The translations under genes and the position numbers were made by a program. From assembly GCA_903813345.2 (NCBI GenBank), contig CAIIXF020000011.1, positions 65,001-129,000 on the forward strand: 64,000 bases of DNA, read 5' to 3'. Below are positions 1 through 64,000 of this stretch, one piece after another. Source of the DNA: Owenia fusiformis. Taxonomy: Eukaryota; Annelida; Polychaeta; Sabellida; Oweniidae. A model generated the notes under the pieces. The model had not been told where the DNA came from. It did not search any database and saw nothing but the letters and a program-made list of their open reading frames with translations. Each line of letters starts with the position of its first letter. Positions within the stretch are counted from its first letter, which is position 1.

Positions 1-660
1 TAGGTTGATTTGAGGTGTCTAAGGACCAAGTTATTCCCTTTACAGAGGTCAAGGTTCGGGATATACATCCCGTAATATAAGGCGAAATCTAACTAGATGG
101 TATTGTCCTGAATGATGGAGATTGACGGTTTAATCAACTTTATTCAAATTATGTTCGATCTCATTTTATTCTTGTCTCATTATTCAATGATTATTCATTA
201 AGATATGATATTGAATAGAAAATATGACACTAAAACAACTTCAATTATCTTTTTGCTCTTGAACTCTAATTGTTTGAATATATTTGTAACTACTCGACAT
301 GCTTTAGACTTAATCATATTGGCAAAAGAGAAAATAGACAGTCTATTCAAAAAATCCTTGTCTGCACATTTTAAGAAAAACGTCATCACAGTTACTTTTA
401 AAATGTTAACATCTTGTTCAGCTCACTTCATTCTACATCTGATTAGGTTTTGCACCTGTTAGCTCAGTCATGGCAGCCATTTTAAATCTCTTAAGAAAGG
501 TTAGCGAACGATAATACTTTATATCATATTTGAATGGTGTTTTTGAGATTTCGTGCTTTTAACTATTTAGTAGCTTTATAAATAATTTCATGTGTATTTT
601 GTTGTAAAAGCCTATGTTCTTGTTAACAGTCGTCATATGCAATAATTTTGTAAAAACTTT
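1..660. other. AT-rich non-coding stretch, nothing recognised
   Basis: No repeat, exon or element end was recognised here. Overlapping short ORFs on both strands (about 198-462) have AT-rich composition and no conserved-looking motif, so they are not called. Confidence 0.5.
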
Positions 661-669
661 TAATCACTT

Positions 670-2692
670 TCTATTGTCGGCCAATTTGGATTTTTCCATC
701 TTAATATCTTGTCTGTAAAGTCTTGTCTACGCGTTTTCAGGTGAACCGTATGGTAGATCAATTTCAAATATTCAGGAATGATTCTAAGTATGTATATCTA
801 GATCTGATTAGTTTTTTGGCATTCTGGGTAAAAGTCCAGACAGCCATTTTGGATTTTCCGTCCTAAAATCTTGTCTGTAAAGTCTTGTCTGCGCGTTTTC
901 AAGTGAACCGTTTGGTAGATCAATTTCAAATTTTCAGGGATGATTCTATGAAAATCTAGAACTGACAAGATTCTTGGCATTCTGGGCAAATGTTAAGGCA
1001 GCAATTTTGGATTTTCCGTCGAAAAATCGTGTCTGTAAAGTCTTGTCTACGCATTTTCCGGATCAATTTCAAATTTTCAGGGCTGGTTTTCAGTATGGAA
1101 ATCTAGAACTGAATAATTTTTTGGCATTATGGGTAAATTTTAAGGTGGCCATTTTGAGTTTTCCCTCCTAAAATTGTGTCAGTAAAGTCTTGTCTACTCA
1201 TTTTCAAGATTACTATTTGACGGATCAATTTCAAATTTTCGGGGATAATTTTTAATATGAACATCTAGATCTGATTAGTTTTTCGGCATTCTTGGTAAAT
1301 GTTAAGGCAGCCATCTTGGATTTTCCGTCCTAAAATCTTGCCTTTAAAGTCTTGTCTGTGCGTTTTCAGGTGAACCGTTTGGTAGATCAATTTCAAATTT
1401 TCAGGGATGATTCTTAGAATGAAAATCTAGAACTGACCAGATTTTTGGCATTCTGGGTAAATGTTAAGGCAGCCATTTTGGATTTCCGTCGTAAAATCTT
1501 GTCTGTAAAGTCTTGTCTATGCGTTTTCCGGATCAATTTCAAATTTTCAGGGCTGGTTTTTAGTATGGAAATCTAGAACTGAATAATTTTTGGGCATTCT
1601 GGGTACATTTAAAGGTGGCCATATTGAGATTTCCCTCCTAAAATTGTGTCAGTAAAGTCTTGTCTACTCATTTTCAAGATAACCATTTGACGGATCAATT
1701 TCAAATTTTCGGGGATGATTTTTAATATGAACATCTAGGTAGATCTGATTAGTTTTTCGGCATTCTTGGTAAATGTAAAGGCAGCCATTTTGGATTTTCC
1801 GTCGTAAAATCTTGTCTGTAAAGTTTTGTCTTCGCGTTTTCAGGTGAACCGTTTGGTAGATCAATTTCAAATTTTCAGGGATGATTCTTAGAATGAAAAT
1901 CTAGAACTGACCAGATTTTCAGCATTCTTGGTAAATGTTAAGGCAGCCATTTTGGATTTTCCGTCCTAAAATCTTGTCTGTGAAGTCTTGTCTTCGCCTT
2001 TTCAGGTGAACCGTTTGGTAGATCAATTTCAAATTTTCAGGGATGATTTTTAGTATGAGGATCTAGAGCTTACCAGATTTTTGGCATTTTGGGTAAATGT
2101 TAAGGCAGCCATTTTGGATTTCCGTCGTAAAATCTTGTCTGTAAAGTCTTGTCTGTAAAGTCTTGTCTACTCATTTTCAGGATAGCCATTTGACGGATCA
2201 ATTTCAAATTTTCAGGGATGATTTTTAATATGAAAATCTAGGTAGATCTGATAAGTTTTTCGGCATTCTTGGTAAATGTCAAGGCAGCCATTTTGGATTT
2301 TCCGTCCTAAAATATTGTTTGTAATGTCTTTATCTTTGCATTTTCAGGTTAATCGTTTGAGGAATCAATTTCAAATTTTAAGGGACGATTTTTAGTATGT
2401 AAATCTTGGAACTGATTACTTTTTCCGCATTCTGGGTAAATTTTAAGGTGGCCATTTTAGATTTCCATCCTGAAATCCTATCTGTAAAGTCGTGTCTGCA
2501 CGTTTCCCGGCACACCAGTTGACAGATCGATTTCAAATTTCCAGGAATGATTCTTTGTATGAAATTCTAACTTTTTCGGCATTCTGGGTAAATGTTAAGT
2601 CAGCCATTATGGATTTTTCGTCCTAAATTCGTGTCTGTAAAGTCTTGTCTTTGCACTTTCAGTTTAACTGTTTGGCGGATCAATTTCAAAAG
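670..2692. repeat. ~160-bp satellite array, about 13 copies
   Basis: The phrases TCTTGTCTGTAAAGTCTTGT, GATCAATTTCAAATTTTCAG and GGCAGCCATTTTGGATTTTC recur every 157-165 bp from about 670 to 2692. Some copies have local deletions; for example, those near 1060 and 1530 lose part of the segment before GATCAATTTC. Copies differ by many substitutions, so the array is old. Each unit carries a CCATTTT core resembling a YY1 site, which may be chance. No coding capacity is claimed. A detached, more diverged piece lies at about 3301-3560, beyond an insertion. Confidence 0.9.
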
Positions 2693-3300
2693 ATGGGTAT
2701 CGATATGGCGAACTTTTTGAACACACGTTTCTCTTAAACCAGTCATCAAAAGATTCTTACAATTTTACACATTTTCAATTTAATGGTCATCTTTTGAATG
2801 ATAACAATATAATTGGAATATATATAATATATATATAATATATATATAATTTCACCTATATTGTTTTAGAAAGCACATCAAACACTTGTTCTGTTCTTGA
2901 TATCATGTTTCCAGAGTGAAATGAAAGAACTTTCCGAACCTCATTGGAACAAAACGACATAAACACAACATGTTTAGGTGTCTCAATATTGTAATTGTAC
3001 AAAGGGAATTTTGGATGATTTTAAAAAAGTATCTTGTTAATGAAATAAAAGGTTTATCTTGATTTTTATCTATTTTGGGGTGATTTTTTAAAAAAAATTT
3101 AATACTTTTGTATAACTATAATATTGTGAGGTCTTAAAGCATGTTGGATATGCTATTTTGTTCCAACAAGGTTCGGAAAGACATTTTATTTCATTCTCAA
3201 GAATTGGTAGAAAGGAGCAAAAACAATTGCACTAGAAAAACAAAAAAAAGTTAACAAAAACAAAATATTTCTAAATAATTTTCGCATTAAATTGTTGTAC
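2693..3300. mobile_element. Foldback/MITE-like insertion splitting the 160-bp satellite
   Basis: Two imperfect inverted arms, about 2916-2975 and 3135-3195, share CTTTCCGAACC and TTGGAACAAAA (given on the left arm), with roughly three quarters of bases matching by eye. The satellite resumes on the right at about 3301. A TA-rich microsatellite (2817-2850) lies beside the left arm. The exact ends and target duplication were not resolved. Confidence 0.5.
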
Positions 3301-3560
3301 CACTCCTTTTCAAGGGATGATTCTTAGTATGATTCTTGGAACCGATTACTTTTGCCACATCCTTGGTAAATTTTAAGGTGGCCATTTTGGATTTTCCATC
3401 CTGAAATCCTCTCTGTAAAATCTTGTCTACACAAACCAGTTGACAGATCAATTTCAAATTTCCAGTAATGATTCTTTGTATGAAAATCTCAAACTACTTA
3501 GTTTTCAGACAGTCCTGCTAAATTTCAAGGCGTCCACATTAGATTTTTCTTTTAAATTCT
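3301..3560. repeat. Diverged outlying copies of the 160-bp satellite
   Basis: TTTTAAGGTGGCCATTTTGG, CCATCCTGAAATCC and GATCAATTTCAAATTTCCAG match the array at 670-2692 but with more substitutions. This looks like the far side of the original array, left behind by the insertion between them. Confidence 0.7.
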
Positions 3561-3815
3561 TGCCTTTTAACTGATTCAGAATGAATGATTTGCAGTATAT
3601 AGGACCAACCATTGGTGGGGACATGCTGTACACATTTGTGTTCTTGTGTATCTAATAGTTATGCAAATTGAAATATCTCCAGTAAAAGAAAATGTAACCT
3701 GACCAATACAAGAAAATATATTTCATATTTTGTGGTTTTATAATATGACGTCTATGGGTATTCTCCCCGAACTAGAAGTCAAATTTTCAAAAAAAATAAT
3801 TTTCAAAGTTTATAA

Positions 3816-4600
3816 CCCCCCTATCACACCAAACTAAAACGAAAACGTCGTAAAACGGGCTCAATCTGGCTGTGGTCGGGAAATATATCTGAAATAATTA
3901 GCTTCTTCGTTCTTAAACAGTCTTCAATACGTCCATCTCGTTCGCAGTTCGTTCAGGTCGCACCACGTCGGTGTGCAACGTCGTAGAACGCGTCCCTTAG
4001 TCTAGAAGGTCAACATGACCTGATTACAGAACGGTATGGTCGCCATCAAATTTTGAATTGATTCAAAATTCTAAAATCACATTCCCGTCTGAGAACGTTC
4101 ATAAAGTTCGTAAATAGACCTTAGAAAGTTGCAGCTACGTTCATTCCGTTCGCACACAGTTTAAAACCAGTTTTGAAGAACGCAATGGCAACTTGTTTGG
4201 TGTGATAGCTATATTTTTGCTAGCTCGTTCATAAGCATTGTTAAATACGTTCTTAATCAGTTTAAACCCGTTTGCAATTAGTTCTACCTCGTTCTCAACA
4301 CGTCCTCAGACAGTTCAACTCGTTGTTAAAACGTCCCTAGTAGGATTGAAGTACGACGGTTCCGTTCGTAGTACGTCCAGCTCGTCGTTAGTACGTTGTC
4401 ACTCGTTCTAATTGTAGAACGTGACGACCACGAGAACATTTTGAGCATTGTCTAAGTTCTAGAGGACCTACCCGTTCGAGTACGTTCGATGAAGTTTGTA
4501 AAAAGATCCCAAATGGTTCTTAGTAGGTCCAGTCCGTTCGTACACAGCTGGAGCCCGTTTTCGAGAACGTAGTGAGAACTAGTTTGGTGTGATAGTAGGG
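3816..4600. mobile_element. Inverted-repeat element, CCTATCACACCAAACTA family, full length
   Basis: It starts with CCCCCTATCACACCAAACTA and ends with AGTTTGGTGTGATAGTAGGG, which are inverted copies. A third end-like motif, GTTTGGTGTGATAGCTAT, sits internally near 4197-4213, so the element may be a fusion of two shorter ones. The interior is unusually dense in CG-containing words (ACGTTC, ACGTCC, GTTCGT) for an AT-rich region. There is no transposase-like ORF, so it is non-autonomous. Relatives lie at 19191-19589 and 24552-26884. Confidence 0.8.
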
Positions 4601-4689
4601 TAAACAATTTTCGAAAGCATATTTCTAGATTTACTTTTACATGTAGATTTCAATTATGATATCACTTTAACTAAATTTTGAAATGACAA

Positions 4690-5300
4690 TGTCAAAGGTC
4701 TGGGTAATGCCACAAAGACGTGCAATAATATTAATGTTGCCAGTAATTTTAACCCACAAACAAATACTTCCAGATCCCATGGGCGGCGAATCAAAGATCG
4801 TATTAGTAGTTGTAATTTTCAAATTGAAAATAGACTGATAGAAGTTTTTTATGACCCAAATAAGTCCTTACATAATTTGAGGACTATCTTTTTTCCTTGC
4901 CCCATTCAAGACTGCATAATATACTTGAACATTCTCAAAAGATCATATCAAAAACATTTACAATGTATTATTGTTGGCCTTGGAACTAGAAAAATAATTT
5001 CCCAACTTTACATCCAAAGAAACAAAGCCTAAAAGGTTTTTAAAAAACTATTTTTTCATAATAAATGTATTGGACATATTAATGTTTTACATGACAAGAG
5101 TCTAATTAGTAAGATTGCTCATTTTGAGTATCAAGAGGTACCATCAATACCATATGAATATACTGATACAGTTGCTAGGAAAATGTTTAATTACAACAAA
5201 ACTGTATCAGATATTTTGACCACTCTGACTTTGATGAAATGATTTGTAATTGTGAAGATAATCCTTTAAAATATGAGCCCCATAACAGAAAACTGGAGTT
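4690..5300 (+). pseudogene. Decayed retroelement-like coding fragment
   Basis: A largely stop-poor stretch on the plus strand reads through about 4690-5030. After stops and frame changes it continues with IPYEYTDTVARKMFNYNKTV at 5147-5206, then in another frame with MICNCEDNPLKYEPHNRK from 5239. This order (Y-x-YT...KxFNY, then C-x-C...P-x-Y-x-PH) resembles, from memory, uncharacterised ORFs of repetitive elements in marine invertebrates that accompany reverse-transcriptase-like domains. No catalytic motif is visible here. The frameshift near 5210 and the stops mark it as dead. Family assignment is a guess; a degenerate host exon is the alternative. Confidence 0.3.
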
Positions 5301-5362
5301 TTTCATATATTTCGCAAAAATATTTTTTATTTTCAAGAATTATCCAAGGATTAACAACCAGG

Positions 5363-5602
5363 TAAAGTTGGGGACAAAAATAAATGACAGGTCGATTTTC
5401 GATCACCATTTCCTAATTATGGTGGTCTGAAAGCCCATAATTTCCAATATTGTCTAGATATATATCCCTTAAAATTTGTATATTTTACATTTTGTATAAT
5501 CTCATCCACTGATGTATGGCCTCTTGTAAATTCTCTTATTTTTAACATGGGAAATCCTCACTTCAGCAAATCCACCTGTCATTTATTTATGTCCCCAACT
5601 GT
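5363..5602. mobile_element. Short MITE, AGTTGGGGACA ends
   Basis: AAAGTTGGGGACAAAAATAA near 5363 is matched in inverted orientation by TTATTTATGTCCCCAACTGT ending near 5602. Homology continues inward over ATGACAGGT. The size (~240 bp) and lack of coding sequence fit a MITE. The ends resemble Tc1/mariner-derived elements (inference). Confidence 0.7.
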
Positions 5603-6055
5603 ATTTCAAACTTTATGTGACTGGGGATCATTGATTACGAACGCTTTTGAATATTAATAATGCTGTTTTAAATTAGGTTTCATGTATACAAATAATTTCT
5701 CAAATTGTGTAAACTGTACATATTCTTCAATCCCTAGAATATTCCCTTGGAGGGATTTCCCATATAAATCCAATGGTATATAGTCCCAGGCAGATTTTGA
5801 TATAACAGGAAATTTAATCTTTAATACACACCTTATTGGGTTGTTTTGGTTTATATCACCCTAACCCTATGTTGAAGACTTACACTGCCACGGGAGTTTA
5901 TAATACTCGTGATGTCGATTTTCAGGTAACAGAAGATTGAGTTTGAATATTGGCTACAAATCCTCCTTGTTCTGAACGTATAACTACAGAGACAATAGAG
6001 AGATTTCGCACCTAGTGAAAGTACAACTTATAACGTATACTTATAGGTAAACGTA

Positions 6056-6788
6056 CAAGGTGTTTCATATTGGAGAGGTTAAGCTAACGATGTTTTTCAC
6101 AACGTAACCGTGAACGCAAAGTACAAAAATTAACAAAGGAATGTATCGAGCGCTCATAGTTTTATGCGCGCTTAGTCTACTTCAGATACTCTTTCAGCAT
6201 CAGAGTTTCGGGTTTAGAACGGGATAATTTGAAATTTGACGTTGGGTCAACGGGAACCATTTTACTCGTGTCTATTGGACACTATGCTGTCAATTTTGAT
6301 TTCGATGCACAGTTGAATTCTTGCTGAACACGATGATGTATGTCATGCATGATTTAGCGCCAAAAATCTTACGAAACGAGCTCGTTTAATATATGTACTA
6401 GAAAACCAGCTATAAAACCGCATCAATGACATACTATAGAATCATTACACGCTATGGTGTAGTCTAAACAAACACTGGATTTGAACGGCTATTTATATGA
6501 GAAGGCTACATGAATTTGTATATGGTCGAGTGATACGTACAGGTTCAGTTTCGATTATATATGCAAAGCTTAACCTCTCCAATGTGAGCTTTTCGTCAGG
6601 AAAGATCTTCTCGGACTGTAATAAATACAGGTCAAAGGGATGCCATTTGTACTTTCTTGAATTGTAGCATGTTTAGTTGATCCAAATGTGTTTGTCTAGA
6701 ATAAAATAGGCTCATATATAGTACATATGTTATAGACCCATCTCTTCTCAAATTGTCTTTTTGGAGATGCTCGTTATGAAACACCCTG
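6056..6788. mobile_element. Mariner-type non-autonomous element with TA target duplication
   Basis: It begins CAAGGTGTTTCATA after a TA and ends TATGAAACACCCTG before a TA. The ends are inverted copies with one mismatch. A second inverted pair inside (TTGGAGAGGTTAAGCT near 6073 and its complement near 6566) suggests a palindromic layout. The 86-residue ORF starting at 6790, just outside the right end, is not recognised and is not called. Confidence 0.65.
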
Positions 6789-7173
6789 TATGTCGCTACT
6801 GAATGGGTCGTTTCCAGGAATTGCTAGAACCTACTGGTTTGATTGGTGTTTCAAATTGATGGTTAAAGTATTTGATTGGATACTGTTCCCACTCAGCCAA
6901 TTAATTTTAAAAAATGCTTGTGGTCAATTGTTCCACACACATGTAGGCAAATCTTTATACGGAGATCCAACTGTATACGTTATCATCTACGTAAATATAC
7001 CGTTTTGTAATTTCATTGAACTTATACTGATCATGAAAACATTGAAATAATCAACTTGTTTATGTAATGACTCACTTAAAAGAATCACGAGTCCCTTTAA
7101 AGGATCGTGTTTATTATACACTACAACTACAAGGACACGGAAGCAAGCATTTAATTATAATGTGCATAATCTA

Positions 7174-7802
7174 CAGGGTGTCAAAAAACAACGGCACCCC
7201 CCTCTACAGCAAAAAGTACTTAATGTTACATAGTGTGTCATATCCCATTTTAAAGACAATTTAATTCTGGAGTTACTTGAGAAATTTCAGCTTTGTATGA
7301 TATAATTTTACATATTTACAGCCGATTGTTAGTAGGTAGTACGGCCACCACTTGCTGCTCTAAAAGCAGCTAATCTGGATGAATATGATTTCAATGAAGA
7401 TTCGAAGAAAGGTTCAGCATTGCGTAATCCTTTAAGCATTTTCCGCATATTCTTCAGAAATACATCCTAACTGTGTCCATTTTCAAGAGGCCTCCTGTCC
7501 ATCAGTTCTCCTTCCCCATCTTTCACAATTGAACTTATATGCTCAGGGTAGTTGAGATCTGGGCTATTTCCGACATATTAATCATTTCCAAGATTTGACC
7601 TTAAACCAGGAACAAAGTAGCAAACAAAGTACTGAGGTAGCAAACTTCGAAACGATGTAGCTTTTTTAATTTAGAGTTTTATCAAATGAAAATTGATCAT
7701 TAACTCCAGAATTAAATTATCTTTCAAATGAGATATGACACGCCATGTAACATTAAGGAGTTTTTGCTGTGGAGGGGGGTGCCGTTGTTTTTTGACACCC
7801 TG
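7174..7802 (-). mobile_element. Mariner-type element, deleted derivative with long inverted ends
   Basis: The ends CAGGGTGTCAAAAAACAACG and its complement are each flanked by TA, the Tc1/mariner target duplication. The inverted match extends about 100 bp inward. At 629 bp the element is far shorter than an autonomous mariner (about 1.3 kb), and it retains the C-terminal coding end of a transposase on the minus strand. Confidence 0.85.
7329..7571 (-). pseudogene. C-terminal fragment of a mariner/Tc1-type transposase
   Basis: Minus-strand reading gives GNSPDLNYPEHI, which matches the SPDLNPxExxW block around the last catalytic acid of Tc1/mariner DDE/D transposases. It is followed by about 65 residues ending in a TAA at 7329-7331. 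One in-frame TAG interrupts it. The N-terminal DNA-binding part and the first two catalytic residues are absent. Its position inside 7174-7802, with its 3' end about 155 bp from the left TIR, fits an internally deleted transposon. Confidence 0.7.
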
Positions 7803-7970
7803 TACACGTGCAGATGACAGTGCATTCACAGTCTCTAGTTGATGGAGCTTTTCTATAACGGGAATAGTTATGTTCCATTAAGTACAATTTAAAATTGATT
7901 TTAGTAAATATAATAGTTCGACATGACCCTTTAAACTATACGTATACGTATAAGTTGTACTTTCACTTAT

Positions 7971-8161
7971 GCACCCTATGCAGACAGAGCCTGTGAAAAA
8001 TATTGGTGTCAAATACACAAATCTTGGTATATTTGAAGTCCCAAAACGTCTTAGTTTCAGAAATATCCCAATTTTAAATTCAAAATGACCGCTAGCTCCG
8101 CACCCTCCGCTCATTTGCGCCGCACCCAATATGTCCCACAGGCTCTGTCTGCATAGGGTGC
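7971..8161. mobile_element. 191-bp MITE with TTAT target duplication
   Basis: GCACCCTATGCAGACAGAGC at the left end is an exact inverted copy of the right end (GCTCTGTCTGCATAGGGTGC). TTAT flanks both sides (7967-7970 and 8162-8165). It interrupts the right arm of the larger 5993-8185 element; the uninterrupted left arm of that element shows the empty-site order. It holds only a chance ORF. Confidence 0.85.
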
Positions 8162-8469
8162 TTATGTGCGAAATCTCTCTAATGTTAGCAGCTGTTCCTT
8201 ATCACGAAACCAAGCTTTTTGCACTAGTACACTAATTTACATGACACGATGCTCTTGGAGGAGAAACTTTCAATGTAGTTAAAACATTATGACAAAACGT
8301 AAAAGGGCAATTTCGCACTACTTTTGATGGAATAGTAGAAGGGCCATTTTCACACTACTTTTGGTGAAATAATTCCATGAGAAACATAACGTCACTTTTG
8401 AGGAAGAAAATACAAGTCTCGTCGCCCTTACCGGGAGGATGGTTTTCAAACAATAGATACAGATGTAAT

Positions 8470-9720
8470 TCACTTGTTAATAATGTGATTGTATCTGATT
8501 CATTTGCCTTTTGATACTTCCCCTAAACTCATTTGCCCAGTGATTGTATCTGAGTCTATTGTCTATTGATACTTTCCCCTCAACTCATTTGCCCTGTGAT
8601 TGTATCCGAGTCTATTGCCTATAAATACTTTCCCTTAAATTCATTTGCCTGTTGATACATTTCCCTAGACTCATTCGCCCTGTGATTACATCAGAGTCTA
8701 TTGCCTATTGATACATTTTCCTAAACTCATTTGCCTTGTGATTGTATCTGAGTCTATTGCCTATTGATACTTTCCCCTCAACTCATTCGCCCTGTGATAC
8801 ATTTTCCTAAACTCATTTGCCCTGTGATTGCATCCGAGTCGATTGCCTATTGATACATTTCCCTAGACTCATTTGCCCTGTGATTGCATCCGATTCTATT
8901 GCCTATTGATACATTTCTCTAAACTCATTTGCCCAGTGATTGTATCCGAGTCTATTGCCTATTGATACTTTCCCCTCAACTCATTCGCCCTGTGATACAT
9001 TTTCCTAAACTCATTTGCCTTGTGATTGCATCCGAGTCTATTGCTTATTGATACATTTCCCTAGACTCATTTGCCCTGTGATTGCATCCGATTCTATTGC
9101 CTATTGATACATTTCCCTAAACTCATTTGCCCTGTGATTGTATCCGAGTCTATTGCCTATTGATACTTTCCCCTAAACTCATTTGCCCTGTGATTGCATC
9201 CGATTCTATTGCCTATTGATACATTTCCCTAAACTCATTTGCCTTGTGATTGTATCTGAGTCTATTGCCTATTGATACTTTCCCCTAAACTCATTTGCCC
9301 TGTGATTGCATCCGATTCTATTGCCTATTGATACATTTCCCTAAACTCATTTGCCTTGTGATTGTATCCGAGTCTATTGCCTATTGATACTTTCCCCTAG
9401 ACTCATTCGCCCTGTGATTGTATCTGAGTCTATTGCCTATTGATACATTTCCCTAGACTCATTTTCCCTGTGATTACATCCGAGTTTATTGCCTATCAAT
9501 ACTTTCCCTCAACTCATTTGCCTTGTGATTGTATCCGAGTCTATTGCCTATTGATACTTCACCTTAAATATATTTGCCTATTAATACTTTTAGTCATTTG
9601 CCTTCTGAGTCAATTGCCTATTGATACATTTCCCTAGACTCATTCGCCCTGTGATTACATCCGAGTCTATTGCCTATTGATACATTTCCCTAAACTCATT
9701 TTCCCTGTGATTGTATCTCA
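8470..9720. repeat. 56-bp minisatellite, about 22 copies
   Basis: Units carry TGTGATTGTATCCGAGTCTA, TTGCCTATTGATAC and ACTCATTTGCCC, repeating every ~56 bp. Two common variants alternate (GATACATTTCCCTAAAC and GATACTTTCCCCTAAAC), giving stretches of higher-order dimers, for example 8880-9400. Some units are truncated to ~40 bp. Confidence 0.95.
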
Positions 9721-10150
9721 GTGCTCATAGGAAAAATTAAAATATTTGTAAAGCTCAACAAACAAGTTGATTAGGTAAACATAAATCAAGCTTTGATATT
9801 TGATTAGGCTATTAATGTTATTCATAGTCTAATCATGTCTCTGCCATTGTGAATTAGGACAGATGGCCTAATTAGTAGGAAGTGGATACTGAAGTCAATA
9901 ACTGCAAAATGAGATCCCACTCCCTTTTACCAATCCCCGAATCTCTATTTTATATATTTTCACATCTGGTTGACCCACTAGAGCTCCTAAGCTAATTGCA
10001 CTAGAGGGAGTTCTTATGTCAAAAAGTAATCATACATCTCAAAATTCTTGATTTACACAAGAATTGTTAATGTCTGATGAAAACTGGGAGTGTATTGTAT
10101 ATTGATGTATAATTTGATAATCATTGCCTCATTACTTAAGGGGTATAACA
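9721..10150. other. Non-repetitive spacer between two minisatellites
   Basis: AT-rich sequence with no ORF, element end or RNA recognised. Confidence 0.5.
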
Positions 10151-10154
10151 AAAT

Positions 10155-12135
10155 ATAGAACATGCATCAAAGTCAATTAATAATATGTAAAAAGCCGCTT
10201 TATAACATGCAACAAATTCACTTTACAACATGCAACAAAGCCGCTTTATAAATGCAACAAAGTCACTTTATAACATCCAACAAAGTCACTTCATAACATG
10301 CAACCAAGTCACTTTATAACATGTAATAAAGCCACTTTATAATGTGCAACAAAGCCGCTTCACAACATCCACCACAGTGCCTTTATAACACGCAAGAAAT
10401 CCACTGTATACAATGAAACAAAACCACGTTATAACATGCAACAAAGCCACATTATAGCATGAAACAAAACCACGTTATAACATGCAACAAAGCCACTTTA
10501 TAGCATGAAAAAAGTCACTTTATACATGCAACAAAGTCGATTTATAACAGGTAACAAAGCCACGTTATGACCTGGAACAAAGCCACTTTATAATATGAAA
10601 CAAAACCACTTTACTACCTGCAACAAAGCCACTTAATAACATTTAACAAAGTAACTTTATTAACTACATCACTTTATAACATTGAACAAAGCCATTTAAT
10701 AATATGCAACAAAGCCAGGTTATAATAGGCAACAAAGCAACTTTATAACATGTAATAAAGCCACTTTATAATGTGCAACAAAGCCGCTTTACAACATCCA
10801 CCACAGTGCCTTTATAACACGCAAGAAATCCACTGAATACAATGAAACAAAACCACGTTATAACATGCAACAAAGCCACATTATAGCATGAAACAAAACC
10901 ACGTTATAACATGCAACAAAGCCACTTTATAGCATGAAAAAAGTCACTTTATACATGCAACAAAGTCGATTTATAACAGGTTACAAAGCCACTTTATGAC
11001 CTGGAACAAAGCCACTTTATAACATGAAACAAAACCACTTTACTACCTGCAACAAAACCACTTAATAACATTTAACAAAGTAACTTTATTAACTACAACA
11101 AAGTCACTTTATAACATTGAACAAAGCCACTTAATAATATGCAACAAAGCCAGGTTGTAATAGGCAACAAAGCAACTTTATGACATGCAACAGAGCCACT
11201 TTATCACTTGCAACAAAGCCACTTTATATCATGTAACAAAGCCACTTTATAGCATGCAACAAAGTCGCTTTATAACATGCAACAAAGTCAATTTATAACA
11301 TGCAGCAAAGCCACTTTATTACCTGCAACAAGGCCGCTTAATAACATGTAATAAAGCCACTTTATATCATGTAACAAAGCCACTTTATAGCATGCAACAA
11401 ATCCGCGTTGTAACATGCAACAAAGCCACTTCATAACATGTAACAAAGTCACTTTACAATATGCAACAAAGCCATTTTATAACATGTAACAAAGCCACTT
11501 TATAACATGTAACAAAGCCATTTTATAACATGCAACAAAGTCACTTAATAACATGTAACAAAGCCATTTTACAACATGCAAAAAAGCCACTTTAAACATG
11601 TAACAAAGTCAATTATTACCTGCAACAAAGTCGCTTAATAACATGCAACAAAGTAACTTTATAACATGTAACAAAGCCATTTTACAACATGTAACAAAGC
11701 CTCTTTATGACCTGCATCAAAGCCATTTTATAACATGTAACAAAGCCACTTTATAATATGTAACAAAGCCGCTTCATAACATGCAACAAAGCCGCTTTGT
11801 AACATGCAACAAAGTCAATCTATAACATGTAACAAAGCCGCTTTACAACAAGCAATAAAGTCACTTTATAACATGTAGTAAAGCCGCTTTATAATATGCA
11901 ACAAAGCCACTTCATAATATATACGCTTTATAAATGCAACAAAGTCACATTGTAACATGTAACAAAGCCGCTTAATAACATGCAACAAAGCCACTTTATG
12001 ACCTGATGCAAAGCCGCTTAATAAGATGCAGCAAAGCCACTTTATCACACGCAACAAAGCAACTTCATTACATGCAACAAAGCAGCTTTATAACATGAAA
12101 CAAAGCCACTCTATAACATGCAACAAAGCAACAAA
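10155..12135. repeat. ~22-23-bp minisatellite, roughly 88 copies, with a 429-bp higher-order repeat
   Basis: The unit is approximately AACATGCAACAAAGCCACTT, plus TAT. Variants (GTAAC/GCAAC, GCC/GTC, CACTT/CGCTT) are scattered. A block starting at 10321 recurs at 10750, including the rare ATCCACCACAGTGCC and ACACGCAAGAAATCC variants. This shows segmental amplification of about 429 bp inside the array. Confidence 0.95.
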
Positions 12136-13310
12136 CTCCGAGAAATTGATTAACATTTAAGAAATTAATAGAGTATGAATGTTTTATAACGTCCAACAAA
12201 TCTACTCCGAGAACTAAATGGACATTCAACATTTACTTTTTAATACCTGGTTGTTTTACAAAGGGCATTGCGAACGTGATAGTTCTTTAAGCTTGGTGCT
12301 GACAAGATGGAATAATCGGACTTATTAACTTAAATATTTAACACTTTAAAACGCAATTGAGACCTTAATCCATCTCACCAGACTTTAGTAATGACGTTTT
12401 TAAAACTAAAACGTGATTTAATTCATATCATTAGCCGTTTGATGTCCTCCCTACGAGCAATTAATAGAAGAGGTAATGGTCATAGTAAAGGTAGTGACGT
12501 CGATGTTGTAACACGGTGCAATAAACAATAAGCCTATCCCATTTCACTGAACAATCCCAGAAAGTGCAAAAACAAAGTAATATTATTATTGATTCTAAGA
12601 GTTCAAAGTACACGAGTTTACTGCCATGATAAACTCGTTATGAAATATAATAAACTCGTTATGAAATATAATAAACTCGTAATGAAGAATGATGAGTATT
12701 TGAGTGAGGTTAAGTGCTCAAAGATCCTAGCATGTGATTAATTGTCTTATATTAGTTTTCGTATAAAAATAAGAAATCATACTTTTTACTGGTTAAATAC
12801 AGTTTTTACTTTGACATTAATATTACAATAACTCCAAATGATACGCATATGTTTATTACAATAACGCCAAATGATGCATATGTTTATTTTGCCAAGTAGA
12901 ATCGCTCCCTTAACAATTGCTTTGAAGAATCAATCCCACAAAATGATAATTCGAATATCGTATATAACTGATATGCAACTTTGTGAAAATATCAGAAATC
13001 GACAATTAAATTACTTTTTTGTGAAAGTTGAAAGCAATCTCTATTGGACAAGAAGTGATGTTCCCTTAGAAACGGTTATAAACGTACCAAATCATAGCAA
13101 ACCTTCGTTTCAAATGCTCCCGGGGCTCTTTATCGGAAACTCCTGATTATATTGATAATAATGTTCAAAGAAATCAAGGATGGGCATTTTCCCAATTGAA
13201 TATCCCTCTGCTGTAATTTGGCACGACTGTTTGTTAGTGACATTTCCTCAGTTTATTACATCAACATGAACCACGGTAAATCCCCATGGTATTTTTACTT
13301 TGATGTTTCT
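12136..13310. other. Mostly single-copy spacer with a small triplet repeat
   Basis: AATAAACTCGTTATGAAATA repeats about three times at 12630-12690. An ORF of 91 codons at 12871-13146 has no recognisable motif, and its weak start context gives no reason to call it. Confidence 0.4.
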
Positions 13311-14011
13311 ATCGGATGTCCCAAAAAGTGAATCGCTATTTGACAAGTATTTTCTCAGCAATAGGCTATATATGCTGAATAATTTAAAACATTTTATTGA
13401 AGAGCTATTAAGGGTATACGTAGCAAGTGTTATCAATTTGAGAGAGATCAAAATTAAAAACAGCATGCCAAAGTATCGAATATCAACGGAAACGTCACTT
13501 ATTTTAGTCTGAAATGGGTCGTTTTTCAAGCAGTTTTTTTCAACGATATCGCCTACCATGACATAATTATTCCGTCCTTAAAGGCATGTTGGATGTAGTC
13601 ACTTTCTGTTCATAAGTCTATTTACAATTACACGAGTCCAACTCTTGCCCTTAAATTCATTTACGATTCATCTCCGACCTCATTCTTACACACCTTGAAA
13701 CAGTTTCCAATAGTAGCCTCAGCGCTGTCACTAAAATGCATCGTTAATCCTTTCAAACTGAAATTTTGTAAACAGACAACAATTAATCAATTCAACAGAC
13801 CTAGCACCCAGGGAAGCTATTTCTATATTAAAACTAATGCTAACACCTGACAGGGGACATTAAGCATAATGGAGGTCTCATTACTTGCACAATATGTAAC
13901 TGATCTCCTTCATATGTGTAAGTCTTGCTGGTAATATGACATTCAGGCTACTCAGTATAAATGTTCAATGATTTTTCTGTTGCTGAGAAAATACTTTTTG
14001 GGACACCCGAT
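13311..14011. mobile_element. Mariner-type inverted-repeat element, ~700 bp
   Basis: The left end ATCGGATGTCCCAAAAAGTG and the right end (complement ATCGGGTGTCCCAAAAAGTA) are inverted copies. The match resumes inward over GTATTTTCTCAGCAA. GTGTCCCAAAAAGT resembles mariner-family termini. Opposed overlapping ORFs at 13248-13559 lie in the arm and are not called. Confidence 0.6.
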
Positions 14012-15093
14012 ATTTCCTCGTATTTGGTAAGGTCTAGTTCAAATTGCTGTCACATTTGACGAATTGAATGATGTACAAATGTGCACAATATCAGAGAGTA
14101 ATGTTTTAAAATGACGTACAATATGAGGGAAATGCAGGCTTTCCATTTTTCACCACCACACTTTTGTGTTTTGATGCTTTTTTGATGCTTTTCATGTTAA
14201 TTCTGGAAAAAAATAACATGGCTGATATACCCCAAATTTTAAGCGTATTGCACTACAAACTAATGATCTAAAATGTCATTCGTGTGCTGTAAAGATATCA
14301 GTTGAAGATTAAAAATTACATAAGATGGAGTGTGACAAAAGAAAACTTCTTTATATACAAGAAGCCAGCATGGAAAAAATGTCGAGAACTTATAATTTTC
14401 CAGAAATCGAGGGGTCTTGGGTTAGATCGCCCCTGGGGTGGACCGACGTATTACGTCAGTGCTTTGCTCCAGATTTTATTTTGTGTTTTCATTGTTAGTG
14501 TTTTAATTTTTTGTTTTTGTGAAAAAGCCAATGTTCCGAGATACCTTGAAAAAAATCATAAGATTCGCTGCATATAATCGCGTAAAAGTTTCGCATAAAC
14601 AATCGAGAGTTTCTTACTTGAATCGGATGATGATATTCAAAGATCGGAGTTTCGTTTAAATCTCGTTCAAGCCGAACATCTAGGCACAAGTGCCAAAGGG
14701 AAAGGAGCAAAAGTTGTAATAAAACCTAGCAAGAAAAAGCAAACTCTAGTTGTATACCAGTCATAAGAAAGACAGGCCTCATTTATCGCAAAACGATGAT
14801 CTAGTAAAACGTGAAATGAAACAATATTTAATGCCAGGAATATCACAATTCAGAACCAGAACAACAAACATACTGAATTCGTTACATGTTGAAGACAAAA
14901 ATCAAAAAATCCCGTATCAGATCCCGTATCAGAAATATTCCCGGTAATTTCTCTTGAGTTTTACGCTTTTCGTCTAGCACATCTCTACAGGAAGTAAAAA
15001 AATCGTTTGGAAAATTGAAATTATTGAAATTATTATCATGATTATATCATATTATATCCTCATTATTATCATAATCATTATTATGAAATAAAT

Positions 15094-15274
15094 AGGTTAT
15101 TGATGGTCGTGATGGAATATGGATTTATTCCTTGAGAAAATATGATATTGGCCTCAGAAAATATCATATTGACACTCGGGCTATCGCCCTCGGTCAATAT
15201 GATATTTTCCTTGGCCAATATCATATTTTCCCTCGGAATAAAATCCATATTCCATCCCTCCCATTAAATAACCT
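15094..15274. mobile_element. 181-bp near-perfect palindrome (foldback element), copy 1
   Basis: GATGGAATATGGATTT at 15111-15126 is answered by its complement at 15241-15256. Inner blocks AAAATATGATATTGGCC and ATATCATATTGAC pair likewise around a centre containing CGGGCTATCGCCCTCGG. Outer AGGTTATT and AATAACCT extend the pairing to about 15094-15274. Similar palindromes are common MITE-like repeats in invertebrates (recollection, not searched). Confidence 0.75.
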
Positions 15275-15356
15275 CTATATATTAAAGCTCTATAGGTGCA
15301 TTAATTGATTACTCTAATATATTAAATTGAAAGAATATATACCTACCTATACTCCT

Positions 15357-15562
15357 CTCGTTGTTCTTGCAGTGCTTCTGATTGTTCTTGTAGTGCCTTC
15401 GATTGTTTTTGTAGTGCCTCCGATTGTTCTTGTAGTGCCTCCGATTGTTCTTGCAGTGCTTCCGATTGTTCTTGCAGTGCCTCCTATTGTTCTTGCAGTG
15501 CTTCCTATTGTTCTTGTAGTACCTCCGATTGTTCTTGCAGTGCCTCCGATTGTTCTTGCAGT
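15357..15562. repeat. 21-bp minisatellite, about 10 copies, copy 1
   Basis: The unit is CCGATTGTTCTTGTAGTGCC plus T, with C/T variants. Because 21 is divisible by three, both strands stay open: VPPIVLA heptads on plus, GTTRTIG-like heptads on minus. No start context, flanking exon or signal supports a protein. Confidence 0.9.
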
Positions 15563-16400
15563 TTTCTTGATTCTTGCGATATAGTTTTTCCTATGTCTGT
15601 TGCATATTGGACAACACAATCAAATCAAACAAATTTCTCTTATCTCATGGCACATACACTATTTTTCAATGAAAGTTGCTTAACTGAAATTAATTGGCGA
15701 TAGTGTTCCTAGTGAATGGAGAATAACCCAGTGTATCTTAGAAAAACCGGTTCAATATCGGCCAGGAAGTATTCGTGTCTATATATTATTAATTCCGTGA
15801 AATATCTCCCCTTGGTTGTCTGGAAACATACTCAGCGCAGCTCCGTTAAATTTGCTTAACTCTCATATATTGATATAGTTGTCTCATAAAACGGGAATAT
15901 ATTGTTTTGATTTACGACATTGATTTACGACATTGATTGCCTAGCAGCAATTAGCCTTCGGTGGTCGAAACAGCGTAAATATCCTATCTAATAGTGTCAT
16001 TTTCTCAATTTAATCTCACATCCAAATACTAAGCAATCAAACTGACACTATTAAGGCCCTTCCTGATCAGTTCTTTGTTTATCAGGATTTTAAGTAAGAC
16101 TTTTAGGGATTAAGGCTTTATTCTTATTCTAATAAAATAAAAATAGCGTGGAATGTCGTAAAAATCTTAAAGACGACATTAAAGGGGTTAAATTTTAACG
16201 GGGGATCGTTCCAGAATGATTATGTTAGCAAATAGACATTTGGTCCGCAAGGGCCTTAATACAAAGTATGTATTATCAAAATTGGAAAAATTAAAATAAT
16301 TTATTGAGTCAGTAAATAGCAATCTGCAAAAATGTAATGAAATGGATTTTAGTAATTTCATTTAGACAACTGTAGTTAATGCTATAGTAGCTTAATATTA

Positions 16401-16930
16401 CAGGGTGGCCCCAAAAGAAATAGTTTTCTTGTGTATATATTATCCAATGCTTGAAAGTGTGCTATATGTACATGTAGACTTATAGCAGCATCAACGTCTA
16501 ATATAAAGTAATAATGTTCTGTCGAATTCCAAATACATCGTGGAAACATTCCATTGTGATAAATTAATCGACAATCTATCTAGTTACAATCCATCTAGTT
16601 TCTTTAGAATTTTGGGAAGAAATGTGGTGATTTTGAACAAAAATTCTGTGGTTAACCCAATTTTGTTTAAGGAATCAATCTGCAACCATTGAATGATTTC
16701 CTAAAACTACACATATAATGTTTAAACATGCTGATGTAATTAAAATCAAAACATGAAAATCCCCAAATCCCCCCCCCCCCCCATATTGCAGTCTCAGCTA
16801 CATTCAATAGATTTAAGTCCTGGACTCGGTGCAATGTGTGCTGAATCATTCCATAGAGGGTGTTGTTTTCTACGCAATGGGAATGCAGTTTTGGAAACAA
16901 CGCCTTGGTGGAATGAATCACCCACAGTGC
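16401..16930 (-). mobile_element. Remnant of a mariner/Tc1-type transposon, copy 1
   Basis: A mariner-like end, CAGGGTGGCCCCAAAAGAAA, starts at 16401 directly after a TA. Further right, minus-strand reading over 16801-16827 gives SPGLKSIEC, close to the SPDLNPIE block of Tc1/mariner transposases. It is followed by a stop where Trp is usual. A homopolymer C run (16769-16782) disrupts the region. The opposite end was not found, so the extent is a minimum. A chance match remains possible. Confidence 0.35.
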
Positions 16931-17206
16931 ACTGAAGTCTTGGGCTTAAATTACTTTCACACATTGCAAAATATTTTCCACAAAATAACTAAAAGAACAT
17001 ATTTTCAATGAAACGTTTTGCAATGGTCAAGTTGGTAAAGTACCAATTTCCCCTTTTGTTGACGACTGTTTAACAAGTGACTTGAATGCGCAAACTCCCA
17101 TGCACAGTGTCTCGGAATACAGTGGTCTAGAACGCTCAACAAGCCAAGCTAGATGCTATGCCGTAATCAAGAGGTCGTCAGCTCGAGACGTGTCAGCTCC
17201 TTGAGT

Positions 17207-18815
17207 TATTCATTTATGCCAGAGTGTCACGTTTCTGCACGCCTAACCATCTACGACGTACAGTGACAAAATATACCGTCGTACATTTAGATGTACGGTG
17301 TCACTATTAACCGATTTGAAGCAAAGACAATGATGTAGGTTTGATGTAAGTTTTTAAACAAATTATCTAAGGAATACATTAAGGATTTCGTGTGTATTCG
17401 TTTAGGAAGACATTTAACTTTCTAATAACGCTAAAAGGTTATTTTATAACACATTTCCTTTGATCATTTCCTCCCTTGTCGTCTAAGAGTGTCGAATATT
17501 TTTATGGGAATATGTTTCTTTAAATTACACAATGATGAAGGTCTGTTGAAGATTTAATAAGTCGTTTTGGCTATAATTTAGAAAATCATAAGTATACAAT
17601 ATCAACTCGAATGTACGTTGTCCCATTGAACTTACTCAATTCACAGTTAACCCTAATGCAGGCAACGTATTTTTCATAACACTAACAGGCAGGGGGTCAG
17701 ATGCATTTAAAATTGAAACTGAACAATTACAGTATTACTTCAATTTGATTGAACTATTGAAACTATTGACCATGCATTTTTATGGGAATATGTTTCTTTA
17801 AATTACACAATGAAGGTCTGTTGAAGATTTAATAAGTCGTTTTGGCTATAATTTAGAAAATCATAAGTATACGTTATCAACTCGAATGTACGTTGTCCCA
17901 TTGAACTTACTCAATTCACAGTTAACCCTAATGCAGGCAACGTATTTTTCATAACACCAACAGGCAGGGGGTCAGATGCATTTAAAATTGAAACTGAACA
18001 ATTACACTTTTACTTCAATTTGATTGAACTATTGAAATTACTGAGCACTTTCCAGATATGTCATGAACGGGATTTTAAAAGGTCATATTCGATAAGCTAG
18101 TATAAATCTATCTTTCAGTGTAACGTAACAAAACATAAGCACTCAAAAAAGAGGTCAAAAATCACATTTACCTTAGATTTAAAATAATCTGCACAAAGGA
18201 TACTTGAGCACATTTGTTAAAGATTACTTGTTACTCATAAAAACCTTAATGCATTTTGAAATGAAATCATTACATTGTTTAATATTATATCTCATGAATT
18301 TCAATAACCGGACAACGTACAGTGCAGTTGACAACGCATATTTCTATTTTTTAAATTACAATAAATGCATGAATATTTATTAATCTTCACCCGACCTATA
18401 TTGTGTAGTTTAGAGAAACATATCCTCATAAGTAAAAATATTCGACACTATTAGACGACAGGGGATCGAGGAAATGATCAAAGGAAATGTGTAAAAACAA
18501 TATTTTCCAACCGACCAATTATATGGGTAGATTGACCATGAAAATGAAAAAATCGACCACTGTTCGAAAATCTATTAACGTTATCGGAAACTTAAACGTC
18601 TTCCTAAACGAACAAATCAAACATGAAATCCTTAATGTATTACTTAGGTATTTTTTTAAAAAACCTACGTCAACCCTACATCACTGTCTTTGCTTCAAAT
18701 CGGTTAATAGTGACACCGTACATCTAAAGTGTTCGATGGCGTATTTTGTCACTGCACGTTGTCGATGGTTAGGCATGTTCTGGTGCAAATTAAATGAAGG
18801 CGTTATATTCAAAGT
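17207..18815. mobile_element. Long inverted-repeat element (~1.6 kb), copy 1
   Basis: The left arm, about 17207-17515, and the right arm, about 18412-18815, are inverted copies. Shared blocks are GCCTAACCATC, TACGGTGTCACTATTAACCG, ATTTGAAGCAAAGACA, TTCGTTTAGGAAGACAT and TTCCTTTGATCATTTCCTC. The core holds a ~275-bp segment in direct duplicate (17499-17777 and 17778-18052), each starting TTTTTATGGGAATATGTTTC. The 110-codon ORF at 18487-18819 lies in the right arm and is not a gene. Arms this long suggest a Mutator-like or foldback non-autonomous element; the class is uncertain. Confidence 0.75.
17499..18052. repeat. ~275-bp direct duplication in the core of the long inverted-repeat element
   Basis: Both halves run through ACAGTTAACCCTAATGCAGG and GGCAGGGGGTCAGATGCATT. 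They differ by a few substitutions and one 3-bp indel (AATGATGAAGG against AATGAAGG). The duplication therefore predates the 5.36-kb tandem duplication, in which both halves are copied. Confidence 0.85.
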
Positions 18816-18982
18816 GTAGAATTTGAAATCAACACCTAGCTAATTTATAATAAAATAGGATTGGCGTCATTCTCAACAGGATCATTTTGATTTTCTTTTT
18901 CCTTATTTCTTCCGGAACTATTAATGTCACGTAATTACATGTCCACAGGAAAAAACACTTAACCCCTTTCTCTACTTGGAAT

Positions 18983-19035
18983 GGGGGGGGGGGGGTATTG
19001 AGTCTCTGCCGTGGCCAAATGGGAAGGGGGGGGGG
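18983..19035. repeat. Two poly-G tracts, copy 1
   Basis: A 13-G run at 18983-18995 and a 10-G run near 19026-19035 are each followed by ATTGAGTCTCT after one or two bases (TATTGAGTCTCTGCC and CATTGAGTCTCTACG). This indicates a short duplicated G-tract module of about 45 bp. The first tract is one base shorter in the second tandem copy. Confidence 0.8.
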
Positions 19036-19190
19036 CATTGAGTCTCTACGGGACCAAACATTTTCAGAATTATTACAATCTGCAATCGCGCAGATGCGAG
19101 TAGGTAGTTACCAGTTTCACCACCGTTCGGGTCAGATTGCATGGCTGGCATAGTAGAAAGTTCCCTTTAACTTAGATCACATCTGTTTAA

Positions 19191-19589
19191 CCCCCCTATC
19201 ACACCAAACTAGTTCTTACCCGTTCTTGCCAGTCCTACGAAAACGTCGTAAAACGGGCTCAATCTGGCTGTGGTCGGGAAATATGTCTAAAATAATTAGC
19301 TACTTCGTTCTTAAACAGTCTTCAATACGTCCATCTCATTCGCAGTGCGTTCAGGTCGCACCAGGTCGGTGTGCAACGTCGTAAAACGCGTCCCTTAGCC
19401 CCCTATCACACCAAACTAGATCTTACCCGTTCTTGCCAGTCCTACGAAAACGTCGTAAAACGGGCTCAATCTGGCTGTGGTCGGGAAATATGTCTAAAAT
19501 AATTAGCTACTTCGTTCATAAACAGTCTTCAATACGTCCATCTCGTTCGCGGTTCGTTCAGGTCGCACCACGTCGGTGTGCAACGTCGT
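19191..19589. mobile_element. Two truncated left halves of the CCTATCACACCAAACTA element in tandem
   Basis: CCCCCTATCACACCAAACTA starts at about 19191 and again at 19399. Each runs through CGTCGTAAAACGGGCTCAAT to GTGTGCAACGTCGT. The second is cut at 19589 by the junction of the 5.36-kb duplication. Confidence 0.85.
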
Positions 19590-20454
19590 TGTCCAAATTT
19601 TAAGCGTATTGCACTACAAACTAATGATCTAAAATGTCATTCGTGTGCTGTAAAGATATCAGTTGAAGATTAAAAATTACATAAGATGGAGTGTGACAAA
19701 AGAAAACTTCTTTATATACAAGAAGCCAGCATGGAAAAAATGTCGAGAACTTATAATTTTCCAGAAATCGAGGGGTCTTGGGTTAGATCGCCCCTGGGGT
19801 GGACCGACGTATTACGTCAGTGCTTTGCTCCAGATTTTATTTTGTGTTTTCATTGTTAGTGTTTTAATTTTTTGTTTTTGTGAAAAAGCCAATGTTCCGA
19901 GATACCTTGAAAAAAATCATAAGATTCGCTGCATATAATCGCGTAAAAGTTTCGCATAAACAATCGAGAGTTTCTTACTTGAATCGGATGATGATATTCA
20001 AAGATCGGAGTTTCGTTTAAATCTCGTTCAAGCCGAACATCTAGGCACAAGTGCCAAAGGGAAAGGAGCAAAAGTTGTAATAAAACCTAGCAAGAAAAAG
20101 CAAACTCTAGTTGTATACCAGTCATAAGAAAGACAGGCCTCATTTATCGCAAAACGATGATCTAGTAAAACGTGAAATGAAACAATATTTAATGCCAGGA
20201 ATATCACAATTCAGAACCAGAACAACAAACATACTGAATTCGTTACATGTTGAAGACAAAAATCAAAAAATCCCGTATCAGATCCCGTATCAGAAATATT
20301 CCCGGTAATTTCTCTTGAGTTTTACGCTTTTCGTCTAGCACATCTCTACAGGAAGTAAAAAAATCGTTTGGAAAATTGAAATTATTGAAATTATTATCAT
20401 GATTATATCATATTATATCCTCATTATTATCATAATCATTATTATGAAATAAAT

Positions 20455-20635
20455 AGGTTATTGATGGTCGTGATGGAATATGGATTTATTCCTTGAGAAA
20501 ATATGATATTGGCCTCAGAAAATATCATATTGACACTCGGGCTATCGCCCTCGGTCAATATGATATTTTCCTTGGCCAATATCATATTTTCCCTCGGAAT
20601 AAAATCCATATTCCATCCCTCCCATTAAATAACCT
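20455..20635. mobile_element. 181-bp near-perfect palindrome, copy 2
   Basis: Second tandem copy of the foldback at 15094-15274, offset 5,361. Confidence 0.75.
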
Positions 20636-20717
20636 CTATATATTAAAGCTCTATAGGTGCATTAATTGATTACTCTAATATATTAAATTGAAAGAATATA
20701 TACCTACCTATACTCCT

Positions 20718-20923
20718 CTCGTTGTTCTTGCAGTGCTTCTGATTGTTCTTGTAGTGCCTTCGATTGTTTTTGTAGTGCCTCCGATTGTTCTTGTAGTGCC
20801 TCCGATTGTTCTTGCAGTGCTTCCGATTGTTCTTGCAGTGCCTCCTATTGTTCTTGCAGTGCTTCCTATTGTTCTTGTAGTACCTCCGATTGTTCTTGCA
20901 GTGCCTCCGATTGTTCTTGCAGT
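20718..20923. repeat. 21-bp minisatellite, copy 2
   Basis: Same repeat count and variants as 15357-15562. Minisatellites normally mutate fast in copy number, so the identity argues that the duplication is very recent or artefactual. Confidence 0.9.
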
Positions 20924-21761
20924 TTTCTTGATTCTTGCGATATAGTTTTTCCTATGTCTGTTGCATATTGGACAACACAATCAAATCAAACAAATTTCTC
21001 TTATCTCATGGCACATACACTATTTTTCAATGAAAGTTGCTTAACTGAAATTAATTGGCGATAGTGTTCCTAGTGAATGGAGAATAACCCAGTGTATCTT
21101 AGAAAAACCGGTTCAATATCGGCCAGGAAGTATTCGTGTCTATATATTATTAATTCCGTGAAATATCTCCCCTTGGTTGTCTGGAAACATACTCAGCGCA
21201 GCTCCGTTAAATTTGCTTAACTCTCATATATTGATATAGTTGTCTCATAAAACGGGAATATATTGTTTTGATTTACGACATTGATTTACGACATTGATTG
21301 CCTAGCAGCAATTAGCCTTCGGTGGTCGAAACAGCGTAAATATCCTATCTAATAGTGTCATTTTCTCAATTTAATCTCACATCCAAATACTAAGCAATCA
21401 AACTGACACTATTAAGGCCCTTCCTGATCAGTTCTTTGTTTATCAGGATTTTAAGTAAGACTTTTAGGGATTAAGGCTTTATTCTTATTCTAATAAAATA
21501 AAAATAGCGTGGAATGTCGTAAAAATCTTAAAGACGACATTAAAGGGGTTAAATTTTAACGGGGGATCGTTCCAGAATGATTATGTTAGCAAATAGACAT
21601 TTGGTCCGCAAGGGCCTTAATACAAAGTATGTATTATCAAAATTGGAAAAATTAAAATAATTTATTGAGTCAGTAAATAGCAATCTGCAAAAATGTAATG
21701 AAATGGATTTTAGTAATTTCATTTAGACAACTGTAGTTAATGCTATAGTAGCTTAATATTA

Positions 21762-22292
21762 CAGGGTGGCCCCAAAAGAAATAGTTTTCTTGTGTATATA
21801 TTATCCAATGCTTGAAAGTGTGCTATATGTACATGTAGACTTATAGCAGCATCAACGTCTAATATAAAGTAATAATGTTCTGTCGAATTCCAAATACATC
21901 GTGGAAACATTCCATTGTGATAAATTAATCGACAATCTATCTAGTTACAATCCATCTAGTTTCTTTAGAATTTTGGGAAGAAATGTGGTGATTTTGAACA
22001 AAAATTCTGTGGTTAACCCAATTTTGTTTAAGGAATCAATCTGCAACCATTGAATGATTTCCTAAAACTACACATATAATGTTTAAACATGCTGATGTAA
22101 TTAAAATCAAAACATGAAAATCCCCAAATCCCCCCCCCCCCCCCATATTGCAGTCTCAGCTACATTCAATAGATTTAAGTCCTGGACTCGGTGCAATGTG
22201 TGCTGAATCATTCCATAGAGGGTGTTGTTTTCTACGCAATGGGAATGCAGTTTTGGAAACAACGCCTTGGTGGAATGAATCACCCACAGTGC
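21762..22292 (-). mobile_element. Mariner/Tc1-type transposon remnant, copy 2
   Basis: Second tandem copy of 16401-16930, with the C run one base longer (15 Cs). Confidence 0.35.
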
Positions 22293-22568
22293 ACTGAAGT
22301 CTTGGGCTTAAATTACTTTCACACATTGCAAAATATTTTCCACAAAATAACTAAAAGAACATATTTTCAATGAAACGTTTTGCAATGGTCAAGTTGGTAA
22401 AGTACCAATTTCCCCTTTTGTTGACGACTGTTTAACAAGTGACTTGAATGCGCAAACTCCCATGCACAGTGTCTCGGAATACAGTGGTCTAGAACGCTCA
22501 ACAAGCCAAGCTAGATGCTATGCCGTAATCAAGAGGTCGTCAGCTCGAGACGTGTCAGCTCCTTGAGT

Positions 22569-24177
22569 TATTCATTTATGCCAGAGTGTCACGTTTCTGC
22601 ACGCCTAACCATCTACGACGTACAGTGACAAAATATACCGTCGTACATTTAGATGTACGGTGTCACTATTAACCGATTTGAAGCAAAGACAATGATGTAG
22701 GTTTGATGTAAGTTTTTAAACAAATTATCTAAGGAATACATTAAGGATTTCGTGTGTATTCGTTTAGGAAGACATTTAACTTTCTAATAACGCTAAAAGG
22801 TTATTTTATAACACATTTCCTTTGATCATTTCCTCCCTTGTCGTCTAAGAGTGTCGAATATTTTTATGGGAATATGTTTCTTTAAATTACACAATGATGA
22901 AGGTCTGTTGAAGATTTAATAAGTCGTTTTGGCTATAATTTAGAAAATCATAAGTATACAATATCAACTCGAATGTACGTTGTCCCATTGAACTTACTCA
23001 ATTCACAGTTAACCCTAATGCAGGCAACGTATTTTTCATAACACTAACAGGCAGGGGGTCAGATGCATTTAAAATTGAAACTGAACAATTACAGTATTAC
23101 TTCAATTTGATTGAACTATTGAAACTATTGACCATGCATTTTTATGGGAATATGTTTCTTTAAATTACACAATGAAGGTCTGTTGAAGATTTAATAAGTC
23201 GTTTTGGCTATAATTTAGAAAATCATAAGTATACGTTATCAACTCGAATGTACGTTGTCCCATTGAACTTACTCAATTCACAGTTAACCCTAATGCAGGC
23301 AACGTATTTTTCATAACACCAACAGGCAGGGGGTCAGATGCATTTAAAATTGAAACTGAACAATTACACTTTTACTTCAATTTGATTGAACTATTGAAAT
23401 TACTGAGCACTTTCCAGATATGTCATGAACGGGATTTTAAAAGGTCATATTCGATAAGCTAGTATAAATCTATCTTTCAGTGTAACGTAACAAAACATAA
23501 GCACTCAAAAAAGAGGTCAAAAATCACATTTACCTTAGATTTAAAATAATCTGCACAAAGGATACTTGAGCACATTTGTTAAAGATTACTTGTTACTCAT
23601 AAAAACCTTAATGCATTTTGAAATGAAATCATTACATTGTTTAATATTATATCTCATGAATTTCAATAACCGGACAACGTACAGTGCAGTTGACAACGCA
23701 TATTTCTATTTTTTAAATTACAATAAATGCATGAATATTTATTAATCTTCACCCGACCTATATTGTGTAGTTTAGAGAAACATATCCTCATAAGTAAAAA
23801 TATTCGACACTATTAGACGACAGGGGATCGAGGAAATGATCAAAGGAAATGTGTAAAAACAATATTTTCCAACCGACCAATTATATGGGTAGATTGACCA
23901 TGAAAATGAAAAAATCGACCACTGTTCGAAAATCTATTAACGTTATCGGAAACTTAAACGTCTTCCTAAACGAACAAATCAAACATGAAATCCTTAATGT
24001 ATTACTTAGGTATTTTTTTAAAAAACCTACGTCAACCCTACATCACTGTCTTTGCTTCAAATCGGTTAATAGTGACACCGTACATCTAAAGTGTTCGATG
24101 GCGTATTTTGTCACTGCACGTTGTCGATGGTTAGGCATGTTCTGGTGCAAATTAAATGAAGGCGTTATATTCAAAGT
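22569..24177. mobile_element. Long inverted-repeat element (~1.6 kb), copy 2
   Basis: Second tandem copy of 17207-18815, including the internal ~275-bp duplication. Confidence 0.75.
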
Positions 24178-24551
24178 GTAGAATTTGAAATCAACACCTA
24201 GCTAATTTATAATAAAATAGGATTGGCGTCATTCTCAACAGGATCATTTTGATTTTCTTTTTCCTTATTTCTTCCGGAACTATTAATGTCACGTAATTAC
24301 ATGTCCACAGGAAAAAACACTTAACCCCTTTCTCTACTTGGAATGGGGGGGGGGGGTATTGAGTCTCTGCCGTGGCCAAATGGGAAGGGGGGGGGGCATT
24401 GAGTCTCTACGGGACCAAACATTTTCAGAATTATTACAATCTGCAATCGCGCAGATGCGAGTAGGTAGTTACCAGTTTCACCACCGTTCGGGTCAGATTG
24501 CATGGCTGGCATAGTAGAAAGTTCCCTTTAACTTAGATCACATCTGTTTAA

Positions 24552-24759
24552 CCCCCCTATCACACCAAACTAGTTCTTACCCGTTCTTGCCAGTCCTACG
24601 AAAACGTCGTAAAACGGGCTCAATCTGGCTGTGGTCGGGAAATATGTCTAAAATAATTAGCTACTTCGTTCTTAAACAGTCTTCAATACGTCCATCTCAT
24701 TCGCAGTGCGTTCAGGTCGCACCAGGTCGGTGTGCAACGTCGTAAAACGCGTCCCTTAG
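24552..24759. mobile_element. Truncated left half of a CCTATCACACCAAACTA element
   Basis: Tandem-copy equivalent of 19191-19398. It abuts the full-length element that starts at 24760. Confidence 0.85.
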
Positions 24760-25560
24760 CCCCCTATCACACCAAACTAGATCTTACCCGTTCTTGCCAG
24801 TCCTACGAAAACGTCGTAAAACGGGCTCAATCTGGCTGTGGTCGGGAAATATGTCTAAAATAATTAGCTACTTCGTTCATAAACAGTCTTCAATACGTCC
24901 ATCTCGTTCGCGGTTCGTTCAGGTCGCACCACGTCGGTGTGCAACGTCGTATAACACGTCCCTTAGTCTAGAAGGTCATCATGACCTGATTACAGAACGG
25001 TATGATCGTCATCGTCGTCGATTGAAAATTCTAAAATCACCTTCCCGTCTGAGAACGTTCATGAAGTTCGTGAATAGACCTTAGAAAGTTGCAGCTACGT
25101 TCATTCCGTTCACAAACAGTTTAAAACCAGTTTTGAAGAACGCAGTGGCAACTTGTTTTGGGTGATAGCTATATTTTTGCTAACTCGTCCATCAGCAGTC
25201 TTAAATACGTTCTTAATCAGTTTAAACTCGTTTGCAATTAGTTCTACCTAGTTCTCAATACGTCCTCAGACAGTTCAACTCGTTGTTGAAACATCCCTAG
25301 TAGGATTGAAGTACGACGGTTCCGTTCGTATTAAGTCCAGCTCGTCGTTGGTACGTTGTCACTCGTTCTAATTGTAGAACGTATCGACCACGAGAACATT
25401 TTGAGCATGTTCTAAGTTCTAGAGGACCTACCCGTTGGAGTACGTTCGATGAAGTTTGTAAATAAACCCCAAACGGTTCTAAGTACGTCCAGTCCGTTCG
25501 TACACAGTTGAAGCCCGTTTTGGAGAACGTAGTGAAAACTAGTTTGGTGTGATAGTAGGG
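24760..25560. mobile_element. Full-length CCTATCACACCAAACTA element, 801 bp
   Basis: It begins CCCCCTATCACACCAAACTA and ends AGTTTGGTGTGATAGTAGGG, like the copy at 3816-4600, with similar internal order. It includes the internal end-like motif GGGTGATAGCTAT near 25160. It starts in the second copy of the 5.36-kb duplication and extends past its right edge. Confidence 0.85.
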
Positions 25561-25893
25561 TAAGTCTAGAATGTCATCATGACCTGATTACAGAACGGTA
25601 TGGTCGCCATCGAATTTTGAATCGATTCAAAATATTAAATCACATTCCCCGTCCGGGATTCATTTAGTTAGCACACAGTTTAAAACCGATTTGGCAACGT
25701 TATGACGATCACCAGAAAATTTTGAGCATGCTCAAGTTCTGGAGGACCTACTCGTTTTAATAGTTCCATGAAGTTTGTAAACAGATCCCAAACGGTTCTC
25801 AGTGGGTTCTTACTACGTCAAATCCGTTCGTGCACAGTTTAAGCCCGTTTTCGAGAATGTAGTGAGAACAAGTTTGCTGTGATAGTAGGGTTA
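25561..25893. mobile_element. Internally deleted fragment of the same element family
   Basis: It starts inside the family sequence (TCTAGAATGTCATCATGACC) directly after the previous element. It ends with GTTTGCTGTGATAGTAGGG. The left terminus and most of the centre are missing. Confidence 0.7.
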
Positions 25894-26097
25894 GATAAAA
25901 AGATTTCGAAACGGTCCATATTTCTAGATGTACCTTTACATGCTGATTTCAAATATGACATCACTTTAACTGAATTTTGAATATTTAATGACGTACATTA
26001 CGATTATTTCTACTCGCATCTGGTTTATTAACTATAGGAGAATAATTGGTTTTAAAAAATAGCAGTAATTAAAAAGAAAATCTTCCTTTCTAAATTC

Positions 26098-26200
26098 TAA
26101 TGAATTTCGAAACGACGTACTGGAACAGAACTTATCGAGCGACCAAAAAGGACACTGTCGTGTAGAATCAATAGAAGCAGAATTGATTAAAAGTATTGTT
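26098..26200. repeat. ~100-bp direct repeat, left copy
   Basis: AATGAATTTCGAAACGACGT, ATCGAGCGACCAAAAAGGAC and GTCGTGTAGAATCAAT recur at about 26992-27090 with modest divergence. Both copies lie beside pieces of the 50-bp minisatellite, so a larger block has probably been duplicated. Confidence 0.8.
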
Positions 26201-26286
26201 GCATTTAGTATAAGCCAATGTTTTGCTATAGCATTTATGCGGGATTATTGTTGCATTTTATAAGCCCGCGTTATGGTGTAGCATTA

Positions 26287-26884
26287 ACCCTACTATCACA
26301 CCAAACTAGTTCTCATTACGTTCTCGAAAACGGGCTTCAACTGTGTACGAACGGACTGGACGTACTTAGAACCGTTTGGGTCTATTTGCAAACTTTATCG
26401 AACGTACTCGAACGGGTAGGTCCTCTAGAACTTAGAACATGCTCATAATGTTCTCTTGGTCGTCACGTTCTACAATTAGAACGAGTGATAACCTACTAAC
26501 GACGAACTAGACGTACTACGAACGGAACCGTCGTACTTCAATCCTACAAGGGACGTTTTTACAACGAGTTAAACTGTCCGAGGACGTATTGAAAACGAGG
26601 TAGAAATAATTGCAAACGGGTTAAAACTGATTAAGAACGTATCTATCAACGAGTTAGCAAAAATATAGCTATCACACCAAGCATGTTGACACTGCGTTCT
26701 TCAAAACTGGTTTTAAACTGTGTACGAACGGAATGAACGTAGCTACAACGTTCTACGGTCTTTTTACGAACTTCCTGGACTTTTACGGACGGGGAATGTG
26801 ATTTCGAATTCTGAATCGATTCAAAATTCGATGGCGACCATACCGTTCTGTAATGAGGTCATGATGACCTTCTAGACTAAGGGA
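26287..26884. mobile_element. Inverted, truncated CCTATCACACCAAACTA element inserted in 50-bp repeats
   Basis: It starts ACCCTACTATCACACCAAAC, which is the family's right terminus in reverse orientation. It reads backwards to GACCTTCTAGACTAAGGGA. The outermost part of the other terminus is missing. Units of the 50-bp minisatellite flank it on both sides (26193-26286 and 26885-26990). Confidence 0.8.
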
Positions 26885-26991
26885 CTGTTGTTGAGGATTG
26901 TTGTTGTATTTCAAAAGCCCATATTTTGGTTTAGCATTTGTGCAGGATTTGTGTTGCATTTCAAAAGCCCATGTTTTGTAATAGCGTTCTA

Positions 26992-27090
26992 ATGAATTTC
27001 GAAACGACGTATTGACGAAACTGATCGAGCGACCAAAAAGGACACGGTCGTGTAGAATCAATATAAGCAGAATTGATTATAAGTAAAAAC
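26992..27090. repeat. ~100-bp direct repeat, right copy
   Basis: Partner of 26098-26200. Confidence 0.8.
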
Positions 27091-27189
27091 AAAAGAAAAA
27101 TTAAGAAACGGCTAAAAACTAGGGGCGGCTATTCTGAATTTAACTTCGCGGTTACCTCAAATATTTTGAATGTTCAACATTTTCATGGT

Positions 27190-28190
27190 GAAAGACAATA
27201 TTTTCCAATATAGGATTATTGTTGTATTTCAAAATCCCATGTTTCGGTGTAGCATTTATGCAGGATTATTGTTGTATTTTAAAAGTCCGTGTTTTGGTGT
27301 AGCATTTATGCAGGATTATTGTTGTATTTTAAAAGTCCGTGTTTTGGTGTATCATTTGTGCAGGATTATTGTTGCATTTTAAAAGTTCATGTTCTTCAGA
27401 GCATTTATGCAGGATTATTGTTACATTTCAAAAGCCTGTGTTATGGTGTAGCATTCATACAGGATTATTGTTACATTTCAAAAGCCCATGCTTTGGTGTA
27501 TCATTTATGCAGGATTATTGTCGCATTTTAAAAGTTCATGTTCGTCAGAGCATTTATGCAGGATTATTGTTACATTTTAAAAGCCTGTGTTATGGTGTAG
27601 CATTCATGCAGGATTATTGTTGCATTTCAAAAGCCCATATTTTGGTGTAGCATTTATGCAGGGTTATTGTTGCATTTCAAAAGCCCATATTTTGGTGTAG
27701 CATTAATGCAGGGTTATTGCTGTATTTCAAAAGCCCATGTTTTGTTATAGCATTTATGCAGGATTAGTGTACGTTGTATTTCAAAAGCCCATGTTTTGGT
27801 GTAGCATTTATGCAGGATGATTGTTGCATTTCAAAAGCCCATATTTTGGTGTAGCATTTATGCAGGATTATTGTTGCATTTCAAAAACCCATGTTATGGT
27901 GTAGCATTTATGCAGGATTATTGTTGTATTCCAAAAGCCCATGTTTTGGTGTAGCACTTATGTAGGATTATTGTTGCATTTTATAAGCCCATGTTTTGGT
28001 GTAGCATTTATGCAGGATTATTGTTGCATTTTAAAAGCCCATGCTTTGGTGTAGCATCTATGCAGGATTATTGTTGCATTTTATAAGCCCATGTTTTGGT
28101 GTAGCATTTATGCAGGATTATTGTTGCTTTTTAAAAGCCCATGCTTTGGTGTAGCATTTATGCAGGATTATTGTTGCATTTTATAATACA
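27190..28190. repeat. 50-bp minisatellite, about 20 copies
   Basis: The unit contains GTGTAGCATTTATGCAGGAT, TATTGTTGCATTTTAAAAGC and CCATGTTTTG. The period is 50 bp, for example from 27247 to 27297. Detached units at 26193-26286 and 26885-26990 show that it once extended further left. Overlapping ORFs of 70-103 codons here only translate the repeat. Confidence 0.95.
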
Positions 28191-28964
28191 TTACTGCGGT
28201 ATTGGGATTTAGGAATAGACAACAAAATTATCCGTCCTGCCCTTAACCTGCCCCATCCACATAATATATTTTTACTCTTCAATATAATTGCGGAAAACTT
28301 CCATATTCTCGTTTATAGATATGTCATTTATTTAGGAAAGCTATTTTATTGAGTGAATTACCCAGCTTAGTGTATGATATAAAAGTACTTAATCAAAATA
28401 TAAGATGAAAACCAATTGTCATCAAATGGTAATCCGACTCGAGTTGCAATTATGACGATTCCGATCGGAGGCAAGATTCACGGTTTTTCTGAAAAATCGA
28501 TGGTTGTGTTTTAAAGATCATAAACAGTGAAGAGATTTGAAATAATACAAACTATGGTTTTATAGAGAACGTGTAATACAATACAATCAAGAACTCAACT
28601 ATCATAGACATTTTAAGATGAATCTAGATAAAATGGATATAATGGATTGTGAATTAATAATAAAATAATAAATAATAATAGTTGTCAGTCAAACTTCTCA
28701 TCTTTATTGCACTTCAATATGTACATCTCATCTCATCTTAAAAGTCTAAAGACTCAGTTGATAAAATGTTCTCTAAAATACAACACTGTTCTACCATATG
28801 CATATCTGTCTTTCACTCCACTAATAATTCCATACTTAACTCAACTCAGTCAACCTATTCATGCACTACTGAATAATCCATTCACTCACTCACTAACTTT
28901 AAAACAATCTAATTATGAAAGTAAATCCAATAACATCTCACACAATTACATCATAATACCTTAA
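28191..28964. other. AT-rich single-copy spacer
   Basis: No exon or element was recognised. An 85-codon ORF at 28707-28964 is low-complexity Ser/Leu/Asn-rich and is not called. Confidence 0.4.
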
Positions 28965-29655
28965 ATGATCTAATGTAGTATAGTTATATAGGGAACGTGT
29001 TAGATGAACTTTTGAATGAATTAATTTAGTATGATTATATAGGGAACGTGATAGATGATTTTTTGAATGAATTAATTTAGTATTGTTATATAGGGAACGT
29101 GTTAGATGAACTTTTGATTGAATTAATTTTGGTTATATAGGGAACGTGTTAGATGAACTTTTGAATGAATTAATTTAGTATGATTATATAGGGAACGTGA
29201 TAGATGAATTTTTGAATGAATTAATTTAGTATTGTTATATAGGGAACGTGTTAGATGAACTTTTGATTGAATTAATTTTGGTTATATAGGGAACATGTTA
29301 GATGAACTTTTGAATGAATTAACTTAGTATTGTTATATACTAGGGAACGTGTTAGATGAACTTTTGAATGAATTACTTTAGTATTGCTATATAGGGAACA
29401 TGTTAGATGAACTTTTGAATGAATTAACTTAGTATTGTTATATACTAGGGAACGTGTTAGATGGATGAACTTTTGAATGGATTACTTTAGTATTGCTATA
29501 TAGGGAACATGTTAGATGAACTTTTGAATGAATTAACTTAGTATTGTTATTATATACTAGGGAACGTGTTAGATGAACTTTTGAATGAATTACTTTAGTA
29601 TTGCTATATAGGGAACGTGTGAGATGAACTTTTGAACGAATTAATCTAGTGTGGT
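28965..29655. repeat. ~51-bp minisatellite, left part
   Basis: The unit is GGTTATATAGGGAACGTGTT, AGATGAACTTTTGAATGAAT, TAATTTAGTAT. Short (~43-bp) variants and a higher-order repeat (blocks at 29030-29130 recur at 29180-29280) are present. The array is continued at 30467-31165 after an insertion. Confidence 0.95.
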
Positions 29656-29660
29656 TACAC

Positions 29661-30466
29661 TCCCCTCCATAAGTTTGGCAACCTCAGCTCCACCATTGAA
29701 CTACGTGTTAAAGCCTCTTTACGTTTGAATTTTTATTTACTTAATATGCGATAAAATAACTTATAATATTGATGGGAACGTAACTTGACCTTATTTCCAA
29801 TACCTCCAAATTTTCTCAATTTTTTCCTCAATTACAATAGGTCAAACGTTGATGATAAATTTGATGAACTTTTCAAAATCGACATTCCCATGTTAACCAA
29901 TGGGACTTGGTAGGTTTACCGCAAGTCATATGACAGAATATCCATCCATCCGAGTCCTTGCAAAAATACAAATTATGTAGGCAATTGAATTTTCTAACTT
30001 TATTTAACAAAAATTATACGTTTCTTCAGGTTCAACAAAGTTATAGGGCTTTTAAGTCAAAATTGTTTTTCAAAAAACCTCTCCCATTGAAATAAAACAG
30101 GAGGCGAAAAATGATTTTCAAAAATGACTTCGAAGCTATGTAACTTTAGTATTCATCAAGTAAACTAACACTTAGTGTACAAAAAGTTAGGCAATTCAAT
30201 TTTATATATAAACTTCTTTTTGCTGAATCTTTTACTGAATAGATATTCTGATCTCTGATGTGCCCCGAACCCACCATTTCCCATTGGTTTACATGGGAAT
30301 GACGATTTTCAATAATTCATCAAATTTATCATCAATTTTCGACCTATTGTAATTGAGGGGAAAAATTGGGAAAATTTGAAGGTATTGGAAATAAAAACTC
30401 AAACGTAAAGAGGCTTTAACAAGTAGTTCAATGGGCGAGCTTAGGTTGCCAAACCTATGGAGGGGA
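29661..30466. mobile_element. 806-bp foldback element inserted in the ~51-bp minisatellite
   Basis: The ends are TCCCCTCCATAAGTTTGGCA and its inverted copy (TGCCAAACCTATGGAGGGGA, one mismatch). The inverted match continues for roughly 230 bp with moderate divergence, including AAGCCTCTTTACGTTTGA and AATTACAATAGGTC. Minisatellite units are interrupted on both sides. There is no coding capacity. Confidence 0.9.
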
Positions 30467-31165
30467 ACATGTAAGATGAACTTTTGATTGAATTAATTTA
30501 GAATGGCTATATAGGGAACATGTTAGATGAACTATTGAACGAATTAATCAAGTGTGGTTATATGGGGAACGTGTTAGATGAACTTTGAATGAATTAATTT
30601 GGTATGGTTATATTGGAAACGTGATAGGTGAACTTTTGATTGAATTAATTTTGGTTATATATGTTAGATTAACCTTTGGATGAATTAATTTAGAATGGTT
30701 ATATAGGGAACGTTTTATATGAACTCTTGAAGGAATTGATTTACTATGGTTATTTAGGGAACGTGTTAGATGAACTTTTGAACGAATTAATTTAGTATGG
30801 CTATATAGAAACATGTTAGATGAACTTGTGAATTACTTTAATCCGGTTATATAGGGAACATGTTAGATGAACTGTTGAATGAATTAAATTAGTATGGTTA
30901 TTTAGGGAACATGCTAGATGTACTTTTGAATGAATTTATAATTAAATACGGTTAAACAGGGAACGTGTTATATGAACTTTTTAAGGAATTAATTTAGTAT
31001 GGTTATATAGGGAACATGCTAGATGTACTTTTGAATGAATTTATAATTAAGTACGGTTAAACAGGGAACGTGTTATATGAACTTTTTAAGAAATTAATTT
31101 AGTATGGTTATTTAGGGAACATGATAGATGAAGTTTTGAATGAATTAATTAGTATTGTTATAGGA
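30467..31165. repeat. ~51-bp minisatellite, right part
   Basis: Same unit as 28965-29655, but more heterogeneous. A variant carrying GGTTAAACAGGGAACGTG and TTATATGAACTTTTTAAG forms a higher-order pair (about 30945 and 31055). Confidence 0.9.
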
Positions 31166-31417
31166 ACATGTCCTCTTTCTAATGATATAACCATACATAA
31201 GGCAAGCGAGGGCCTCAACAACATTTTAAAGAAACATAATAATGCACTTGAAAATATTTAACATAATAAATGCAATAATAAAAACGACTTACAATTTGTT
31301 AATTATTACTCTCAGCCATCCCTCCCCCTGGCCCCTAAACAAGACGTTCAACATTTATTTATCTCTGAATGGTCTCATACAGAAGTGAGTAGCTTTGTGA
31401 TATTTCTTTGTATCGGG

Positions 31418-32023
31418 TATCCCTCTTAACTTTCCCTGTATGGCCTTACAAGCTTATATGGATCTATCACATGACATTCAAAATGGCGGATAACAGTAAG
31501 TTTGATTCCTATATAGGCCAAACTGCCCTAATTCACGTCACAATACTAGTCAATGGGCAAAAGGGCAAACGCCTGACTTTTTATCTCATGTTATGGATTT
31601 ATGTGGCCTCACTGGCCTATCTGAGGTTCTAAAGCTATGTCTAAGCTACATTTTGACACTAAACTCAAAAGGGGCCAACCATCTACTTTTTGAAATAATT
31701 GGTCAATTCTGACACTACCCCCTCTCTCTGCCGACAGAAATTGAATTTCACAAAAATGAAGGCAAAATTAATACGCCACTTGATTCGAAATTTTCCTTCA
31801 GATAACCAAAGTAAACGCATTTTCAGAAGAAATGGCATGTTGACATTGCAAAAAGATGACAACTGTGCCTACATACTAGCTTACTGACTCGTCATGATCA
31901 CAATTGTGTTGGGACTACATTTATTTTTGAAAACTACTTTTTTCTATTCAGCGGAAGTGACGTATTAGGGCATTTGGGCCATAGTCATATAAGCCTTATA
32001 TGGATCTATCATATGGATACCGC
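31418..32023. mobile_element. Diverged inverted-repeat element, ~600 bp
   Basis: The left arm includes GGCCAAACTGCCCTAATTCA; the right arm has GTATTAGGGCATTTGGGCC inverted. Outer TATGGATCTATCACATG and TATCATATGGATACC also form imperfect pairs. The 74-codon ORF at 31408-31632 lies in the left arm and is not called. Divergence makes the ends uncertain. Confidence 0.5.
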
Positions 32024-32996
32024 GTAACCCAATACCAACATTGACCTTTTGGAAATCCCCCTGGTCTCATAGACAGATGGACGCTACGCTAGAGTTATGA
32101 TTGCGTAGAAACAAAGAAAATGCGACAGTAGCTCGTTTCACGGGATATTTCGTCCGCGCGTACTTTGTGGTGTCCAGATATCTAGACCTGGCTCGGATAC
32201 TCTCTAAAACTTCGCGATCTCACCATTAAAATGAAGCCTACTGCTTCATCATTGAATCTTTAAAAGGTTAATGGCGTATTTTGTCTCGAGTAATTTTTGT
32301 ATTAATCTGTTAATCAGTGATTTGGAATTTTACAATCAATTTCATCCCGTCAAATTGGCAATCCATCTCCGCTACAGGAGAAAATTGCCTGATTAGGCCT
32401 TCTTTATGGAGTTAGATGTATCATAACTTAGAGATCGTAATGCGTGATATCGTCCCTCGGCTGAGGGAATAAAGATTCTCCACGTTTTTTTTGTTTGTAT
32501 TTAGTTGGATGTTTGAACTCCTTGCATGCAACGTTTCTATCGCCGTATAGTTATTACATAAGTTCGTAATGTTCTGAAAGTAGCATTGAGAAACTGAACG
32601 AATACTGTGGCTCATAATTGTGTTATCTTGAAACATCCGATTTCAACATTGGCCTTCACTCTTATTTGACAGTACTTTTATCACAAAAATAAAATAATCG
32701 TTTCAACTGAAATGTAAACCTTTGCTCCGGTTCGGATGCAATCCATAGGAAACAAACAAGGGGTTCGTTTGTATCTTATCATCGTTCTGAAGATGTTTCG
32801 ATGGGAAGATGTCAACACAAGGTTATAAACCATGAAATCCTCTTCAAAGGATGGCAGAGGTGTAATGAACTTGTATATTTCTCCAAGATGGCAAAAGAAA
32901 AATTGATTTAACACTTCCTTAAAATTTATATTGCTTCTTTTAACTATTTGTGTAATTTCTATAGACAATCCACATTCTTAATATTTCCAATAAAAG
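32024..32996. other. Single-copy spacer, nothing recognised
   Basis: Minus-strand ORFs at 32421-32636 and 32681-32968 show no domain, splice context or compositional sign of coding. Confidence 0.4.
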
Positions 32997-33160
32997 CGCC
33001 ATAATTCATGATCACTAATAACACCATAATTCATGATCACTGGTGACGCAATAATTCATGATGACTGATAACGCCATAATTCATGATCACTGAAAGCGCC
33101 ACAATTCATGATCATTGGTGACGCCATATTTCATGATCACTGAAAGCGACACAATTCGGT
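32997..33160. repeat. ~27-bp minisatellite, 6 copies
   Basis: CCATAATTCATGATCACTG, plus a variable GATAACG, AAAGCG or GTGACG linker, repeats every ~27 bp. Confidence 0.9.
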
Positions 33161-33349
33161 AAATAAAATGTTCAGAAATCTTCACTAAAATAATAACAAA
33201 CTGGGAAATGGAAGGTTCATCAAATGAGGCTCGACATCTTACCCTTTAATACTGATAATAAAATACCCCATTCTAATCATAACGATATGCAACGCCAGTC
33301 ATAATTAAGTACAATTCTTTCTGAGAGTAGCAATGCACGAAGCAATTGT

Positions 33350-33535
33350 TAAATTGCCTCGCTTGCCTCATGCCTGGCTTCGCCCTCTGTTACAATCATG
33401 GGCTTATTAAGATGAGGCAGGTACCTCGCTTGCCTCATGCCTGGCTTCGCCTTCTATTACAATCATAGGCTTATTAAGGTGAGGGGGGTGCCTCGCTTGC
33501 CTCATGCCTGGCTTCGCCTTCTATTACAATCATAG
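33350..33535. repeat. ~69-bp repeat, 3 copies
   Basis: TGCCTCGCTTGCCTCATGCC, TGGCTTCGCC and TATTACAATCATAGGCTT recur at about 33354, 33423 and 33491. Linkers vary (GATGAGGCAGG and GTGAGGGGGG). The GC-rich part stands out from its AT-rich surroundings. Confidence 0.85.
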
Positions 33536-33919
33536 CTTTCGATTACTAGCATAGCGTTTTGCATTTCTTAAATCGTTCGACAATTCTCTAACTGACTTCA
33601 TCGGGAATGCAAGTTAGAATTTGCAAATCTTTTTGAACAAGTACTTAAACAGCCACTTCAAAGATCGCGTTTTATGATTATTTAAAGATCAAGCGGATTT
33701 AAGCTGTTTTGCAACGGTGTTTTTAATAGTGTTAGGGATTCTACAACATGTTGTTCTGAAATAGCCTAACGTCGTAAAGATCAAGTAGGGCCACTCAAAT
33801 AAATTGTTAATTGTTCGAACGTAAACAGTTTTGATCTCAACTGCTTTTCAAGCGTGTCTAGAGTCCTTAAGAGATTTAACTTTTGGGCCCTCAGAAGGTT
33901 AAGCTATTACATTTGGTGC

Positions 33920-36590
33920 CCCATAAGGCTATCCCAAAGCTTCTACATTTCGGGCCTCTGAGGGGTATGCCAAAGCTAATATTTTGGAGCCTCTGAGGGG
34001 TATGCCAAAGTTAATATTTTGGAGCCTCTGAAGGGTATGCCAAAGCTACTAGATTTCGGGCCTCTAAATTTTTGGCTCCTGAATTTGTATGCCAAAGCTA
34101 CTAGATTTTTGACTTCTAAATTGGTATGCCAAAACTGCTCGATTTTGGGCATCTAGAGGTATGCCAAAGCCACTGGATTTGGGGCTTCTGAAGGGTATGC
34201 CAAAGCTATTAGATTTTAGTCTCTAAATTGAATGCTAAAGCTACTAGATTTGTGGCCTCTGAATGGTATGACAAAGCTACTAGATTTGAAGCCACTCAGG
34301 GTTATCCCAAAACTACTAGATTTTGGGCCTCTTGAGGAATGCCAAAGCTACTAGATTTGGGGCCTCTGAAGGGTATGCCAAAGCTTCTACATTTTTGACC
34401 TCTGAGGGGTATGCCAAAGCTACTAGATTTTGGGGAATGCCAAAGCGATTAAATTTGGGTTTGCCAAAGCTACTAGATTTCGGGCCTCTGAGAGGTATGC
34501 CAAAGCTGTTTGATTTAGGACCTCTGAAGGGTATGCCAAAGCTACTAGATCCTGGGCCTCCGAAGGTTATGCCAAAGCTACTAGATTTTAAACTTCTTAA
34601 TTTGTATGCCAAAGCTACTTGATTTAGAACTTCTGAAGGGCATTGCAAAGGTACTAGATTTAGTGCTTCTGAAAGATATGCCAAAGCTACTAGATTTAGA
34701 GCCTCTGAGGGGTATGCCAAAGCTGTTTGATTTCGGGCCTCTGAGGGGTATGCCAAAGCTACTAGATTTTGGGGAATACAAAAGCGATTTAATTTGGGGC
34801 CTCTGAAGGGTTTGCCAAAGCTACTAGATTTCGGGCCTCTGAGGGGTATGCCAAAGATACTTGATTTGGAACCTCTAAACTGGTTTGCCAAAGCTACGAG
34901 ATTTAGAGCCTCTAAGGGGTATGTCAAAGCTGTTTGATTTTGGACCTCTGGAGGGTTTGGCAAAACTTTTTTGGGCCTTTGAAGGGCTGTCAAAGCTACT
35001 AGATTTGAAGCAAATCAAAGCTATGCCACAGCTACTAGGTTTTCGGCTCTTGGGGTATACCAAAGCTACTACATTTCAGACTTCTGAATTGCTATGCCAA
35101 AACTACTAGAATTTGGGCTCTGAAGAAAATGCCAAAGCTACTAGATTTGGAGCCTCGGAGGGGTATGCCAAAGCTACTAGATTTGGGGCCTCGGAGGGGT
35201 ATGCGAAAGCTACTAGATTTGAAGCAACTTGGGCCTATACCAAAGCTACTCGCGATCGATTTTTGGGATATTGGAGTAAGCCAAAGCTACTAGATTTGGG
35301 GTCTCTGAAGGGTATGCAAAAGTTACTAAAATTTGGGCATCTGAGGGGTATGCGAAAACGACTAGATTTGGGGCCTCTGAAGGGTATGCCAAAGCTACTA
35401 GATTTTTGGGTATGACAAAGCTACAAGATTTTGGGACTCTGAAGAGAATGCCAAAGCTATAAGATTTGGGGCCTCTGAGGGGTATGCCAAAGCCACTTGT
35501 TTAGAGCCTCTGGAGTGTATGCAAAGGCTATTTGATTTGGGGCCTCTGAAGGGTATGGCAAAGTTACTAGATTTGGGGTTTGTAAAGGAGTATGCCAAAG
35601 CTACTAGATTTGATACCACTCGGAGCTATTACAAAATTACTAGATTTTAAATTAGGCCTCTTGGGGTATACCAAAGCTTCTAATTTGGGGCCTCTGAAGG
35701 GTATGCCGGACTACTAGATATAAATTAGGGGTCTCGGAGGGGTATTCCAGGCCAAAGCTAGTACATTTTAAACTTCTAAATTGTTATGCCAAAGTTACTA
35801 CATTTGGGGCCTCTGGAGGGTTTACCAAAGCTACTAGATTTGGGGCCTCTGAGGGGTAAGCCAAAGCTACAAGATTTGGGCCTTTGAAGGGTATGCCAAA
35901 GCTACTCAATTTTGGGACTCTGGGGGTATGCTAAAGCTACTAGATTTAGACTCCTGATTTGATATGCCAAAGCTACTAGATTCGGGGCCTCTAAAGGGTA
36001 TCTCAAAGCTACTAGATTATGGGCCTCGGAGGGGTATGCCAAAGCTACTAGATTTGAAGCCACTCAGGCCTATGCCAAAGCTATTCGCTTTTGGGTCTCT
36101 TGGTATATGTCAAAGCTACTAGATTTGAGGCCTCTGAAGGTTATGCCAAGATAATAGATTTTTGGCCTCCGAAGGATACTCAAAAGCTACTAGATTTTGG
36201 GGCTCTGATGGGGCATGCTAAAGCTACTATATTTGTAGCCATTCAGGGCTATCCCAAAGCTACTAGATTTTGAGGTATGCAAAGGCTACTAGGTTTTGGG
36301 CCTCCAAATGGAATGCTAAAATTATTAGATTTGGGGCATCTTATGGGTATGCCAAAGCTCATAGATTTAGGGCATTTGGAGGGTATGCCAAAGCTACTAG
36401 ATTGGGGCTTCTGGGGGTATACCAAAGCTACTAGATTTAGGGCCTCTGGAGGGTATGCCAAAGCTACTAGATTCTGGGCCTTTGGGGGTATGCCAAATCG
36501 ACTAGATTTGGGGCCTCTGGAGGGTATGCCAAAGCTACTTGATTTAGGGCCTCTGAAGGGAATGCCAAAGCTACTAGATTAAGGGCCCCT
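33920..36590. repeat. 36-bp minisatellite, about 74 copies
   Basis: The unit is GGGTATGCCAAAGCTACTAG, ATTTGGGGCCTCTGAA. Variants with TTTGGGG, TTAGAGC or TTCTAAATT appear in blocks. The period of 36 (12 codons) keeps several frames open on both strands, up to 225 codons (34316-34993, minus). The frames drift with indels and have no gene-like ends, so no protein is claimed. Confidence 0.95.
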
Positions 36591-37304
36591 GAGTATATTC
36601 TGAATTGGTATGCAATATCGAACCGAACGTTCAGTCAGTTTTAGAGCTGGCATTTCGTTGTTTTAGTTTAATTTATGGCTTGAAACAGTTTTGTTTGGGT
36701 TCATCTAGGTATAGTAGTGTCATTCGATTCATTACACTTGATTATCAGCTAGTTTAATTTGTTTGAATTTAACATTTCAAGTCAATATTGCATACTAGTA
36801 TACGGGATTTTGAATGTGAACTTCATTTTGCTATCTTTAAACTTACTAATTAAAATAGTTTTAAATCTATATAGATTCCCATTTTAGGCATTTTGAGTCG
36901 AATTAACTTGATCAGATTTGGACAATCGATGCAAATATGAGCATTTGCTATGGTTAACAACTTGTGTCTAGATTCTCTTGTCCTCGGAGACTTGATTGTC
37001 ATCGATAAGACGGGGATGGAGGGGTATAGGCGGTAATTACGCGCTGAAGAGCGACAGAGCTATTTGTCTTCGATCGATTTAAGTCCGCCTTTTGCAAAAC
37101 TCGATTTTGCCCACACCCTTTTAAATAAGAAATAACTCCGAGGTAGGCTAGTCGCATAGAAAATAGTAGTATTTAGGAAACCACGAACCGACCAGAATCT
37201 GTATGCGAATCGCTCTACTCTTCTGCAGATATTTATCATGTTTTCTACAAAAGACCATGAAAGCTACAATAAGGTCTTAGTCGCGTCAAAACTGTTATCT
37301 AATT
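36591..37304. other. Single-copy spacer between minisatellites
   Basis: No exon, RNA or element end was recognised. Confidence 0.5.
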
Positions 37305-38745
37305 ATTTGTAATATTGTAAATCATTCGCAGTTCTGTAAAACCATTCGCAGCAATACTGTAAAATCATTCGTAGCAATACTGTAAATCATTCGCAGTTCT
37401 GTAAAATCATTCATGGAACCGTAAAATCATCCGCAGTACTTTAAAATCATTCGCAATACGGAAAGATAATTTGCAGTTCTCCAAAAGCATCTGTAATACT
37501 GTGCAATCATTCGTAGTACTACTAAGTTATTTGCAACACCATATAATCATTTGCAGCACTGTAAAATCATTCGCAGGACTGTTAAATCATTTACAGTACT
37601 GCAAAACGTATTTGCAATACTTTAAAATCATTTGCAGTACCATGTGATCATTTATAGTACTGTAAAATAATTTGCAGTACTTTAAAAATCATTCGCAGTA
37701 TTGTAAAATAATTTACATTATCATATAATCGTTTGCAGTACTCTAAAATCATCTAAAGTACTGTAAAATTATTCGCAGTACTGTAAAATCATCTACAGTA
37801 CTGTAAATCATTTGCAGAACCATTTAATCATTCGCAGAACTTTATGATTATTCGCAGGACTGTAAAATGATTTGCAGTACCATATAATCATACGCAAAAC
37901 TGTAAGATCATTATCTACATTACTGTAAAATCATTTGCAGTACCATATTATCATTCACAGAACTGAACAATCATTTACAGAGCGGTATCATTCAAAATCA
38001 TGTAAAATCATTTGCAGTGCTGTAAAATCATTTGCAGTACTGTAAAATCATTTGCAGTACTGTAAAATCATTCGCAGTACTGTAAGATAATTTGCAGTGC
38101 TGTAAAAACATTTGCAGTGCTGTAAAAAAATTGCTGTACTGTAAAATCATTTGCAGTACTGTAAAATCATTCGCAGTACTGTAAGCTCATTTGCAGTACT
38201 GTAAAATCATTTGCAGTACTGTTAAAGCATTTGCAGTACTATACTGTAAAATCATTCGCATTACTGTAAAATCATTCGCATTACTGTAAAATCATTCGCA
38301 GTACTGTAAGATCATTTGCAGTACTGTAAAATCGTTTGCAGTACAATATTATCATTCGCAGAACTGAACAATCATTTACAGTACTGTAAAAACATTTGCA
38401 GTACTGTAAAATCATTTGCAGTACTGTAAAATCATTTGCAGTGCTGTAAAAACATTTGAAGTACTGTAAAATTATTTGCAGTGCTGTAAAATCATTCGCA
38501 GTGCTGTAAACACATTTGCAGTACTGTAAAATCATTCGCAGTGCTGTAAAAACATTTGCAGTACTGTAGATCATTTGCAGTACTGTAAGATCATTTGCAG
38601 TACTGTAAATCATTTGCAGTACTGTAAAATCATTCGGAGTACTGTAAGATCATTTGCAGTACTGTAAAATCATTTGCAGTACTGTAAAATCATTCCCAGT
38701 ACTGTAAGATCATTTGCAATACTGTAAGATAATTTTCAGTACTCA
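37305..38745. repeat. 20-bp minisatellite, about 72 copies
   Basis: The unit is GCAGTACTGTAAAATCATTT with T/C and single-base variants. Homogeneity increases to the right (38000-38700), as expected if recent expansion occurred there. The minus-strand ORF at 38281-38613 is repeat translation. Confidence 0.95.
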
Positions 38746-39120
38746 GAGGGAATGATCAACTTACAATTTCAGGGTAATCTAATTCGGTTTTCAGCGAGAA
38801 TTCTCGAACAATTAATTACATGTCATTTTGATGCGATAATTTGCTGGGATCTCGAAAGGACGTAATCAATTATTGTTAAACTCTCCTAAAGTTGCTGAAT
38901 CTACTTGTAGACTCTCATATCAATACTTAATGATCAGCTTAGAATAACGCGACAGAGGTGCGATGCCAATGAAAACAAATGTATTAATCTGTTTTGCGTC
39001 CGAGGAACAAGCAAGATTCCAAGCATTTTGCTCAGTATGTCCCTTCTTCCTTAAACGAGACATTAAAAAACGAAGCTGTAAAATTTGGAAGACAAGTCAT
39101 ATTTTGTTCATATAACGATA
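38746..39120. other. Single-copy spacer
   Basis: Nothing recognised. Confidence 0.4.
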
Positions 39121-39127
39121 TCCTCAG

Positions 39128-40448
39128 TATCGATGCAAACGAGTTTTCGATTTTAGTAACTACCACTATTTGATAAAGTCGTCAAAGCAAACGAGTGTTC
39201 GATTTTAGTACCTCTTAGCTTAGTTAATAATTGTACACTGCAAGAGACAAACAAGGCATTAATATAACAAAATGTCACCACCTATTTGATAAAGTCTTCG
39301 ATGCAAACGAGTGTTCGATTTTAGTAACTACCACTATTTGATAAAGTCGTCAAAGCAAACGAGTGTTCGATTTTAGTACCTCTTAGCTTAGTTAATAATT
39401 GTACACTGCAAGAGACAAACAAGGCATTAATATAACAAAATGTCACCACCTATTTGATAAAGTCTTCGATGCAAACGAGTGTTCGATTTTAGTAACTACC
39501 ACTATTTGATAAAGTCGTCAAAGCAAACGAGTGTTCGATTTTAGTACCTCTTAGCTTAGTTAATAATTGTACACTGCAAGAGACAAACAAGGCATTAATA
39601 CAAGGGCCGATCAAAAAGTTTCTTACTGTTGGCTCTAGATTCTATAATAAGAGGAGTTGGATGCTCAAACTTCTACATAAGACAGGGTAGTAAGTTTGCT
39701 TGAGACTGTCTGAGTTTTATTTAAATTGGTTTATTGGTAGCGACACAGAGTCAACACATATTTTCATTGATTGAATTAGGTGGAGCAGCGTTTTTTATAA
39801 AAAATTGTGTTAAGCTGCAGTTTTGGAAATTTCTAAAACTAAGTAGTGTCATATGTCAACATACTGTAGTTTAGTCATGTTTAATTAGTTTTTCTACTAA
39901 TATTCATTTTTATTCAATATATATATTCAACGTTAACCCCAGTTGAAATGCACTTCCTATGTCTGTCCACTCGATCCAAAAACACATGTTTAAGGCCTTC
40001 GTATGAGAGGTTTGAAATTATGTCGGTAAATTTCCAGAACCACAACTCGGCAGATATTTTATATATAACGCCGCTCCACCTAACTTCGTCATTGAAAATA
40101 TGAATTGACTCTGTGCCACTACCAATAAACCAATTTATATGAAACTTGTATAGTTTCAGGCAAACTAACTATCCTGTCTCATGTTAAAGTTTGAGCCTCC
40201 AACTCGTCTTATTATAAAATTGAGAGCCAACGGTAAGAAACTTTTTGATCGGCCCTTGTATAACAAAATGTCACCACCTATTTGATAAAGTCTTCGATGC
40301 AAACGAGTGTTCGATTTTAGTAACTACCACTATTTGATAAAGTCGTCAAAGCAAACGAGTGTTCGATTTTAGTACCTCTTAGCTTAGTTAATAATTGTAC
40401 ACTGCAAGAGACAAACAAGGCATTAATATAACAAAATGTCACCACCTA
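39128..40448. repeat. 168-bp satellite, about 4 copies, split by a mariner-type insertion
   Basis: TTAGTAACTACCACTATTTG begins at 39153, 39321, 39489 and 40317. The first three are spaced exactly 168 bp; the last is displaced by 660 bp through the insertion at 39601-40258. Within each unit AAGCAAACGAGTGTTCGATT occurs once and a related GATGCAAACGAGTGTTCGAT once, so the unit has a half-repeat. Copies are almost identical. Confidence 0.95.
39601..40258. mobile_element. 658-bp mariner-type foldback MITE with TA target duplication
   Basis: The ends CAAGGGCCGATCAAAAAGTT and its inverted copy are each flanked by TA (39599-39600 and 40259-40260). The arms continue ~200 bp inward (TTTATTGGTAG, GGTGGAGCAGCG with complements). 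The termini resemble mariner-family ends (GGNCGATCAAAAAGTTT type, from memory). Uninterrupted neighbouring satellite units give the empty site. There is no transposase. Confidence 0.95.
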
Positions 40449-40489
40449 GTTGCTCACAATATTATCAGTTCAATCTTAAGACAAATTTG

Positions 40490-40940
40490 AATTTTTTAGA
40501 ACTTGAAGATGATTTTGAAAAAATAAATTGGTCAATTTGAGGCAAGTTGAAAAAAGACATTTTTTGACCCGGAGATGGTCATTGAAGGTGAAATCACAAA
40601 TCAAAAATCAGATTTGAACTTCTAAGAACTTGTAAATGATTTTGACAAAAGTTGGTCAGTTCGAAGCAAGATGAAAAAAAATCTTTTTGACCTTAAGAAT
40701 GTTATTGAAGGTCAAATCTTTTGTGACTTTGAGAATTTCATTGAAGGTCAAATCTATAGTCAGATTTGAACCGTTGAGAATTCGTAGATGATTTTGAAAA
40801 AAAATATTCAATTTGAAGCAAGTTGAAAAAACTTTTTGACCTTTTTTGACCTTGAGAAGGTCATTGAATGTCAAATTTCAAATATAAAGTCAGGTTTGAA
40901 CTTCTGATAACTTGTAGATAATTTTGAAAAAAAACTTAAA
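40490..40940. repeat. ~128-bp repeat, about 3.5 copies
   Basis: AACTTGTAGATGATTTTGAA, CAATTTGAAGCAAGTTGAAA and TTTTTGACCTTGAGAAGGTC recur near 40501, 40628, 40779 and 40908. A related single unit lies at about 46600-46790 inside another element, so the sequence is dispersed and not only local. Confidence 0.85.
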
Positions 40941-40984
40941 GTCAGTCTAAACTGTATTTGTTTAAGTTATTGGACGTTGTAAGA

Positions 40985-41065
40985 ATGTGTTACAGACGCC
41001 GATCGCCAACCGCCGTCGAAAAACGGACACCATAACAATATATCATTGCTTTTTGGTGGTGGCAT
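40985..41065. repeat. Dispersed repeat fragment, GCCAACCGCCGT type
   Basis: GACGCCGATCGCCAACCGCC followed by an ATATCATTGCTTTT-like tail resembles 49897-49980 in the same order. This suggests a short dispersed repeat. Confidence 0.5.
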
Positions 41066-41254
41066 AAAACGAGGACAGTTTTAATGAATATCACTAATTA
41101 AGGTGAAAATTTGATTAGCGCTCATTCAAGCAGCGTTCTACAACAACATTGACAAACAATGAGGGATGTCTAATATTATGAAACGTTTATCATTGTGAAT
41201 AAAGAAGGGACACTTCAATGTGGTGACAAAACATGTTTTCAACATGTGGAAAAT

Positions 41255-41690
41255 GCCTACATAACATAGACAATGCACAATGCCTACATAATATAAACAA
41301 TGCACAATGCCTACATAACATAGACAATGCACAATGCCTACATAGCATAGACAATGCACGATGCCTACATAACATAGACAATGCACAATGCCTGCATAAC
41401 ACAGATAATGCACAATGCCTGTATAACATAGACAATGCACAATGCCTGCATAACATAGACAATGCACAATGCCTGCATAACACAGATAATGCACAATGCC
41501 TGTATAACATAGACAATGCACAATGCCTGCATAACATAGACAATGCACAATGCCTACATAACATAGACAATGCCTACATAACATAGACAATGCACAATGC
41601 CTACATAACATAGACAATGCACAATGCCTACATAACATAGACAATGCCTACATAAAATAGACAATGCCTACATAACGTAGTAGATACGCC
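41255..41690. repeat. 27-bp minisatellite, about 16 copies
   Basis: The unit is CATAACATAGACAATGCACA, ATGCCTA. The last units lose the GCACAAT part. The period of 9 codons keeps three minus frames and one plus frame open, up to 168 codons; these are repeat translations. Confidence 0.95.
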
Positions 41691-42724
41691 ATCTGGTTTC
41701 ATTATACCTTCATTTTAAGCTCACGAGATTGGAATTATTCAAATGCCAACGTTTACCGGCGCCGTGTCTTAAATGTAATTTGAGAGAAAATGTCACAGAT
41801 ATACAAGGTCCCGGGGCCCCATGGAAATATAGGGAAAGGTTTCATTATTATCATGATGAATCCCTAAAGACTTAACATAACTTGTTCCAATCAAGTCCGA
41901 CATTGATGCTTGTTTACTCCCATGTTCCTAGCCCCTAACATTCACCAATAATAAATAAAAATTAGTTCCGTAGAATTGCAGATTTGTAATAAACATCAAA
42001 AGAAGTGTCAAATCCTCATTTCCCATAACTCCCCGGGGAACTTCTCGTGATGAAGGTAATTTCGAACAAGTCCTTTACAATATCAGTCTCAGTGAATTAC
42101 AAATGGCGACGCAATGCAACCACGTCCAAGCAGAAGTAAATAGTACTATTTGCACTGGACGAAAGTTCTTTTGAAGTTTCTTGCACCAGCTGAACACTAA
42201 CAAGGGCGGGGGTTGCAAATTTAATTTGAAAACAAATTTGCAAGTCTGAAAACATTTTGGGCCAAATTTTTTGATAAGGTCCAGGGCCCAGTAACGCCAA
42301 AAAAGGCCCACTAATTTGGGCCCTAAAATTGCTTGGCCCACCTAGGGAGAGGTAGGGGGAGACTTATTCACTAGTAAGTCAAGATTCTGTACAATTTCAA
42401 GCTGATAAATACTTCAATATCAAAAAGGACCAAACATGACTTTTTGACGAATGAAGGTCATTATTTTGCATTCTGATTTCACCACTCCTGTCGCTACTGG
42501 CATCATCACACCATCGCCTACGCTGCAGCGTCACACCTCTACTGCGATTGCTTGATGAATCGGCTTCAGGGGTGAAGGGGAATGCAATTAGGGTGAAATT
42601 CATAACATCGAAAGTGCTAGTGAATAATTATAAGCAAGATGGATGATTTGTGATTAGCGATACTACTACTAAAAAAAGGACTCACGGCCCTGTGCTCACT
42701 CAGTGAATTGTAACCACATTATTA
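41691..42724. other. Single-copy spacer
   Basis: Minus-strand ORFs of 67-88 codons (42075-42341) overlap in two frames with no domain recognised. Clusters of GGGCC/GGCCC words at 42255-42345 are unexplained. Confidence 0.4.
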
Positions 42725-44809
42725 CACGGTCCACATCCCGCTCCGTATGATATGGTCCGTTCGTGTGCTAGAATACGATCCCTTCGTGAGACAAAGCGGC
42801 CAAAATTGACAAAATGTCAGGAAAAAGTAGGAAACAGAGCGAATTTTGATATTTTGTGAATGGTTAACTATAGGCAACATAATTACCTATGAATTCATGA
42901 AGAAAGCAAGAAAAAATATCAAGGCTTCATAGGTGAAAATAGGTCGAACATAGACTTTTCACGACAGAATACACTTCAATTGCAATAATTCTTTTATATT
43001 ACCGTATACATATCTAATCTCGTGCAATTTATAAAGTACATGCATTAATGCGTGCGACTGATAAACAAACATGACGTAATACATCACAAAAGTACATGAA
43101 AATGTGGTTTAAAACTCGAATAGAAGGATCCGACCCTATCACAGCTAGGATTCGACCAAGTCGTGTGAGGATAATTTGGGGACTCCGACCATGTCCTGTT
43201 AATAGTTCCATCTTTTCGTGTTCTTTGCACGACTAATTAATGCCCCAGTGCTAAGATTGATCTCTGAATGGAATAGGTTATCTCCAGTCTATTCCCACCA
43301 TCTCTTTGTTCAAAAGTAAAATCAAAAACAAATCTTGAAAGATTAATGACTTCAATACAACTTCTAAACTCAATCTTTCTCGAAAACAAGAAATTACCTT
43401 GAACAGAATTAGATGCAGACTCTAATTTGAATCACAAAAGATTGCTCATGATTTCCCTAACACAGCTGATCTAATTGTCTGTAGTAAGAGTACAACTCCT
43501 AAACACTCGATTCTGCAATGTAAGCGCCATTCAACCCAAAGAAAAAACCTTTAAGAAACCCTTGAGCAGCAAAATCTTGAGACCCATCTAATTGAACAAG
43601 ACAAAACTGAATTTTTAATTTTCAAAAACTCATTTTCAATTGAACAGGATTCTCGATTAAAAAGAAGGCTCGTTGATTTTATTCTTAGCTTGGCCTAACC
43701 AATTTTATTCTGACATACTTTTCACCATTAAGTTAGCACAATTGTATGTATAACTCACTCAATTAATTTGATTTATGTTCATTCCAAAACGCTAGCCTGT
43801 AATGCACATTGCGCTAGGCAGCGACCTGTGTAACTTTTTTACTGCAATATAATTTGAAATAAATGTATAATGAACTGAAAAAATCTTTTGTGAAAAAATT
43901 CGACCAATTCGTGTTTTACGTATACAAAAAATATATTCAAATTGGCATGTATATATACGATCATTGTATCATATAATTTATTTTTGTATATGCCATCCGT
44001 TTCAACATGAACTGGTCTGTTTGGACGACTGGATAATTCATGAGAATAAGTTGGCTTTAAGGGTGTGGATGTCGATGGTAGTTCATTTTTATTTTCGTCT
44101 AAATAAGTGTCCGTTTAATTCATTCTGTATCGGCACTTTTAACGACATCTAGAAAAGATAAACAACCATAATTAGCTATTGAGCTTTAATACACTGACTC
44201 TAGTGTAATAGATATATTAACTTCCATGGATTTAGTATGGTAACTTTAAAATATGTTCATGGTATTTATTGGTTCAAAACACGACAATATGGAGCTCAAA
44301 ACACGGTAGGGTAGGAAATGAAACACGGTAGGATCGTAAGAGAAACGTGAGTGGGTCGGATCCATTCTAAAAAATTAACCTGCAGAGTCGGACCCTCTTC
44401 TAATTTGCTTTTGACCATTTTAAAATCAGTATATACCAAGAAACATTCAATTGGCGTTATTTCATCGATCAATATATACAAAGGCTTCATTTGGTTTACA
44501 TAATATACCACAATGTAGTATATTTGACACGTAAATAACGATAAGGAAGCAGAAACTCACTCTTTCCGCATGTATGTCGTCACCACAAATAAATCCAATG
44601 TTTTTGAGCATTCAAATACTTAGACAATTTTTTTTCAATTTAATATTCATATATTTATCAATTTAAATCGCGCAGTATAAATGTAAACTCAAAGAATACT
44701 CTAATAATAAAACTCACCTCCGAATTTCCTCCCTAGCCTATAGAGGCGGTATGGTCGGATCTTGTGCACACGAACGGACCATATCATACGGAGCGGGATG
44801 TGGACCGTG
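42725..44809. mobile_element. 2.1-kb element with 44-bp perfect terminal inverted repeats
   Basis: CACGGTCCACATCCCGCTCC starts the left terminus (42725-42768). The right terminus (44766-44809) is its exact inverted complement over 44 bp. A further inner relation exists between GGATCCGACCC near 43129 and GGGTCGGATCC near 44355. The interior has no recognisable transposase, so it is a non-autonomous DNA transposon of unknown superfamily. AT-rich flanks blur the target duplication. Confidence 0.85.
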
Positions 44810-46212
44810 AATTATGTTTGGAGGGATTAACTTTATTCAGAATAAACCTCCTTTTTTCGAAATTACATATTGAGTTAGTTCCTAAGTCGTTAAGACAGTC
44901 AGACTTAGTAGTACGTACTAAGTTATTTAATAAGTTACGCATTTACCTACCTTCTGGAAGAAAGTAATATCTTACTTTTGGTTTTATTGTGCTATACTCC
45001 TTGGTTGGTAATAATTCTTTAGAAGCTTTTGCTAATATCTTGCTGACAATTGATCACATAAAATCTGTGAATTTAGTGCCAAGTGAATTATTTCTCTTAG
45101 AAATATAGACCTGTGAAGTATCATAGGACTAAAATCCCACGTGTGACATTTTCTTTAAAATCACGTAAATTTTATTTTGCAACATTGCAGCCATGTCGTT
45201 CAGGCTCGTTGATTTCTCACAGCTAGAGGTATTCCATTCTATGTTTTTCTTTTTCAACAAGTTTCTTTAATAAAATATTTAAAATTATTTTAAATAACGC
45301 TTTTAAAATATATCTAACTAAATGGGGGGGGGGGGGGCGGGGGCATGTCCGCTGGGTCATTGACCACCTTCACCCGGCATACACAATAGGGAGGGAGGGA
45401 GGGAGGAACGGACGGGATGGATTGAAGGGTAGGTGCATGGATGGATGGGCGGACGGGGGCTCAGAAGAGATAAATTGTAAATAGAATGAGATTGTAAGCG
45501 ATTTCATAATGGACTTTATCACCGTTAATTAAGTATACTATTGACACCAAATCAATTTTCTTTATTGTAACATTTACAATTACAATATTGAAATATGTAT
45601 TCATTTATTCGTTACGATACAATACAGTACATTACAAAACAACATGTTCCTATAACTGTTTCTCAACTTCACCAAAATCTTAAGTACACTTATTGAACTT
45701 TCATCGTTTTAAGGTTTTAGTATAAGAAAAATTTATCCTCACTCAACACAAGTTCCCTTTTCAATACTTTACGGTGGGGATGGTGAGTGTCAATAACTTC
45801 TTTGAAACTAGTGATCAAATAATAAGCACTGGCCACCAGGATTGACCATTCTTACTAATAAATGCTATCATAAATCCCTCCAAGTTGAGTATTACGTCAT
45901 TACTTATCACATGGTCTACACTCGGGGGTTCATACGCTCATAAATACGTCTTTTCCTGTTAAAACATCTTTTATTCGTGAAGAAATAGTAATTTTCTGCA
46001 TTTTTTTGAATCATTGAATTGCATCTTGTCCAGTTAAAATATATGCTTTCAGAATCAAATACTGGTTATCAATACCATTCCAACTTTCGTAAACAAGCTC
46101 GATCGTAATTGAGACATGGGCACAATATTTTCTAAACACTCAAATGATTAAATAATGTTTACATTTCACTATGTTTTATCGTGTGTAAAGACTGACAAGC
46201 CATACTGACCAT
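44810..46212. other. Single-copy spacer with G-rich island
   Basis: It contains poly-G (about 45325-45340) and GGGAGGGAGGGAGGGAGG at 45389-45406, both listed separately. A plus ORF starting 44764 and ending 44967 begins in the terminal repeat of the preceding element and is not called. Confidence 0.4.
45325..45406. other. G-rich island with a predicted G-quadruplex motif
   Basis: A run of ~16 Gs is followed by GGGAGGGAGGGAGGGAGG at 45389-45406. That fits four G-triplets with one-base loops. Further GGAC/GGAT words follow to about 45460. Confidence 0.6.
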
Positions 46213-46390
46213 AGGAGTAGCCAGGGGGAAGGGGGATCCCAAAACAATAAAAAAAAAGCTTTAAATGCTTTTTATTTGAAGCTTCTAGCTCAATTTTGAA
46301 GGAAGTTGCATCAATTTTTGTTTGTAAAATTCAAAATAAATCTTATTTTGGCTTGTTTATGCCACAATCGCACCCCATGACTGAATGAAA

Positions 46391-47352
46391 GGACCCACGG
46401 TCCTAGGCTCACACAGTTTGGAACCTTCAGAGGAATGTACGTATATCCTGACTTTCAAACAAAAATATTGATTTGGATTTGTAGTCTCGAACTTTGAGAA
46501 ACTTAGATAGCACAGTTGTGTGACCTAGTTTGATGACCTTTGACCTTGAAAATTTTACTTAGTCAGAGCTCAGTAAGGTCTTTTGTGACTAAGCTGACCA
46601 ACATTTACATCCAAAAATCAATTTGAAAAATCAACTTTTTGGACCTTTCGAAGGTCAAGTAAAGGTCAAATCCTAAAACTAATGTCAGATTTGAACTCCT
46701 GGCAACTTGTAGATGATTTTCAAAAAAACATTGGTCGAATTGAAGCAAGTTGAAAAATAACTTATTTTTACTGTTTTTTGACGTCAAATATCTCAAAAAC
46801 GGTAAAAATTTGATGCTGACATATATTGAGCAATATGTAGGGAAGGCTTAAATCTAGTAATAATGTAATTCATTGCAAGAAATGATCAAGCATAAGGCAA
46901 ACTTTGAGAAACTTGTCAATCACAAAACCTGCCATTGACTTTATACATGAGAAAGTTTCCTGAAAATGGAAGTCCTACTTTTTGTCAAATTTTATAGAGT
47001 AAACACCAAAAACTTTAATTCCAAGAGCTTTGAAATCTTCAGAGGACATAAGTTGCATATAAAACAATTACTACAAGTTATTTGAAAGTTCTTCTTCAAC
47101 AAAGTGTCTAGTATTTACAGAAAATTTGACTTTTTGACGTCAAAATCAGCAATTTCTCGGAAACCGGGCGAACTTGGGAAATGGCGATGATAGGTCAAAT
47201 AGGCATTATGGATATGCATAAAATGAATGTGGATATGACTCAATCCGAATAGCAGTTTTAATTTGTGCGGCCAATGTTGACGGACGGACGGACCAACGGA
47301 CGGACGGACGCCTGGTCGATCCCATAGGCTCACAGTGTGAGCCAAAAACGAA
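46391..47352. mobile_element. ~960-bp nested insertion carrying GGAC tandem repeats
   Basis: It is bounded by comparison with the uninterrupted copy at 53405-53685. TAGGCTCACACAG near the left edge and TAGGCTCACAGTGTGAGCC near the right edge are direct, not inverted, partners. It carries a relative of the ~128-bp repeat (46600-46790) and a GGAC-type microsatellite (47280-47310). The absence of inverted ends and of coding sequence leaves its class open. Confidence 0.6.
47280..47310. repeat. GGAC microsatellite
   Basis: ACGGACGGACGGACCAACGG continues with two more GGAC units. Confidence 0.85.
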
Positions 47353-47410
47353 ATGTTTTGGCGATCGCACACCCCACCCACCCCCCGAATGAAAGCTGGC
47401 TACGCCCCTG

Positions 47411-47473
47411 CTGGCGTCACGTCATGGGCCAATCATATTACTGGATAGGTTGACGTCATGTCATGGTCCAATC
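47411..47473. promoter_or_regulatory. CRE-plus-CCAAT motif module, left copy
   Basis: CACGTCATGGGCCAATCAT is followed by a perfect CRE palindrome, TGACGTCA (47451-47458), and a second CCAATCAT (47468). The ~65-bp module recurs in direct orientation at 48340-48405. CRE and CCAAT are known promoter motifs (CREB/ATF and NF-Y), but no transcript start is evident here. Confidence 0.4.
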
Positions 47474-48150
47474 ATATTATGAGGTTATACTATGGTTGAT
47501 TATGTATATCGTGTTAAATACTCACAAGAGTTTATCCTGTTCCCGGACTATGGTCCTGTGAACAATGTTCACAGGACCATTTCACTGAACATCTCACTCT
47601 TTTGCCTGTGCGATTACAACATGGGAGAATTTTTTACGCTTCTTACACTTCAGATACCTATTTCAATAGATTCCTTGGTATTTTAGCATTCTTTTCGTGT
47701 AGTTGAATCCACAATTGTCTGGGTTTATCGGCAGAACGAAGACATTTTCGTTTTTGATCGCAATATTTGCGTGTAACATTTAACTTATTTCAACCGTCAC
47801 ATTCCTCCATATTGGTACTTCCGGTCCACATCCGGGACAGTCATACGGGGGATTCCCCTTTTAAATCCAACCGCCATCTTGAAAAGTGATGGAATCTCTC
47901 TCGATGAAAAAGAAAAATGTTCCCGTTCTGCCGATATACCCAGACAATCGGCGGTTCCAATATATTAGAAGTTACATTTTGAGTTCTATAATGCATTGAG
48001 GTAGGTATCTTGAGTGTAAGGGGCGTAGATAATTCTCCCAAGTTGTAATCGTACAGGCAAAAGAGTGCGCTCCATACAGGACTATAGTCCTGGTACGGGA
48101 TAAACGAGAGTATAACGATATACAGAATCAATCATTATATGACCTTATTA
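47474..48150. mobile_element. ~675-bp foldback element
   Basis: Inverted arms about 47474-47740 and 47900-48150 share blocks such as TTTTGCCTGT, GATTACAAC, TGTCTGGGTTTATCGGCAGA and GGACTATGGTCCTG with their complements. The left arm also contains a perfect hairpin (47550-47580). It sits between two direct copies of the CRE/CCAAT module. Confidence 0.75.
47550..47580. other. Perfect 14-bp-stem hairpin
   Basis: ATGGTCCTGTGAAC, loop AAT, then the exact complement. It lies within the left arm of the foldback; the right arm has only one stem half (GGACTATAGTCC region), so the hairpin is specific to this arm. Confidence 0.8.
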
Positions 48151-48339
48151 TCCCTCCCTTAATTGAGCAGTATATCAAGTCTAAGAGTTGTTTACGCTGC
48201 CCATGAGTTGTATATCGTTCTTAAGAGTTGTATACGATGAGTGTTGGTTTCATATTGCAGTTATACAATTCTATTATACAATCATAAAGCACCTAAGGTC
48301 GGATAATACTGGATATATAATGGTCAAATCACGATATAT

Positions 48340-48405
48340 TGGCGTTACGTCATGGACCAATCAGGCTATATTGACGTCATGTCTTGGGCCAATCAGATCG
48401 CTGGA
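48340..48405. promoter_or_regulatory. CRE-plus-CCAAT motif module, right copy
   Basis: GTTACGTCATGGACCAATCA, then TGACGTCA (48372-48379) and GGGCCAATCAGA. It has the same order and spacing as 47411-47473, with several substitutions. Confidence 0.4.
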
Positions 48406-49296
48406 GTCAAGGATTAGATGAATACTTAAACGCGATCAGCATCGAAGCATGATGTTGAAGAATGTTAGTTTTTTTCATCCACGGTTTCTCAAGTCTTCAA
48501 ATCATAAGTCCCGATGTCCACTTCAGTAATAATCGGGTCCGGGTGCTGAAAATATAGATGGCAGTTAGTTGCCGGTGTAAAAGGGCAGGAGGTCCTATCA
48601 AATTATGGTCCTACTCTCCGTTGATTTATATGGTGACCTAAATACAACTCTCCCTCATTATCAATTAATGTAAGTAAGGGCCGTTAAGAAAGGGGACCAT
48701 ACTCCCTGTGGGACCATCTATCATTTCTTTCACACCGGGTTAATCTTGCATCAAGCCCTCGCTATCCATTGCATACACCTCCACATGTGAATATAGACCT
48801 TCATTGCAAGATTATGACAGTATATATAACACATCAAGGCTCATTGGAGTTTCTCGCTCATAGGCCTATTGGTATCAATTTATTTGGGTAATGAACAAAA
48901 ATAATCTTTTTAAGACCACTGGAACACTTTTTGCGATTACTTCTAAATAAAGGCCCAGTTGGGGAAATATTCGAGTAAATGATTCTTATCTTACAAAGAA
49001 AACGTAAACGCTTGCTGCTATTCCAAGGATATGATGGGAAACAGTGCAAATGACGGACAATGTCTTAGTTTTTCTCGAATGTATACAATACATGATACAA
49101 ATGGGAAGCGTTTTCGTAACTGGTTTATGTGTAAAAGATTGTATGTGTAACAGACTGTTATGTGTAAAAGACGCGGGAAATTGCATCATTACATGAATTC
49201 GATAAATCATATGTTTGAAATTCAGAAAAGCTAAGCATTATCCAACAAAAATTGGTTGGTAAAATGCCAGAATCGTCATTCGAACATGACTGTATT
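48406..49296. other. Spacer with a short imperfect inverted repeat
   Basis: GCCGGTGTAAAAGG and GGTCC blocks at 48560-48620 pair imperfectly with GGACC and TCTTTCACACCGGG at 48690-48740, perhaps an old MITE. Nothing else was recognised. Confidence 0.35.
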
Positions 49297-49449
49297 CACA
49301 CCTTCTATAAACTGTAAACAATGCTTCAGCTGGGTTATATTCGAGATCAAATCCCCGGCTCTGTACTAAGTGTTTCGTTCAGTGCACTCATTGGTCAGTT
49401 TAGGCCGTTCCGTTCTTTTCGCATTCTCCTCTCGTCTGCAAAATTCAAA

Positions 49450-49606
49450 ATGGCAGGGAGAAATTGTCCGGAGCCAAAATTTTCTGTCGGAGCATTTGTA
49501 AACTGTAATCTCAATATGATTTCAATAATTATCAATGCAGTAGATATGCGTGAAACCAATAAAATAGGCCGAAATGTCAATAAAAAACTTAAGTCGGGGT
49601 CAGGAG
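49450..49606 (+). CDS. Candidate first coding exon of an unidentified gene (partial)
   Basis: An ATG in the context TCAAAATGG opens 52 codons, beginning MAGRNCPEPKFSVG, that stay open up to a strong splice donor, CAGGAG|GTAAGTAAA, at 49607. Upstream are ATTGG (49390) and a TATA-like TCTATAAAC near 49305, so a promoter plus first exon is conceivable. The same frame is also open upstream to 49321. The peptide is not one I recognise, and no second exon was found downstream with confidence. A chance ORF ending at a chance donor is a serious alternative. Confidence 0.25.
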
Positions 49607-52210
49607 GTAAGTAAACAAATTGGAACAGCCAAACGCTCAACCGAAAGTAGAAATGAAAAAAGTGAAAATGGACATCGAAATTGACGATTTTGCAATATTC
49701 TGGTGATTTTTCAGGTTCAAATCGTAATATAGACCTCAGAATACATTAGTAGCCATGCTCTTCGGTCTATGTTTCTTAAATATAATTCATCGCTTAACTT
49801 GTGCTCCCGCTTGTGCTGCGTAAATGGAACGAGTAAAATGCAGATGCTACGACAACGTGACATTGATTATAAAAGGCATAAACATGCAAAACGTCACCAC
49901 CTGGCGTCGCCGGACGCCAACCGCCGTTACAAAAAGTTGGAGACAATGTGTCATCACTTTTAGTTGTGACATAATGATGTTACTTTTTTGACGGTACATA
50001 TATTAATAGAGAGATTATTATTCATATCAATATTAACGCTTGATAGTCAAAAATCATTTAAAATGTCTTTTGTTTATAATAAAGTCTATCTCAAATTTTG
50101 CTATTTTTGGAATAAATTGTGAACTCGATTTGTGACTCTTAAAATATGGATAAATAAAATGATCAATGAAGTGGCACTAGATCAAAGTACTTTTCAGGCT
50201 TGACTCGATCGAAACAAATACAGATTGACTCCAAAAAGTATGGAATTACTCGATAATTAATGGTGAAAGGATATTGTTGGTCATCTGATAAACATTCTGG
50301 ATTTTCATTGACCAATATCTTACAGTTTCACCAGGCGACTAATCTTATTTTAGCATCATCTCATATTTTCCATATTTGGAATTGTACTAAGCTCTGCGTT
50401 GGTGTTGATGAGCTTATTTAGTATATTTACAGCATGTCAGTTAAAATTTTTATGAATTTTTGATTGGAAAACAATAATTCCCGTTTGATCTGGGTGCAGT
50501 TTTTGGGACAGACGTTATATTCATAATCAAATAAATGGAGAATAGACATGTAGTCGTCAACGAGACAAGTATTAATATTCGACATATACACAAATTTCAA
50601 TTTCTTATAATTTTTCCGATTGATTTTCTGTCATTATCAATGAAATAAGCTGCCCATCATCAGTTTGTAAAAATATGTATTCTCCTCAATAGAATGTAAT
50701 ATTTGGTATATTATCCTAGCCGAATGATCGATGAAAATATATCAATGAACTATGAGTAATCGGGAAAAGTATTTGGCGAAACATCTCGCTTTATTCAATG
50801 TTCTGCATTTCTCACAGCAGTACATAGCAGTTGCGTTACTTAAAATCGAAAAAAATCAATTCCGATCTGTTACATTTAATTTCAATTCAATTTACTGTAT
50901 TTTATTTTTAGTATCCCGTTTCTCTGCCCTCGAAAATGGATCTTTGAACTAAGGCTAACTAATGTTAAAATTGTGGCAACTTTCTTTTTTAATTGGCTTC
51001 CATATCGGTATAATTCGCGGACCCCGCACGATCGAAGTTTCACGTAATACATTTTGTTTTAGCATTTTTCCTTTCTAAGCGTAGCTATCTTATTTGGCAA
51101 CAAGATGATCACTGTAACGACATGGAAATGCATATGTTTGTATTATATTTCGATTCGCTCCAAGAAGCGAGGAACTGAACTATATCATTAAAGATTATGG
51201 TTTCTGGGGAACGAACTAATAGTTCGCCAATGCTCAAATTTTCTGACTGATATAATTCAAACACACGTTTGTGCTAAAAAGTAGAGCATGGAAAGAGAAA
51301 TAACTTCCGAAATGTTGCACTCCAAGGCCTTTTTACCGGAATGAGAGCATTTTCGCCACTGCCTTGCCAAGTCCCTTCGCTACGACAGATAATTAGGGTC
51401 AACTTTAAATGAAAGAGCATCAGAATGGCAAATGGCTACACATCGGTCAATATCCACGATACTATAGCACTATTACAGGTGTCATCGTAATGATCGATTA
51501 TTTCCCTTTGAACATTAGTCGTCAAAGCAAACCAATTTGGAACTCAACTCCCTTGGTAAATCAAACGTCATCTCTTCTTTTTTGAAGGTTTTCAAATAAA
51601 CACCCATCGGGAGCGTGAAACTCCAGTGAGACCATGCCATCCATGTCTGTTCAACTATAAACAAGTTATTTTCCATGTTTTCAGTAAAATTCTGGCTTTT
51701 GAACCCATTCCTTCACAAAAATACCTACCTTGGAACTTGGAGGTTTGCAATAAATTCCCGCACTCTGAGGAAAATAAATAAAATCAGTTTTGCTTCAAAA
51801 TGATCTTAATGGCTTCATTGATGTAAATTCCTGACATTTTATTAGCAGTATTCAAATATGTCACCTTTGAATAAGGTGATGACTCAAATCATGTTAACCA
51901 ATCAGAATTGGAAACTGAAAAAGATTTTGACAAAAACTTTCGAGAATTTATACTACAAGTATAATGTATCCTTACATGTATTTAAGGAATTTATATTACC
52001 TATGTTTATGAATGAAATTGGAAGAAAGCAAGACCTGCATCATTATGTTGGAAAATAAAGCATTTATCTGTTCAAAACATAAGTATTCTAATCATTTTCC
52101 ATTTTTTCAATTTGTTAAATTTGAAATATTTATATGATTTGAATATATCAATAAATTCTCTCACATGTGGTCATAACGAGCTGAGCAAAACTGCTAGAAG
52201 AGCTAGAATC
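49607..52210. other. Single-copy stretch, no exon recognised
   Basis: It contains a GCCAACCGCCGT-type dispersed repeat near 49897-49980 (compare 40985-41065). ORFs at 50752-50952 and 51858-52058 show no motif. It would be intron if the candidate exon at 49450 is real. Confidence 0.4.
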
Positions 52211-53038
52211 ACGGGCTGGTATCGAAATATTTGTCCGCTGTGACGGAGCATGCTATTTTTCATAAGAACACTAAGAATATTTCACGATTTATTTTTTAAC
52301 TCATATGTTTCGTTATACCATAGAAAATTACTTACTCCATGCAATGGACATATCATTTGCGGGTAACTTCACTTCTGCTTGAAGTTCAATTACGCTGGGA
52401 AGAAAAGCTATTGAAAATGGCGCCGGAGTATCATACTTCAAAATGTACCATTTCTTGTTTAACTTTCTATTGGCACGATATAGTGACACGATGATATTTA
52501 CACATGGTTTCAGCATAACTAAGAAGGTATAGATGAGATGTTGATGTATTTGGTCTTTTCAATTCTTTTATAAAAAATAATTTTTAATTTTTCTGTCTGC
52601 TGTGACGGAGCAGTTGCAAATGTGAACTGTGAAAATGCTCCGTCACAGCGGACAAAGAATGCTAACATTATTTTTATAAGAAAAATTAAAAAGACCCAAT
52701 GCATTAATATCTCATTAATACATTCAGAGTTATGCTGAAAACATATGTTAATATTATCGTGTCACAATATCATACCATTAAAAAGTTAAAAAAGAAATGG
52801 TACATTTTAGAGTTTGATGCTCTGGCGCCGTTTTCAATAGCTTTTACTCCTAGCGTTATTGGACTTCAAACAGAAGTGACGGTTACCCGCAAATGATATA
52901 TCCATTGCATGGAGTAAGTAATTTTATTTGATATAACGAAACATATGAGTTAAAAAATAAATCGTGAAGCATTCTCAGTGTTTTTATGAAAAATAGCATG
53001 CTCCGTCACAGCGGACAAATCTTTCGATACCAGCCTGT
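52211..53038. mobile_element. 828-bp foldback element with ~350-bp inverted arms
   Basis: The arms, about 52211-52520 and 52725-53038, are inverted copies throughout. Shared blocks are GTCCGCTGTGACGGAGCATG, CATATGTTTCGTTATA, ATCATTTGCGGGTAAC and AATGGTACATTT. The centre contains a second, smaller inverted pair with the same CTGTGACGGAGC core (52600 and 52638), so the core occurs four times. No transposase is present. Confidence 0.9.
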
Positions 53039-53084
53039 GAGAATCAGCTACAATGTTTAAAATAACTGACAGTGATATAAAACA

Positions 53085-53278
53085 GAAAAAAAATTCACAG
53101 CTGCACAAGTGAACTTGGAAAGTTGTCACAACTACATGGGTGAACATAGAACATCTTTACAACTGCATAGGTTAACGGGGAAAGTTTTTACAGATGCACA
53201 AGCGAACAGGGAAAGATTTTACAGCTGCACAAGCAAACAGGGAAAGTTTTCACAGCTGCACAAGTGAACCGAGATGAA
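53085..53278. repeat. ~33-bp minisatellite, about 6 copies
   Basis: CAGCTGCACAAGTGAACAGG, GAAAGTTTTCA repeats with increasing divergence to the left. Its right edge directly abuts the next element. Confidence 0.85.
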
Positions 53279-53282
53279 TATA

Positions 53283-53933
53283 CAGGGTGACACAAAAAAT
53301 GCCACCTACTAATTTTGGAATAACTTTCTCAATAATGAAGGAATCTCCGTCATTTATTTATGTGTAGATAGTGTGTTCAGTGGAAAGAAATTGTTGTACT
53401 TGCAGGGGCGTAGCCAGCTTTCAGTCAGGGGGGGGTGCGATCGCCAAAAATTTTTCAGTTTTCGGTCAGGGGGGGGTGCGATTTTGCCATAAGCAACACA
53501 AAAAAATTAAGATTTCTTTTGAATTTTACAAAAATTGATGCAACTTCCTTCAAAATTGGGCTAGAAGCTTCAAATAAAAAGCATTTTAAAGCTCTTTTCT
53601 ACCTCTATCCAATGGTCATATTTTCAAAGGTTATGGGGGGGGGGTGCGATCGCACCCATCGCACCCCCCCCCTGGCTACGCCCATGACTTGTATAGCATC
53701 AACAACTTTGTGATTAAGAGATATCACGTTTTCTGTCAAAGTACACTCATCAAAACTACAATTTTCTGTAATTGGGATTTCTGTCTCAAATTTAATGAAC
53801 TGATTCGCTTTATTGGGTAGATTAAAAAAAAAGACATATTTTTAATTTACATTTTTGAGTGATTTTGTGTGAAAGCATGCCTCCAGGAAAAGGTATTCCA
53901 AAATTAGTGAGTGGCATTTTTTGTGTCACCCTT
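53283..53933. mobile_element. 651-bp mariner-type MITE with TA target duplication
   Basis: The left end CAGGGTGACACAAAAAATGC follows TA. The right end is its inverted copy with a mismatch at the terminal base, followed by TA. The match continues over CTAATTTTGGAATA. A different element (53405-53685) is nested inside. Confidence 0.85.
53405..53685. mobile_element. Compact GGGCGTAGCCAG element nested in the mariner-type MITE
   Basis: The ends GGGGCGTAGCCAG and CTGGCTACGCCC are inverted. G-runs (GGGGGGGGTGCGATCG) and C-runs lie just inside each end. It serves as the uninterrupted reference for 46213-47408. Confidence 0.85.
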
Positions 53934-54095
53934 TACTAAAGTAGTTTTTAGGGAAATGGTGGGGTTAAGTCAAATGGTTGATGATCCCCAAACAGTTCAA
54001 CATATTGTTATTGTTGTCATCATAGGTAACTGTCAGTTTTTTTTACATCAGACTTCATGTATTGGAATATTATTTTGAAAATTAAGGATGGCTAC

Positions 54096-54652
54096 CAGGG
54101 GCCTTATTCACAAAGCATGAAAGCATCGCCAATTTTTAGCAATTGCGATTGCAATGGGATAGTGTTTTGCGCAGTATTCACAAAAGCGCGCTAAAGCATC
54201 GCAAACATGTAGCAAACATATCGCAATACTGTGATACAATTTTGATCATCAATTTTTCCTAAATGAGTGAAGGATGCCTGCTTTCCTTGCTCCAATGACG
54301 CTTGTAGACGTTTTAGGTTACAGCAAAATTATGAGATAATAGAAATTTTCATATAGTTCTCATACAATATCACGGCAATAGAAAATAAACAATGAATTTC
54401 CACCAGTTGAATTATGACGGTTTATATTTTTGCAACATTTGTAACTCATCATTAGGAATATCTACCAAATTGACTGAAGAGCCTTCACACGTTTAATTGT
54501 CACTGACCTCTAGAAACTAGGACAAGCAACTATCATCATCTCGATTGACCTGGATTCGATGTCACAGGCGACTAATTGTGAAAGATAAATCACTATTTTT
54601 ACTAGAAAAAGTGGTGACAAAATATTGTGATGCTTTGTGAATAGGGCCTCTG
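54096..54652. mobile_element. 557-bp inverted-repeat element, CAGGGGCCTTATTCAC ends
   Basis: CAGGGGCCTTATTCACAAAG is matched by CTTTGTGAATAGGGCCTCTG at the right end. The interior contains repeated GCATCGCAA/TATCGCAA words. It has no coding sequence. The CAG...CTG termini could suggest hAT, but no 8-bp target duplication was seen. Confidence 0.75.
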
Positions 54653-54811
54653 ATCTGCAATAATTTTTCAGCATTAACTTTCAAACGTGATAAAGAAAAT
54701 AATAAGTAAACTACCTTGATTCATTAGCGATTTAAGATTATATTTCCACACATAAAAAACATGGTACAAAATATGAGTTCTAATAGAACAATTCAGAAAT
54801 GGAGCTTTTTC

Positions 54812-55005
54812 ATTGGCTGCAGGCAGTCACATGGTCTTAATAACACTATTTCATTGGCTACATACAGTCACATACAGTGGCATCTGATTGGCTGCAGACA
54901 TATTGTCTAATTATGCCATTTGATTGGCTGCATGCAGTCACATGTTGAAATACTGCCTTATGATTGGCTGCATGCACTCACATGATCTCATAGATGCTAT
55001 TTAAG
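54812..55005 (+). promoter_or_regulatory. Five inverted CCAAT boxes followed by a TATA-like motif
   Basis: ATTGGCTGCA or close variants start at 54812, 54853, 54887, 54923 and 54963, spaced 34-41 bp, four with a CAGTCACAT-like follow-up. CTATTTAAG at 54997-55005 lies 30 bp after the last box. This reads like a plus-strand promoter, but it sits just downstream of the CCT2 stop codon, antisense to CCT2, and no plus-strand exon is evident. It may simply be a diverged minisatellite. Confidence 0.35.
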
Positions 55006-55126
55006 CACAGATCAAAATTCATGTTCCAAATTGTCGATACATCTCAATATCAACTTCATCTCTTAAGGGGTGGGCCAGCTCAAACATTTCCACTTAATTT
55101 AAAACATATGAGTTCCCTTATGTCCA

Positions 55127-55132
55127 TTTAAT
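55127..55132 (-). terminator. Possible polyadenylation signal of CCT2
   Basis: On the minus strand ATTAAA occurs 51 bp after the TAA stop. It is a common weaker variant of AATAAA. No canonical AATAAA was noticed closer to the stop. Confidence 0.35.
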
Positions 55133-55182
55133 TTTGATCTGTCCTGTATGAGTGAATACTGCCCCATGCAGGTCTTATGTAT

Positions 55183-55352
55183 TTACATACATTGATCCTG
55201 TCCCCTTTGACGTGGAGCTGCCTTTACGATATCATCAACACGCAGAATCATCTCAGCCGCCTCTGCAGCGCTAATAACCACTTGGCGCTTCACCTGGTAG
55301 GACTCTGTGATGCCTAGCTGTTCCATGTCACCTACCTCTCCTTGGTTCATAT
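55183..55352 (-). CDS. CCT2: CCT2 (T-complex protein 1 subunit beta), last coding exon
   Basis: CCT2 is one of eight subunits of the cytosolic chaperonin TRiC/CCT, which folds actin, tubulin and WD-repeat proteins with ATP. The minus-strand exon completes a split codon and then encodes 55 residues, including [20 protein letters not shown] and [14 protein letters not shown], before a TAA at 55183-55185. This closely follows the conserved CCT2 C-terminus (GITESFQVKRQ...EAAE.ILRVD.I.KAAPR). A standard acceptor (ACTTTCAG) precedes it at 55353. The very end (QRGQDQCM) is not conserved with vertebrates, as usual. Phase matches the upstream 62-nt exon exactly. Earlier exons (~460 residues) lie beyond the window. 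Confidence 0.97.
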
Positions 55353-55394
55353 CTGAAAGTATAGTTATGAAAAAATATTAACAAATCAAAAGAC

Positions 55395-56850
55395 GGATGG
55401 ATGGAGGACAACTCACAACAGAACACAGACCACATATTAGAAAAAGACTCACAACTCAACAGAACACAGACGACATTATAGAAAATTTGCAACTCATACA
55501 AGAACAGACCACATAGTAGCAAGATTCAAAACAGAACACAGACCACATAGTAAAAGGACTCGCAACTCAACAGAACACAGACCACATAGTAGAAAGACTC
55601 GCAACTCAACAGAACACAGACCACATAGTAGAAAGACTTGCAACTCAACAGAACACAGACCACAGAGTAGAAAGACTCGCAACTCAACAGAACACAGACC
55701 ACATAGTAGAAAGACTCGCAACTCAACAGAACTCAGACCACATAGTAGAAAGACTCTTAACTCATACAGAACACAGACCACAGAGTAGAAAGACTCGGAA
55801 CTCAACAGAACACAGACCACAGAGTAGAAAGACTCGTAACTCATACAGAACACAGACCACATAGTAAAAAAGACTTGCAACTCAACAGAACACAGAGTAA
55901 AAAGACTTGCAACTCAACAGAACACAGACCACATACTAGAAAGACTCGTAGCTCATACATAACCGGACCACAGAGTAGAAAGACTCGCAACTCAACAGAA
56001 CACAGACCACAGAGTAGAAAGACTCGCAACTCAACAGAACACAGACCACATAGTAGAAAGACTCGCAACTCAACAGAACTCAGACCACATAGTAGAAAGA
56101 CTCTTAACTCATACAGAACACAGACCACAGAGTAGAAAGACTCGGAACTCAACAGAACACAGACCACAGAGTAGAAAGACTCGTAACTCATACAGAACAC
56201 AGACCACATAGTAAAAAAGACTTGCAACTCAACAGAACACAGAGTAAAAAGACTTGCAACTCAACAGAACACAGACCACATACTAGAAAGACTCGCAACT
56301 CACAACAGAAAATTGACAACATATTTAAAGACTTGCAACTCAACAGAACACAGACAACATACTAGAAAGACTCGTAGCTCATACATAACCGGACCACAGA
56401 GTAGAAAGACTAACAAATCAACAGAACAGAGACCACATACTAGAAAGACTCGCAAATCAACAGAACAGAGACCACAAAGTAGAAAGACTCGCAACTCATA
56501 ACATAACACAGACCACATAGTAAAAGGACTCGCAACTCAACAGAACACAGACCACATAGTAGAAAGACTCGCAACTCAACAGAACACAGACCACACAGTA
56601 AAAGGACTCGCAACTCAACAGAACACAGACCACATAGTAGAAAGACTCGCAACTCAACAGAACACAGACCACAGAGTAAAAAGACTTGCAACTCAACAGA
56701 ACACAGACCACATACTAGAAAGACTTGCAACTCAACAGAAAACAGACCACATAGTAAAAAGACTTGCAACTCAACAGAACACAGACCACATAGTAGAAAG
56801 ACTCGTAACACATAACAGAACACAGATCACATAGTAGAATGACCCGTAAC
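55395..56850. repeat. 39-bp minisatellite in the CCT2 intron, about 37 copies
   Basis: The unit is AGACTCGCAACTCAACAGAA, CACAGACCACATAGTAGAA. Variants TCATACAGAAC and AGAGTAAAAAG mark a higher-order repeat: a ~347-bp block starting near 55500 recurs near 55850. Because 39 is 13 codons, frames on both strands stay open (up to 128 codons); none is a gene. On the CCT2 sense strand the unit is T-rich with CTTTCTACTATGTGG. Confidence 0.95.
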
Positions 56851-58186
56851 TCATAAAATTACACAGAGACCCAATAATAGATTTAGCTTTGTAGATTAAT
56901 ATACAGATATCTCAATTCATCAACTGTACTCTACTGGGACTGAACTATTTCTAAATGATAATAAGTGGTCACTGCTTTGTAACTTTAAGGCAGGATCAGA
57001 TCTATAGGGGGCGACAAAATTACAAGCAACTTGTCTTATTGACCGACCAATCTATTTCTTACAATATCAAATACAATATCTCCAAAATGATTCACAATAT
57101 GTAATAAATTAGTGAAGTTATTAATGATTCAAAGTGCAAAAGTGGGTGAAAAATGTTTAAATTCTCCCAAATAATAAGAATGGTAACCATTCTTATAGAA
57201 AAATAATATATTATTGTAAAAATCTTTAGTTTTCCTGGAATAAAGTATGCACTTTTGTGATTTTTAGAAAATAGACATGACAAGGAATGAGATGAGCCAA
57301 ATATTCTAAAATTGGAATAATTTTTTGTTTAGCCTGCTCGCTATCTCTGATTCTCTCTAGTTAACTAAGGCTCAACATTTTGATAATTGGTCTTTCTTCT
57401 AAGTCCCAAATAGAGACAAGAAGTTGACAACCCCTATGAAAAGGCATCAACTTGACATTTTCAGTTATATTCTAGACAAGAAAAAAGATGCATTTATAAG
57501 CCTTTTATATGAAATGATGGTGCATCCACTGATAAATCAAATGATTTTCTGTATATGTGTTTAGTAATCATTATTGATGTACAGCATGGCTTGTATGTTT
57601 TACAAGGGTTTAATGTCTTTTTATTTGATTTTCTGCTGAGTGAATATTTGCTGATGCACCATCTTGAAATTGTGGAATACTTTAATCACTTAACTGCATT
57701 GATTTTTTGTTAAAAGTAAAATGCTTCGGAAATTGCTATAGATTATGTTATGAATGTGATACACCTGATAATGTACTCAACACAATATTACAATGAGAGC
57801 TTAGCTCCCTAATTTCAGTACAATAATAATTTAATACAATAGAAATTGATACTTTGACAAATCTAACAGCATGAAGGACAAAAATACAAAAAAATACAAA
57901 AATACTAATCTTTATTTTAAATTCATTTTTAACAAAAGTCGCTTTCTATATTTGTTTACACATGAACATTTGAGGGAAGCAATTACATATTGAAAATTCA
58001 AAGTAGAAAAACACAAAAGACTGACAAGAATCAAAGGGCATTGTGGGAATCAGCTCACCAAAAGTGATCAATTAAGAGTCTGGATGCTTGCAAATGGGGC
58101 TGGGATTTGGGGGGGGGGGGTGATTGTGGTGTGCCAAACCACACCACAAGAGGACGACAAACCCTTTTGAGACTCATCTTTATATA

Positions 58187-58906
58187 ATACACCCTTGGTA
58201 TACGCAGCTAACGAAAATTGACCGGTACGGGTCAAAAGCTCTCTCGAGAACAACTGTCTCATTTTCACGAAAACTTTTATTTAGTACTTCTAACATATAA
58301 GATCTATTTTTCCCCATCAAGGTATGATGTAAATGACATGCTATTTACATCTTGTGAGTTTCAACGACGCGCGTTTGATTTAATAAAAAATGCCAAACTT
58401 TGTGACAAAGAATTTCATCCTGCTTGCAGAAAGAAGACGGACCGGTTCGGGGCAATCTGCTTGCAGCGAGAAGACGGACCGGTTCGGGGCAATAGCTGAT
58501 GAAATTCTTTGTCACAAAGATTGGTATTTTTTATAAAATCAAATGCGCGTCATTGAAACTCACAAGATGTAAATAGCATGTCATTTACATCATACCTTGA
58601 TGGGGAAAAATAGATCTTATATGTTAGAAGTACTAAATAAAAGTTATCATGAAAATGAGACAGTCGTTCTCGAGAGAAAAGAGCATAAATGCGCATTTAG
58701 AGAGTTTTGGTCTGTTTAAACATCTGTAAAAAATTGGGGTACTTAAAAGCATCGGGAGGCATCATATATTTCAAATTAGACACGAGGAAGTCAATATTGA
58801 GCAAGTTATGGCTGTTTTAAATTCAAATAAAACCGTTAACCCGTACCGGTCCAGCTTTTGACCCGTACCGGTCAATTTTCGTTAGCTGCGTATACCAAGG
58901 GTGTAA
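58187..58906. mobile_element. ~720-bp foldback element in the CCT2 intron
   Basis: The ends ACACCCTTGGTATACGCAGC and its exact inverted copy lie at 58189 and 58885-58904. The arms match for ~230 bp (AAAATTGACCGGTACGGGTC; CATCAAGGTATGATGTAAAT). The centre has a 37-bp direct duplication (AGAAGACGGACCGGTTCGGG twice, 58433-58496). The right arm carries about 160 bp (58690-58850) missing from the left arm. Confidence 0.9.
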
Positions 58907-58974
58907 TATAAGGAGATAAGTTTATCTCTGAATTCTAGGATATTTCCCCTTTTTCCATACCACTTTCTTTAATC

Positions 58975-59098
58975 AGACTGATGTATTCAGAAAATACAAT
59001 TCCATTTCTTATTTGCTTTAGCCCACTTTGCAAAACTTCTGTGCGGAAAATACAATTTCATATCTTATTTGCTTATAACCCACTTTGCGAAACTTATG
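58975..59098. repeat. ~62-bp direct duplication
   Basis: GGAAAATACAATTTCATATC and GCCCACTTTGCAAAACTT-like blocks appear twice in tandem with several differences. Confidence 0.75.
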
Positions 59099-59789
59099 TT
59101 CTTTATTATTAAATTTGTGTTTCTTCGTATATTCACTGAATGATCATTGCTCATGCAAAGCAGTCATCACATCAATATTCCAGATATAATCCATTTTACT
59201 GTTAATTGGCCATAAGATGTCAAAGAGGCTGAGAAATGGCACTGCAAAAGGAGTGCTCTTGATCCCAGAAAGCAACAGTCAATAGAATTTACTCCCATAA
59301 TGCAACATTATTAGTTGGGTGCAAATCTATCTTCGATATTAAGTAGGTGCAAGTCTATTTTTCATAACTCTCGAGAATTGAGGAGCCCACTGTAATACAT
59401 GTGGTCAGCATAACTAGATTTAGATAAGGTGAGAAACAAATGTGTTTGATTGCAGATAAAACAATTGTGACATTCATGAATGGAATTGTGACATGTATTG
59501 ATTAAATTGCGACACACTCAAATTAGTTTGATGATAGAGATGGAATCTATGATTTTATTTTACGCCAGAAACGGCAATAAATCTCTGATTACTTGATTTC
59601 CTTACGTCTAAATTTCTCTGCTATCTTAATCTAATGAATGCTATTCACTTCGAAAGCTAACTTTCTCAAGTTGTAGGAAGCAGAAGGATAAAAATGAGCT
59701 AAAAATAAACATACATACACCTAGGGCATCATTATTCAATATACTTTCTCTACAAAGGGAAGGGTTTCTTGTATTTCTAAATCAGAGTA

Positions 59790-61190
59790 AAATCCCCTCC
59801 CTCAATCAATGCTTCCCTCTCCCATTTCCTCCCCAATCATTACTTCCCTTTCCCATATACTCTCCAAATCAATGCTTCTCCAATCCACATACACCCCAAT
59901 CAATGCTCACCTCTCTCATATGCTCCCGCAATCAGTGCTCCCCACTTCCATATACTCCCCTTTCCTATATTCTCCCCCAATCATTGCTCCCTCATCCATA
60001 TACTCCCCAAATCAATGTTCCCCTTTCCAATATACTCCCCAAACCAATGCGCCCCTTTCCCATAAACTCCTCCAATCAATGCTCCCTGCTTCCATATACT
60101 CCCCCAATCAATGCTCCCCTTTACCATATACTCCCCATATTAATGCTCCCCTTTACCATATACTCCCCATATCAATGCTCCCCTCACCCATATACTACCT
60201 AAATCAATGTTCCCCTCTCCCATATACTCCCCTAATCAGTGCTCCCCTCACCCATATACTACCCAAATCAATACTCCCCTCACCCATATACTCCCCTAAT
60301 CAATACTCTCCTTTCCATAAACTCCCCAATCAATGCTCCCTGCTTCCATATACTCTCCCAATCAATGCTCCCCTTTACCATATACTCCCCATATTAATGC
60401 TCCCCTTTACCATATACTCCCCATATCAATGCTCCCCTCACCCATATACTCCCCAAATCAATGTTCCCCTCTCCCATATACTCCCCTAATCAATGCTCTC
60501 CTTTCCATATACTCTCCCAATCAATGCTCCCCTTTACCATATACTCCCCATATTAATGCTCCCCTTTACCATATACTCCCCATATCAATGCTCCCCTCAC
60601 CTAATGCTCCCCTTACCTAAATCAATGTTCCCCTCTCCCATATACTCCCCTAATCAGTGCTCCCCTCACCCATATACTACCCAAATCAATGTTCCCCTCT
60701 CCCATATACTCCCCAAATCAATGCTCTCCTTTCCATATACTCCCCAATCAATGCTCCCTGCTTCCATATACTCCCCCCCATCAATGCTCCCCTTTCCCAT
60801 ATACCCCTCCTTTCAATGCTCCCCGCTTCCATATACTCCACAATCAATGCTCCCCGCTTCCATATACTCCCCAATCAATGCTCCCCTTTTCCATATACTC
60901 CTCCTTTCAATGCTCCCCACTTCCATATAATCCCCAATCAATGTTCCCTTTTCCATATACTCCCCAATCAATGCTCCCCTTTCCCATATACTCTCCCAAT
61001 CAATGCTCCCCACTTCCATACACTCCCCAATCAATGCTCCCCTTTCCCATATACTCCCCCAATCAATGCTCCCCACTTCCATATAATCCCCAATCAATGC
61101 TTTCCTTTTCCATATACTCCTCCAATCAATGCTCCCCTTTCCTGGCCGGGGCCATATTCTCCCCCAATCATTGCTCCTCTCACCCATATA
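59790..61190. repeat. 31-bp pyrimidine-rich minisatellite in the CCT2 intron, about 45 copies
   Basis: The unit is CCAATCAATGCTCCCCTTTC, CCATATACTCC. The plus strand is strongly C/T-rich and the CCT2 sense strand purine-rich. Higher-order blocks (TTACCATATACTCCCCATAT twice, then CACCCATATACT) occur at ~60110, ~60365 and ~60530. With a 31-bp period three consecutive units cycle through all frames. Stop codons are scarce, so ORFs up to 226 codons arise that only translate the repeat. Confidence 0.95.
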
Positions 61191-62845
61191 TTTCATTCAG
61201 TGAAAATCCCTTTTGCGATATTGTTCATTTAAGACATATCAGAATGATATATCAATCCAGAGATAAGATACATTGAAACATTCTTGGCATTTGCATTAAA
61301 CAAAGTATCAAACTGTAAAGGATTTATCAGATCATACTCCATCAGGTTAAATATATAAACTCACATAAATCTTACTTTTAATACAAGCATGTAATTTTAA
61401 TTGCTTATTTGAGTAAGCTGTAGATTAAAGCGTCACAGCTAGGTGCTTATTTAAACTAAATGAGTCAGTCAAATTTCCTAAGGCTGGCAGTTTAACAACA
61501 GGTAACTGAAAGTGAGAACTTCCAGGGATTTGTAATTCTGGAAATAGCATCAAAAGTAACAAGAGTTCTTCATAATGTTTGTAAATCAAAAAAAGAAAAA
61601 AAATAGTTTCAAGGAACTTTGCAACTACAGTATTCAAATTGTTCAATATTATCCAATTGCTTTTGCTGTTGTGTCTTCAATTTACCTGTTGTCAAAAATC
61701 TAATTATAAAGAGACAGCTAGACCAACATTTCTAAAGATAACAGGAATAAAGAATCCAGACATAATAAGCAATTGCTACTTGCCATATGTTTTGCCGTTT
61801 TGCCATATGTTTACTTATTGTTTGGGTTATCATACTCATCAGATTAAAGCAGCACCCAGCTACATGCCTACTCTGATGAAGCATTTTTAATATTAGGAAT
61901 CAATGTAAAAAACTAGTAGTAAATTTAGTATGTCTCATCAGAAGGTCACTGCAACCTGAATCAAAAAGTCTTCACATTATGAGGTTTCTTAATATAAGCA
62001 AATCACTAGAGAGAATAAGTTGACTCAAAGAGTCTGCAATTGATTGCCGAGGCCATGTTTTCTTGCTTTTCTTTTTTATTATAAGCGAGGTGGAGATGTA
62101 TGGCAGTTTTATTAGAATTTTTGACTGCAGACTTTCCTAGAACAACATAAATTTTGGTAATAATAACAATCGGAGAAAATGTGTCAATGCCTGATGGTCT
62201 TTCTTTTTTGTGATTTATCTATTGTACATGAATGGGTGACACAGATTGTGTATATTCCAGTATAATACATGAGATTCATGCAACAACACGTTGTCAATTT
62301 ATAGCTTTAATACAACATGATTGTGTATGCTGTATCACTAGCATTTTCAATAAATAAATAATTCAAAATAGACTTGTTTCACATGTAATACAAGTAGAAT
62401 GAGCCTTCTATCACCCAAGCAATGAACTAATACAAACCACAAATAGAGTTGGAACAAATAATATCATTTTTTATATGATCAAATCTATTTTTCAAAAGGA
62501 ATAAACATGAGTGCAGGTTATGATAAAACAATTACTGAAAAGCTCTGTTTACTTAGGTAACTTTAAAATTGCATTCATTACTTTTACTGACTAAATCAGA
62601 AATAGCTTCCCCTTCCACATAGTCTAAAGAGACATCTATTTTCATTACTATGTTGCAATTTATCTCTTGCACCATGCAAATAGCTAACCCAATTTATTTG
62701 GGAATCGTGATAATACATGTACGTGTATATTTCTTAATTCATCTCTTTATTTTATTGCATACATATCCTTATCCTACACTTAGTGTACTAAATGTATAAT
62801 AACATGAAAAAATAAATTTGATATTTATTGGCAAAATGAATATCT
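61191..62845. other. Single-copy intronic DNA
   Basis: It is AT-rich, with no exon or element recognised. A similar phrase (AGATTAAAGC...CAGCTA) occurs near 61421 and 61842, perhaps a diverged short repeat. Confidence 0.4.
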
Positions 62846-62946
62846 GGAGGCTATCGTAATGATATACATGTACTCCGGGCGGAGGATATCGTGACGATAT
62901 ACTCCAGAAAACCCAATATGCGGAGGATATTGTGACGATATACTCC
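62846..62946. repeat. Three near-palindromic ~25-bp repeats
   Basis: GGAGGATATCGTGACGATAT followed by ACTCC occurs at 62881-62905 and, with one change, at 62922-62946. A longer variant (GGAGGCTATCGTAATGATAT, then ACATGTACTCC) is at 62846-62876. Each folds on itself around CGTGACG or CGTAATG. Confidence 0.8.
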
Positions 62947-63035
62947 GATTGTTGATTTCCCGCCAAATGGACTCTATTTGGCATGAAATTCATTTTACAA
63001 TGATATTATACATTCAGTACACTCCTTGTAAATGT

Positions 63036-63181
63036 AGGATAATCCTATGATTTTTTCAGAATAATCATTTTAATCTACTCGGTGATATTGATATATGCAC
63101 TCATTCGCTTTGCTCTCTCGTGCAGATATCAATATCACCTCGTAGATAAAAATGATATTCCTCAAAATCATAGGATATCCT
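63036..63181. mobile_element. 146-bp palindromic foldback element
   Basis: AGGATAATCCTATGATTTT at the left is matched by AAAATCATAGGATATCCT at the right. Inner GGTGATATTGATAT pairs with ATATCAATATCACC around a loop containing CATTCGCTTTGCTCTCTCG. The type resembles the palindrome at 15094 in style but not in sequence. Confidence 0.75.
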
Positions 63182-63352
63182 ATAAATATAACATATACAT
63201 GTATACAGTGCCTTAAACTGACTTTCAAATACTTCAAATTTAAATATTATTAAAATGATTATTGACTATTTTTTTTATTAATCTTATGCAGTGATTCGAC
63301 TGTTTTCTAAAATTCATAACATAGCTTAACAATTACTTGTAGGATTCAACAT

Positions 63353-63426
63353 GCCCCTGTGGCCTAATGGATAAAGGCGCTGGACTTCTGAATCAGATTT
63401 TGATAGTTAATCCAGCTGTCGGTGGT
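63353..63426 (+). pseudogene. tRNA-Arg(TCT)-like sequence, probably degenerate
   Basis: GCCCCTGTGGCCTAATGGAT resembles the 5' half of tRNA-Arg, with an A-box match (TGGCCTAATGG). The loop CTTCTGA gives anticodon TCT. The anticodon stem has mismatches, the B box is degenerate (AGTTAATCC instead of GGTTCGAATCC), and the 3' acceptor strand does not pair with GCCCCTG. It is therefore a tRNA pseudogene or the head of a tRNA-derived SINE. Its 3' edge coincides with the left edge of the CCT2 exon array. Confidence 0.6.
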
Positions 63427-63481
63427 ACAAGTTCAGCACTGTAGTATTATAAATGGGAATATAAAGATAACATAGACTTAC

Positions 63482-63543
63482 CTAGTCCCATTGTGTGTTT
63501 GCCCTCTGTATGGCAAGCACGTAGTTGTGATACAAGTTCAGCA
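63482..63543 (-). CDS. CCT2: CCT2 penultimate coding exon, array copy 1 (closest to the last exon)
   Basis: The minus strand reads one base completing a codon, then 20 codons (AELVSQLRACHTEGKHTMGL), then one base shared with the last exon. This corresponds to the CCT2 segment [20 protein letters not shown] just before the C-terminal block. Acceptor ACTACAG and donor GTAAGT are both intact. Phase joins exactly to 55352. Because 62 is not a multiple of three, inclusion of two copies would shift frame. Confidence 0.93.
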
Positions 63544-63586
63544 CTGTAGTATTATAAATGGGAATATAAAGATAACATAGACTTAC

Positions 63587-63648
63587 CTAGTCCCATTGTG
63601 TGTTTGCCCTCTGTATGGCAAGCACGTAGTTGTGATACAAGTTCAGCA
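63587..63648 (-). CDS. CCT2: CCT2 62-nt exon, array copy 2
   Basis: Identical coding sequence and intact splice sites (acceptor complement at 63649-63650, donor complement at 63581-63586). Which copy is spliced in cannot be told from sequence. Confidence 0.85.
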
Positions 63649-63691
63649 CTGTAGTATTATAAATGGGAATATAAAGATAACATAGTCTTAC

Positions 63692-63753
63692 CTAGTCCCA
63701 TTGTGTGTTTGCCCTCAGTATGGCAAGCACGTAGTTGTGATACAAGTTCAGCA
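63692..63753 (-). CDS. CCT2: CCT2 62-nt exon, array copy 3
   Basis: The donor is GTAAGA instead of GTAAGT. There is one exonic change, ACA to ACT, still Thr. The acceptor is intact. Confidence 0.8.
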
Positions 63754-63796
63754 CTGTAGTATTATAAATGGGAATATAAAGATAACATAGACTTAC

Positions 63797-63858
63797 CTAG
63801 TCCCATTGTGTGTTTGCCCTCTGTATGGCAAGCGCGTAGTTGTGATACAAGTTCAGCA
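63797..63858 (-). pseudogene. CCT2: CCT2 62-nt exon, array copy 4, acceptor AG lost
   Basis: The base at 63860 turns the acceptor AG into GG on the minus strand, so this copy lacks a canonical 3' splice site. The coding part has one change, CGT to CGC, still Arg. The donor is intact. Confidence 0.8.
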
Positions 63859-63901
63859 CCGTAGTATTATAAATAGGAATATAAAGATAACATAGACTTA
63901 C

Positions 63902-63963
63902 CTAGTCCCATTGTGTGTTTGCCCTCTGTATGGCAAGCACGTAGTTGTGATACAAGTTCAGCA
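63902..63963 (-). CDS. CCT2: CCT2 62-nt exon, array copy 5
   Basis: Coding sequence as in copy 1 with intact GTAAGT donor and ACTACAG acceptor. The intron downstream of it (toward copy 4) carries the variant AATAGG and leads to the broken acceptor. Confidence 0.85.
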
Positions 63964-64000
63964 CTGTAGTATTATAAATGGGAATATAAAGATAACATAG

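Follow-up and report, generated by a model that had tools for sequence, protein, structure and literature searches.

A tandem array of the penultimate CCT2 coding exon with its splice sites in Owenia fusiformis

The array and its copies

The window analysed here is a 64,000-nt stretch of Owenia fusiformis DNA (CAIIXF020000011.1), and its last 579 bases form a tandem array at positions 63422-64000. TRF gave a period of 105, 5.5 copies, 97% matches and no indels. In the minus-strand sense, each 105-bp unit is composed of a 62-nt exon and a 43-nt spacer with GT...AG ends. Five full exon copies, named A to E in transcript order, are followed by a partial copy, F. The array continues past the window end, and the copy number is therefore at least five. 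The units lie head to tail, have high identity and are present in at least three copies (TRF), as in a minisatellite.

63964-64000, minus strand: last 37 nt of the spacer or intron preceding copy A; identical to the array consensus; reaches the window end
63902-63963, minus strand: exon copy A; consensus; AG acceptor and GT donor intact
63797-63858, minus strand: exon copy B; acceptor AG changed to GG at 63860; one synonymous change, CGT to CGC
63692-63753, minus strand: exon copy C; one synonymous change, ACA to ACT; donor position +6 changed from T to A at 63686
63587-63648, minus strand: exon copy D; consensus
63482-63543, minus strand: exon copy E; consensus; the whole unit E equals unit D
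63422-63438, minus strand: partial copy F; the first 17 nt of the exon with one mismatch; acceptor intact, without a donor
63439-63481, 63544-63586, 63649-63691, 63754-63796 and 63859-63901, minus strand: the five complete 43-nt spacers
63353-63420, plus strand: degenerate tRNA-like relic; Rfam tRNA score 20.2 bits (E 0.2; gathering score 29, not reached)

A preliminary description of this DNA had claimed a tandem exon array of at least five copies, which TRF and a copy-by-copy layout confirmed. The composition claimed for the unit, a 62-nt exon plus a 43-nt spacer with GT and AG ends adding up to 105 bp, was reproduced, and the start, placed there at 63426, is corrected to 63422. It had also claimed that the exon carries both splice sites. 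This holds for the donor GT in all five full copies (GTAAGT in four and GTAAGA in C), but the acceptor is lost in B and the donor is absent in F. The acceptor AG is intact in five of the six copies (A, C, D, E and F) and reads GG in B. All spacers start with GTAAG; four of the five complete ones end with ACAG, and the one between A and B ends with ACGG. The spacer downstream of copy A has two private changes, one of which destroys the acceptor of B. Copy F, with an AG acceptor and no donor, is a dead end. Because B has lost its acceptor and F is truncated and has no donor, not all copies are kept functional.

Across the five full copies the exon has two changes in 310 bases, both synonymous, and the encoded peptide is identical. 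The spacers have three changes in the 252 bases visible (five full spacers plus the 37-nt piece). All five changes in units A to E are private to a single unit, and D is the same as E; judged by these sequences, the array appears to be young. A single base of the exon can be changed in 186 ways, of which 48 are synonymous, so that two of two would be synonymous by chance about 7% of the time. That both changes are synonymous gives a faint hint of a constraint that may act on each copy. Copy divergence giving different isoforms is absent from the five full copies. Since the copies encode one peptide, they cannot diversify the protein.

The tRNA-like relic adjoins the downstream edge of the array, one base apart. 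It was missed by ARAGORN and by Rfam at the gathering score, and it may be the head of a SINE. With up to 3 mismatches allowed, the window contains a single occurrence of its 22-nt core, TGTGGCCTAATGGATAAAGGCG. Because the array edge falls within copy F beside this relic, the native boundary between exon and intron cannot be seen at this end. When the doubled unit was used in a blastn search for further unit copies or a remnant of the native downstream intron in the window, the 40 best matches consisted of the array and of matches of 11-15 nt.

The 3′ end of CCT2 and the predicted splicing outcomes

CCT2 is required for folding actin and tubulin. With the frame set by homology, the array exon reads AELVSQLRACHTEGKHTMGL followed by the first base of an Asp codon. 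With an E limit of 10, this 21-residue peptide matched six PDB sequences, with E values between 0.0028 and 0.049, and all six are TCP-1 beta. The terminal CCT2 coding exon, which the preliminary description does not mention, was found together with the array copies by tblastn with human CCT2, at E = 4.9e-19. In this search the matches in the window with E < 0.01 were confined to residues 456-535.

55183-55352, minus strand: terminal CCT2 coding exon, including the TAA stop; acceptor CTTTCAG directly before AT
55353-63481, minus strand: last intron if copy E provides the donor; its coordinates give 8,129 nt

The final G of the array exon and the first AT of the terminal exon form the expected Asp codon, so the phases match. 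After this codon the terminal exon encodes 55 residues and then TAA, with no frameshift or early stop. The joined 77-residue peptide matched TCP-1 beta at 1.5e-28 and aligned across 74 of its 77 residues. Outside TCP-1 beta, the strongest match was to a reconstructed ancestral group II chaperonin, at 1.9e-13; gamma came first among the other CCT subunits, at 3.2e-11. Among the 60 PDB sequences listed (80 matched), the best seven were all TCP-1 beta. The Pfam family Cpn60_TCP1 was matched with 64.2 bits at a cut-off of 34.3. The peptide is closer to TCP-1 beta than to other chaperonin subunits, which bears out the identity that had been assigned to the exon from its letters. The 3′ end of CCT2 is contiguous here, with the penultimate exon, the phase-matched terminal exon and the stop. 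Since the terminal exon shares the strand of the array, has an AG acceptor and fits in phase, the array sits within the CCT2 gene or a close copy of it. Strand, phase and place are fixed by the terminal exon: the array would be the penultimate coding exon, with 8.1 kb between it and the last one.

The last intron contains two more minisatellites, at 55410-56853 and 59797-61142. The former has a 39-bp unit in about 37 copies and ends, in transcript sense, 57 nt before the terminal exon; this edge is close to the expected branch point of that exon.

Transcripts were assembled in silico from a stand-in for the end of the upstream exon, 0 to 5 array copies and the terminal exon. Over this range CCT2 reached its normal end from single-copy inclusion only, which supports the earlier claim that functional CCT2 comes from one-copy splicing alone. 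With zero copies the product reads SYEPRRGR and then a stop. With at least two copies, the first is followed by VLNLYHNYVLAIQRANTQWD, and the second copy then ends in a stop codon made up of its three final bases, as had been claimed for this copy. A retained spacer gives GLGKSMLSLYSHL and then a stop; here, too, the in-frame TAA that had been claimed was recovered. Partial copy F gives AELVPPTAGLTIKI and a stop when used directly, and VLNLYHRQLD and a stop when used after one full copy. In the CCT2 array, homologous exons stand in tandem, and including two of them disrupts the reading frame.

The position of the stop differs with the number of copies. In the two-copy mRNA, nt 126 is both the end of the stop and the site of the last junction (distance 0 nt). 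The last junction lies 62 nt downstream of the stop with three copies, 124 nt with four and 186 nt with five. Junction-dependent decay usually acts on a stop more than 50-55 nt upstream of the last junction. Because the two-copy stop falls exactly at the last junction, the two-copy mRNA should escape classical junction-dependent decay.

Spacing and RNA structure

Mutually exclusive tandem exons are reportedly enforced by spacing in alpha-tropomyosin and alpha-actinin. The branch-point consensus is YTNAY, and the CCT2 spacer matches it at the adenines +20 and +32 from the donor and nowhere else. The available portion of PMC7969005 proposes a limit of about 50 nt from donor to branch point for simultaneous assembly. 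Any adenine of the 43-nt spacer falls under this limit, by which adjacent copies should not be joined. Copies two units apart are separated by 148 nt (43+62+43). Because copies at least two units apart are at least 148 nt apart and unblocked, spacing alone cannot enforce one-copy use. From the portion seen of PMC4463651, human pre-mRNAs with a 43-nt intron do get spliced, so the block on joining neighbours may not hold; the short human introns described there often have unusual features, for example being G-rich in 12 of 22. The preliminary description had proposed mutually exclusive use of the copies. This is plausible for neighbours, with branch points at 20 and 32 nt, but copies at least 148 nt apart are unblocked, and only a single peptide is encoded, which sets the array apart from the mutually exclusive exon clusters known so far.

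Two of the systems named in these sources can be set beside the array, as far as the text available from each goes. In OGDH exons 4a/4b (PMC7969005) a donor-branch point distance below about 50 nt is likewise held to prevent the joining of adjacent exons. However, OGDH has an exon pair that gives distinct proteins, whereas the CCT2 array has at least five copies and one peptide, and its spacing is ineffective two units apart. The 43-nt ESRP2 intron, among other ultra-short introns (PMC4463651), has the same length of 43 nt and GT-AG ends. Those introns are single and conserved, and 12 of 22 are G-rich; in contrast, the CCT2 spacer is AT-rich and repeated and is a predicted intron.

A selector sequence was looked for in the last intron. 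The longest complement to the spacer there (G-U pairs allowed) was 12 nt, and 19 of 20 shuffled spacers reached at least 12 nt (range 11 to 17 nt). Selector sequences in the last intron were rejected on this basis.

The predicted fold places every donor within a hairpin in which AATGGGA of the exon is paired with TCCCATT of the spacer. Four folds, of the unit or of the donor region, gave z from -0.32 to -1.25. The fold of the unit was no better than that of shuffles, 35 of 200 being at least as stable. For three 59-nt donor regions, shuffles folded at least as well in 33, 72 and 25 of 200 cases. Mean donor openness was 0.33 versus a control mean of 0.37, with 84 of 200 shuffled-spacer controls at or below the array value and 42 of 200 folding as well. 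As evidence that RNA structure controls the array, the predicted fold was rejected, since both folds and donor openness lie within the shuffle range.

Origin of the array and alternative readings

Tandem repeats are common in this window. Merged arrays with a period of at least 10 and a length of at least 100 bp number 24 and cover 18,786 of the 64,000 bp (29%); three pairs among the 24 are counted twice, being halves of a 5.36-kb duplication. The CCT2 exon array is one of the 24, and two others are those in the last CCT2 intron.

We consider it fairly probable that the array is a young minisatellite grown from a unit made of the whole penultimate CCT2 exon and 43 nt of fused intron, with interchangeable copies and a surviving gene. 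With 29% of the window in tandem repeats, a young minisatellite that captured an exon is the simplest and best account. The expansion would have taken in a short exon, the penultimate coding exon plus 43 nt, by chance, and the spacer would be the start of the downstream intron fused to the end of the upstream intron. The gene would survive if enough transcripts contained a single copy, spliced to the upstream exon on one side and directly to the terminal exon on the other. Adjacent copies would be hard to join, as their spacing suggests, with the branch point too near the donor for U1 and U2 snRNPs together. Truncated CCT2 and a somewhat lower output would result if distant copies were joined or if the dead-end copy F were used. 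The array is probably tolerated rather than selected.

A buffer or decoy role, which had also been suggested, is possible, and no test result points to selection. We regard as distinctly unlikely that the 105-nt lattice is a self-limiting splicing device, in which an occupied copy excludes its neighbours so that one of many is used, and which makes the gene robust to loss of a single copy or lets copy number set its output. Any functional role exceeding a tolerated expansion would be a proposal only.

The edge of the array bears on a different reading. In it, the functional exon would be located upstream of the window; the array would have been inserted into the last intron, or have expanded there later, and its copies would be pseudo-exons (decoys) that are normally skipped. 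An array edge within copy F, one base from the tRNA-like relic and with no recognisable native intron, fits an insertion or a rearranged edge, and one acceptor is gone. However, the donors are strong, GTAAGT in four of five, and the coding frame is intact in all five full copies; we judge this reading rather unlikely. The copies themselves speak to the assembly. An assembly error, giving a wrong copy number or an assembler-made array, would fit the identity of D and E and the 5.36-kb tandem duplication with 0 mismatches in the same window, which is recent or assembly-made. Private changes occur in units A, B and C, three of the five, where an assembler loop would not be expected to make any, and they speak for a real array; no indels interrupt the 105-bp register, and tandem arrays are common across the window. 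Such an error is in our view quite improbable. That just the last two coding exons lie within the window would also suit an unused CCT2 duplicate, a dispensable copy in which the array was free to expand. This is decidedly improbable, because the terminal exon has kept its acceptor and has no frameshift or early stop, 74 of 77 residues align with TCP-1 beta, and both array exon changes are synonymous.

Regulation has been considered in two forms. The preliminary description had suggested that extra inclusion regulates CCT2 through nonsense-mediated decay. In favour of such regulated unproductive splicing, which would route CCT2 mRNA to decay, two or more copies lead to a stop, and three or more place a junction at least 62 nt behind it. 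The suggestion is weakened by the two-copy mRNA, whose stop at the last junction falls short of the 50-55-nt rule, so that only three or more copies would provide a suitable junction; regulatory structure is not better than shuffles, and one copy is without an acceptor. We find it very improbable. Tandem exons with an asymmetric phase also recall Dscam1, and a cluster in which competing RNA structures select one copy would be the corresponding reading here. In the available portions of PMC6071210 and PMC8042237, Dscam1 resembles the present case in having homologous exon arrays from which one exon is to be used. It differs in that the CCT2 array has no selector-like complementarity above chance and no peptide diversity. 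With a longest complement that nearly all shuffled spacers reach, folds and hidden donors matched by controls, and all copies encoding one peptide, selection of this kind at CCT2 is scarcely credible.

Repeats that involve exons are known from human DNA. As described in the part seen of PMC2812944, human segmental duplications contain internal tandem repeats that overlap exons and exon-intron borders. The likeness lies in tandem repeats within genes that alter exon/intron structure and splicing, with long units preferred. The minisatellites in that part have units of 30 bp on average, and their usual effect is a longer exon or a new intron, whereas the 105-bp CCT2 unit is a complete exon with splice sites. 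A search of open-licence PMC texts found no report of a comparable CCT2 array, which is a weak test of its absence from print; a similar case was not found in the portion seen of PMC9013439.

Tandem exon duplications are usually discussed where the copies have diverged into alternatives, and the CCT2 copies are practically identical. With at least five copies of an asymmetric exon 43 nt apart, nearly all wrong joinings destroy the product. If the array is what it appears to be, it would offer a natural experiment on what restricts the spliceosome to a single exon, and on the extent to which a repeat can grow through an essential gene before it does harm. If copy number differs between individuals, it would provide a natural dosage series.

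Further searches of the window and of contig sets gave the following. Nine of the 40 longest stop-to-stop frames were scanned against Pfam for other genes, and none scored above the cut-off. Among the other 31 frames, 28 overlap tandem arrays, 23840-24178 duplicates a scanned frame, and 53414-53710 and 61585-61887 remain. A 24-nt exon pattern had 0 matches in genome_contigs and 0 in viral_contigs. With the terminal-exon peptide, none of 28 pattern-matched stretches was confirmed in viral_contigs. In genome_contigs 67 of 410 stretches were confirmed, 65 in archaea and two in bacterial bins (L010 and L058). Their best segments were 43-58% identical, and we take them for archaeal-type chaperonins, presumably.

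The 5.36-kb tandem duplication noted above lies at 14232-19589 and 19593-24950. Over 5,359 aligned columns its halves have 0 mismatches and 2 gap openings (99.96%). It includes internal minisatellites, and could be either very recent or an assembly duplication. Long minisatellites are present at 34085-36593, 10159-12129 and 37319-38743, with units of 36, 23 and 20 bp, respectively. Short, partly palindromic repeats of the type GGAGGATATCGTGACGATATACTCC were seen by eye at 62840-62950.
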